Below, piece after piece: positions 1 through 64,000 of a stretch of DNA of 64,000 nt. The DNA lies in NCBI GenBank assembly GCA_034620365.1, contig JAQGEQ010000272.1:186001-250000 (forward strand), in the 5' to 3' direction. This stretch comes from Pegea sp. RAD2-039. Taxonomy: Eukaryota; Chordata; Thaliacea; Salpida; Salpidae. Numbering within the stretch: position 1 is the stretch's first letter; the number at the start of each line of letters is the position of its first letter. Made by a program: the position numbers and the translations under genes. The notes beneath the pieces are model-generated. The model did no database searches. It had not been told where the DNA came from and saw only the letters and a list, made by a program, of their open reading frames with translations.

Positions 1-1426
1 AGAAGTTAGATAAAGAAGCAAGTAAAGAAGCAGTTGAAGAACCATTAAAAGATGTTATTTGGTTGTTTCTACCTATTATATTTTATTACTGCTTCGTGGT
101 TGGACTTGAATTAATATATCAAAGTTATATCTACTCAATAGCGTTATGTTCAAGCTTAGCGTTTACTGTAAGTTAATACATTTTGTAAACTTGTATTTAG
201 TGCAAATGTATCAGATAAACCAAAATATTTTAATGTAATTCGTTGTAAAATAACAACACAATTGGCACACTAAAGTAGTTGATCAACAAGATGCTATCTA
301 GTGAAGATTAAATCATTGTTCACAAACATTCCGTGGTTTGTAGGAAAGTGAACCGTGAAAGCCGGTGTTTGATACCGACTTTAACTGCTGAAAAGTAAAC
401 ACAACAAATTATTTTTGTTGAAATCAAATTACTTTTTGCTGATTGCCTACAAAAAAATATTTAATCTGTCTAATAAACACTTCTGGTTGAAATTACTTCA
501 GTTTTTTCAAATTCAAACAGCTCGTTGAAGACGATGTATTCAGTAAACAATATGAGAAAATCAACTTTATTCATTTAGGTAACTGATGCAGCTTGGCTTA
601 ATACTGTATTTTGGATTGGATTTTTAATCGGAAGATTAGCTGGTATACTTTTCTCTACATTCTTCCAGCCAACTCTATTAATTTTATATGATCTTGTTGG
701 CACTTGCATTGCAATGGTAAATCAACAACAGTTTTGTTTAGCTCTAAAGTTTTTTGTTTCAGATAATATTTGAAATCTTTGGAAGTTATATTCCACTTCT
801 TGTTTGGTTTATTTCATTTTTTCATGGTTTTTTTGTTGCAACATTGTACCCAAGTGGTAAGTTATGTGTCGATGTAGAAAGGTTGAAAGTTTTTTTTTCT
901 AAATATTAAATGATAGGTATTTCTTGGTCTTCAACGGTTACAAAAGTTTCTTCAACTTATATTTTTGTTTTTGCGATTGGAAACACTATTGGAAGCATGG
1001 CTTTGCCTGCAATTGCTGGTGAAATATTTGAAAAAAATCCTTTTAATGTGGTAGGTTTCCAACAGTTTGCTGTTGCTTGAACTTGCTGTTTGTAAACTTA
1101 GCTTAAACTTAGTTTTTAAATTGTTATTTCCATCCAACATATTTCTTAAATGGTATTCAGTTTTTAAAGATAAACTATGTTTTAAATAAAACCATAAAAG
1201 TTTCTTGAAAATAGTAAATAGCTTTCAAAAATTCTTTACTGAAAACATAAATATTAGCTGTTTGATAATGCAAGCTAATAAAACTTATTTACTTTAATAG
1301 GTTCATTTGTTAGTTGGAATGGCTGTAATAAATATTCCTATTGTATTCTGGATGTTGGTAATAGGTAAAAGACACATTCAATTACGTGATACACCTTCGG
1401 ATTTAGTTTTTTTGGAACGTTTTTAA
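1..1426 (+). CDS. MFS sugar transporter, MFSD4/NaGLT1-like, 5' truncated by the window
   Basis: Partial gene: the 5' end lies outside the window. Five exons are seen at 1-167, 579-716, 763-856, 917-1050 and 1301-1426, all GT-AG with matching phases; the stop is TAA at 1424. The product is a chain of hydrophobic helices. A cytosolic stretch rich in K and E leads into a helix with the motif LIYQSYIYS, followed by helices containing WIGFLIGRL, a segment ending TLYPSGISW, and FAIGNTIGSMALPA. This order, and especially the 'PSGISW' loop, is typical of the second half of MFSD4A/MFSD4B (sodium-dependent glucose transporter 1) proteins in the major facilitator superfamily. Expected role is sugar or related solute transport in the plasma membrane; the substrate is inference. 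The C-terminal tail after the last helix is short. A poly(A) signal candidate lies at 1576. I am confident of the MFS class and less so of the exact subfamily. Confidence 0.82.
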
Positions 1427-1575
1427 AGCTATATAACCTACTCGGTTATAATTACTAAAAACAACTTATAGGGTATTATGTATGAATTTTGTTCAATAGT
1501 ATTTCTAGAACAAAATGATTATTGTAAAAAAACGTTAAATCAAATGTTTGTTAGTTGCATGTTTAAGTTTCAAAT

Positions 1576-1581
1576 AATAAA
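1576..1581 (+). terminator. poly(A) signal candidate of the MFS gene
   Basis: An AATAAA hexamer lies about 150 bp after the transporter stop codon on the same strand. It is the first such hexamer noticed downstream. In sequence this AT-rich the hexamer also occurs by chance, so this is only a candidate. Confidence 0.35.
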
Positions 1582-2604
1582 ATTGTTTATTAGTTGTACT
1601 TTAGTTTAGGCTTTTGATTTATTACGAGCATAGATCAGGAGTGGTCTGAAGCTTATTCTTCTAAATTTCAAAAGTAAAACAAAACTTATAAGTTGAAATT
1701 AAAATGCAGTTTTATAATAGTTTTTCTCAAACGTGTTTTCTTGTGAGTAGCTTATAGAATACGTCATGAGCTTTTCGCATGATGTTTCTATAAGCAGGTC
1801 CGATTTTATTTGTTATTCTAATTTTTGTGATTTTTTTTATTTCATTCAATGCCTGACAAACTATTATAGCTCTTATAGAAGACGAACAAAACTAATGAAG
1901 ATTATCACAGTCTAATATAATTGTAGAAAGTTGGGAATTAAAGAAATTATTAGTTATTTGTTTGGAAAACTACTAAAATTTTTTAACCAATTATTTAAAA
2001 TGTGAACAATTTTGATGTAGTGATGGAGGGAGGAATGAGATTTTTAAAGGTTATTAACTTATTGAAAAAGCTTTATATTTTCAACAAGTAGTAAGAGGTT
2101 GAAGAAAAGCGTCGATATTGCAAGGATTTAAAATAAGTTTTTATAAAGACTGTCTTTTTATGAAAAAAGTGTGTGCTGGAGTTACGAAAAACTTTTCTAA
2201 AAAATGACTTTTAAACGGATTCAAGCTACATTATATCATTCTGAAAGTGAAAACTCTATACAGAAGAGTTGAACACTAATTTCGATCGGTTGGTGAAATC
2301 TTTTAAAAGTTTGATATGAAGTAGATTAACTAAATCTCAACAAATGGTTTATATGGTAAGCCCATTTTTAATTTTGAGAAATGAAGGTACCTAAATCTTT
2401 AATATCAAGGCACTGGGAAATTGTATAGATAAAACTTTGATCATGCTGGCTTAGAGTTTGAAGACTTTATTAAGAGGTGGGGACATTTTTCTGCAACTAG
2501 CTTGAGTTGTCTGGATTGACACCATAGGCTCTATAGAAGATTGAAAAATAAGTGGCTCAATACTAAAAATTTTAAAGGCAATACAGATTGTACTATAAAA
2601 TAGA

Positions 2605-2960
2605 TAGAGCGATCGTCTGTCTCTGCAGTGTAGCGATAATCACGCCCGCCTAACTCGTGAAGGTCTCGGGTTTGAGCCCGGGCAGGCATATATTTGCGAC
2701 AAGGAAGTCCATAAAAAGCTCGGGTAGAAGGACCTCGTTAGTCTGGCCAATACAACACTTTTAGAAGATGCAAACTTCCGAATTTAATTCCGATGTAGTT
2801 TGCCAATATACTCATATGTCATTCTGTTATCTGCTGTGATGCCAGCCGCACCAGTCCTTCTGTTCTTTTACACACCTTATTGGCGTTAAAAGTAGAATCC
2901 TACTGCATGGGTAACAACTGGATATCCCGAGTTTCTGCTAAAATATGAAGCAATTTGTTT
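2605..2960 (+). repeat. tRNA-like SINE candidate
   Basis: A block clearly richer in GC than its surroundings. Its first part, about 2620-2690, resembles a degenerate tRNA. A D-stem can pair GTGT with ACGC, the B-box-like string GGTTTGAGCCC stands at about 2668-2680, and the first seven and last seven bases of that unit can mostly pair with wobble. The 3' part (about 2890-2945) shares a run with a second locus at about 54040-54100 (both read ATGGG then AACAACTGGATA), so it is repetitive. A tRNA-derived head joined to an unrelated body is the structure of a SINE. I saw no clear target-site duplication or tail. It is unlikely to be a working tRNA because no proper anticodon arm forms. Confidence 0.45.
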
Positions 2961-5357
2961 AAGCGTACGAGTTAATTTTCCTTTAACTGTAGACGGTATT
3001 CAAAATATCAAGATCAGTAAAAACAAAATCGCTCATAAGTTTTGACTTCTTCGTTTGATAAATAATAATTTTTGTAATTAATTGGTTTATTTAACGCTTG
3101 TTACAACAAACAAACTTGTACAAGAAACTAAAACTTCTTAGTCTTCAGGTCAAAACTTAAACTTATTTTAAAGTTTAAAATGTTATTTTATTTCTGCAAT
3201 ATCATTGTTTGTTAGTTTGAAAATATTTTGAAATATTTGGTGGTTTGCTGTACAAAAAATTTCAAAACAAGTATTTCAACTATTGAATAGTTTAGTCGAA
3301 AGGTTAATATTATTTGAGAACTGGACACAAAAGACAGAATAAAAAGTTTGTTGACTTTTTATATGCTGGTATTTCAGAGTCTTATTTACTAATATTTACC
3401 ATTACTAAAAAGGTACTTTTCACAAAAAAATCGAATATATGTACCATTATTAAGTTGGTATTGTTCAAATAGTTAATTTTTCAGTAACTTTATCTAATGA
3501 GTTATAAAAATATGTCAGAAAACTAGAAGAGACAAATAAACTCTTTTAAGTATTATCTTCTTTACATAGGAGGCCAAATACTTCTTTTGTCATACAGCAT
3601 TTGTGTATTTCATGCTTCACAGCGCATGTACATTCACTAAACTCCTAAAAATTTCTTATCATTGATGCTATCTGAGAATGCACCACAAAGATAACTGCAT
3701 TAGCATCTTTCTTTAATGAGTCCATACCACCAGAGATAATAAAAGGACACAAAAATTAGTAATTTAATACTTATAAGCCTCATTAAACAGAATACAACCT
3801 ATAACCTTATTCAAATATAATTCTAGAATTGTTTTCTTTGGTGAAAACTTTTTGAAAGATTAGTTGAACAGTTTAGCTTCTTTAACATCACTTAACTACA
3901 AAGTTTTATCATTTAGAAGTATGAATGACCGAGAGTTTAATTTTGATTTACAAAATTTATAGAAGCCACTTGTAAAATTTTGCTTCATTTTCTTTTCACT
4001 TTAGCTTGTATTTTGCTTTATAGAAATTTACAATCTTGGATCTTTTGTATAAGATTAAATCAACAACTATTTAATATGAAGAAGATTTCTAATCCAATAA
4101 GAGTGGCAGAGATTATTAGTGGAAACAAATTTCAATAAAATTGGTCAGAGATTGGATAAAATTGTCGTAGAAAGACAGCCTTTCATTAAGCTTGTATTTG
4201 TAGTTAATGGATGAAAGTTATGTTAATTTTTTTCAAAATTGGTTCTAAGATAGTTAGGATATCACCATTCACAAATAGATTAAGTTGAAACTAAAAAATG
4301 ACAAAATGCTCACTGGAGGAAGAGAAGGAATGATTTACTGAGTATAAGAGCAATTTGTTCTGGGATGTTACAAAATCGAAGATCTAAACTTGAAACTGCT
4401 AATCAATAAATCAAAGTATATTTGAAATGTTACCCTGAAAATAAGACAACTATAATTTTGAATAAAATTTTTGTTGTCTAAATGTGATTATCTCTAAGTG
4501 TTTGATAATTGATTGAAGTAAATAAAAAAAGTGATATATTTGCTAAAAATGTTGAATTTCATCTTGCTGATATTAAATTATCTAGGGTCTAATTAGAAGT
4601 AAAAAATATGATACTTAATTTGACATAAAAGTATATAATTGCTCATAGGTTTTTCCTTTTAGAATTTTGATATTTGTACAATCAATTGTTCTATTTGTAT
4701 TTCTTATATTTGTCGATTGTGTTCAAGTACGTTTTGCTTGAAAATGAAAGATGATCTGAAGCAAAATTCAACTGATTAGTTTATATTTTAATGAATACTT
4801 AATGGCTAGGAACCTTGTATCCAACAAATTATTTTAAAGTATAAAAGGTTCATTTAATCTCTATCGTTTCTTTTTAGTTACTGCTTATTTTACATAAGAA
4901 CAAGTATTAAGAAGAAAGTTGCTGAGATTCTATCAAACAAAGTGAAAAGTGGTTTAGTTTAGCAACTGATCTATGTCAAGTAAAAGTAACATTTTCTGTA
5001 TAATGTTAGATATCTACCTTAAAAGTTAAAATCTAAATATTTATGTTTGTTTACAAATTTGCAAATGTTTTTTTTTCAGTTTCGCCACATATCATTATAG
5101 AAAAACTATGTTGCAAGAAACCATTTTCTAAGCTTTAATTACCAGAATAAATAAAGCTGTGGATGTAAGAAACATCGTTTCTTCTTTTATTCGAGATAAT
5201 AGGATCTGTTATATCATTATATATTTTATCAAATTATTTTCTGAAGTTTCAATTACATCAAATTAGATTCTAAAGAGGAGATTAAACTAGAAACTTATAT
5301 CTAAAACTTTGAAAATAAAAGTATTAGCAAATAGTCTAACATATTGAAGTAAAAAAT

Positions 5358-8300
5358 TTAAAATAATTTTGAGAAACAAAACAAGAAAAGTAAAGTTGAA
5401 AATATTAACAACTTTGAAGACTGAATACTATCGCAGCCATTTCCATGATCAAGTTCAACTTTACCATCTTCGTTCTGAACTGTGTCTGAAATGAACAAAA
5501 ATATTGGCTTACTAAATGGAACTCCCTATAAAATGTGATTCAAAATCAAGTTTTTATGCGAGATAACGCATTCAGCATTTCAAATGTTCAAAAATAAATG
5601 ACTTACTGATTGGTGGTTGCCAAGAATAGTCAGGCCAGCCAATCACTTCACCATTCTTCTTATTTTCTTGTTCTAGATACTCTAGAAGTGGTTGAAAGTA
5701 TTTTACAATGGACTCAGATGACATTTTTTTAATTCCAGTGATTCTTTCCATGGCCTCTTCCCATACTAAACTTGATCCTAGCTTAAGCATATCACTAGAA
5801 AAATTTTAGAAATGTTTTTAAAATTTAATTTGATTATAAATTTGGAACTTACCCGAGTTTTGTGCCTGCTTCTATACTTCCATTGAAATCACATTTGTAT
5901 AAACTACCGACGTGCCCAGACTCAGCACACATAGATTCATAGAATTGAAACTGAATTATATAGCTAACGAAGTATCTGTTAATTAATTTCAAATTATTTG
6001 TATCTAATAATTGAAACTTGCTAGTAAACTGACTTGGTTAGTATCTTGAAATAGTTTCTAATTAAGCATTAACGAGTTTTATATTTATTATCTATATCTT
6101 TTACATGTTACAAAATTAAAGGAATAAAATTACATCTAAAGAATAAAACTGAGATATTAATAAATTTCTTATTTTTTTGTTTATTTTGAACGTCAAAATG
6201 TTGGTCATAAAAAATGAGTAAATTATCAAAGTTGATTTATTCTAAGTTTGACTGGTTAGGTTAATTCTCTAAAAATATTTGAATAAAGTAATTGCTACTT
6301 CTAATATTTCTTTAAGTATTTGGCATAGAGGAATACATACGTAGAAATCCTGACTTTAAATGATACACAGATGGTAAGCCTAGCTATAATAAAATGTCAC
6401 GGCTAAAATAAACTAACCGTATATATGGGACATCATTTGAAATATGAAATTTGGCTGCTGGATCAAAATCTTCTTCTGTTCTACTTACAGGTGGAGCCAA
6501 TCCCTGGTATTTAATCCTATAATCCCACCAAGCTTGGTTCCAATTCTTTTCATTTACCTTTAAGCAATCAAATAGTCAACATTAAAAGATTCTTATTCAT
6601 TTCATCTCACTCGGCCACTAAATACATCCCATCTCCACTTATCCATCAAATATCCGAAAGGAATAAAAGCAAGTTTATCTAAGGCCATGCTCATCAAGTA
6701 GTTAATATCACTTTCTTCGTCATTATCTGGCTCATCAATTAATCCAAGTTTGTAGAGATGGTCTAAGGTACCAGCTGATAATGCTAATGTGTCACCTACC
6801 TGTAACCGAATTAAAAAGTCCTGAAGATCGATTTAAACGGGACTCACGGCTTCGTGAAAACCAGGATTAGCTCCGTCTCTAAATGATACAGGCTGATCTT
6901 TATATTGAAGATAATATTGAATGTGTCCCATTTCATGATGAATTGTGACGAAGTCGCGTTGTGTAATTGTTGTACACATCTTAATTCTGAAAAATATTTA
7001 AACTAAAAGCTCAATTTATTCTTGTTTTATTTTTTACCGGAAGTCCTTCCGGTTGTAAAAGTCCCAGGCTGAGGCATGACAAACAACTTCTTTATCGTCC
7101 GGTTTTACAAACATCGTTTCTTCCCAAAACTCCTCAGGCATCGGAATCAGACCCAAATCAGTAAAGAACTTATCTGCTACATGAAACATATCCGAGGCGT
7201 TCCATCCCTTCTCATACAAATCGTTGCTTTTCACGTAACACATAAATCAAACTACTCACTTTTGCAATAATTCCAGGCGTTGCATCTGGTCTTACTTTCC
7301 CTGCATATGGTTCCACAGTACTGTACAATGATAACCAATCTTGTGCCCACATATTACCAAACAAATGGGCTGGTATTGGTCCTTGTAAGTTTATAACTTC
7401 ACCGCCATATTTGTTGTAAAGTTTTCTTCAGTTGATAAAATAAATTTTATAATAATTGTTGATATAATTTCATTATAAAGTTACATACCTTCTCACATAA
7501 GCGTGAAGTTGCTCATAAAGTGGAAGAATAATTTGCCAAAGCTCTTCAAATTGATCTTCAATATTTTCAGTTTCATAAGCAGCTAACCAATATTCTGAAG
7601 CATCTCTGTAACCTGTCAAATTATTCTGGTAATAATAATTGACTTTTTAAATCATTCTTGGCATATTACCATTTCCAACTGCTACTTTATTTTGAAGCTC
7701 AACGTAAGTTTTAAAATCGTTTTTATTAGGTTTTCCGCTTTCATCTCTCCACCCCTTCCAAACATCGCGAAGTAAGTTATAATCAGTCGATGAAGCCATA
7801 ATCTCAGTTAGATCTGTAGATTTAAAACAAATTAAAAAAGTTACTTCATTCAATTTTAACTTTATCAGTTTCAAATAAGCATTTTTAAAATATTACAAAC
7901 TTTCTTATGACTTAAAAAGTTGTTCACTGGTTTGTACGAAAGCAACTTCAAAAAATCTCTAAATTAACCTGGGTCTAGCGGAAGACAATCATCTCCATAT
8001 CCTTTGAGCCCACAAACTTTAGCTGTACTATAAGTTGTCTGCATATTTGCGGTAGCTTCAGATAACTATAAAAATATCATCAGTTAATTAACCAATTAGG
8101 GTCTCCTAAGAATCATCCATAAACAAACCTTATCCAAATCTTCATCACTCAGTACACCTGTCCCAATTACTCCAATTTTTCCGATAAGTCGCTTCTGTAT
8201 ATCATCTGCATCTGTAAGATCCAGTTTGTTTGCTTCTTCCGCTTGTTCCTTGCCCCATAAAGTAGCCTCTTTACCTGCTTGAACCTTAAGACCACGGATT

Positions 8301-8571
8301 AATTTGTTTAATGTAAACGTTTTATAGTTCTCACCGCGTTTGCTTGCGTTTGCGGGGTTATATCTGTGTTGTAAATCCATTCTGCCTCCACAGAATCAAA
8401 ATATTTTTCTTCTGCGGTAGTATTGTAATCATCCAAAAACTGTTGAACTTCTAGTTGAACTGTAAATCTTTTCAAATAAAGATTATTAGCATGGTTAGTG
8501 ATTGCAAGTTTAGTAATTTACTTTTGTACTGACAAACAAATAAAAAGAAAGAGAATTGATGAAGACTTCAT
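5358..8571 (-). CDS. ACE: angiotensin-converting enzyme-like peptidyl-dipeptidase (M2 family), single domain
   Basis: Fourteen exons, in transcript order 8571-8522, 8467-8335, 8284-8129, 8065-7969, 7813-7670, 7612-7489, 7425-about 7279, 7226-7038, 6986-6848, 6799-6611, 6557-6418, 5975-5853, 5794-5607 and 5485-5358, giving about 648 aa. The first 16 residues form a signal peptide ([16 protein letters not shown]). The zinc site HEMGH and the downstream [11 protein letters not shown], which supplies the third ligand Glu, are intact, as are [15 protein letters not shown] and the substrate-pocket segment [14 protein letters not shown]2 enzymes release dipeptides from peptide C-termini. There is one catalytic domain, as in insect Ance or testis ACE. 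The last exon adds about 40 aa ending in a hydrophobic run ([13 protein letters not shown]), suggesting a membrane or GPI anchor. The exon 7/8 junction joins in frame only with an atypical GC donor at 7278; the obvious GT donor at 7259 breaks the frame. Confidence 0.95.
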
Positions 8572-11500
8572 TTTTTGTACATTTAAAAAACAAAATCTAA
8601 AGCTGTGAAAAAACATATTTTGGTTTAATAACATATTTTGAAATAACGTATTATACTCAATTCTTGATCTGTTTGGCTTCAAATTTTTAAGTTAAATCAT
8701 TTATAAAACAGACACTAATGGAAAATCAAGATTATAAAATGAATTAATAATTAATTAACTAAAACGTCAAATCTGATAAAATGTCAATAATTTACTCATG
8801 ATATCGCTCTTGTAAATACTTTTTTCTAATTTTTAATCAAGTTGTAAACATCAATCATTATTATAATATTAAAAGCACCGACATAAAATTTTCTAAAAAT
8901 ATTCTAACTGATTATTTAAAATAGATATGTATTAAAAATATTATTTTAACGACTAAAATACTTGGTTATATCAAGAAAATGCTGTTTTATATGGTTTAAA
9001 AGCAATTAATTAATGCTTTTATACGATTTACTTTTTGTAACAACTAAAAGTATTTATAACTAATTAATAAATAACGGAAATTTTTTGCAAATTTCAAACT
9101 TATATTTATATATATAACATTCATAATAATTCATAAATAAAATAAACTGGAAAATAAACAAATTCAATAATAGCTATTTATTAACTGATTTTAATTTTTT
9201 CCAATAACAATATTTGTAATAATATTTTTTTAAAGCAAACATATATATGAATATTCTAAACACCTACTTATGGTTACCTAGTTTTTATATATAAGTGTAG
9301 CAATGAATTAATAATCAAACTAAAATATTTCTAAATTTTTATGAATATTATTTATCTACAAATTATTGCATAATATAAACTTCTAAACGATTTATTTTAT
9401 AACTAATGAATAAAAGAGACACAAAACAACTTCAATTTCATCTTAGATACTTAAAACTCACAATTTTGTGATATTTTCTATCAAACTATAAAATTTTATA
9501 TGGTCTCAACCCGTTTCAAGGTTAATATAGATATTGAAAATAAAAAAAAGAAACATAAAAATGGTTTTACAGCAAAATAATCAAACTAAACTTCAAGAAA
9601 AAGATTTTAGAATTTATAATAAAAAAGAACATCCACTTTTTATAAGCTGCATGGTTTTATATGGTTAACTAAAAATATTCTGTTTTTGTGTTTCTATGAC
9701 TCGACGCATTGAAGATTAAACAAAAATATTACTTTGAGAATATCATTAAAGTTTCAGTAAACGATATTGCTTGTATACGATATCTTATCAAAGATCAACA
9801 TTGTAAATCCAATTTTTAGTAAGCAAAAACTACTTTTATATCGTTAGACTTCTTGAATCTCAATAAATAAGAGCCGGCGCAAATATCCTGTTAAGATTGA
9901 TCTTTCAATATTAGTCACAGAAAATATCAACTTTTCTGTATAGGACCGATATCTCAAAGCACCTATTTTGATTCAATACAGAAATATTTAATAAACCTCA
10001 AACGTTTATATAAGGCACAAACAGAAAACCGAGTGCAAAATGTCATGTGATTGCTGCTTAGTTATTTACAAAGATTAATGATTTATTAACTTCTATACAA
10101 AGTCTAATTAACCAAACTAATAGTAATCAAAAAAAATTCAAATATTAATCTTTATCAGTTAATAGAAATTATAGCTTTGCCTATAAAATCTCGGGATAAA
10201 ATGAACAAGAACTCTTGCAAAAACATAACCTCAGCTAGTAATATGTAATCTTGCAACTCAAATATAGGCAGACAACATTTGTGATTTTATATTTGCATGA
10301 TTACGTAAGTAATATGTTAAAAAGCTCTTTAACATGGCTCTATAAATTAATAGCTAACTTTGATAGTTTGAACTTTTTCAAAATTCGAAAAAAAGTACTT
10401 GGAATCTGATCTTAAAATCTCACATTAAAAAAAACGTAATAATGAACATCTATTTTGTATATTACTTTTTTACCCATCTAATTAAAGTTATAAATTTACA
10501 ACCAGTTTCAAGATTTAAAATTAAACAAAGCGCTTAAAACGAAATGTTGAGATAAGTAATTTGAGAATATCTCAAGACTTTAACCGCTTAAAAATGTTTT
10601 CATCAAATTTGCCATCAAACCGAAAAAAAACGTAAAAACTCGCTGATGTAAGAAATGTCTAGTAGAAAAATCATCACACTACTGCCTTGTGGCTGTTCAG
10701 GAAAAAGCAAATGTTGTATGAGCTCGGAAAAAACTTGCAGTCCGTTCACTTAGAGGATTACCAGGTCACTGGAATGTATGACCAAGTGGTGGATCTAAAG
10801 AGTGCGAGTCTTAGAGTCAAAAACGTATATGTAGGCAGAAAGGATGTATTAACTGATGTATTTTTTCGGCATGTGAAACTTGGTAATAAATCATAATTAG
10901 GATCTAAGTGTGGCCAATTAGGTTACTAGGGCCTACAGACAAAGTGAAAGTTTAAACTGAGGTACTTAAAGATCCTATAATCGACAAAATTAAATCTGGA
11001 GTTGGTTCTCTGTAACAAAGTGTGATTTACTGAAACATCAGATCTCATCACGTTTGTTTTTTTATAACTTTTTTATAATGATAGAAAATTATTTATGAAA
11101 AACCTTGAATCTCAAAAATATTGAAATGTGATAAAATCATTTCCCTCAAATTTAGTTTTATTTAAAATGACAAACAAAATTAAGTAAACTGAATTTTAGA
11201 ATGAAAATATTCAATGAAAATTTTCTTTATTTTTTAAAGTTTTCAATTTAAAACCTCAATCTGCAAAATTCAAACTGTTCTATCAAATAAGTAATCGAAT
11301 TTATATTACCCCAAATTATTTAAACTTCTCTTAAACATTATTTACAAGACTAAAAACCCTATAAATAGTTTGTTTACTTTATTCTTTCAAGTTTACTTTA
11401 CTTCTAACGTATTATTTTTTACATTTTTTTCAATTAATAATATAATAATTATTAACACTAAAATTATCTTAATTTCTTATATTTTGAGTAATGTAAAAAA

Positions 11501-13407
11501 ATTCATAAATTTAAAATAGTTTCTATTGCTGAAAACATATTTTATACTTGTATTTAAGGTCTTTGAAGTTCTCAGAAGCAATCTTAGCAAAAAGTAGGAT
11601 GCTAACATTAGCATTTATTGTTCAAGCTGCATTTAAACATCAAACATACAAGTCAACATACACAAACATCAAAAACTAAAATTAAATAAAGTTTTTTGCT
11701 TCAGACTGTAAACAGTAAGCTAATTTTGCTATCATTAATCATACATTAACTTCTATTTGTTGATTCATTTAAAAGGGACTAGTTTGCTTTAGTCAATCCT
11801 TATTTATATTTTTAGAGCTCTGCACCTTATCAATACTTAAATACGCCAACTGCTAGCTTTTGTTTTTCAGATGAATTAAAATTGCCTGATTTTTGATAAG
11901 AGCAGAAAAACGTAATTAAACTGAATTGTGATAATAATAAGAACTACAGATAACATTTATCACTATACTATTTGTGTAACTTTTTGAATTTATTATTTTT
12001 ATTCATTATATCAAAGCCATTATTTAAAAATTTGCTTCAACATAAAGCAGTCAAAATCAAGTAGAAAAATTTAAGAAATAAATCGAAATTAAACATTCAG
12101 GGTGTTTTCATTATAGAAACAACTTGAGTTGAAATAGAAACTGAAATAAATCTAACATAGAGCAAACCATTTTGATGAAAGTCAAATTGAATCGATTTAT
12201 CATTTCAATAAGTTTTTTTTTACTTGGAAGCGGGTACATTCTTCGAAGAAAAAAAACAAAAATTTGGTGTTTTAATTTATTCTATTTGTTTACTTATGAA
12301 TAATATTGCGTTTTTACACAGATTTCATATTCTCTTTCTAAGTGCTTTTATCTGTCTACGTAAATAATAATTTAGTGAAGTGTAATGTTACTTTAAAATG
12401 TTATGTGTCATAAAGAGGCTAGAGTGAAATTGTTAGAAAGGTTTTTGCTACCACAAGGCTTTAAAAGAATTTTCAAGATTCAAATTTTGAAAGAAAATGT
12501 TTGATAACTGTTAGTTTGTTTTTTAGCAACATTCAGTTGCATACGTATTAATTTTGTAGCTGTATATACACTCATTACTTTTATTATTTATTCATTTCTT
12601 TTAAAAATCATTACTTATTTTACTTCAGCAGAAATATTTCAACACAAAAACTTTCAACAAGAAATTTTTTTAATGACGCCATGCGTTAAAATGAATCTTA
12701 TTAAAAAGAAAACTTTCTAGAATTCTTATAAAATTTCGAAGATGATTTTTAAGGTTTGCATACGTTTATATACGATACAAAGCTACTACATTTACATCGA
12801 AGCTTAAATAAAAATAGGAGTAATACATCATTAAATCATCAACTACTTATTTTACTACAAAATCTTGAAAGTATTTCTTTAATGTCGAAAGAAAATTATA
12901 GAGCTTACGTCATATTTGTGGCCAAGATTTTGGTGATCTGGCTTATACTAAAAGCTATAAAAATGTATAAAATGTAAATTTCTTGGATATTGTATCTTGA
13001 TCTGGAAGGCTTATCGACTAACAAAAAGGTTTTTAGCTTATTAGTCTGAGAAACTAATAAGAAGTTGCTATTTCAAAGTCTTTTGGACTAGCATAAAGAA
13101 AATTAATGATTTTAGATGGTAGAGGTAAACTTTGTTAGCAAAAGAAGTAGATAATGAGATGCTTATTTGTGTCTCAAAAATGTGAAGCTGCGTTGTGAAA
13201 TCACAACAATTGCAAGGCTTCTGCTTTCAAAACCTGATTCACTACCTGCTTACAAAATCTTAAGCAAGTCACTCTGAGCGTTTATTTGTTTTTATTGTTT
13301 TGTTGAAATATTTGTTATTTCATTTGAATGACAGAATAGGTTTGATAACAACGTAAAATGATATATGTTGAAATATTTTCTGATTAATTATGAATATGAG
13401 TTTATGT
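8572..13407. other. gene-free intergenic DNA with one small unassigned ORF
   Basis: This AT-rich stretch separates the 5' end of the ACE-like gene from the 3' end of the GPCR gene, both on the minus strand. I see no exon of a recognisable family on either strand. The region around 10640-10990 is less AT-rich and holds a 69-codon plus-strand ORF at 10687-10896 that I cannot assign. TTTATT runs near 13281 and 13291 could be minus-strand poly(A) signals for the GPCR. Confidence 0.55.
10687..10896 (+). other. unassigned 69-codon ORF, possible decayed fragment
   Basis: An uninterrupted frame in a locally less AT-rich patch. It contains readable, charged, non-repetitive sequence (for example SLRVKNVYVGRKDVL) unlike the low-complexity shadows elsewhere in this intergenic stretch. 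I recognise no family. No matching splice sites or neighbouring exons were found. It could be a remnant of a mobile element or pseudogene, or chance. Confidence 0.15.
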
Positions 13408-14984
13408 TTAAATAGATGTACTTTTCAAGTTGTTAGTTCGACTCTTATGAGACTTGTTAATTGAAGTATTTTCACTTTTAAGAGTGAAAATATGTTTGTT
13501 CAGCCATCTTTTAGAATAATATCGAAGTCTGCGAGAGCCTAAGTTGTAAAAAATCGGATTTAAAGTTTCCGATAGTCTGAGGCTCATATAGCTTGTCATC
13601 CCAAACCAGTAGTCAAGTCTTTTATAATATGGAGTGTTGGTTGTTGCCTCTGAGCTCCATTTTTCATAAACTGCATAAAAAAATTGTTCCTAAAATAGTA
13701 TTTAAAGTTAATCAGGTAGTTACCTGATATAGGCACATATCCAATCAAAAATGATAAAATAATTAATAGTAATTGTGCTACCATCATCTTTTGTTTACTT
13801 CTTTTAATACTTGTTTGAGTATTAGTTGGTTGACTATATATTTTGCATGATATTATCAAGCTTAGGAATGCCACAGTAACCAAAGGGAGATACAGGAAAA
13901 TTGGATGTGCAATAGATAGGTAGCTTTTATATTGCTCCAAGCTTAAAATTAAAATTTTGGTAAGTGGAAATATTGTCAGAAAATAGTTTGTAGCACTCAC
14001 TACTCAATTTTTAAAGTACAAGAAGGCCACCTTGCGTCAGGTAAGTGGCTAGTTCGGTCTCTTATACGTGAAGAAAACCAAACGCTTATAGGGACAAAAC
14101 CACATAATAGGCTGACTATCCAAATCACCAACAAAATTATCTGTTGACAAATATCTAAATGTTTTCTACTGGAAGCAGAATAACTAAACTGCTGAGCTTA
14201 TCGATAAAACACTACATGATCTGTAGCTTACGGAATGACGTTTACCTTTATTGTTTTTAATTTGATTTCCTTGTAAGTGATTGGGTAAAAAAGTGCGCAG
14301 TATCTTAAAATTGCAAAGCAGAGAATGTGAATAGCAGTTGCAATTGAAGTCATGTTATCAGCAGCCCAATAAAACTAAAATTGAAAAACCATTTATTACT
14401 CATAACACCTTGCATGTGTATTCTGATTAGTAATTGCTGAATTTAAATTACTAATTGTGAATTTACTTACTGTGCAAAGTATGCTTGGAACTGGTGAAAA
14501 GTCATCAAAGCCCCAAGTTCTTCTATATAAGAAGATCCAACTGATAAGAGAAGATAAAAGATCAGAGCAACACAGTGAAAAGATCATCACAACAAATTTT
14601 TCTTTCCTGCCAATAAATTTATCGATAAGATAAGAGATTTATTCAAATACTATTTATAGATATATTTAAGCTGCTTTATAGTAAAAAATTTTTCAAGGTT
14701 TTCTTAAGTTAGTTAGATTGAGGTGAACAACTACCTTAACGGTGATGCTTGAATTACAGCCATCGTAAAAGAGTTTAAGATAATTCCCAACAACATCAAA
14801 GTAATTAATATTACTGCTGAAATAGCAGTTCCAGTATCTCCAAACGGTTTGGTGTAGTTTTCTTGTAAGCTTAGAGTATCAATAGTAAAATGTTTAATCA
14901 ATATTTGAAATGTTTATGTTAAGATATTTCTATGATGATTGAATTGTTTTTCTTTCGCTTACCTTTCCTCAAATAATGAGACAT
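13408..14984 (-). CDS. class A (rhodopsin-type) GPCR, probably peptide-type orphan
   Basis: Seven exons in transcript order: 14984-14963, 14861-14735, 14606-14471, 14374-14246, 14140-14004, 13941-13724 and 13670-13408, giving 343 aa. Seven hydrophobic helices are visible. TM1 carries GIILNSF (Asn 1.50). TM2 has SLCCSDLL (Asp 2.50). A Cys before TM3 (SILCT) and one in extracellular loop 2 (WPSCTLK) can form the usual disulfide. TM3 ends in LRYCALFYP in place of DRY. TM6 has FLIGYVP where CWxP is usual, and TM7 ends NPIFY. The tail after TM7 is basic and Ser/Thr-rich. The N-terminus is only about 16 residues long and includes a glycosylation site, NYT. The overall pattern suits the peptide-receptor side of class A, possibly a lineage-specific orphan group, but the ligand cannot be read from sequence. 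Exon 1 codes only seven residues and is the least certain part. Confidence 0.9.
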
Positions 14985-17737
14985 TTGTGGCTTTGTTTTT
15001 AGGGAGAAAAAAAATGATCAAAATAAGAAATCGTTTCATGATACCAACTTAAATTTGACATTAGCTTTAAATAAGCAAAGTTTATTAGCAAGTTCACAAG
15101 CAAACTGTACCATCAAGTGTTTAATTCATTAATTATATTCTATCCTAGATTAGATTTTATTAGAATATTGAGCTATCGCTTTGATCATAAAATAAACGAC
15201 TTGCTGAAAACTTATCAATGAGCTATTTGCTCATAGTTGACTCAATCCTAAGGTCTGACATCTTTAAAAATGGTGAAAAATATGATTGTCAGGCTTTTGA
15301 ATGAATTTTAGCAATGACAACATTGACGTTATATTGAACTTGTCTAAAGATGACTTAATCATCAACTTCGTTACGTTATGTTAATTTATTCAAACAGGTT
15401 TTTGCCTCGCACGAAATAGCTTTAATTAACTTTTTATTTTTTTCTTATTATATAAGGTGTTATACTGAAAATGTATTAAACTAAAGTAAAAGGAAGCATC
15501 CGTATTTTTTTAACGTTAAAAATCAAATATTTTATGAAAAGTTTGAAAGTCTCGAATAGACCGATAAGAAGCCTTCTAAAAAAGTTCTTTTAATCATATT
15601 CGATAATAGATATTTACAGCTTAATTAAGCTTTCGATATGAAGATTCAAAAATAATATGTATGCGCTATTCTTTTCAAATATTAGGTACTTAAATTAATC
15701 ACATATAACTAATCTCTAAACTGTTAAATCATTTTCTGCTTTGATAATTGGACATTCGTGCCTCTAAAATAAGTTGAATTAGATTTTAATAACCTTTACT
15801 TCAGGTTTTATACAAGAATTATGTAACATTGTCTGACCGGATACAACAAATTGATGGTATCTTACGTCATTGTTTAATCGTGATTTGGTGAATGTTTACA
15901 TATTCATCTCTTCATTTTCAACTATCTAAGCTGTCTTTGCGGGTTATTCAGAACACAGATTAAACTATCGTGATTCTATAAAACACCGGTTTTATTTCCA
16001 GGTATAAAGCATTGATTTAAAAAAAAGTAATTGAAAGTAAACTATTTAAAAAAATGTAGTCTGTAAAAATGCGAATGAATTAATCGAATAAAAACAGTAA
16101 TGAAGAACTTCCCCAGGTATTTTATTTTGCAAAAAACTTGTACGTACTTCTGTAGTAAATGGTTACTACTACAAGAAAGTTTTGACCCCCAAAGCCTATA
16201 GCCTTATTAGCTTTAAGCTGAATGATAATAGTTAAACGTCATAACAGAAAATAGAGTTTGTAAATACTCTATCTAAGGTTTGAATCTAAAACTTTCAACG
16301 ACGAGACTACTATCTAAACTACAGACAAGACGATAAGCTTACTAAACAACGCAACTTTAGTTGAATTACCATAAAAAGCCATTAGTAATGATTATCCAAA
16401 TTTTAATGAAAGTGTTACTTATTATTTTTAAATATAAGAAATTGATAGGGGTTGAAATCTTTGTACAAAGTTATTAATTAAGAATGACCATATAAAATGA
16501 AATTGATAAAAGATATTTTATATATATGATGTTACATGGAAATACTTAGTAAGTGACAATAGTTCTGTAACTTTCATGAAGATTAATTTATGAGATATCA
16601 GCAACGATTAAACTCAAAATCTTGTTTTTTGTAAACATATTGCTAAAAACATATACATTGTTGTATTATCATACATTTATTGCAATAGATAAATAGAAAT
16701 TATCAACTTATAACAGATAATTTTTTTTCAACATAAGCTGTCATAATTTACTCGTAAGCAAAGCTTATTACCAATTTTTTAATACATCGATTAATTTTTT
16801 GATATTTCTTTATATATTCGATAGTTGCGTATTATACCAATAAACAGTTAGCTTTATAGTGACGTGTCATTATTTTGCTAGCCTTTAGAATAATAAAAAA
16901 CACTTTAAGAATCATACAATGTTTTGGTTATAAAAATTAATTGTGTTGTAAGCAACTTTTATAGAAACTAACCAAATATAATTATTTAAGAAATTACAAA
17001 TACTAATAAACATCTGAAGTTTAAAACGTGAAAAGTAAAAAAAATAGTTTCACGAAAGGGGAAAATTATTTTTAAAACAAAGATGACGAAGACCAAAATA
17101 AAATTTCAATCTTAAATCTTGTTTTTGTATAATCGCTATAAATGTAAACATATTTTTATGCTAATATTTAACTTATTTGTTTAATTTAACATATTTATTT
17201 ATGTATATATCAAACTTTCAACAAGTGCGATAAAGTTGTAGAAATGAAATATATTTCAGCTAAAATAATGTTTAATTTTAATTAGTTTTCTCTACAAGTT
17301 TACTTTTTATCATTATATATTTGATATTTACAATAATCTAGTGAAACAAATAAAATTGTTAACATATTATGAAATGTTTTGGTATGATACCAAAGCTTTA
17401 AAATTTGAATTTAAAATTTATTTTTAGTTTTGTATAAAAATTCATATATCAAATATGTATAAAGAAGTATTATAGACGACTAATTTTGGCTATTTAATTT
17501 TTTCCTTTCATTTATATTACTTCTTTGTATTTTTCTTCAAATAAAAGGTCCTAAATACTTTATTGCTAGAATAATAAATGATTTTTTTCAGTACTTAAAA
17601 CTACTAAATATGCTTAAAGCTATATGAATTATGATTAAGAATATTTTATTGTTACAGGAAAAAATTATAGATTGAAATTGATCTTAAGTTAGTTATTTAA
17701 AAGAAGCTAAAAACAAATGAAGTGAAAACTATTAATC
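14985..17737. other. divergent intergenic region between GPCR and TANGO1
   Basis: About 2.75 kb between two genes transcribed away from each other, so it should contain both promoters. It is AT-rich. I see no coding exon and no promoter motif I would defend. A tRNA-like patch lies on the minus strand at about 16266-16335. Confidence 0.5.
16266..16335 (-). other. degenerate tRNA-like sequence
   Basis: Read on the minus strand this has an A-box-like run (TAGTTTAGATAGTAG) followed about 30 bases later by a B-box-like run (GATTCAAACC). The spacing is tRNA-like, but the stems do not close well and no convincing anticodon loop forms. It is either a decayed tRNA-derived repeat or chance. Confidence 0.22.
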
Positions 17738-20700
17738 ATGGCTTATCATTATCAATTTATTAAAATATTTGTGTTTCTTTTTGTGTTATTATTCATAACT
17801 ACAAATGTTGAATCATATGCAAAAGTATCAACTGATATGGAATGTGCTAATAGTGAATGTACTGGTAAGTCTATAATTATAATTTTGTACTTTTGAATTT
17901 TAGTTTTTTTAATTCAATTTAAAGTTATCAAAAAGTTGTATAACATATCTTAGCCATTGGTTATATTAATGATCCTTTAAACATTTTAAGTAAATCTAAA
18001 TTATATTGAAGTTTATTCTTGTAATTAAGTTTTAATCCCTGAATAAGATATATAATTTTATGATAGCAGGTGATACTTAACCTAGTGAAATTTTCATACT
18101 GAAAAAAACAAACCTTTGTCACTAGAAATGCAAAAAAAGGCCTGTCTTTAGTATATTTCACTTTTTTAGTGTAAAGTACAGATGTCATTTTACTTAATTT
18201 CCTGCTTGAATGTTATGAAACACATTACTACTTTATTTACTTTGTCTAAGAAATTTTTTGTTGACTCATTCTAGAAATCATGTAAATTCTTTTATGATGT
18301 AAGAGTTCATCATCAAGTTTATTTTCGAAATTTTCCAAGTGAAATAATTACTCACATTTTGATAGTTGGCGCTCTTATATCAGTTTTATAATGGAATATA
18401 AAAAGGTTTCTTAACTAGCCAATGATTTGGTCAAATTTGAATCATTATCCTAAAAAGTATTCGATAAATTTTAAAAAACTTTAAAACCTTGTCAGTCTCT
18501 TCTTCTTCATATTTTTCTGGAGTTGTTCTTCAGACTTGGTATTCATGATTTTGAAAAAATGTAAGAGAATACCACACTATCTTATATATTAAATACCACA
18601 GAATTGAAATACCCGGTGGGCCCTAGGTATCAGTTTATCTCTAATTTTCTTTTGATGTTGTTATGTAGCTAAAATTGGAAAGATATATAATTTCAATATT
18701 ATTTTAGGAATATGTAACTAGCAAGTAGGTAACATCAAAATGAAGTTGTTGAACTAATTATACTTTTATGTAAAAGAAGTATCTCAAAGTTGATTGTTAA
18801 ATATCATCATTTTTTATAGAAACAATTTCTCAAGGAACAGCTAAAATAGGCTACAGACCTAAAGATAAAGTGTTTTTGAATATGAAAAAAGGAGATACAG
18901 TTTTAGTAAAAGCTAAAAATGCTGGCGTGACAACTAATCTGTGGGGTGGTCAGGTATTTGTTTTATATTTTTATGAATCTAAACAACATATTTTACATCT
19001 GAATTGAATTTATAAGTACAATAATTTAAAAAAATTGTTTTTGTTGATTTATTGTTACTATTTACTGTACCTTTAACCAGCTCTTAATATAATTTATTTG
19101 TTGTATATTTCATTTATATAATTAATCAAAAAGATTATCAGTAATAATTCTCCATAATTTTACTTGAGGTTTCTTACTATTTTTTACACCAACTAGACGA
19201 ACCACAATTTACACAGAATGCAATTTATATAAATAATGTTTCTGGTGAAAAACTTTTATAGCAAGTTGTTACTTAAGGGGATTTTTTATGGTAGATCATA
19301 GGCAGCAATCATTTTGGATTTTTTCCAAGTACTTTTATCAAAGAAAACCTGGTGATTCACAAATACCCATCTGTAATTGTTAAGACCAAGGTATCTTTTA
19401 GAAGATTTTACAGCTGGCTATTAGAATTGCGGTTTTGTTATAGATTCTAAGTTTTGTATCTGTGCTTTTATCAATTATGGTGTAGTTTTATCTGCATGTA
19501 GTGGTGTATTTCTTGCATTAGTTTTAAACCATAAATGTTTTTCGTTACCAGAATCTGTTTAAGTTTCTAATTATAATATTCAATTTTAATTTTAATTTCT
19601 TTAAAGTAACTAATTCAAAAAAATAGTCATCATAAGTTCTGTTAGTTAAAATTTCTATAAACTGTTTCAAGTTATTTTGACCTTATCTAAATGGTTAATT
19701 AGAATTGACTATCAGTTCTCTTCTAATAGATACTCGGCGGCTTGCAAAAAGTGTATTAAGTCAACAAGTTGTTTGATAGTTATGATTTTAACACCAGCTT
19801 TAGTATTCCACCTGTTAATATTGTTTATAAGGTTGTGGTTTCTTATTTCAACTGTTATTTTTGTGATAATTTTGTTCAAAGAACTGTTTTTAATAGTTTA
19901 TAAATGATACACCATAAATTAAGTGCCTTTTGATGACGAATCTTTTTCTTTTCACAACGTTTGAAGTTTGTAGAATTTAAACTAGTTGTGATAGAGTCTC
20001 GTTGTATTTCCTATCATCAAAACGCTATAATATATTGGCTGAGTTTGAACTACAGTAAATGCATTTTATTAATAACTTTAATTGTTTTATTTAAATTTCA
20101 CGGAAATTACACTAGCGCATATATGAGAGAAAAAACGTTTTCAGCCGCATAGACTACTGAGGGATTTTGTAGTTGTATGTCCATCTATACCATTGCTACG
20201 AAATAAGGAAGTAAACATTTAGAAGTACATTTGATGTGATAGGTCCAAACCTATTTAAATACTTAACAATCAATGATAAAGATTATTTGTAATTATTCCA
20301 ACATGTTACATTTCATTAGAAACTTTATTAAAAGTACTTTTTAGTGATATATTTGTTTGTACTGAGATGTAATTGGATTGGAATATACAAATATCGAAGC
20401 AAGTGTACTTGTACCTCTTCACAATGTGCTTTGAACATCAACATCTTTGGATACGAGCAACATTTATCAATTTAAATATTTGATATACTCATAAAATTGA
20501 TATATAATTATTACAGTATTGATTATTACATCAATATAAAGTATTTAATAATATTATCAATTTTATCCAACTATTACATTCTACAATTATTTTGCTTTAT
20601 GTTTCACAAATTTGAAGTAATTTTTTAGGTGTTTTGGTGTGCATTAGTTGTTGAGGTGGTTAAAAAATCATTTTTTAGCAATTTTTATTTTTGTTTTAGA

Positions 20701-23700
20701 AATTTATTGACAAAAATAAAGAAGAAGAACAGAGGACTATAATAAGTGGTGGACAAGTGAGTAGACTCTTTGATTCATCTCAAAACTGTCTAAACTTTTC
20801 AGATATTAATCGAATAATTGTAAATCTGTATAGACGAAATTTATTCAAATTTTCAAAATTCTAAAATCATTGTGTTAATCTGCAGAAGCTGATACTTGAA
20901 AAGCCTAAAAATAAAATACCCGGATCAAAAGATGGCCAACAAAATCAACCAGTAGCTTCTGATGACAAACAGATGTTTGATTCTACCAAAGATGCGGTGG
21001 TGGACAACTTTAAGGTAGAAACGAAAGCTGATGAAGTCGAAGCAGCTGTAGCTACAGTAGATGATCTGAACATCGACAACAAAGATGCAACGAAGTCTAG
21101 TAATATTGAAAGCTCAGAAGATCTGATAAAGAAGCTCATGAAATCTTCCGATGGAGATAATGAAAAAGTGAAAATGTTTCTCGGATTAGTTTCACCGAAT
21201 TCTATTGAAGGGAGTCGTGCTAATGATAAAACGGAAGATAATTATGAGATCAAACAAACCTTACAAGCAGCTCTTCAAGGAAGATCTAAAGATGAACAAT
21301 TAAAAAGTGACCCTTCTGTAGTCACAGTAAATGATGAGTTGAAGGTAAGGCAAGGAGAAGAGCTGTCTAAGGAGACAGAAAAAGATCTATCTGAAACAAC
21401 TTCGGGTGAAAAAGAAGTAGTTTTACAAGTGGATCTACCCAAAGATCTAGAAACTCCGGAAGAGCCATCTAAACAACCAGAAGAACCATCTAATGAACCA
21501 GAAGAACCTTCTGGTAAAAAAGAAGAACCATCTAATGAACCAAAAGAACCATCTAATGAACCAGAAGAACCATCTAATGAACCAGAAGAACCTTCTGGTA
21601 AACAAGAAGAATCATCTAATGAACCAAAAGAACCATCTAATGAACCAGAAGAACCATCTAATGAACCAGAAGAACCATCTAATGAACCAGAAGAACCATC
21701 TAGTGAACCAGAAGAACCATCTAATGAACCAGAAGAGCCATCTATTGAACCAGAAGAACCATCTAATGAACCAGAAGAACCAGTTAATGAACTAGAAGAA
21801 CCAACTAATGAACTAAAAGAACCATCTAATGAACCAGAAGAACCATCTAATAAACCAGAAGAACCATCTAATAAACCAGAAGAACCATCTAATAAACCAG
21901 AAGAACCATCTAATGAACCAGAAGAACCATCTAATGAACCAGAAGAACCATCTAATGAAGCAGAAGAACCAGTTAATGAACCAGAAGAGCCATCTAATGA
22001 GCCAGAAGAACTATCTAATGAACCAGAAGAACCATCTAATAAACCAGAAGAACCATTTAATGAACCAGAAGAACCATCTAATGAACCAGAAGAACCATCT
22101 AATGAACCAGAAGAACCATCTAATGAACCAGAAGAACCTTCTGGTAAACAAGAAGAATCATCTAATAAACCAGAAGAACCAGTTAATGAACCAGAAGAAC
22201 CATCTAGTGAACCCCAAGAACCATCTAATGAACCAGAAGAACCATCTAATAAACGAGAAGAACCATCTAATGAACTAAAAGAACCATCTAATGAACTAAA
22301 AGAACCATCTAATGAACCAGAAGAACCATCTAATAAACAAGAAGAACCATCTAGTGAACCCCAAGAACCATCTAATCAAGTAAAAGAACCATCTAGTAAA
22401 CCAAAAGAACCAACTAATGAATCAGAAGAACCAACTAATGAACCAGAAGAACCATCTAATGAACCAAAAGAACCAACTAATGAATCAGAAGAACCAGTTA
22501 ATGAACCAGAAGAACCATCTAATGAACCAGAAACACCATCTAGTAAACCAGATGAACCAACTATTAAACCAGAAGAACTTCTCCAACAATCAGAAAAAAA
22601 TTCTGATAAAGCAGGAGAGTCATCTGATAAAGATTCCGCTCAAAGAGCTCTTAGTAGCCAAATATCAGAGCAAGCTAACTCTCTTCAACCACAAAACCTT
22701 CCTTCTAGTGTCGGTGACAACTCAGAGACGATGCCAAGCAGCGATTTAACAGAAGGTATTTCTCGAGATAATTTTGGTTTGCATGGTGGTGTTGTGCATG
22801 GTTTTAAAGGTGCTACCAGTCGATGGACTGATGATTGTTTGTTGAATTTTATGTTGAATCGTAATCATGTTTGTAAAATTCAATTTGTTGATGTTCAAAA
22901 GTTTGTCAATCATAAAATTTCGAAATCATCTGCTAATCGAGATTCAAATATACCTGTTAATGATCAAGTTGTTAATTTATTTGATAATTATAAAAGTTTA
23001 AAAAATATTTCAGCAAATGAAAAATGTTTTGTCAATGAAATTTTTCATTTAAAAACATCATTAGCTTCTCCAAAGGAATTTTTTATAGAAAAAACTAAAG
23101 TTATCTCAAAAATTCTTTCTAAAAGCTCTGAATTAAATGGCAATCAACAAACTTCAATATTGAAATATATTTTCAAAACACAAGTCCCTGTTCATCAACC
23201 AACAACTCATATTCAAGTGGACGATACAAAAAGCAAAGTTGACATTGATTCAAAAAATTATTTTACGAAAAACTCAAAAAAAAGTTCAAAATATGAAGGC
23301 ATTGAAGATCAGATTAGCGCAAATATTATTGTTAAAACTGCAATTAAGCATCCACTAGCTAATTATTTCCAATCACAAGTTTCATATAAAGATGGTTTTA
23401 ATAAACAAATATCACATGTGTTGAGAAAAACTTCTTATCATCAAACTGAAGCTAGTAACATCATGCAACAAGGTGAACTTTCAAATGTTCATTTCTTGTC
23501 ATATTTTGTTAACAAGAACAACTTTTCACCTAATCCTGATTTTGCTAACTACAAAAAGGTATCACAAAATGATGAAGACGATGATATGGATGTAAAAGAT
23601 ATACAATTTGTGAAGTCTGAAGATCTTGAAGTTAAACAGACTGAAGATGAAGATCATGAAATTAAAGAAACTGAAGATAAAGATCTTGAAAGTAAAGAAA

Positions 23701-26700
23701 TTGAAGATAAAGATCTTGAAAGTAAAGAAACTGAAGATAAAGATCATGAAAGTAAAGAAACTGAAGATAAAGATCATGAAATTAAAGAAACTGAAGATAA
23801 AGATCATGAAAGTAAACAGATTGAAGATAAAGATCATGAAATTAAAGAAACTGAAGATAAAGATCATGAAATTAAAGAAGTTGAAGATAAATATCTTGAA
23901 AGTAAACAGATTGAAGATAAAGATCATGAAATTAAAGAAACTGAAGATAAAGATCATGAAAGTAAAGAAATTGAAGATAAAGATCATGAAATTAAAGAAA
24001 CTGAAGATAAAGATCATGAAAGTAAAGAAACTGAAGATAAAGATCATGAAATTAAAGAAGTTGAAGATAAAGATCTTGAAAGTAAACAGATTGAAGATAA
24101 AGATCATGAAATTAAAGAAACTGAAGATAAAGATCATGAAATTAAAGAAGTTGAAGATAAAGATCTTGAAAGTAAACAGATTGAAGATAAAGATCATGAA
24201 ATTAAAGAAACTGAAGATAAAGATCATGAAAGTAAAGAAACTGAAGATAAAGATCTTGAAAGTAAAGAAATTGAAGATAAAGATCTTGAAAGTAAAGAAA
24301 CTGAAGATAAAGATCATGAAAGTAAAGAAACTGAAGATAAAGATCATGAAAGTAAAGAAGTTGAAGATAAAGATCTTAAAAGTAAACAGATTGAAGATAA
24401 AGATCATGAAATTAAAGAAACTGAAGATAAAGATCATGAAAGTAAAGAAACTGAAGATAAAGATCATGAAATTAAAGAAGTTGAAGATAAAGATCTTGAA
24501 AGTAAACAGATTGAAGATAAAGATCATGAAATTAAAGAAACTGAAGATAAAGATCATGAAAGTAAAGAAACTGAAGATAAAGATCATGAAATTAAAGAAG
24601 TTGAAGATAAAGATCTTGAAAGTAAACAGATTGAAGATAAAGATCATGAAATTAAAGAAACTGAAGATAAAGATCATGAAAGTAAAGAAACTGAAGATAA
24701 AGATCATGAAAGTAAAGAAACTGAAGATAAAGATCATGAAAGTAAAGAAACTGAAGATAAAGATCTTGAAGTTAAACAGACTAAAGATGAAGATCCTGAA
24801 ATTAAACAGATTGAAAATAAAGATCATGAAATTAAAGAAATTGAAGATAAAGATCATGAAATTAAAGAAACTGGAGATGAAGATCATGAAATTAAAGAAA
24901 CTGAAGATAAAGATCCTGAAATTAAAGAAATTGAAGATGAAGATCTTAAAATTAAACAGATTGAAGATAAAGATCTTGAAAGTAAAGATGTGGATAAGCT
25001 TGGAGTTGAAATATTGAAAAATATTGAAGATGAAGATCAGATTAGCACAAATATTATTGTTAAAACTGCAATTAAGCATCCACTAGCTAATTATTTTCAA
25101 TCACAAGTTTCATATAAAGATGGTTTTAATAAACAAATATCACATGTGTTGAGAAAAACTTCTTATCATCAAACTGAAGCTAGTAACATCATGCAACAAG
25201 GTGAACTTTCAAATGTTCATTTCTTGTCATATTTTGTTAACAAGAACAACTTTTCACCTAATCCTGATTTTGCTAACTACAAAAAGGTATCAAAAAATGA
25301 TGAAGACGATGATATGGATGTAAAAGATATACAATTTGTGAAGTCTGAAGATCTTGAAGTTAAACAGACTGAAGATAAAGATCATGAAATTAAAGAAACT
25401 GAAGATGAAGATCATGAAAGTAGAGAAACTGAAGATAAAGATCTTGAAATTAAAGAAACTAAAGATAAAGATCTTGAAGTTAAACAGACTGAAAATGAAG
25501 ATCTTGAAAGTAAAGAAACTGAAGATAAAGATCTTGAAAGTAAAGAAACTGAAGATAACAATCATGAAATTAAAGAAACTGAAAATAAAGATCATGAAAT
25601 TAAAGAAACTGAAGATGAAGATCTTAAAAGTAAAGATGTGGATAAGCTTGGAGTTGAAATATTGAAAAATATTGAAGATGAAGATCAGATTAGCACAAAT
25701 ATTATTGTTAAAACTGCAATTAAGCATCCACTAGCTAATTATTTCCAATCACAAGTTTCATATAAAGATGATTTTAATAAACAAATATCACATGTGTTGA
25801 GAAAAACTTCTTATCATCAAACTGAAGCTAGTAACATCATGCAACAAGGTGAACTTTCAAATGTTCATTTCTTGTCATATTTTGTTAACAAGAACAACTT
25901 TTCACCTAATCCTGATTTTGCTAACTACAAAAAGGTATCAAAAAATGATGAAGACGATGATATGGATGTAAAAGATATACAATTTGTGAAGTCTGAAGAG
26001 AATATTGAACATAAAATTAAAGAAATATCTGAAGAAACTGAAGTTGAATCAAATACCTTAAAAGAAAAAGATTTAGAGCTACAAATGGTGCCCTTAAAGC
26101 GAAGAGTCGATGAGATAAAGAAAAAGGAACAGTTCTTAGCTGACGAAGCTCACTTAGAATTAAAACGTTTACGTGAAGCTCTTACAAAAGTGATCATGTT
26201 AATTAAAGAATATAAATCTGATTTATCCTTTAAAGTTCATTACACAGCCACTGAACAGATCCGATCTATTAAGCAAGACTTTAAAGAACAAGAGAACGAT
26301 TTGCGGAAAATCGGAGAGTTAAGTTTTAATCAAAATCTGTTTAAATCTGATGAAACGTTAGAAATGAAAAACGAAAAGTTAGATGAAGTTTTTGATGAAT
26401 TAAAACTAAAAGAGCGACTTTTAGATAAGACAAAACACACTTGTACTGATATACTAGAAAGCTTAAGAGATATAGAAATGATGTTAGAAACAGATCGAGA
26501 ACAAAACCAAAAGTATAAAGATGTTATAAGCAAACTGCAGCAAGAACTTGATCTGAAAAAGTTGTCAGATGAAAATACAGTAGCTACGATGCAACAAGAA
26601 GCTAATCTGACTCAAACAAAACTAAGTGAACTTGAAAGTAAGATTGTTGAAAATTTTAGTGGCCAAACAGTAGTCCAATCTCTTCAAGAGGAAGCAAACC

Positions 26701-29700
26701 TCTTAAAGGCTCGTTTAAAAAGCCTAGAAGATGTAATAAATACTCAAAAGCAAACTGGAAATAGTGAAATGGCGACTGATGAGGTTCTATCTGATCGGAT
26801 CTCTACTCTTGAGAAAAAGCTTGAAGCTCATAAAAAAGAAGAAGAAGAACTTTCAGCTTCTCAACAAGAAGCAGTAGAACTGAGGGAGCAAGTGATGAAG
26901 ATGAACAAAAGGTTTGATCTGTTACTTGAGGATCGAGATATGTTAGAACGTATTCAATCGCTGGAAAAAGAACTTAAAGAAAGAAAAGAAAATGATTCAA
27001 GCAGACAAATTTCGAATCATGACTCTATTTCGAGTTTGATTGATAAAGTAACTCGTCTTGAGGACTCTCATGCTTCTAGAAGTTCTGATTCAAGTTTCAC
27101 GGAGCTTAAATTATTAAAAACTCAGTTAGAAGATTTGATGAATCGAGTTAAAGACGAGAAAAAGAATCCAGTTTCGAAAGAAGATGATCCACATTTTAAA
27201 TTACAAGAACGAGTCAATATTTTAGAACAACAACTAAACGAAGCTAAGCAAAGAGAACATCAAGCGAGTCTCGATTTCAAAAAGTTTGAAAGATTATCTG
27301 AAAGATTAAAAGATTTAGAAAATTATGTTGATAACTCGAGTCAGAAAGAGCAAAAAATAAATAAAGATGTTGTAGTTGAGGCTTTACGGGAAGTTGCCAA
27401 TGTTGAAAAGTCGGATGCTGTTCTGAGAAACATTGTAAGTCTTGTGAATCCTCAACAACAAGATTATGATCCTGGCTTAGATGATCGAATGGAATCGATA
27501 AGTGAAGATAGTGGTGAGATTGCTTGCTTTTGTTTTGCATGTTTGATAAATATAATTTCAGCATGTGATTTTGATCTACGGTTACTACCTTCAAATTATT
27601 TCACATTTATTTTCTGTGTGTAGAAGATGAATATATAGAAATGAGAGCGAAGCCTGCAGCAGATGCTTATGATGAGTTACACGAAGGAAAGATTGTTGAT
27701 TGGAATGAATCGGTTGAGGAGAAACCTGTTGAAAAAGTGTCTTCGTGGGATGAGAGTATTGTTGATGATGAAGTCGATTATTCACCAGGTATGTTTGTTA
27801 GCTAATCATCTGCTTCTTATGTTCCTATTTATATTTCGAAGAAACTGAAGATGTTGAAACTAAAATGTTAAAGACGGAGCTTAAAGATGGTGATGTAAAT
27901 AAAAATGATTACTCGGTTGTGGAAGAAGATAAAACTGCTCCTTCAGAAGAAGATAATAAAGAAGATAAAACCGATCTTTCAGAAGAAGATAATAGAGAAG
28001 ATAAAACTGATCTTTCAGAAGAAGATAGTAGAGAAGATAAAACTGATCTTTCAGAAGAAGATAATAGAGAAGATAAAACTGATCTTTCAGAAGAAGATAA
28101 TGAAGAAGATAAAACTAAGTCTATAGAAGAAGATAATAAAGAAGATAAAACTAAGTCTATAGAAGACGATAGTAAACAAATTAATGAATCATCGGATAAT
28201 TTTAGAGATGGAATAGATAATGAAATTAACCCTGTGAAAAATAATAGTTCAGATTCTGAATTTGGTGAAATAAGTTCTTCAAATGATGATACAAATGATT
28301 CATCTCACATTGAAATACCACTTGATGAAATTTTGGAAGTATCAAAACCACTCGATAGTGAAATAGTCAAACTCTCTCAAACTCCTATTACATCTAAACT
28401 TACTGAAGGTGAAACATCATTTCAATCTTATTGTTTCATTTCTGTAAACCATTTGCTTATAATCAAGTTTTAAAAACATATTTTTAAAAATACAAGAATT
28501 ACTTTCATTAATCTTGTAAATACTTAGTTAAAAATTTTTGTTTAAATACAGTTTATTTGAAAGCAATAATATTATAAATGTTTATTTTCATTTTACAAAA
28601 TTCTTTGTACTTCAAGAAAACTTGGTTATCTTAAGCCAAGTAAGTTCCGAAGTAAAAGGTTAAAAAATACTATTCAAAGTCTTTTAGGTTTATTTGTTGA
28701 TTCAGCAAACTTGTATCGTGTATTTGTCGACATACAAAATTAATCTTTAACCAGACATATCTCACTTTTGTTTTATTTTTCTAGATTTAAATGAATCCAC
28801 TGACAACGACGCCGCATTTCTGATAGTAAGTAAACCACTTATGCGAAATATCATTTGTATCTCATGTTTTTTAAACAGAAATCTGCAAATGAGCTTGATC
28901 TAGAAGGGGTCACTTTAAAGTTGGTGCAATTACTGATACAACTCCCAGACGATCTACATTATATCGCCGAACCTCTTATTTTGTTTGTAAGTATCATTTG
29001 TAAAGATGTGAGCATAATTAAGACATCTAGCAGTTATTTCAAAAGACTTCTAGCTCTTCTATTTAGTGCAATCTTTAAGTAAGCTTAGCTAACTTGGTAT
29101 CTGTGAAAGCTAATAACATTTTGAAATTGAAACTTGACTTAACTAACTTAAAACCTTAAAAAGAATCCATATTTAAAGTTCCAAATTTTGATAAATTGTC
29201 ATAAAGAATAGTGGAAATGTGAATTAATATTTTGACAATCTATATTAACTTAATTTGCTCAACAGTTCAGCTTTTATTGATGAACTTTGGTTTGGTATTA
29301 CCAAAGTTTGTTTCATATTTACTATATAGGATCGATTTTAACTCATTAATGTGATTAGTGGCTAGAGGGGTTGAAGATTCTTTTGCATTCACCCTGCATT
29401 AACACGTAAAGACACAAGCAATTTAAATAATCCAAATAAATCAGTCTGATTTGTAAAATCTACTTTTAAGTTTCATTAAATGATACAAAATATTTTTATT
29501 ATAATAAACGCGAAAGAGGGTGCCTGAAGAGAGCACCTTTCACAAAAACAAGTTCTCACAAATAATTGTTTTATATATCTAAGTTAAAAATATAGAAAGA
29601 AAAATGTCTAACGCAAACAATTTTAATTTTTTTGTCATGTAGAATTTAAATTTATTAGAAAATTTAAATGCAACATATTAGCAAAGATTTGAATATTGAA

Positions 29701-32700
29701 AATGTTACTTGTAAGCTTTCAACTCTACTCGTGAAAATCTAAGAATAGCTAAAAGTTTGTTCTACAAAATAGATTGCGACCTACACTTTACCACCTTTCC
29801 TTAATACCATTTCCTGTCATTAAACTTCCTTCTTATAAAGCTTTCAAATTATTTAGTAAGAAATCAAATAGAATGAAAAATGTCTCAAGTTTTGTGAAAA
29901 ACATTTTTAACAAGTGTTATTTAAACCCGAGGTTTTAAAAAGGTTCTAAATATTTACTTTGTATCTTTTTGCAAGTTAAATCATCAAATGACTGACAAGG
30001 ACTTACAGTTATGGCCACGTCATCATTAAAATCAAGCTAAAAGATAATTATCAGTTTATGACAAAATTTAGTTATTTAAAGCCAAAAAATAATATTCAAT
30101 TAAAGTTTGTGTTTGTTTCATATAAGGAGAAAGGTTAAAAAAATAAATCTTGTTGAATTTTTAATGAAGAAACCACGATAAAAAGATATTTTAATATTTT
30201 TTAGATGTTATTTCATAATAAAGTGATAATAAAGCATTGTATTATAATTCTAAAACTCTTTTAATTGTTTAACACGTAAACTCCATTTAACTAATTATTC
30301 ATCTGCGTCAGCAGTTAATAAAATCACATTTTAGTTGCTTGTCAAATGCGAGTACCATAGAATAATTTTACTCGTCATCAATGCTGGCATGTTGAACTTG
30401 GTCACGGTTGAACAAATGTGCGTTGACGCAGTTAAATGTTTTTAATCCAAACATTTATGCTGTGTACGTGTAAATGGTAGACAGAAGCAAAAAAGTTTAG
30501 TTTATGGACATTTTTTCACCAAAAATACGACAGGGTCAATTTTTATTTTAGACAGTTTCGTCAGTCAACAATTGACGACTGTTTTTTATCTCAAAGGTGT
30601 TTATATTAAGTTTTTGCAGTTAAATTAAAAGTTGTTTTTTGTATTTACTTTTTTAAAAATTATTTTCTAAATTTAAGCAAGCTTTAGCTACTATTAGATT
30701 TTAACTATTTTGTTTACATATATAAAAGTTTAGTAAGATTTCATTAATTGTTTTTTAAATAAATTATTTCAAAAGTTGATGTTTTTAAATTTTATTTTTA
30801 AATAAAATAGGTTTTATAAGTTTAAATTTATTTTCCTTTTTTTTTAGTTTTGCTAAAATAATTTATTTATTAAATCATTTAATTAAAATCAGTTTAAATT
30901 AAAAATATAAAAAGTTTTAATTATAAGTTTTGAAATAATTGAGGTTTAGAAATCAAGTTCAAGTTGAAAAAAAAAAACTAATTTTTGTTATAAAGTTTTC
31001 AAGTTTAGATTATTTTATTAAAATATTTTTTGTAGCTGAGAATTAAATAAATTTTATTCTGATTTTAACTAAGGTTTATGTTTTTCATTTAAATTTATTT
31101 ATAAGTATTATATTACTTAGAATTATGTCTGTTAGTCTATCATATGCCATTGAAGAATCTAATAGCAGAGCTAAAAACAGAATTGATAATGTAAGTTATA
31201 AAGAAAAATAGTTTTGTTAGAAAACAATCTGTAGTTAGTTTACATAAAGTAAAATATTTTTATATCAAATCAATTATTTTTTAGTGGTTTTCTATTCTAC
31301 CTGCTGAGTATCAGGACAATTTTTATGGAATTCCTTGGTCTATTTTATTTTTTACTTCCTTGGCTGGCTTCTTTCTTATCCTAATAATTAATTGGCAAGT
31401 AAACTCAAACAAAAGTAGACAGAAAAGGGAATCTCAAGAGTCGGAACTGAATGAGTTGAAAGCTCAAATTAAATCAATTGTTGATGAAAAGTTGGTGAAG
31501 GAAAGAGAATTAGTTGATACTCAGAATGAGGTGACTTTGTTTTTTCATATTTAATTTTATTTATAGAAACTTAAGTGTTGTTTGAAAAAGTTTTTGAAAT
31601 ATAAATTTTAACTTTTTGTCTTCAATTTACTTATTTTAACACTTAGAAGCAAGTTTCTGTACTTCTTCATATAAATTAAATCTTTTTGATAAATCTTTTT
31701 ATAAAAGTAAATCTGACTTCTTTTAGTTATTCTTTTATGAAAAAAATCTGAATTTTTTATCAGCTGTACTTTTCAATTTTAGCTTAAACAACAAGATAAT
31801 AAATTCAAGAAACAAAATAATAAAACTGAAGCATTAAATAAGAAATTAGAAAGCTTAGAGGTAAGTTTTTAAAAGCTCTGTTTAAGTTATAAGTATGATT
31901 TATTTATTTTGATATCTAGTTAAGATTTCTAGTAAATAACCAAAAGCTTGATCTTATTATATAAATGAAATCCTTTTCAGGAAAAATTATCGAAAATAAT
32001 GAAAGAAAGTCAAACAAAGCAAAAAAGTATAGATGATTATCAGAATAAGTTAACAAATTTGGAAAAACAGAATGAACAATTAGAAAATAAAGTGAGTTTA
32101 AACTTTTAGATATATTTGTTGACTTGTTGTATGATGTTAAATTATTGGAATTGTTTGTTTGAAGTTATCTGATTATTTGAATTTTTTCTTATGAATGTAG
32201 AATTAAAGTTTATTTGAAAAATCCTTTTTGTAATCTTTATTCTTGATATAATTGATTTTTAATTAAAGATTTTCTGGTTAATTTTAAAGTTATTTTTAAT
32301 TTTTAAAATTTGTTCAATTTGTTTTCTAACTCAAAGAACTATATTCTCACTTTATATATATCATAATATATTTAAATATATACAAAATATTCTCACAAAA
32401 TTCAATATTAGTTCGTTAATTGCATGATTTTATATTCAATTTTTTTATTACAACTTGTCTAGTAACAACAATCTGTTTGTTTTCATAGATAACCAATCTT
32501 GTTGTGATTGTTGTGACATTTAAACCTCTTTACTTTTATTATTTTCATCGTTTGTTTGCAGGTAAAAGAAGAACAAAAACAATTAGATAAAAAAGAAAAA
32601 ACTTTAATTGATTATCAGTCTACTAATTCTGATTTAAAGAAAGAATTGAAAGATGCCCAAAAAGAATCGAAAAAACTTCAATCAGATCTAAAGAAACAGG

Positions 32701-34975
32701 AAGTACTCAGCACTCCATGTTTTAGTTGTTTGCTAATTTTGGTTTTTACAGAATGTGGCTCAAAATGAAAGTAAAGAAAAAACAAAAGTAGAATCCCAGC
32801 TTGTTGATAAGAAAGAGATGAATAATAAACTGAAAATTGAATTAAAAGAACTGAAAAAGAAAGTTGAAAAAATGTTAGAAGATAAAAAGCAGATTACAGA
32901 AGAGAAAGAGATCTTGAAAGATTGTCTTCTTCAATTTAAGGTAATAGTTAGACTCGAAATCTCATTGAAAAAGTTTTTCGTAAATAATTGTCTCCTTCAG
33001 GGAATTCAAGAAGCAATAAATAGCGATGACAGTATGGATCCTGACGAGTTGGTGGAAAAACAAGTTTAGACTCCATCTCTGATTCTGTTTTCACTCACCT
33101 ATTTGATGATTATTTACAGAAAGAAAAGTTTGATGAACTGGTCGATAGTGCAAGGATCCATTCTAGCTTAAAAGCGAAAGAAATAGAGAAGACAAACTTG
33201 ATGCATGAAATTGAAAAAGGAAAAAAATTGAATGAAGAAAGTGAAAGTAAACAGTTTTCTTCAATCACTCCCAACTCTTCTTCACTTCAAATGTTTCTAG
33301 TCAAAATTTCCAAGCTTGAAATTGAATTGCAAGATCTCAAATCACAGAAAGCTCAAGAAACACAAAGCAGGACAATGTCAGAAGCCAGGTTACAAGCTCT
33401 TACAGAATATTATGCTCAACGTGAGACTGCAATGCAAGGGTTAGTAGTTTTTTGACTTTTCCTAAAGTACTGAAGATAAATCTACAGAAAGTTGGGTAAA
33501 GAACAAACTGAACTTCAGAAGATTCAAACTCGATTGACTGAACATGAAGATTCGTCGAATGAGTTGGAGAAACAATTAGAAATTTACAAACAGATGAATG
33601 AAGAAGCAAAACGTGAATATAATGAAGCAGAAAAACAAAGAAAAACACAAATTGCAAAGTTTGAAAAAAAAGCGCATTCAAACTGGGTGAGTCCTAACTT
33701 CATCTCTTCCTAACTTCATCTCTTCCTAACTTCATCTCTTCCTAACTTCATCTCTTCCTAACTTCATGTCTTCTCAACTTCATGTCTCCATCTCTTCTTC
33801 TAGATCGCTTGTCGAGAAGCTGAACGTAATTTAGAAGATGCAAATCGTGAAATTTCTACTCTTCGAATGCAGTGAGTTGAAAATTATCTTTTTAAACTTT
33901 TATCAAATCTTTCAATCTTTAGAATATCTGATCTTCAAAAACCTCTGATCCGACCCAATCCACTGGTAGCTCCTAGGGGTCTTCAAAGATCAGGTGATGA
34001 CTTTTTAAATTTGTAAATCTTGTTGTAATCACGATTTTTTAGGTCAAAGTCCTTTACCTGTGAAAGAAAGATATCAAAGATCCGAATCACCTCATCCTAT
34101 GAGCAACATCCGGAGATCTATGAGCCCATCTGAGAGTTTTTCTGAAGACCACATCCAGTCAGAAGCTTCTCATCGTTCAAGACCCTCTTCTGTTTCTAAT
34201 TTTTCAACTGATCGGTCAATCAGACCGTTTCGTAGACCATTGGATGGCCCTTTTCCACCAATGGATATGCGACCACCTTATGATGGTCCACGTCCAATGC
34301 GACCACCTCTAGATGGTCCACATCCAATGAGACCACTTTATGACGGTCCACCTTCGATGAGACCACCTTATGACGGTCCACCTTCGATGAGACCACCTTA
34401 TGATGGTCCACCTTCGATGAGACCACCTTATGATGGTCCACATTCAATGAGACCACCTCTAGATGGTCCACATCCATTGAGACCACCTTATGATGGTCCA
34501 CCTCCAATGAGACCACCTTATGATGGTCCACCTCCAATGAGACCACCTTTAGATGGTCCACATTCAATGAGACCACCTTTAGATGGCCCTTTTCCACCAA
34601 TGGGTATGCAACCACCTTTTGATGGTCCACGTCCAATGAGACCCCATTATGGTGGTCCACATCCGATGAGACCACCCTTAAATGGTCCCCACCAAATACG
34701 ACCTCCTGTTCAAATGATGGAAAATCTACCATCTAAGCGCACAGGTAAATCATAATCAATTGATTCATCCTGTTTATGATCAGATCTCTCTTTTAGGTGA
34801 TCAACCTCCAAAGACTTCCTCGCCACTCGTCAACGCACCACCTGTAAGAGTTGGATAGCTCCCCAATCAATCTTTTAAAATCATCTTTTAATCACAGATG
34901 CGACATCTGCAACGTCATCCAGAACCTCATATGGACAATCTCACTGGTCCACAACCATCAACTTTCCCTGGTTAA
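17738..34975 (+). CDS. MIA3: giant TANGO1/MIA3 homologue (ER exit-site cargo receptor)
   Basis: Coding exons: 17738-17864, 18820-18953, 19295-19390, 20700-20756, 20886-27513, 27624-27788, 27842-28408, 28785-28825, 28879-28986, 31285-31530, 31783-31860, 31981-32091, 32562-32702, 32752-32940, 33001-33063, 33120-33439, 33488-33686, 33804-33871, 33923-33993, 34043-34744, 34797-34843 and 34898-34975. Phases agree throughout, giving about 3411 aa. A signal peptide (about 1-27) is followed by a MIA-type SH3-like domain (about 36-125; KIGYRPKDKVFL, then GFFPSTFI). The acidic lumenal region (exon 5 alone is 2209 codons) ends in a coiled coil. Exon 10 has the diagnostic FYGIPW and a transmembrane segment (SILFFTSLAGFFLILIINW). 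Cytosolic coiled coils and a proline-rich tail of about 10-residue repeats (RPPYDGP) follow. This is the TANGO1 order: the SH3 domain binds cargo in the ER, the coils bind TANGO1/cTAGE5 and tethers, and the proline-rich tail binds Sec23. The join between exons 9 and 10, across 2.3 kb, is the least certain step. Confidence 0.93.
21457..22590 (+). repeat. 21-bp coding tandem repeat (7-aa EPEEPSN) in TANGO1
   Basis: Roughly fifty tandem copies of a 21-bp unit reading CCAGAAGAACCATCTAATGA plus one base, encoding heptads of the type EPEEPSN (protein residues about 329-705). Units vary at the fourth to seventh residues (SNKPEEP, SGKQEES, VNEPEEP). All variation keeps the frame. This makes an acidic, proline-rich, presumably disordered spacer in the ER lumen after the SH3-like domain. 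Confidence 0.95.
23307..23622 (+). repeat. 105-aa lumenal module, copy 1 of 3
   Basis: 316 bp encoding a non-repetitive module that begins QISANIIVKTAIKHPLANYF and ends near FANYKKVSQNDEDDDMDV. It returns nearly base for base at 25035-25350 and 25683-25998, with exactly equal length. I know no family for it. It lies between the heptad repeat and the first decapeptide repeat block. It has no cysteine and is mixed polar and hydrophobic, so it may fold, unlike its flanks. Confidence 0.95.
23626..24995 (+). repeat. 30-bp coding tandem repeat (10-aa EDKDHEIKET), block 1
   Basis: About 45 units of 30 bp coding decapeptides of the type EDKDHEIKET, with variants DLESKQI, DHESKET and DHEIKEV. A higher-order 120-bp period (four decapeptides) is visible: lines starting at 24001, 24421 and 24541 repeat without change over 120 bp. 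The block forms a highly charged, probably helical or disordered lumenal stretch (residues about 1052-1508). Confidence 0.95.
25035..25350 (+). repeat. 105-aa lumenal module, copy 2 of 3
   Basis: Second copy of the module at 23307-23622, offset by 1728 bp, with only a few base differences. It is preceded by a short linker (DVDKLGVEILKNIEDE) that is also present before copy 3 but not copy 1, so copies 2 and 3 share a longer duplicated unit. Confidence 0.95.
25354..25640 (+). repeat. 30-bp coding tandem repeat (10-aa), block 2
   Basis: A shorter array, about nine to ten decapeptide units of the same family as 23626-24995, between module copies 2 and 3. Its first units match the first units of block 1, as expected if module plus array was duplicated as a unit and block 1 then expanded or block 2 contracted. 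Confidence 0.93.
25683..25998 (+). repeat. 105-aa lumenal module, copy 3 of 3
   Basis: Third copy, 648 bp after copy 2. It is nearly identical, with one clear replacement (GFNKQ becomes DFNKQ). It leads directly into the membrane-proximal coiled coil (about 26000-27400) instead of another decapeptide array. Confidence 0.95.
27925..28180 (+). repeat. 36-bp coding tandem repeat (12-aa EDKTDLSEEDNR) in TANGO1 exon 7
   Basis: About seven units of a 36-bp repeat encoding acidic dodecapeptides (EDKTDLSEEDNR and variants such as EDKTKSIEEDNK). This is a third repeat family in the same protein, in a different exon from the heptad and decapeptide arrays, and again fully in frame. Confidence 0.92.
28987..31124. 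other. long TANGO1 intron / possible internal promoter region
   Basis: About 2.1 kb without coding exons between TANGO1 exon 9 and the alternative first exon at 31125. It is AT-rich and contains one copy of the dispersed element at 29500-29565. If the short TANGO1 form has its own promoter, it should lie here. I could identify no specific promoter element. Confidence 0.55.
29500..29565 (+). repeat. dispersed element, copy A
   Basis: Shares the core GGGTGCCTGAAGAGAGCACC and the flanking ATAATAAACGCGAA / TTCTCACAAATAAT with copies at 37975-38042 (inverted) and 52651-52738 and with a fragment at 41961-41998. Family unknown. Confidence 0.7.
31125..31190 (+). other. MIA3: alternative first coding exon, TANGO1-short-like isoform
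   Basis: 22 codons starting MSVSLSYAIEESNSRAKN end in phase 0 at a GTAAGT donor and so can join the transmembrane exon at 31285 in frame. Entering this exon from exon 9 (phase 0) through the AG at 31119-31120 would meet a stop (TAG) at the fifth codon, so it is not an internal exon of the long form. It fits a start exon for a form lacking the whole lumenal part, as in vertebrate TANGO1-S or cTAGE5-type proteins. The AG four bases before the ATG looks like a splice acceptor, so a trans-spliced leader or a 5' UTR exon is likely. Confidence 0.6.
33693..33772 (+). repeat. 16-bp tandem repeat in a TANGO1 intron
   Basis: Five tandem copies of CCTAACTTCATCTCTT, the last slightly diverged, fill most of the intron between exons at 33488-33686 and 33804-33871. 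The unit is pyrimidine-rich and runs into the acceptor, so it extends the polypyrimidine tract. Confidence 0.9.
34240..34700 (+). repeat. 30-bp coding tandem repeat of the TANGO1 proline-rich tail
   Basis: About fifteen units of 30 bp encode decapeptides RPPYDGPPSM and RPPLDGPHPM. They make the cytosolic proline-rich domain. In known TANGO1 this domain binds the Sec23 inner coat through PPP-type motifs; here the regular RPP and DGPxPM units presumably do so. An antisense ORF over this block is a by-product of the repeat. Confidence 0.92.
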
Positions 34976-37900
34976 GTTGGTCCTTCAACGACCAATAGAA
35001 GGGACCGTAACAGACTCTTCAAAATATTTATTAAATCCTCTAAATTAAATCCTAATCTGTTTTCTGACCAATACTTTCAAATTTCTCGTGATTATTGGTC
35101 CTATTTGAGGTCGACTGGGTCTTTTTACTTGCCCATGACTAGATGTGTGAATTACAAGGTGCAATGAAGATCTTAAATGATGATAGTTGGTTTGTTGTTA
35201 GGTGTCGCTGTTTCATCATTTCTCATTTCTGTGTGTATCTGTGTAGACTTTTAGTATTCGCCCTGCTTACTTCTCATTTCTTTATAGAATTTATTTATCC
35301 GTTTCCAGTTGTAAAAATTCAATAGAAACAATTTTTATTATTGAACTTTAGCTGTTGTTGTGACAGAGTAAAATAAGAAATAGTCGGAATTACGAAAGTG
35401 AAGAAATAGTCGGAAAGAAATCGTTCCTTTTTGTAATATTTATTTTTCGATCCAATCATATTTTAAACAAAAACTTTTTAATCTAATAATAAGGTTTAAT
35501 TTCTTGAAATTATTAAGAGCTTGTCTCCTGGGCAATGCTTCGAGATTAGGAGGTAAGAAATGCAAACAGTCCACCAAAAAAAGTGACAGAATGAAAAGTT
35601 TGAAGATGAAACCACAAGTTTTTGGCAAGCAAGTCCGTCACTAATTAGCCATATTCCTCCCTTAGTTTGCAGCTAGTCTTTCCAACAGAAAGTAAACCAC
35701 AAGAAACTTATATGCAATTACTACATTAAAAAGTACTAGCCATAAAGAGCTCAAAACTTAAGTTCGACAAATTGTCATCAATTGAACATTAGTTTTGCAA
35801 ATTAACACATATAATTTACAAATTAGTAAAGAAAATAGCACTTTCACTGCAGTATGTACTTCCTAAAAAGTGGTTTCAGAGTTGGAGTAAGCACCTTGTA
35901 AGTTTTTCAATCAAATTTGTAAAATGTAAAAACAACATTGTTGAGACCAAGGCAACTGAACATTTACTAAAACTTAGACCTCATTAATTTCTTTTCTTTC
36001 CTTATATATAATCTGAAACTAATTATTCAATACTTATATTTTTGTTTCGTTATACTTTTTTCATTTAAACTATTTTTTGATGTAATAGTTAAATATGTGT
36101 TGTTTAAGAAACAGTTTTTTTAAGTAGCTACTTTTGATTAGAATTAAAACTTTGTTTATTTAGCTGCTCAGTTTTGAAAAACAAAATATGAACACCTGTA
36201 AACCTTACAACTTTTGTTAATGGGCTTGTTATTAAAAGATTATAAAGAATTTTGCCATCTATTCTATAATTATAAATGAGCTTGTCTATAAGTAGAATAC
36301 TACATAGTTGTAACTTTTTATTTGCCATGATTTATGACTTTAATCTAGACAACTAAGGTTAGCTACCAATAAATGTTTTTACCTCTCAATAGATAAGCCC
36401 CCAAACTCTAACCAAATATCTTCTGATTTATACTTAAGTATAAATAAATAAAACTTTCTAGTACTCTGTCATTAAAGATTCTGCGGTTTTCATCTCCCAT
36501 GACTTAAAATGGGATCTCTTGAAATCTGCATAAAACTCGTTTACTAGAAAGGCTTTTCTAAACATAGAAAAGACATACCCTTTTCATCATAAGAAGTTGT
36601 CACTTTAAGTTTAATAATAAATTTCTGCAATATCGACGCCTAAATGTAATTATTTTAATCGCTATTGTTAATATACTATGAGAGGCTCAGTAGACCACTA
36701 ACAGCTAGTAGACTAACGGCCTTTTCAGAGTAAACACAGCTTGGAATCTTCTTTCCAACTCCACCAAGTCAAAGTCTATCGCTTATTTTGAGATTGTCTT
36801 GAACTAATAGACACCAAAAACTTTTTTCAACAAGTGATATGCAATGTTGTGATTTTCTTCATCTTCTCCACTTACTTTAATCTTTTGCGCTTTTTATTCA
36901 GACTTTAACTTTTGCTCATGCCTCTAAAGTGTTCTTTAATTTTTTCTACGTTAGTTATGTTAAGTTTTGATATATTAGAAATTTTCATTATCTTTCTGCA
37001 GTCATAAATTTTCACTAAAAGAGCTATAATTTGTCATCTGCAGCTATCGATTGATTTTAAAAGGAGATTGTGTCTACAATTTTGCATCAGATAGAATAAA
37101 TGTCGGACAGTGAGCAAGCACTTTGAGCTAGTGAATAACTTAGCATATTTGCTGAATTGCATTTCATCATTAATGAGTATAAGAAAATTTTACTTTGATT
37201 TTATCAAGTGTATCAAAAAACACTATCAAATTCAACTTGTTATGTATAGCTGAGATACTACAATCAACACTTTAAAAAGATTTTGACCTCAGTATAATAT
37301 AAAATTTTATGGTTAACATTTCTAAGTTATTAACATAATAAAATATGTTTTTTAGTTTTTCATATCAAAAATAAATAACTTTTAACCATTTTTAATTTGT
37401 TTCATTTTAGTATTGAAACTTCGAATAAATTAGATTTCAAGTTCTGTGGATTACCGATCTTACCATTTTCACCATAAGCCTTTTCACATGTTTTCATTAT
37501 GTCAGCAATTTTGAAATATTTTTAAGCCGTTTTTCTGGCTTTTTTTCTATCACAAACTTTCTGTAGATCTTTAAATTGATTTATTCTAAAATTTATTATT
37601 TATACTTGAATTAGGTCTGCTGTCTCACTTCAAAAGTATTTTATTCTTTTTTCTTATGCATTTATAACATCAAATAACATTATGAAGATAACATTTATAT
37701 GTTTTTAACATTATATGAAAAGTATTTTAAGGTAAACTTAACAATAACAGTTTATTTTTATCCTATACTAAAATGTAATCTTTATTTTAATATAGTTTTT
37801 CCACTATTATCATGATTACAAATTTATTTCAATTTTTTTGAGTTTATTAACTGTTGTATTTTCTTATATATCAAAATATATATATCAATATTTGTAAATG

Positions 37901-38708
37901 TCTTTTTTAGTTATACTCATGTATGATTTGTTTAATGTAATCCAGTTTATTATTTTTGTTTTAATTTCACAAAATAATTTGAGAATGTGGGTTAGCAAGA
38001 GATGCTTTCTTCAGGCACCCTCCTTCGCATTTATTGAAATGAATAAATTTTACAGATTTTCAAATATTTGAAGTTCTTTGAAAAATGATTTAATTTTTGT
38101 ATTTTATGTGTGGTTTTTATATATGAAAATGGTTGTTAACATTATAAATATTATTCTTGTATGCTCAGTTGATAAATATGTTATATTTTAAAATTTAAGA
38201 AACTTTGTTTTGCTGTTTTCAATTAACTTTTCATTTTTTTAAAATTTAAGAGCATTTTGTGTTTAAAAAAATTGTTTTTCTTTCCACATCAAGAAAGTCT
38301 GTTTATATTCTCCTACAACATTTTAACTTTTTGTATTTTGTTTTCTAAGAATTTTGACTTAGCTGCTTTAAAATCAATACAACTCTTTTAATTGTATAAG
38401 ATTTAATATACATTTGACTAAACTTATTTACTGGTTTTTTATATGTTTATGTTTTAACTATTTTATTTCACATTGCTTTTTCTGTTATTATATTTTATTA
38501 TTCATGTCTTCTAATAATTTTGAAATTAATACTTAACCTGATGATTGTTTATTACTGTTAAAGTAGTAAAGAATGTTAAAAGATTTAGGTAATATTTTTA
38601 ATGTCTATATATATAAAATCTGAAGTTTTATGAAGTCATACCATATTATACCATACTATATATATATAACTAAATTTAGCTTTTATAGAGTTAAACATAA
38701 GTTGAAAC
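34976..38708. other. gene-free intergenic DNA
   Basis: Between the TANGO1 stop and the UBFD1 start, both on the plus strand. AT-rich with dense stops, and no exon recognised. One inverted copy of the dispersed element is at 37975-38042. No clear AATAAA was seen close after the TANGO1 stop. Confidence 0.55.
37975..38042 (-). repeat. dispersed element, copy B (inverted)
   Basis: On the minus strand it reads CAATAAATGCGAAGGAGGGT and continues GCCTGAAGAAAGCATC, matching copies A and D closely. The match ends at about CATTCTCAAATTATTTT. It has no long (TTTA)n run at its edge, unlike copies C and D. Confidence 0.72.
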
Positions 38709-39899
38709 ATGGAAGAAGAAGAAAAGATGAAAACTGAAGGTTCAGAAGTTGTTAGTTTTACTGTAAAGTTTAATAAGACTGTCCATGAAATAAGTTGGGA
38801 AAGTTGTAGACCTATATCATCTTTGAAAGAACACATCCAAAAACTTACTGATGTTCCTATATCGATGCAAAAGTTGATGTACAAAGGTTTGATAATTGAA
38901 TTTCTTAGCTACTTTGAGGTAACTTTATATATTTAGGAATTTTAAAGAATGACCAAACATTAAGTGGTGCAAAGATAACCAATGGTGCTAAAATAATGTT
39001 AATTGGATCAAAATTGCAAGATGTGATTTCAGCAAACCAAAAAGTCAAACCTGAAGCTGGTGGCAAATCTTCTTCAAGTAAAAAGAAAGAACCTCTGAGT
39101 GAACAGAAGATCCATAAAAAAGTGACAATTAAAACCGTTTATAGAAACTTAAATCAAAATATTCTTCAAGAAAATTATAATTTTTCATTTATAATGTGTT
39201 TTTAACCTTGTCATTTATAATTTACTTAACATTTAATTTTTATTGTTAAGCTTGAATTATTCTTTTTGTATTTCTATTTAAGGCTTTCTAATTTTAGCTT
39301 CTTTCAGAAATATCTAAAGGTAAAATTATATATTTTATTTTTTTATAATTAGGTTATCGACCAAGGACCACCAGACGAAGCAATGCCAGCCTACAAAAAC
39401 GGGCATGAATCGCTCCCTGACATACCCTTGTTTGGAATGCAAAACAAATCTGGAAATAAAGTCAGTTTTCATGTTTCACTATTTGATGTTTTCATTTTAA
39501 TCCAACGTCACTTAGTTGGTTACTAATCGATATTTATCATATTAATCTAATAGATATATTTTAACTTGAAAGTATCTTCTTCAATTAATTGAGGAAGTCT
39601 ATTTGATTTTTAGGTCCGTTTAACTTTTAAGCTTGAATCTGATGAAGTTTGGATCTCTACAAAGGAACGAACGGAAAAGATTCCAATGAACTCCATCAGA
39701 TCTGTCATCAGTGAAGCTATTAAAGGTAAAGAAGAGTATCATATCATGGGATTTGGACTGGGTACAACTGAAAACAGCAGGTAACTCATCCAATTTGTAC
39801 CTTGATCAATGATTTTCATCTTCTTCTCACAGATACTGGTTATATTGGGTGCCTGCACAATACGTGAGAGCAATAAAGAATACAATAATGGGAGTCTAG
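38709..39899 (+). CDS. UBFD1: UBFD1 (ubiquitin family domain-containing protein 1)
   Basis: Five exons at 38709-38886, 38937-39121, 39353-39460, 39614-39780 and 39833-39899 give 234 aa. The N-terminal ubiquitin-like fold spans about residues 14-85, with hallmarks SMQKLMYKG and NGAKIMLIGS. A basic Lys/Ser-rich linker leads to KKEPLSEQKIHKKVIDQGPP. The conserved C-terminal UBFD1 domain follows (NKSGNKVRLTFKLE, VWISTKERTEKIPMNSI, YWLYWVPAQYV). Human UBFD1 has the same order and ends at the equivalent place, apart from a few residues. Its role is poorly defined; it has been linked to polyubiquitin binding and NF-kB signalling. The start is the first ATG in the first exon and gives an acidic MEEEEK N-terminus. 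AATAAA lies at 40020. Confidence 0.95.
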
Positions 39900-42114
39900 T
39901 GCAATTTATTAAAAGTTTCTTAATTTTTTTGTTTCTTTAAAGCATTGCAGTTACTTCTATTTCTTGTCTAGTCTTGAGTAGCTAGCTTCTGTTTTAAGTT
40001 TTAAATTTTCTTCTATTTTAATAAAATAGTTATAAATTTATTTTGACTTTACTTACTTCGTACTTTAAGTTCTTCTTAGAGCAGTTTACTAATGATTGTT
40101 GGCTAGTTGAAGTTGAAAAAGTATCTTATTTGGTATGGAATATGGGATTTAAATTATTTATTATTTAAAACTGTTATTCAGATTAAAATCAAAACATAAA
40201 AAATGTATTCAAAAAAAGATTATTTAAAAATAGAAATCAAAAATGAAATATTGATTAGTTGCAGTGATTGAAATGAAATTGAAGTTATAGCATTTGATTT
40301 GCAGCAAATAAATTGATTAAATTAAGCTACTAAATTTGAACAACTCACTTTTCTTCAGTTATTTGTCTTGTGGTGAAATTAAACATGAAATCCGTTTATG
40401 TGGTTTTTAAACCAGATTTCTGTAACAACAAACACAAATCTATTTAGATAATCAACAAACTGACGGTAGCTGGGTTAAACGTTAGATTGAACTTTTCAAT
40501 AACCACCAACCAGCTGATAAAATATAGTTAAAACAAGTTTAAGAGCTGAATAATCTTCTCCAAACCATCTTATTAATTACTTTATACAATTTCATCATCA
40601 AAAAAGTGTTTTCTGAGTATTTGTTACATCAGAAGTCGTTTAAAGGGGAATAAATTCTCGACCTTAAATCATGTATTAAGATTACAAACAACTTAATTCT
40701 TTAAAAGATCTTGAAATGAAAGTTTTATTGAAATCTTTCTACCAGCAGTCCATATAGTCCTCATCATATAAGCTCAACGCTGAGCTTCAGACTTAGGCAT
40801 CGTCATAGAAACAGACTAATCTTAAAAGAGCATCTTTTATTATACTCTGTGAATTTATATATTTGAATTATTATAATGAGTGGTAGTTGATTAAACAGAA
40901 TCACCAACAAGCTCACTAACTCTAACTTCATATAAGAAAGTTGAACTTATTAAAGCTTTTTTTACGAAAATAACAAATAAGTTTGTCTCAAAAAAATAGG
41001 TTTTTACATAAATTTGAATCTTCCTAGTATTGACTAAAACAATCTTTTAGCTCTATCAAATAATCATAACGTTTAGGTACAAAAATTTTTTTTCTATGGA
41101 TATGAATTTGAAAAGTTTAACAAAATACGGTTTATATAAAGCCTTAAGGTACTTAGCATCCATATAACTATAAACAGAAGTTTTTATTTGTAACAAAGAG
41201 TTAATTCAACTTTCTAATTTTACATGCATCAATAAGAGATGTTTTCGAAAACGCTTTTTAACTATCAGTCTGGAATTATTTATGAAGTTTTGCGGAGATT
41301 ATGTTTGTTTTATGACTCACTTTATTTAGAAGCGTGACAAAACGCTAATTTATTCCATTAGATTGTTGATACAACGTTGTAAGGCACAAAAAAATAATTA
41401 AAAAACCGGTTGAGTCTATAAGTCAGCTTATCTTATAAACCATTTTTTATCAGCAATACTAAGCCATGAAAGGCTTCTCATAAAGATAACTCTTGAACTT
41501 TTTAATAATGAGTACTTTTAGACTCGCAATTACGCATAGCTAAGCATGATATTTCTGCTGTTCAACAAAATTATTTAAAAAAATTCGATACTTTTTACTA
41601 AATATTCTAGCTTAACTATAAGAGCCTACTTCGGTCGAGCTGACATAACCCGACATTATTATCAGCAAAATGTTCTAAAAGAAAAACTAATAAATTACTA
41701 ATTTATATTTTGCTTGATTTAGCTAGTAAAAAATATTTTAAAATGAGTGAGCTATTAATCTAAATATAAATGCTCTAAACGTTATTACAGCTTGGGTACT
41801 TTCCCGAATTTCCCGGTTAAATTTGTTAGAACTAATTTGCAAATGATTTAAAGTTCTGAAAATATTTTTGATAAATTATTTTTAGTTTTAAGTTTTAATC
41901 AGTTACAATATTTATAGTCATATTTAAATTTTAATCTATGATTGCAAAAATTACCTTTAATATTTATTTATTTATTTATTACAATAAATGCGAAGGATAT
42001 TACTTTTTCTCAATACTTGTTGTACTATACTTAATCTATATATTTTTTCATATTGATCACAGTAGAGATTTGAATTTGTGTTAGATAGAAATTATTCGAT
42101 TAATAATAACAAAA
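39900..42114. other. gene-free intergenic DNA
   Basis: Plus-strand UBFD1 ends before this stretch and the plus-strand RAD18-like gene starts after it. AT-rich, with no exon recognised on either strand. Contains a UBFD1 poly(A) signal candidate (AATAAA, 40020-40025) and a fragment of the dispersed element at 41961-41998. Confidence 0.55.
41961..41998 (+). repeat. dispersed element, copy C (edge fragment)
   Basis: Only the (TTTA)n run and the adjoining ACAATAAATGCGAAGGA remain; the rest of the element is absent. This makes the (TTTA)n edge look like one true terminus of the element. Confidence 0.6.
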
Positions 42115-43638
42115 ATGAGTAGTAAAAAAGACACTGAAGCTTTATCTCTGATGTTGAAGGTAATTTATTTTTAAGTCTACTAAGATAAATTGCTTTGTGA
42201 ATTAAAAATATGTTTAGGAATATTTTCTGTATTATCTATTTACAAAAGCTTTTACTGACTATTTATCAAATTTAATGATTTTTAGACCTTTTATGAAAGC
42301 GTGGAATGTGGTTTTTGTCAACAAATTCTGAAGCTTCCAATTATGTTTGGAAAATGTTCTCATAATTGTGAGTCTTAGAATTTTCTATTTATTTTCTGTG
42401 TCAACTAACTAACCAAGTATTTGAAGTAATATTTAAACTTTATATAAATTGTAAAATATTTTTATAGGCTGCAGTCATTGTTATCAAATTATTATGAAGA
42501 CATCAAAAATGTGTCCAACTTGCTCTGATGTAGGCATCAATCTAATCATTGATTATTTTATTAGGATTTGAAGTTTATTAAACAGTTTTACTTAAGTTTC
42601 TACATTTGTGAAAAAATTATTTATAATTATTTTACTAAGTTTAAAGATAAACGGATTAGTACTGTTGTACAATGAACTCTAATCTGACTATAGAAAACCT
42701 GAAATAAATGATTTTATAATATTTATCTATTTTATCAAACATAATTTAAAAATTGATGATTTTCTTATGCTGAAAAAATTAATTAATATTCTTGTTCAGA
42801 TAATAAACAAATCAACCTGTTTTAAGAACACTGTTTTGACATCCGTCATTGAGAAGACTGTAGATTTAAAGTAAGAATTCTTTAACTTGAATTTTGAATA
42901 AATCTTCATCATTCGAACTCTCATTTTTGAAATTGATATTTTTAGAGAAATTTTGGAAAGATTTGATCTCTTGACTGATGAAAGTGTTCAAATTTTAACC
43001 CAAAAAGTTTGTTCAGTTTCACTTCTGGTTTATTTTTAAATTTATATTTTACTTTTTACAACTTTATATGCAATTTTGTAATTCTGAGTAGAAAGTTTTC
43101 AGAATACTAAAAATCCATTATTATTTGGGATGTTAATAATTAAACTCAACCTCAATCAGTATTTCAAAGCAGTCTTCAGATTCGGATTTAACTTTTAAAC
43201 TGTTTTATGATTAACATCTCTCTACAAAAGTTTCACGAAAAGATTTCAACAGGAAGCTCACATTGAAGAAATTGCTGAATCAACTGATGAAGAGACGAAT
43301 GAATCTTTTGATGGTACAGTTTTATCTACATCATCAATTTGTAATGAAATGCCAAATAAAACAAGAAATGAACAAATTAAAAGTACTTCATCAACTTAAC
43401 AGTTTTCTTTTCACTTTTTGTGTTATTTTTGTAGTCAAGGTTGAATGTCCTATCTGTGCAGTTAAAATCAGTGCCAAGAAGATCAACAATCATCTAGATA
43501 TGTGTAGTTTAAAAGATGAAAGGCGTTCAAGTTTAAGGAAGGAGAGAAAACGCAAAAGGTTGTTGATTTTGTGATTGTAGATGGACAAAGATTAATTTTG
43601 AAATTTACAGAAAGTTTGGATATCTCTATAAAGACTGA
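42115..43638 (+). CDS. RAD18: RAD18-like E3 ubiquitin ligase, short (RING plus UBZ4 only)
   Basis: Eight exons: 42115-42159, 42286-42367, 42468-42529, 42800-42870, 42946-43006, 43253-43313, 43435-43558 and 43611-43638, for 177 aa. A C3HC4 RING lies at residues about 20-62 (CGFCQQILKLP, then KCSHNCCSHC, then CPTC). A short acidic linker is followed by a Rad18-type UBZ4 zinc finger at about 134-154 (VECPICAVKISAKKINNHLDMC, C-x2-C-x11-H-x3-C) and a basic tail (RKERKRKRK). RING plus UBZ4 in this order is typical of RAD18, which with RAD6 mono-ubiquitinates PCNA at stalled forks. Human RAD18 is about 495 aa and also has a SAP domain and a RAD6-binding region. Neither is found here: the frame stops at 43636 soon after UBZ4. 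It may be a truncated paralogue, a divergent form, or have exons I missed. Confidence 0.82.
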
Positions 43639-45814
43639 ATATGTTTTTCAGGAGGGTTTTTACCAGGTGGTTATTAGTAAATACTTTTTGTTTTAAAGTT
43701 TTTAAATATATGTTGATTATGTTCGTTTTGAACGTTTCTGTTTTCAAATTGATCGATGGAAGCTATAAAAGTTGTTTTCTGGAAGAAATAGGTCCAGAAA
43801 AAATTGTGAATTTTTATAATATGTTTGTTAATCTTTTTGGAACATTTATTAGAAGTACTGATCATCAGATTTACATAAATTCTATTTCACACTTGCTTCA
43901 AATTATTTAATTAAATTTTTTGTTTGAAATTACAGAATTTCTTTAAAAATTTTCAAAGTTTTGAAGTATTTTATTTAAAATTTTGTATAAAATCATTTAT
44001 TATGGATTTTTGAAAGGACAGATTGAAATATTTTCGCCAAATGATTTTTAGTACAATAAGAGTTTTTAGAAGAAAATCATCAATAGGTCCAAGTTGTTAA
44101 ACGTGGCTTTAATGAAAATTCTTTGATCAATAAAAAATCCTTGCTTTATGTTTCTTTTGTGGTAGATAATTACCAAAATATTTCAGAAAATTCCTAGAAA
44201 GCAACCGTTGTTTGCAAAGGCAAATAAAAAAAGAGTATTAAAAAAAGCAGTGCTTATATTGAACTAACTAGTAATTTCATTCTATCATAGATAAATTGAA
44301 CTATTTGTGGGGAAACAGATCTCTGCTTGATGATAAACAATGACTCCCTTATTTTGCAACCATGATTTGCATTATCATAGATCTTTTAAATAATTCGGTA
44401 CGCGAAAATAAATTTAATAGCTCAAGATCTGCTTTTATTAAAAAACGAAAATAATTTATGGAAAATCAAAGTTGCTGATAAAATTTCAAGGCAATTTAAA
44501 ACCCTGTCAAGTTGTTGGATTTTTAATACATATTAAACACCTGGTTGAGCTGCAAATTGGTTGAGGAGTTTAAAATTTGTGTGAGTTTTTTTTTATGAGG
44601 TGCCTATATGCGACAAATTATATTGACCTAGCAGTGTGGTTTTTTTCATTACTACTTATTATAGAAAACTCAATAAGAGTTATTCAATACATTTTAATTA
44701 AAAAGAGATAAGTTTATATATAGTAAGAGTTCGAGTAACTTTATTCATGACAAATGTTGAAACTTTTTTAAATAGAATAAATTTTCAAAATTGATCACTG
44801 ATGTCTGATTTTCAAATTCTAAATCGACTATTCTGTCTTATCTAGTTTTTTATTTAAATTTTTTGCTTTTCTAAACCCTTTTTTAAACTTGAATTTGTAT
44901 CAACTTATTGAGCTTACCTTATTTTAACACTAACTTTTTAAGTAGGTTTGTCTCGAAATTAAGGTTAAAGATTATTTTCAATTTTAGATGCTATATTTCC
45001 ATTTCCTATATTTTACGGTAATTTTCATTTTAAAGAAAACTTTGAAATATAGAGAAGTTTTGACTAATCTTTCCTTTGGTACAAAGAATTTAAAGGATAA
45101 ATTTAAAAAAGCCAAAATAGTATTATAAAAATTACAAATTTAATTCCAAATTCGTTTCTTAGTCATAGCAGTTAACTTTTAACAAGTACGTGAATACAAT
45201 CATATAGATGTGAATTAAAAGTCCTACGAAAAAATAGTTAAATCATTTAAGTCATCTATAAAATTTATTTGCAATATTTCTCATAAAATATTAAGTTTCA
45301 AAAACCAAATTTTTATATTAAATTTTTGATATGAAAAATTGATTTGTCATTTTTATTGTAGATAAAATCCTTAAATGTGTTAACTTCTCAAGTTTTATCT
45401 TCAATAGCTTTTTACTCTTATTTTCAATAATCCTTTTTATTATGAAATTTAAATTTCTTTTATATTTATTTATTAAATTAGTTTTGATTTATTACTAATT
45501 AGTGTTTTAACGAAAATCATTTCCAAATTGATAAAGAAAATTTTAGAAGTTTAAATGTTTATCTTGAGGAGTTAAACATTTGTTTTTCTGAAATTTAATT
45601 TCATTTTTTCTTTTTATTTTGTTAACTTGGAATTTTTTGTTATTTATGGTTATTATTATATATTCCTTGTGATTATTTCTGTTCTTGAAAATAATAGATT
45701 GAAATACATTTATCTCATATTCTCATAATAATTCATTTTTTCTTACAGAATAATTCTTTTTTACATTTTGGATTTTTCATCTAATTTTTGTTTAACTTTG
45801 CAGTCATCATCATT
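43639..45814. other. gene-free intergenic DNA
   Basis: Follows the short RAD18-like gene and precedes XPD, both on the plus strand. I looked here for the missing SAP and RAD6-binding parts of RAD18 and did not find them. A 90-codon ORF at 43641-43910 has no resemblance to either and shares no usable splice site. Confidence 0.5.
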
Positions 45815-48800
45815 ATGAGGTAATTTTTTTATAAAGAGAAACATTTTAATTTGTTTTAAAATGTATTTAACTGATATTTTTATTTTGTACTATAATAATC
45901 AATAATAATCTTTTTATTTATTATTTTATTTTCAAAATTTAACAAAATATTTTAAATATAATAAGTGGTAATTGATACAAAAAACAATTAAATTGTTGCT
46001 TATTCAGAGTAAATATTGATGGGTTACTCGTGCTTTTTCCATATGAGTTCATTTATCCTGAGCAATACTCCTATATGACTGAATTGAAGAAAACACTGGA
46101 TGCAAAAGGTCATGGAGTCTTAGAGATGCCTTCTGGAACTGGGAAGACTGTTTCTTTGTTATCTTTGATTGTTGCTTATCATTTAGTTAGTTTTGTGATT
46201 AGTTGGACTTTTAAATGATTAATTTTAGTTTTAAATTGTTGTTTCCACTTCTCTATCTGTAATAGTTTAAATGAAATTCAAGACTTTTTTGAAGTTCAGT
46301 AATTTGAAGTTCTAATTTAAAAAAATTAAAACTATTTTGAATCATTTTCTAAACCTACTTATTGAATTTTGTTTTAGGAACATCCAGACATTGTTGCTAA
46401 ATTTATTTATTGTTCTCGTACTGTTCCTGAAATTGAGAAAGTCATTGAAGAGTTGAAAAAACTCTACAAATATTATGAACAAGAAGCAGGAGTTGCTCCT
46501 GATATACTAGCTCTAGCGCTCAGTGCACGGTTAGACACGATTAGTTGAATTTGAATTATTACTGGATCTGTTTCATTGCAGAAAGAATCTTTGTATAAAT
46601 CCACAAGTAAAAAAACTTGGTGTAGGTAAAGATGTAGACGGGAAGTGCCACTCTTTAACTGCATCTCATGTTAGAATGAAGCATCAACACGATAGTAGCA
46701 CGCCAATTTGTTCATTTTTTGAGGTAAGTAGATACATGTTTGATCTCTCTCACATCTGTTTTATCTTGTAGACGTTTGACAAGTCTGGTAGAGAATCATG
46801 TATTCCAAAAGGAGTTTATAATCTAGATGATTTACAGAATTATGGCAAAATGAAAGAATGGTGCCCTTATTTCCTAGCTAGATATGCTGTCAGTATTTCT
46901 ATTTGTTTATTCTTGTTGTAACTTTGTTGTTTGCAGATTACTATTGCTAATATAGTTGTGTACAGTTATCACTACTTACTTGATCCTAAAATTGCTGAAT
47001 TAGTATCTAAAGATCTTCCAAAGAACACGGTGGTAGTATTTGATGAAGCGCACAACATTGGTTAGTTGTTAAAAGACTTTTTTAAGAATTCTCAATTTCT
47101 TATCTCTTTTTAATCTTTGTTTTTAGATTTATTAATCGTTTGAAATTATTAAAAATGACTTTTTTCATCTATAGTTGATTAAAACCTCAAATTTTCTTCA
47201 TCATATCCTTTTGTAGTTTATCTTTCATCTCAGAAACTCCCTGACATTTATCACATAAGGTTGCTAATGAGACATTTTGTAAAATACAATCTTCCACTAA
47301 CTTTCACTAACAATCTTATCGAGAATCTAACTCCCCGGGACTTTTTCTGTAATCTAGATGGATCTTTTAGGTAAATAGAACTTCTTTTTTTCAGATAATG
47401 TCTGTATTGACTCAATGAGTATCAACATAACTCGAAAACTTCTCGACAAAACGACAAAAAATATCGACTCTCTTAAATCCCATCTTACAAAGTAAGATTT
47501 TCAACATCAACTCTAAAGTCTCAAAACAATTTTCAATCACTAGATGTCGCACTACGGGAGAAGAAAACCTTCGAAACGAGTATCAGCGACTAGTAGATGG
47601 ACTCAAAGAAGCAAATGTAGCGCGCGAAAGTGACGTCATCCTCGCAAATCCTGTTCTACCCGATGAAATCTTGCAAGGTGGCAACAACTGTCAACTTTCT
47701 TTTAGTAACTTCAGTTTCAGAGGCGGTCCCTGGCAACATCCGAAGAGCAGAACACTTTGTGGCGTTCATGAGAAGATTCGTGGAATATTTAAAGTCTCGA
47801 CTTCGTGTGCATCACACCGTGTCCGAGTCTCCTCTTTCTTTCATCCATGATTGCGATCAGCAAGTCTGCATCAAACAAAAACCTCTTCGTTTCTGCTCCG
47901 AAAGACTCCGATCTCTTCTCAAGACTTTGGAGATCACTCAAATGTCCGACTTCTCGCCCCTCATCGTCATTTCCAACTTTGCCACGCTGGTCAGCACTTA
48001 CAACAAAGGTTTGACCCCTAAAACCTGTCCCACATCTACTCACCACTTTCTTAGGCTTTGTAGTGTTAATTGAACCATTTGACGACCGGGTTCCGACCGT
48101 CATCAACCCAATCCTTCACTTCAGGTGCCCCAACGCCCCACACGACCTTTAAACTGACCTTTGACCTTGTACAGCTGCATGGACGCCTCGATAGCGGTGA
48201 AACCGGTCTTTTCTCGTTTTCAAAGCGTCATAATAACATCCGGGGTACTTTGAAATAGTCTAAGCTGCCTCTGACTTCACATCTACATCAACAGACTCTT
48301 TCACCTCTTGATATGTATCCACGGATACTTGACTTTCAGCCGGTTACCATGGCGACGTTTACAATGACTCTAGCCCGTCCATGTCTTTGTCCATTGGTAA
48401 CTTGCGATTGGATTTCTGGCTCACTTCAAGATGCTTTTGTGTCCGCAGATTCTGACACGTGGCAATGATCAAGTGACCATGAGCTCCAAATTTGAGTCAC
48501 GTGAGGACGTGGCGGTCATTCGTAACTATGGCAACCTGCTAGTTGAGATGTCGCGAATAGTACCTGATGGAATTGTTTGCTTTTTTGTTTCTTATACTTA
48601 TCTTGTGAGTTCCGCTAGTTGGCGCCCGAGAGAGTATTGTTTATGTTTAGTTGATTTTCTATTTTTGTTCTCATAAAGCGAGAAAATTATATTTTGACAT
48701 CGACAGGAAAATGTAGTTGTAAGTTGGTACGAACAAGGAATCCTGGAAAACGTTCAACGCAACAAACTAATTTTCATCGAAACACGTGACTCAGCAGAGA

Positions 48801-49555
48801 CAAGTATGGCGTTGGACAAATATCACGAAGTAAGTTTGATCATTTGCAAAATAACAAAAGTGAACTTTGTGATGATGATAGGCTTGTAACAATGGCAGAG
48901 GGGCTGTACTGTTGTCTGTAGCTCGTGGTAAAGTGTCAGAAGGTGTTGACTTCAGTAAGTGAAAGGTGAAGACAAGCAGATGTATCTAACTCACTATTCC
49001 CAGCTCATCATCTTGGTAGGGCGGTTATCATGTTCGGAATTCCTTATGTGTATACACAAAGTAAGACTCTAAAATCAAGATTAGAGTATCTACGTGAGAA
49101 TTATCAGATCAGAGATTGTGACTTCCTCACTTTTGATGCCATGAGACACGCAGCTCAATGTGTTGGGCGAGTTATTCGAGGCAAAACTGATTATGGTGTA
49201 ATGATATTTGCTGATAAAGTAAGCAGGGTGTCACGTGGTTAGTTTTGCTACTTTACATCTTTGTAGAGATATTCAAATAATGATAAGAAGAGTAAACTAC
49301 CGCGATGGATACAAGAACATATCTCTGCTGCTGTTTGTAATCTGTCTACAGATGAATCTGTTCATATCACAAAACGGTTTCTACGCTTAATGGCCCAACC
49401 TTTCTTGAAAGTAATTTTGATATTTAGTTTTTGGCAGCTTTTTAAATATCTGTTTACTACAGGAAGATCAGCTTGGTCTTTCACTTCTGACTGTTGAACA
49501 ATTAGAATCAGAAGAAATGAAGAAACAAATCCGAAGTGCTGCCAATCAAAATTAG
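45815..49555 (+). CDS. ERCC2: XPD/ERCC2 DNA helicase, TFIIH subunit
   Basis: Eighteen exons: 45815-45819, 46008-46185, 46378-46529, 46582-46723, 46772-46888, 46937-47060, 47395-47491, 47544-47677, 47721-48008, 48055-48124, 48175-48244, 48295-48396, 48449-48604, 48707-48829, 48882-48954, 49004-49218, 49267-49410 and 49463-49555. The product is 760 aa, the length of human XPD. Motifs: Walker A MPSGTGKT; four Fe-S cysteines (NLCIN, GKCHS, TPICSF, EWCPYF); DEAH box ([10 protein letters not shown]); motif III (IITSGTLSPLD); motif V/VI ([35 protein letters not shown]). It is a 5'-to-3' SF2 helicase that opens DNA in nucleotide excision repair as part of TFIIH and anchors the CAK kinase module. The first coding exon is only five bases. 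Exons 8-13 are markedly richer in GC than the rest. The 3' end converges on ZFYVE21. Confidence 0.98.
47550..48570 (+). other. GC-rich block inside XPD
   Basis: Exons and introns between these limits use many C- and G-ending codons and CpGs. Counted by eye, GC is 32 of 60 at 48121-48180, largely intron, and 26 of 60 at 47821-47880, compared with 19 of 60 in an XPD exon at 46381-46440. Composition changes back to AT-rich by 48700. Confidence 0.75.
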
Positions 49556-49557
49556 AT

Positions 49558-49593
49558 AATAAAAAAACAAAATTTAAAACAAGTGTCTTTTAT
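49558..49593. terminator. opposed poly(A) signals of XPD and ZFYVE21
   Basis: A plus-strand AATAAA begins at about 49559, four bases after the XPD stop. A minus-strand AATAAA (TTTATT on the plus strand) is at 49588-49593, about 70 bases after the ZFYVE21 stop. The two transcripts' 3' ends must therefore meet or overlap. Confidence 0.6.
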
Positions 49594-49660
49594 TGCTGAT
49601 AAAAGTAAACGAAAAAATATTACAGATGAAATGTACTTGAGTATATGCAAATGAAGAATG

Positions 49661-50839
<1,179 letters not shown>

Positions 50840-50976
50840 TTATTCAATTTGATTACATTTGGCTATAAATGAAAACAGTTAGTTGAAGAAACTATTTTGA
50901 AAATTACTCATAAATGTTGTGACATTATCTAATAGCAAACAAAACTTGAAGCTTAATAATTACAATAAACTTTCAG

Positions 50977-52248
50977 TTAAGGAGAATATGCACATCTCTG
51001 AGTTAGGCATCTAGGGTTTAAATCAGAAACTTGAAGCAGTTCAGCTTCGCCGGCCTCCGTAAGACTTTTTCCATTTATCCATTTTTTATCAATATAATAA
51101 GCAAGTTGAGAAAGGGCTTCTTTGTTAGAATAACCAACAACTTCAATTGGAATATGAGGATCCAAGCAATCAAAACCTTCGCTTGTTAAAATATCATATG
51201 GATATTCTTCCATATCTAGCAATTTAGATGGACTAGTAGTACTTAGCGCGGTTACAACAGCGCCATTTTTCCATTTACCTGACAACAATTTTCTAAAATG
51301 ATAGAAGAAAGTTAACTGGTTAGCTTCAGGTATTACACCATACATCAATTTTAATTGAATTGGTTTTTCAAATAACACATTCACATTATCAGCAACAACT
51401 AAAGTTTTAGGAAACTGTTGAGATTCCTGCTTTGTAATTTCTCTTATAATAGCTCCAATAACATCAGAAGCATATCTGTTTCTGTTGATACCAGCATCAA
51501 CCAACTCCAGGAAAGTTTTACCTTCAGCTGTTTCATCTCTCTTTGACCACTGATAATGTTTGGTTGTATACAGATTTGATAAATGTGATGAATTCAAAGT
51601 TTTAAACACTTTTAACCAAGTAGCAGCATGTTCTGGTTGATCATATCTCCCTTCCTTCCATTGAGACGGAGCAACTTCTAACCTATTTTCTTTTACAACT
51701 TTAGATTTAAATTTTGTCCAGTTCCATAAATTAGTAGTTGGCACAATGAGCCAGTCTTTACACATTGCATAATGTAAAGCATATAACAAAGCCATACTTT
51801 TACCAGTTCCAGTTGACCCATATAATAAATATCTATTAACAGGTAGATTGTAGTTAGCAGTTTTCAAAAAATGCACCAACTCTAAATTTGGTTTTCTAAT
51901 CATCATACAATACTCATTAAATGCTTTGCAATGTCTGATGTACTGTTGAGATAAGAAGTCAATTTCCAATCCTTTATTTACCATCTTTTGTGTATGATTT
52001 TGAGGAATTGTATAAAACAATCCAATATCAGTTAGTCTATGATCTACTGGATCAGGTTGATCACATCTAAACTTTTTTACATGACTAGCTTGCCCAAGTT
52101 TAACTTGTGATAAATGATCAGGCAATTTTACAGTAATTTTAGATGAATAGCATCTATTAAAATAGAAATTAGACAAATTTCTTCTGGCAGTTAAGCCAGT
52201 AATAAGTTTACAAACTTCAAAAGACTTCATTACTCTTCTAACTATCAT
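50977..52248 (-). CDS. DAP3: mitochondrial small-ribosomal-subunit protein mS29 (DAP3)
   Basis: One uninterrupted 423-codon frame with no introns, unlike every other gene here. The N-terminus (MIVRRVMKSFEVCKLITGLT, then ARRNLSNF) is basic and without acidic clusters, like a mitochondrial targeting peptide. A P-loop GSTGTGKS is at residues 144-151, followed by the mS29 family segments WNWTKFKSK and TFLELVDAGINRNRYASDVI, and VVADNVNVLFEKP as the Walker-B-like region. mS29 is the GTP-binding protein of the mitoribosome head and is also known as death-associated protein 3. Met7 is an alternative start. The lack of introns could mean retroposition, though no poly(A) remnant is evident. Its stop lies 140 bp before ZFYVE21. 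Confidence 0.95.
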   Translation of the reverse strand: MIVRRVMKSFEVCKLITGLTARRNLSNFYFNRCYSSKITVKLPDHLSQVKLGQASHVKKFRCDQPDPVDHRLTDIGLFYTIPQNHTQKMVNKGLEIDFLSQQYIRHCKAFNEYCMMIRKPNLELVHFLKTANYNLPVNRYLLYGSTGTGKSMALLYALHYAMCKDWLIVPTTNLWNWTKFKSKVVKENRLEVAPSQWKEGRYDQPEHAATWLKVFKTLNSSHLSNLYTTKHYQWSKRDETAEGKTFLELVDAGINRNRYASDVIGAIIREITKQESQQFPKTLVVADNVNVLFEKPIQLKLMYGVIPEANQLTFFYHFRKLLSGKWKNGAVVTALSTTSPSKLLDMEEYPYDILTSEGFDCLDPHIPIEVVGYSNKEALSQLAYYIDKKWINGKSLTEAGEAELLQVSDLNPRCLTQRCAYSP

Positions 52249-52650
52249 AAAAAAGTTTTGATTAGTAAATAAATATAAAAGAAACTTTGTTTATTGATTA
52301 AAAAATTATTGACATTAAAATTTGTTTATAACACTCTAGATATAACTATTTATATAGAAAGCTCATTTAGTAATTATGTTTTTGGCTTTCTTCATCATAA
52401 AAATTGCTTTAATAACTTAATAAATAATTTCATATCGTAAATATATAACTTAATAATATCTTATAGTTTATAAAAGCATTAATTACATGAAACAATTTTT
52501 ATAAACTTGCCTATTTACCTAAGCTAACATTAATTAATTATGTTAATAATCAGTGAATAGAATAATCATTTAATATGAAACTTATAAAATAAAAACATTT
52601 GAAAAATAGTTTTAGTAAGTTTGAAAAAAATGTTAAAAAAATAAAAATGT

Positions 52651-52738
52651 TATTTATTTATTTATTTATTTATTACAATAAATGTGAAGGAGGGTGCCTA
52701 AAGAGAGCACCTCTCGCTAACACACATTCTCACAAATT
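52651..52738 (+). repeat. dispersed element, copy D with (TTTA)n edge
   Basis: The fullest copy: a (TTTA)n run of about six units, then ACAATAAATGTGAAGGAGGG, TGCCTAAAGAGAGCACC and CACATTCTCACAAATTAG. Read on the other strand the (TAAA)n run would be a 3' tail, as in many non-LTR retrotransposons. Confidence 0.75.
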
Positions 52739-53984
52739 AGATCTATTTGACGTTAGTTGATTATATAAAATCAAATAACAGAAAAAAATTATAAAAAAGT
52801 TAATAAAAGCATTAAAAAGTTAATCATATGTACAAGATTACTAATTACAAATATTTTTATCATTTCTTTAGTATTAACCTTGTTCGATGCATCAGATAAT
52901 ATTAAAACAAATACATTTGAATAATCTGAATAAAAATAGATTATCTAAAAAATATTTCATACTAACTAGTATTTTAAAAATAAAATAAAAACTTTTATCA
53001 GAAAAGAATAATAAAATAATAATAATAAATAAGAGAATAATAAAAAAAGCATTTTAATTAAGTATTAATCATTTTACTGATTAAAAGCAAACACTTGGTA
53101 AACATTTTCCTTTTCTTGTTTAATATCTATTACTAGTATTTGAAATCTATATATTATAAGATTTTTCAATTTTTAGAAAAACTTTTATTCAATTTTTTTA
53201 ATAACAAAGCAATAATTTAGCTGATGTTAGTATAAAATTCAGTTAAAAAAAACCTGAAACTTGTCAAAAAAAAAATCCAAAAAAGTTTGTAAAATTCGAA
53301 TACAGAATAATATTAATGAATATATAAAGTTAAACAGTCAAATAATCAAAACGTCTAATGGTGATAATTTAGAAGAAACATTTTTTTAAATTAGTCTAAT
53401 CTGATCACTCAAAAATATAGAAAACTCTGAATATAGATTTAATCAATTATAACAATTTGAGATTACTTTTATAATTATTTATGTACAATTTGGACTTAAG
53501 ATCAAAAGGATTTATTGTAAGTATATATAACAATAAGGCTTTTGACTTTTTTGGCTTCCATAAATATAAGCTTCGGGTTTTATTAATAAAAATATAAAAA
53601 TTAAAAAAAAAATATATGAAAGTCTTAAGATTAATATTTTTATCGGAACTTGATTTTTTATTCTTAAATTATGAATTTTGCTGAAGGAAACTTATTTTTT
53701 CAAGCCTTTTTTTCGGCTGTACAGTCTGTTACTTTATAATCTTGTACTGATTTCATTTGATTTAAAACATATTTAACCATAACTTTTGCTGATATTCTAT
53801 TTATAAAATAAAATTTGAGTTATTATCAAAATGAATACAGTAACGAAGCGTAAAGAGGTTTGAAAAAAGCTCTCGTAAAGCTTACTTTACCAGATCATCA
53901 AACTATTGTTCTAACTTTCGTCAAAAGAAATTCATCAAACTGTCGTCGAGTTTTGAGAGGTGTTGGTAACAATTTACATGAAGT

Positions 53985-54105
53985 TTAAACTGCTCTGGGT
54001 GACGATTTCTGTTTCATTGCAAACGTTGTTTGCAGGGAGAGTGGAATCCTGTTACATGGGCAACAACTGGATAATTTATGCTCTGGCATAAAGCATGGCC
54101 GTTCT
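53985..54105 (+). repeat. relative of the SINE-candidate body
   Basis: Contains GTGGAATCCTGTTACATGGG then CAACAACTGGATA, closely matching 2892-2925. A pyrimidine/purine mix upstream (TGCAAACGTTGTTTGCAGGG) has no counterpart there. No tRNA-like head is visible at this copy, so it is 5'-truncated or belongs to a larger parent element. Confidence 0.5.
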
Positions 54106-57100
54106 CGGCCGAAGCAAGCCATTTCTTGATTTTTTTTCAATATTTTGCCCCAACTTTCAAAAGCTTAACATAGGTTGCTCAGATTTTAGAATCATTCACT
54201 TCATACTTTTAAAGGCTTGATTCGTATAAACCTAGAGTAGTGTTGTTGACTTGAAAGTAATGTATTACAGCAGTTATCTTTGTTAGGCTAGTTTTTAATC
54301 CATACTGAGCACTATTCAAACTCATTTACGAATAGTTTAAGACTTAATTGTCTTATAAAAGTTTAAAATGGCATTTAAGAATAAAAGTTTTTTTTTATTA
54401 AAGTTTTTTTTCTTTAAACGCGTGAACAAAATTTAGATTATAAATGCTTTTGCATCTCTTAATGATATTTGGAAAGGCTTTTCATAAACTCTTACATACA
54501 TGCTTTGCTCGCATTTAATGTTGTAAAACGAGATCTGTTAAAGAGATCAGCACTTTGTCGATGTTTACATAAAATTGAAATTATTTAAGCTAAAATTAAT
54601 TGGAATCACTTTGAAAAGAGTTTAAGTAATTTTAGAAAGTCACTAATTTGTCGGAAGGTTTTCTTTATTTCCTTGCATTTTTTCTGCAAAGAGATAGAAG
54701 TTCTGTGGAACAGAAGATACCTGTTTACGGATGAAGATCTTGTACTGATGAGTTAACTTGGTAAAATCATTCTATATAAATTAAAACATGTATTCTAGTT
54801 GACTTACTATTTCAACCAAAACTTAGTTTTAAAAGAAAAAAGTTTGAAATATTTTGCTAATCGTTATTATTTTTATTTGTTTATTAATAAATACTTTAAC
54901 CGTTTGCTGCCTAAATAGTTTAAATAAACATTCAAACAGCTGCATCAACTTTTATTATTTTATTTTCATCAAGTTTAAGTTTTGATCAATTCTAAAAAGT
55001 CAGAATATGATAATTTTTTTGAATTGAGTAGTTTATCATTTCATATTTCTCAATCAAATTACGAATTGGTTTGCAATAAATAAAATAAATAAACTTCAAG
55101 TAAGAAATATTACCGACGATAAATCGTGACGAAATTTTTCTTAAAGAATTATTCGATATAACATCAAATATTTCGAAATGGTAAACAAGACCATGAGTAA
55201 TAAAAAGTTGGAAGAATTTCAAAAATAATTTTTTTCGTTACTATTTTGTGTAAGTAATTAGAAAACTTTCTGTGATTATAGTAGTTCATTGAAAAAGAGA
55301 CAACGCGGCTCTTGTAACATCTAAAGAACATGCCTAGGAGAAAATATTTTCATCAAGCTAAATTAGTTTTCGAATTGCACTTTATACAATTCAACTTCCG
55401 ACCACCAACTTATATTTATTTTTACAAAGAAAACTTTTTATCGGAAACTTTAACTGTGATTAGATAATAAATAAAATTATTTTGAAATTCTTAATCTAAA
55501 AATTAAAACTTGTGTTTTATAAATATACAAATTTAACAAATTTGTAAGGTTTTTTGAATACTGTAAATTATACAAAAACCATTGATTGTATTTGACGTTT
55601 TTATAATATTTAGATACTAATTTTAATAATTTATTATTTGATAATCGGAAAATAGATAATGTCTGTAATCATAAAAATTTAAAACGTTTTTTTTTATATT
55701 TATACCAAAACGTGAAATGTAAAAACTTAATTTTGTAGAATCAACTATTTATTAGTTGAGAATTTTTAAGTTTCAGTAATAATTCTTATCTCAAATATAA
55801 CTAAAATGTTACCAACATGCTGCAAAGACTTTATTCAAAATTATTGGAGGTATTTACTGAAAGATTAATTAAAACTAAAACAGTTATAAAAAAAGAGTTT
55901 TCAAAGCTTCTAATAAAAACATCGATAATTATTTAAATTTATTTATATAATATGAAATGATAAAGTAGCTTATTTTTAAACAGAATTTTAGAATAAATTC
56001 TTTGACTTATATAAGCATGAAGGAAATAAAAATTATTTAAAAATATCAAAAGTTGGCAGAATTAAAGAATTTCATTCAAACTTATATAATCTTGTTCCAA
56101 ATCTTTCTTTATTGATTTTTACTCGATAGTTCATACGTTGGTTGAATTTTCTTGTTGACTCACACATTGTTAGATTTGACTTTTTATACAAAACTATATT
56201 TATCAGTTCTAAAAAAATGTTTTTAAAGTCATAACAATCATTCATGATTCTGTTTAACAAATTAATAATAAACGATGATAACCTTTGAGTTGAATCAATT
56301 ATAGATAAGAGGGTTTCTACGATATTCTTTTTATTGAGTTTTTAAACAATAGTCGATAAGACTTAATTGAAAAATATATTTTTATGAATTGATGATGGAG
56401 CCAACATTACATTATTTAAATAGTTCAAAGTACTTACGACTATAGTGATCATATTTTTATTTGCAAAAACATCAAACAATAATAGTTAAACTTTGTTTTC
56501 AATTAATAAGAATTTGTTCCAATAGTTTTTCAAAGATAACATTTTTCTTTATTAATCATTCTAATTATATTAGTAAGAAACCATTATAAGAAAAACTCTT
56601 ATTTTATCAAAGTTAATAACCACATAAATAAAGTTTCAAAGAAAGTCAATCGACGCTCAAAAGAGAACTTTTGAATTTGCCCTTACACCATTTAAATATC
56701 CAAAATTGTATAATTACATTTTCGAGATTATTCTGATAAATTGATTTCCCAAAATACAATTCTTGGTTGAGAATAATGGAAATATTGGCAGACTAGTAAC
56801 TGAATATGGAAAATTGTTATTACACTTTCTCCTTAAATAATCACAATAAAGATCAACTTATATCATGCAGGTAGATCAACGTTTTTTCCGGTCTAGACTA
56901 ACTTTTGATAAACAGAAGGCAAACCCGGCAGAACTTACAATTGATAGTTTGACTAATCATAACTAAATTTCTTGTTTGAATGAAACCAAAAAGCTTTTTT
57001 ATTGAAGGAGAAATGATGAACTTTAAAAGATTTTATTTGCTTCAACAGACTGAATGAGTTAGACGAAAAAATTGGGAGTTAACATTTTTGAAATTCTAAG

Positions 57101-58413
57101 TTAGTTTTCAACAAGTATACATGTGTAGAAAGCAGATGCTGATTACTTGATGAGTGCTTGTGAATGTTAAGTGAGAATGATGGGTTATTATCCAAATTAG
57201 ATCTCATTACAATTGATCTTACAAATGTTATGTTCAATTAAACTTGCATAAAAGAATTTCTTTGAAATTATTTTTGATGTGTTTGTATGGATTTTATTTT
57301 AAAAATTAATTTTGAATAATTTTATTCAATTCAAACTTTTAATTTTCTGGTTACATCTTTAAAAATATTAAAATTAGAACCAAAAAATAAAACAACAAAG
57401 TGAAAACTCTCAATAAAATCTTGAAAATAAACCGATTAAACTGTTCAATAGATAATTGTAATGTGAAATTATATTTGAAAATCTATTTTGAATTGAAAGT
57501 CTTTTTTGCATGCACTCAAGTTAAAGATAAAAAGTTGAAAAAAGAAACTTTGAATTTGCACTGGAAAATGTTGATAACAACAACTCCAAACATGCTATAC
57601 CTCAGGTAAGGCTGACATAAAGTACTGGTTTTTGGGTCCATATCTATACTCTTTGGTAAAAAGACCGGGTCAGTCAATTACTGAGGCAGATAATTGAAAC
57701 TGGTCGAGTATTTGGTATTTGCAGAAATGGTTTCTGGTGAACATATTGACATGATGAAAATTCAGATAATTTTAAGACTAAGATCAAAAACTTGATGAAG
57801 ATCTGGGTCCATAGGAAAAGATGAAAGATTAATCAAAGTAAAATAAAAAAGATTAATTTATGTGCAAGTGTTGCTGTTAGACAACAACCACATATTAATA
57901 GTTAGAAAAAGAATCAATCAATAAATTGCGATAGTTCAAAATACAAAAGATTACAATTAATGTGTTTCAAAAAGTATAAACAAAGAAAACACTTTTGTTT
58001 AGTATGATATAAAGTTGATGCGAAACTACAAAAATAAAGGTTTAAATAAATCCATATAGCAATCAAGCCACATTCAACCAACCAGACAGGTATTTAACAT
58101 GCGAAATAGTGACAGAATAAGCGACTGTGACCAAAATGACATAAGAAAAATTTGGCCCAAATAAAATTTGCAACAGACATAAATGTATGCTGCAAACAAA
58201 ATAAGCAAAAATACAATTAAATGAGCAAGGCAAATAACTTATGGTCCAACGTCTTATTTAACTTCTATTTAAGTTTCTCGTGGTAAGAGTTAGCACCAAA
58301 AATATTTAAGGCTTTACAGATTAGGAGATAAGTGTCACGAACAGGCTCTATTTGCGTACATAGGTGTGAGCGTGTTGGAATCAGGCGGTGAAAATATCTG
58401 TAAAAGATTAGGA

Positions 58414-61400
58414 TTAGAAGATGAAGTTAGGATTGGTTGGTACCATTTGATCATGTTGTAGTTGTGCTTGTTGCATGGTTTGTAGTTGGTTGGTGCTTTT
58501 TGGAACTTCAAAAATTGCTGAAGGATTACTCAAAGAGGACATTGATGAAACTCTCGATAGAGAGAGCTGAGATTTCAATGATGAATCTGTAGAACAAGCG
58601 GAGTCAGTGAGAAAGAAAACAAATCTTCACCGACCTTTATTAGAGTTTACTTCCATCTTGACAACGTTTGAGATAGAAGCTGCTTGATCATTTGCTTGAC
58701 TCAACATATCAAACTTCATACCTGCAACACTCATACTTTGCTGTTGCATCTTTGTCACTGGACAATCTCTACAACCAATCACATTTGAGAATTAAGTCTT
58801 TGAATTAATCCTAGTCTCACCGATGAGATAGAAGGAGTTGCTTCAAAGAGGCGACTTCATCTTTTAGTGATGCTATCTCGTTCTGAAACAACAAATGAAG
58901 TTACACTGGTGAATGGTTGCTTGCTCGTTGGTTTGCAAAGTATTAATAATTTAGAGAAATATAAAGTGGATTTACTTCTATTGATTTTAGAGTTTCTTTT
59001 GTCTTACAATCGATTTAAAGTCGGAATATTTAAATTGCAGAGAAAATGGAAAATAAAATAGAAAAAGATTTAGATGAAAATCTACTCAATGAGAGGTTTG
59101 AGATGATGAAGCAGAAAGTTACCTGAAGTAAGATGTTGGTTTGACTTAAAGTTTTTGCTTTCTGTTCTAAACCATGGACCCATTTTTTCTTCTTATTTCG
59201 ACACCTTAAAAAGAAAATAGTTAATTGCTGGTGTCATTAAAGATTTGTACAAATTTCTAAAACAATATTCAGTGGTACTCACTACAGAAAGAAATAAATA
59301 ATTTATGTAACATGGAAGTAGTATTAATTGTTTAAAGTTACGATGATAAAGCTCATAATAAACACATGAAGCAAACAAAACCAACAAGTGGATATGTTAC
59401 GTCAAATGGAAAAGGAAATCATCAAAGTTACAACACCAAGTTAGTTCACCTGCTAGCAGCAGCTCTATTTCGTTCTAAAAATCGTTGACGTTTAACATCA
59501 GGGTCTATATCTCTGCTTTGTCGACCTCTTCGTCGACCAGTTGTAGCTGGTAGCTGGTCATGTGACAAATCGTTTCTTGATGCTAAAGTTGAAGTTGTAT
59601 TGGATGCAATCGAAGATGTCATACACAAGTCCGTAGTTGCTAGCTGGGCATCTTTTAAATTGTTCTGTAGCCACGAGAGTGAATAATATGTGAGGTTTGA
59701 AAATTGTGTAAAAAGTTGAAAGTTTTAAAATCACTTAGTGGTAATCACCTGCAGCAATCCAGGGTTATTAATCTTTAAAGTTTCTTTGAGTTTCTACAAA
59801 AAGAAAAATGTCTAAACGATTTGAATAAAAATGTTTAAAATCAATAGTAATTGTACATGTATTAGGTAAGTGACATTCAGATAGATTACTTTATTTTAAT
59901 AGAAGATCTTTACTAATAAATTAAACTGGGATAAAACTAGTCAAGAGACCTGCTTTGCATCCACGATTGAAGAGTTATTAGAGAAGTTTTCCACACAATT
60001 ATTTTTGTTGATGTTTGATTGAATTTCATTCTGCTAAAATTGTTGGAAGAAACATTAAAATATTGTCAGATAAGTTTGATACATCAGTAGTTGGTTGACA
60101 TCAAACAACTTCAAGTAATAGATACTGTTGTTAAAGAGCATTCACCATATTTGAGTTTTTTAAACTGTTGCTGGTTGAGATATTCAAAGAAAGACTGTTG
60201 GAAGACACAGCAGTTGAGAAAGTGGATTTGCTTCCTTTATTTCTGAAAAAATAATTAATTTTAGAAGATCTGTAAATAATTATGATGTCCCAATGATGAC
60301 AGATTTAAATTAAAGACAGATCTTAAATTTTGTTAATAATTGTTTAAAAGAGGAAATTAAAAATGGAAGATTTAAAAATGATTAAGGAAATTTTTAAAAG
60401 AATATTTCTCAATTGATACATTAGTGAAACATGGTTGTGGTAAACGAAACATTCAATTTTGTTAAGGGCTATTTTAAAGTATAACGTAAGAATATTAAAA
60501 AGAAAAGAACTTACATAGGACTACTAGAAGACATCAAACAACCATCAGTAGGATTAGATGAGTTTTGTAAGGTGTCGTTTGACCGAGATGACGAAGGCAG
60601 GTCCTATGAGAGATTTCCAAATAAATTCAATTATTTTTGTTTAAAATAAAAAAATTTTAAGAACAATCTAAAAAACATTTCAGGAAAGTAATAAAGTTGT
60701 TGACAACAAACGGCAAAAATAGAAATAGAAGTAGCACCAGTAGTTCACCACATTAAATAGAATACTTTTCATTCGACTAGCGAATGATTTTCTATTTAAA
60801 CTTTCTAGAATGTGTGTGAAAAGAGGTAATTGACTTATAAACTGGAATTATTACTAAAAAATTGAACAATACTTAAGATAGAAATAATAAAATGATATGT
60901 AGTAGTTTATTAAAGTAGAAAGTTGCTCTCTCATCAACTTTATTTACTGAAATGCGTGTAGTTACCTTCGAATCTGTGCTACTCTGCGGAGGATTTAGAT
61001 TTGAGTTGACTGATAAAAAGGGATGACTCATCGTTGCAGCAGAAGATGATGAAGCAGAAACGTTAGCAGCGAAAATGGCCTGGAAATATTAATGAAGGTT
61101 TATCTCATCAAGAAATGATTTTAAATGTTTTTTACAAATATTTCTGACACAGAAACGTTTATTTGGATTGATAATAAATCTTCAAAGAAAAAAAGGATTT
61201 AGAGTGTTGAAGAGACACAAATAATTTTATTGTATCTCAAGGAAGATGGTGGAATACTCACTGCAGCTGCGCGTTGACTATCAGACATAACAGAAATCAA
61301 TCCTGAAATACAAACTGAGGTAAGTATCAGAAAAATGAGGAAATGTTTGAGTACCAACCTGGATATTGCATCAAGGTAGGACTTAAAAGATGATTAGGGG

Positions 61401-63660
61401 GCATTGACAGCGGGGACGAGGTTCCACTGAATCCAGGAAGACTAGGTAGGACTGGCATTGCTTGTGGACTTGGAATCAACGAAGGAGGAACAAAGAATTG
61501 GTTGGTAGGTAACGCAGCGACAGGTGAAGGTGTCAAGGTGATAACATGCATAGGTTGCTATAGAAACAAAAAGTTGATTTATTTTGGAACTTTGGAGCAG
61601 AATTTTGATAATCAGAAGTTGAAGATGATGAAGAATCCAACAAATTACTTTTTGAATTGAACAAAATAATAAATTAAAAATGAAGTACATGAAGGTATCT
61701 TTCTCATCACAAACAATAATAAGTGATTTGATTGGCTTACAAGTGGAAAACTTTCGGAAGAAAATAAAGATTTATTAGGGGATGTTGGAGTCCTAACTTT
61801 GCTTGAAGAACCAACAGCAAACTGAGTTGGTCTCCGTTGCTTCGAAGACCCCTGTAGTAGAAGTAAACCTGAGTATTTGCATCATTCAAACTACTTTTGT
61901 TGTTCTAAAATGATTGATGGGTTGAGATTAAATCAACTTTGAACAATTTTACAACTTTTTTCGAAGCAATTTATATTTTGATCAATACTGCTGTTGTTTT
62001 GTGATAGTTTTGATAATTAGCGATAACTACGATGAAAATATCACCTCTTTTTGAGCAGCTTTAAAATCTCTATCAAATGGATTAGATAGTTCATCAAACA
62101 AACCGACTTGGTTACCATATTGTAAGAACCGCGTTGGGGTTGGGGTTTGATCTAAAAACATGATTTTAAAAATGTAAATATTGAAACTAACTTAAAAGTA
62201 TTTCAAACTTTAAAAACTTCTAAGTATCAACATTCATTTTCAAAGTTATTGACAATTGTAAGTTTGGTTTAAAACCTTATAATTTCAATAAATTGTTTTT
62301 AGAACCAACATACCAACTGTAAGTGCTTCTGATAAATAATTAGCGCTTTTAACGCCCAGTTTTAGAGTCATCTGATGCTTTTGTTCGTGTACTAATAGAC
62401 GGTCTTTTGACATGAATATCTAAAAAAAATTTTGTAATGTAGCTAGAAAATGTTGCTACTAATTAAAAGCTGTATTGACTAAACAAAAAATTTGCTAAAC
62501 AAGAAAGTATGAGCACTATTAGATTAATCTTGGGTTTTGAACAAACTTTGGCGATGCGGAAAGTATATTAAAAATATGAACAATTAAAAATTACTGACCT
62601 AAAAACAAACAAGTTTATAACTGGAAAAACGTTATTAGTAGAAATGCTTTATGGTCTTATTCACTTAAAATGGTCTGTCACTTTCTTCTTCAGTAGTCGA
62701 AACCTAAGATTTTAACAAACAAAAATTCATTTACACAAAACAATACTGCAGGTTTTTGTTTGAAAATCGTACACATGCTATCAGCCAAAATGGTGCGAAG
62801 AATTGCACCACTTATAAATACTCAAGACCACAATTTATAAGACAAGTTCCACTAAACTTGGCTAAGAAAATTTTTGTGATTTAGCTGGGACTGAAAACAG
62901 TGCGAGTGGTATTTCTTATCACATTGCCAGAGAAGCCTACAACATTATAGTGCTTCATCAAATAAGTATGACGAATTTGTATGGATATACAATGGGTGAA
63001 ATATACAATTGTAGACAGAGCTTATGAATGAACTTTATAGTTTGATATTTAGCTAATTAGATGTTTCTCCTGGTTACAAAATAAAGAAGAAAAATTGTAA
63101 ACTATTGTACGCATCATCTATTTTGTTTCTAATGTTATGAAAGGCATTTACTACCAACTATGACCAAACTATTTTATCTAAATCCTCTGGAATTCGACAG
63201 AATGTAAATAGTATCAATAAGTTAAACACTTCTTTATTTTTTAATTTTATAAAGATTTTTGAAAATGTTTAAATTTACAATCTATACATAAATTAATAAT
63301 TTTGAAAAGAAATATATAGTTAAGAACAAAATGATTATAATTTACTAATTGACTTTTCTTTAAAATATTAATTTGTATAAATACGATAAACTAGGACTGA
63401 TTTAGAAAAACACCAAAAAACTAATCAAACAAATCATATTTATTAATCAGTAATATAAAAACCACTCAAAATCTATACAATTTAGACTTAAAAGTTTACT
63501 TTGCCTAACAATCTATATTTTAAGTAAAAACAACCTAACTCAGAACATTAAAAATTGTTTCTTAAATGTGTACCTGGTTACAGTCTGAAGCAGAACATGC
63601 AAACTTTTGTGAATCCACTTTAGATTTGATATTACCGTCTTCACTCTCTAAAGATGTCAT
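58414..63660 (-). CDS. ATF2: ATF2/ATF7/CREB5-type bZIP transcription factor
   Basis: Sixteen exons in transcript order: 63660-63574, 62419-62314, 62151-62045, 61851-61741, 61557-61359, 61302-61262, 61079-60966, 60603-60515, 60242-60146, 60033-59950, 59793-59749, 59664-59450, 59204-59123, 58882-58821, 58768-58635 and 58586-58414, for 581 aa. An N-terminal C2H2 finger (FACSASDCNQIF, then HEQKH) is split by the first intron (1.15 kb). It is followed by KHQMTLKLG and DQTPTPTRFLQ, the latter holding the two threonines phosphorylated by JNK/p38 in ATF2. The middle is Ser/Pro-rich. The basic region (RFLERNRAAASRCRNKKKKW) leads to a leucine zipper (LEQKAKTL to LKQLLLSHRDCPVTKMQ), all diagnostic of the ATF2/ATF7/CREB5 group. 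It binds CRE or AP-1 sites as a homodimer or with Jun. I cannot tell which vertebrate paralogue is closest; invertebrates usually have one. Confidence 0.95.
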
Positions 63661-64000
63661 CACTAGCTGCCAACAATTTGATAAGAACTTTTGATCTACT
63701 TAATGTTAAGTTTTTTTATACCTTTCTAAAATAAAAATTTAATTCTAATCAACAGAAGACTTAACAATGACTTTTTATTAAATATACAGAGAACCAAACA
63801 GAGAATTATCAAGAAGTTATTATTATCCAGAACTAGTAGTATTAACTTTTTAATAATAAAATACACTGAAGAGAATAGAAATTATTGGTCAAAAATGAAC
63901 TAATAAGATGACTAAACTTATTTTACATAATTTATAAGTGAAAACAGTTGTTTTTTTTTAAGTTAATTGTTTTAATAATAACTAATTTTTTGACCAAAGG
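63661..64000. other. 5' flank of the ATF2-type gene
   Basis: Sequence upstream of the minus-strand ATF2-type start. On the minus strand a splice-acceptor-like TTGGCAG ends six bases before the ATG, implying an upstream untranslated exon or a trans-spliced leader. AT-rich; no other feature was seen. Confidence 0.4.

Follow-up and report, generated by a model that had tools for sequence, protein, structure and literature searches.

The 64,000-nt stretch of Pegea DNA analysed here (the window) carries a predicted TANGO1 gene at 17738-34975 (+). The model comprises 22 exons, all GT-AG, keeps its frame throughout and encodes 3411 aa, in line with the initial annotation, which had expected a protein near 3400 aa. 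Its parts are:

17738..17864 (+), exon 1: start codon, candidate signal peptide (MAYHYQFIKIFVFLFVLLFITTNVES) and CANSEC cysteine pair opening the MOTH domain (gene model; hydrophobic windows)
18820..18953 (+), exon 2: MOTH/SH3-like domain, first part (gene model; matches to MIA 1i1j and TANGO1 7r3m)
19295..19390 (+), exon 3: MOTH/SH3-like domain, second part (gene model; PDB matches)
20700..20756 (+), exon 4: 19 codons, phase 0 to 0 (gene model)
20886..27513 (+), exon 5: giant lumenal exon of 6628 nt, an unbroken run of 2209 codons (open frame; gene model)
27624..27788 (+), exon 6: acidic, lumenal (gene model)
27842..28408 (+), exon 7: acidic, lumenal; a 36-nt array (EDKTDLSEEDNK x 7) spans 27923-28176 (gene model; TRF)
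28785..28825 (+), exon 8 (gene model)
28879..28986 (+), exon 9: first part of candidate half-membrane (IM) helix (gene model; hydrophobicity)
31285..31530 (+), exon 10: end of candidate IM helix, transmembrane (TM) helix (PWSILFFTSLAGFFLILII) and start of cytoplasmic coiled coil (gene model; hydrophobicity)
31783..33993 (+), exons 11-19: cytoplasmic coiled coils (gene model; periodicity test)
34043..34744 (+), exon 20: proline-rich domain; a 30-nt array spans 34267-34695 (gene model; TRF)
34797..34975 (+), exons 21-22: C-terminus and stop codon (gene model)

TANGO1 helps bulky proteins such as collagen leave the endoplasmic reticulum (ER), a role that is putative here. The assignment of this gene to TANGO1 (MIA/cTAGE family), made in the initial annotation, is well supported by a candidate signal peptide, a MOTH/SH3-like domain, coiled coils, paired membrane helices and a proline-rich tail. 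The signal-like N-terminal stretch consists of hydrophobic windows starting at residues 1-16. In phmmer searches of the PDB, the MOTH domain best matched MIA (1i1j, E 8.7e-8) and TANGO1 (7r3m, E 3e-7), with ordinary SH3 domains matching only from E 8e-4. Pfam analysis of four protein pieces, which left out most array sequence, gave SH3_2 on this region at 20.7 bits, just under the 21.8 cut-off, and the exon-split MOTH domain of TANGO1 was not among the 38 matches of a genome-wide SH3_2 search. Cys 36 and Cys 41 are the sole lumenal cysteines before residue 789, leaving the first disulfide pair present and the second absent, as described for invertebrate MOTH domains (PMC10119292).

Further along the protein, a strongly hydrophobic TM helix (2.16) occupies residues 2657-2675 and is preceded by a weaker hydrophobic stretch at ~2625-2649 (best 19-residue mean 1.13), the candidate IM helix. 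The spacing of these two predicted helices resembles that in human TANGO1, whose membrane helices lie at 1145-1165 and 1177-1197 (PMC7266638). Coiled coils were called by simple 3.5-residue periodicity against shuffled sequence rather than by a dedicated predictor; two of the eight regions tested reached values attained by 0/500 shuffles, namely lumenal residues 1850-2330 (2.26 times the shuffled mean) and cytoplasmic residues 2680-3110 (3.49 times), and two others gave 0.036 and 0.016. The C-terminal region contains 28% proline, 22 PP and only 2 PPP; several PPP motifs of the TANGO1 tail bind Sec23 (PMC7594496), and Sec23 binding is putative here. Querying the genome with the TM exon and the MOTH domain detected no second TANGO1 (MIA/cTAGE) gene, the present one alone matching at E < 0.01.

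Exon 5 forms one giant open frame, as first annotated; with AG before it and GTGAGA after it, it joins the neighbouring exons in phase. Since it is entered in phase 0 but the following exon requires phase 1, its skipping would shift the frame, and cassette skipping was rejected as a normal isoform. The exon contains:

21459..22578 (+), heptad array (EEPSNEP), 21 nt x 53.3 (TRF score 1659)
23303..23623 (+), module core copy 1, ~107 aa (copy comparison)
23622..24986 (+), decapeptide block 1 (DHEIKETEDK), 45.5 units (TRF: 30 nt x 45.6 at 23620-24988, score 2045)
25031..25351 (+), module core copy 2 (copy comparison)
25350..25634 (+), decapeptide block 2, 9.5 units (TRF: 30 nt x 9.6 at 25348-25636, score 410)
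25679..25999 (+), module core copy 3 (copy comparison)
26019..27461 (+), lumenal coiled-coil-like region, residues 1850-2330 (periodicity test)

TRF thus bears out the about fifty heptads (53 counted) and the about fifty-five decapeptides in two blocks noted initially. The module was likewise recovered in three copies; its length, given as 105 aa, was slightly off, the shared part being ~107 aa (about 321 nt). These copies are 99% identical over 300 nt and are spaced 1728 and 648 nt apart, each a multiple of 3, the difference equalling exactly 36 decapeptide units. Probably a composite unit of module, decapeptide array and short linker was duplicated in tandem. Searching the PDB with the module gave no meaningful match (best E 0.2), and a Pfam hit to Pantoate_ligase (16.6 bits, under the 20.7 cut-off) was taken as chance.

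The gene has two further arrays, not noted initially: exon 7 holds one of 36 nt x 7.1, and the proline-rich exon 20 one of 30 nt x 14. The five arrays that score above 300 in TRF across the window all fall within the TANGO1 gene; all five periods are multiples of 3, and indels are zero in four arrays and 7% in the proline-rich one. The control consisted of 29 of 46 loci (201,354 bases, ~0.2% of the genome), the other 17 overlapping others or lying in the TANGO1 gene; 50 kb were arbitrarily chosen and the remainder surrounded SH3 and collagen matches. Four arrays above 300 were found there, in three loci, and setting aside L010 and L011, which had been chosen for likeness to exon 7, leaves one in ~195 kb. 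Several arrays gathering in a single gene could point to selection over tolerance. Among the candidates scored, 150 out of 156 in one search and 150 out of 255 in another, none elsewhere in the genome strongly matched the TANGO1 arrays. Nor was a second allele of the array region, for which the initial annotation had predicted length polymorphism between individuals, found in the assembly, where the flank is present once at 100% identity; six other flank matches are repeat-like stretches, 70-72% identical, on two other contigs. Among the open-licence papers listed by literature searches, none deals with repeat arrays in TANGO1, to judge by titles and the beginnings of abstracts.

The lumenal arm measures ~2598 aa against ~1122 aa in human, about 2.3 times as much, which upholds its description as unusually long; the cytoplasmic part is of ordinary size (736 against 710 aa, 1.04 times). 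The human arm figure combines the signal-peptide length of human TANGO1 with the positions of its membrane helices given in PMC7266638. Because collapsing the repeats leaves an arm of ~1367 aa, most of the extra length relative to human comes from the repeats.

Differences between repeat units gave no indication that their residues are maintained. Among codon variants, 4/26 were silent in the heptads (0.217 for random single changes) and 0/13 in decapeptide block 1 (0.153 for random single changes); the module cores differ at 4 sites, 3 residue-changing and 1 silent. Silent variants in block 1 numbered 0/80, where simulation gave a fraction of 0.10 (s.d. 0.03), and this lack could be read as diversifying. 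Silent changes were thus not enriched among unit differences in heptads, block 1 or modules, and purifying selection on repeat residues was not seen there. With silent variants few and third codon positions the least variable in repeat units, there is therefore no sign of residue constraint; the test is a weak one because unit variants are amplified together. Simulated block 1 arrays lacked a stop codon in 17 of 300 cases, which makes the stop-free block a weak sign of coding constraint; for the heptad array the figure was 236 of 300.

To account for this anatomy we favour, as the likely explanation, an acidic and probably disordered tether that grew by recent, largely tolerated array expansion together with duplication of module and array. 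The arm would have grown from some 1370 residues to some 2600 by two routes, in-frame growth of tandem arrays and tandem duplication of the composite unit (~107-aa module, decapeptide array, short linker), most likely without selection for length. Its most probable role is that of a flexible, strongly acidic tether that keeps the MOTH domain, borne at the tip, at a distance from the membrane ring of ER exit sites. The MOTH domain is predicted to bind cargo, and the cytoplasmic half would draw in COPII and ERGIC membranes as usual.

The initial annotation had instead suggested that arm length could be under selection in connection with bulky cargo. On this reading a longer tether would let the MOTH domain extend deeper into the ER lumen, or span the TANGO1 ring (roughly 200 nm; PMC7704110), to capture such cargo. 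In support of it one can cite the disproportion between arm and cytoplasmic part (2.3 against just 1.04 times human) and the several arrays in the TANGO1 gene alone. By unfolded-chain scaling, end-to-end distances are estimated at ~52 nm for 2628 residues and 31 nm for 1100. The former is comparable to the 30-60 nm width of the ER lumen (PMC13255678), and fish need the long form: medaka depends on Tango1L to export type II collagen (PMC12702677), and zebrafish tango1L mutants do not live beyond 12 days (PMC12690545). What the fish results speak to is whether the arm is there, not how long it is. Against selection for length stand the collagens seen. Four genes with fibrillar C-domains encode at least 267-340 Gly-X-Y triplets and the collagen IV pair at least 409 and 430; by the yardstick of the usual collagen helix, none seen is exceptionally long, these counts being lower bounds. 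Loss of human TANGO1L, moreover, affects procollagen secretion to a limited extent (PMC8524724). The repeat units show no constraint and account for most of the excess; the tests made do not support selection for length, which we consider unlikely.

It is decidedly unlikely that what matters in the acidic arrays is composition and not length, the arrays binding calcium with low affinity or serving as multivalent partners of procollagen condensates or chaperones within the ER lumen. Residues 27-2654 do hold 737 acidic against 362 Lys/Arg residues among 2628, and disordered TANGO1 domains may recognise procollagen (PMC13255678), but drift of AT-rich, slippage-prone GAA/GAT/AAA codons could give the same makeup. 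Near-identical copies 0.65-1.7 kb apart in a single assembly are error-prone, which raises the question of whether arrays or module duplication are assembly artefacts; many units are nevertheless distinct (29/53 heptads, 18/45 decapeptides), every module copy carries changes found in no other and the reading frame is intact, so we judge an artefact very improbable. We also think it unlikely that arm length is a fast-evolving, individually variable trait through which minisatellite length tunes MOTH reach at ER exit sites.

Under the favoured explanation of a largely tolerated, repeat-grown tether, the gene illustrates a way for a lumenal linker to grow. The lumenal part of TANGO1 is less understood than the cytoplasmic part (PMC10932740), and an arm lengthened by defined units, with cytoplasmic size unchanged, provides a natural experiment on arm length versus the tip domain alone.

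Among known systems, compared here in sequence through PDB domains for human and fly, Drosophila Tango1 resembles the Pegea protein in being a single family member with the complete lumenal and cytoplasmic layout (PMC7829582) and in having a MOTH domain without the second disulfide (PMC10119292); in contrast to the Pegea gene, the accounts of it consulted make no mention of tandem arrays. A candidate alternative first exon at 31125-31190 (chance expectation about 0.3 in the intron) lies just before the TM exon, as does exon 6a of human TANGO1S (PMC8524724). Its product would be without an IM helix, whereas human TANGO1S has one, of other sequence (PMC7266638). Reading the same segment as an in-frame cassette was rejected, a stop being met from the AG just upstream. 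With human TANGO1L (MIA3) the Pegea protein shares signal peptide, MOTH/SH3-like domain, lumenal coiled coil, IM and TM helices, cytoplasmic coiled coils and proline-rich tail (PMC7062462, PMC7266638). It differs in having no second disulfide pair and only two PPP motifs, and in an arm ~2.3 times longer, tandem arrays making up most of the added length.

Splice sites and phases read in the sequence give a gene model of 22 exons (17738-34975, + strand), GT-AG throughout and in a single frame, whose TANGO1 product of 3411 aa agrees with the length near 3400 aa put forward in the initial annotation. The giant exon proposed there is real in the sequence: exon 5 (20886-27513, + strand) comprises 2209 stop-free codons in frame with the model, preceded by an AG acceptor and followed by a GTGAGA donor. 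The gene carries the following arrays, those of exon 5 as delimited by Tandem Repeats Finder.

21459-22578, + strand, heptad array in exon 5, 21 nt x 53.3
23620-24988, + strand, decapeptide block 1 in exon 5, 30 nt x 45.6
25348-25636, + strand, decapeptide block 2 in exon 5, 30 nt x 9.6
exon 7, + strand, array of 36 nt x 7.1
34267-34695, + strand, exon 20 array in the proline-rich tail, 30 nt x 14, repeat units of the RPPYDGPPSM type

These counts bear out the about fifty heptads and the about fifty-five decapeptides in two blocks described initially, and the three copies of a 105-aa module were recovered in exon 5 with 99% identity across 300 nt and a common core of about 107 aa. As the proline-rich tail is a tandem array too, repeat growth touches both ends of the protein.

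The best solved relatives of the SH3-like lumenal cargo-binding (MOTH) region are MIA (1i1j, E 8.7e-8; 1hjd, E 1.3e-7) and 7r3m (E 3e-7), which we take to be human TANGO1, with ordinary SH3 domains ranking behind them from E 8e-4. The region scores narrowly below the Pfam SH3_2 cut-off, and the domain, split by an intron, is not among the matches of a genome-wide SH3_2 search. Of the two cysteine pairs only the first (36, 41) is present, as PMC10119292 reports for invertebrate TANGO1. A transmembrane helix (TM, 2657-2675) comes shortly after a moderately hydrophobic stretch (residues about 2625-2649); in human TANGO1, residues 1145-1165 are described as lying in the lumenal leaflet and 1177-1197 as spanning the membrane (PMC7266638). 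Coiled-coil periodicity at residues 1850-2330 and 2680-3110 was matched by none of 500 shuffles (eight regions tested), and the tail, 28% proline, contains PP 22 times and PPP, given as a motif for Sec23 binding (PMC7594496), only twice. An exon-by-exon search of the whole genome at E <0.01, which diverged paralogues may escape, turned up neither a further TM exon nor a further MOTH domain.

A possible alternative first exon (31125-31190, + strand) with an ATG, 22 codons and a phase-0 GTAAGT donor lies 94 nt upstream of the TM exon, in the place equivalent to that of exon 6a of human TANGO1S; about 0.3 such exons are expected by chance in that intron, and by sequence it would supply no half-membrane (IM) helix. 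Elsewhere in the window, a 437-aa open frame (50977-52290, - strand) resembles, by eye, the mitochondrial ribosomal protein DAP3/mS29, and frames at 47431-49242 (+ strand) likewise look like the XPD/ERCC2 helicase.

All five arrays scoring >300 in the 64-kb window (GC 28.5%) lie inside the TANGO1 gene. The control, 29 of 46 loci totalling 201,354 bases (17 were omitted because they overlapped others or lay within the gene), consisted mostly of surroundings of SH3 and collagen matches, with five stretches (50 kb) chosen without regard to genes, and contained four such arrays in three loci. Two of these three, L010 and L011, had been chosen for their resemblance to exon 7, so that the fair control count is one array per about 195 kb. 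Periods are multiples of 3 in all five arrays of TANGO1 exons and in two of the four control arrays (18 and 12 nt), the other two having 11 nt. The latter, in L010 (672-1718, x95) and L011 (1070-1688, x56) on two other contigs, are long and 99% matching; they are built from two similar units, and their period would disrupt a reading frame. Intron 17 holds a minisatellite (33692-33787, + strand, 16 nt x 6) whose period, unlike those of the exon arrays, is no multiple of 3. In the genome (105.7 Mb, 387 contigs), all three module matches and all 14 decapeptide matches (150 of 156 candidates scored) fall in the TANGO1 gene, as do six of ten heptad matches, for which 150 of 255 candidates were scored; the remaining four heptad matches are weaker, with 43-48% identity.

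Successive module copies are spaced by 1728 and then 648 nt, a difference of 1080 nt or exactly 36 decapeptide units. Because the same short linker precedes copies 2 and 3, the duplicated unit was probably module, array and linker, the two arrays diverging in size afterwards. The three module cores differ at four sites, three of them residue-changing. When each codon variant is counted once, 4 of 26 in the heptads and 0 of 13 in block 1 are silent, against 22% and 15% expected for random single changes; counted per unit, silent codons number 9/73 (heptads), 0/80 (block 1), 0/20 (block 2) and 1/16 (exon 7 array), and the third codon position varies least. Under the observed change spectrum, simulated silent fractions were 0.142 (s.d. 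0.039) in the heptads and 0.100 (s.d. 0.033) in block 1. By these measures the heptads appear neutral and silent changes in block 1 are rarer than expected, in counts made non-independent by units being copied together; nothing here shows residue protection.

The arm is most likely a tether, in which a small cargo-binding tip would be carried on a long acidic arm, probably disordered (737 acidic and 362 Lys/Arg among 2628 residues), the IM and TM helices would anchor it in a ring at ER exit sites, and the cytoplasmic half would be ordinary. In Drosophila, the SH3 domain is reported to interact with p24 GOLD domains (PMC10932740), so that the tip has more than one partner. In human cells loss of the long form alone reportedly had a limited effect on procollagen secretion (PMC8524724), which favours tolerance. 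On the other side, the long form is described as necessary in fish (PMC12702677; PMC12690545) and its depletion as lowering procollagen condensate capture at exit sites (PMC13255678), findings that bear on the presence of the arm, not its length.

The suggestion that length was selected for bulky cargo gained nothing from the collagens. The fibrillar C-domain has seven matches on four contigs, and collagen IV, with eight matches in the genome, is a divergent gene pair (L026-L029, G000:C57:942000-976000) arranged head-to-head with the C4-domain ends outermost. Counting only runs of at least six Gly-X-Y triplets within the retrieved stretches, and hence as lower bounds, the fibrillar-type genes have at least 328, 340, 276 and 267 triplets and the collagen IV pair at least 430 and 409. 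The vertebrate fibrillar helix has about 338; these lower-bound counts lie close to that value and do not point to any collagen of exceptional length. Length polymorphism between individuals is a prediction only; searching the assembly with the flank revealed no second haplotype, just a single flank copy at 100% identity.

The signal peptide of human TANGO1 comprises about 22 aa. Collapsed to one unit per lumenal array and one module copy, the arm here would measure 1367 aa, so that repeats explain about 1230 of its roughly 1480 extra residues. For the human protein, given as 1907 aa (PMC7062462), the helix positions in PMC7266638 and this signal peptide length yield an arm of about 1122 aa and a cytoplasmic part of 710 aa, against 2598 and 736 aa here; the initial claim of an unusually long arm holds in comparison with human, and almost all of the excess lies on the lumenal side.
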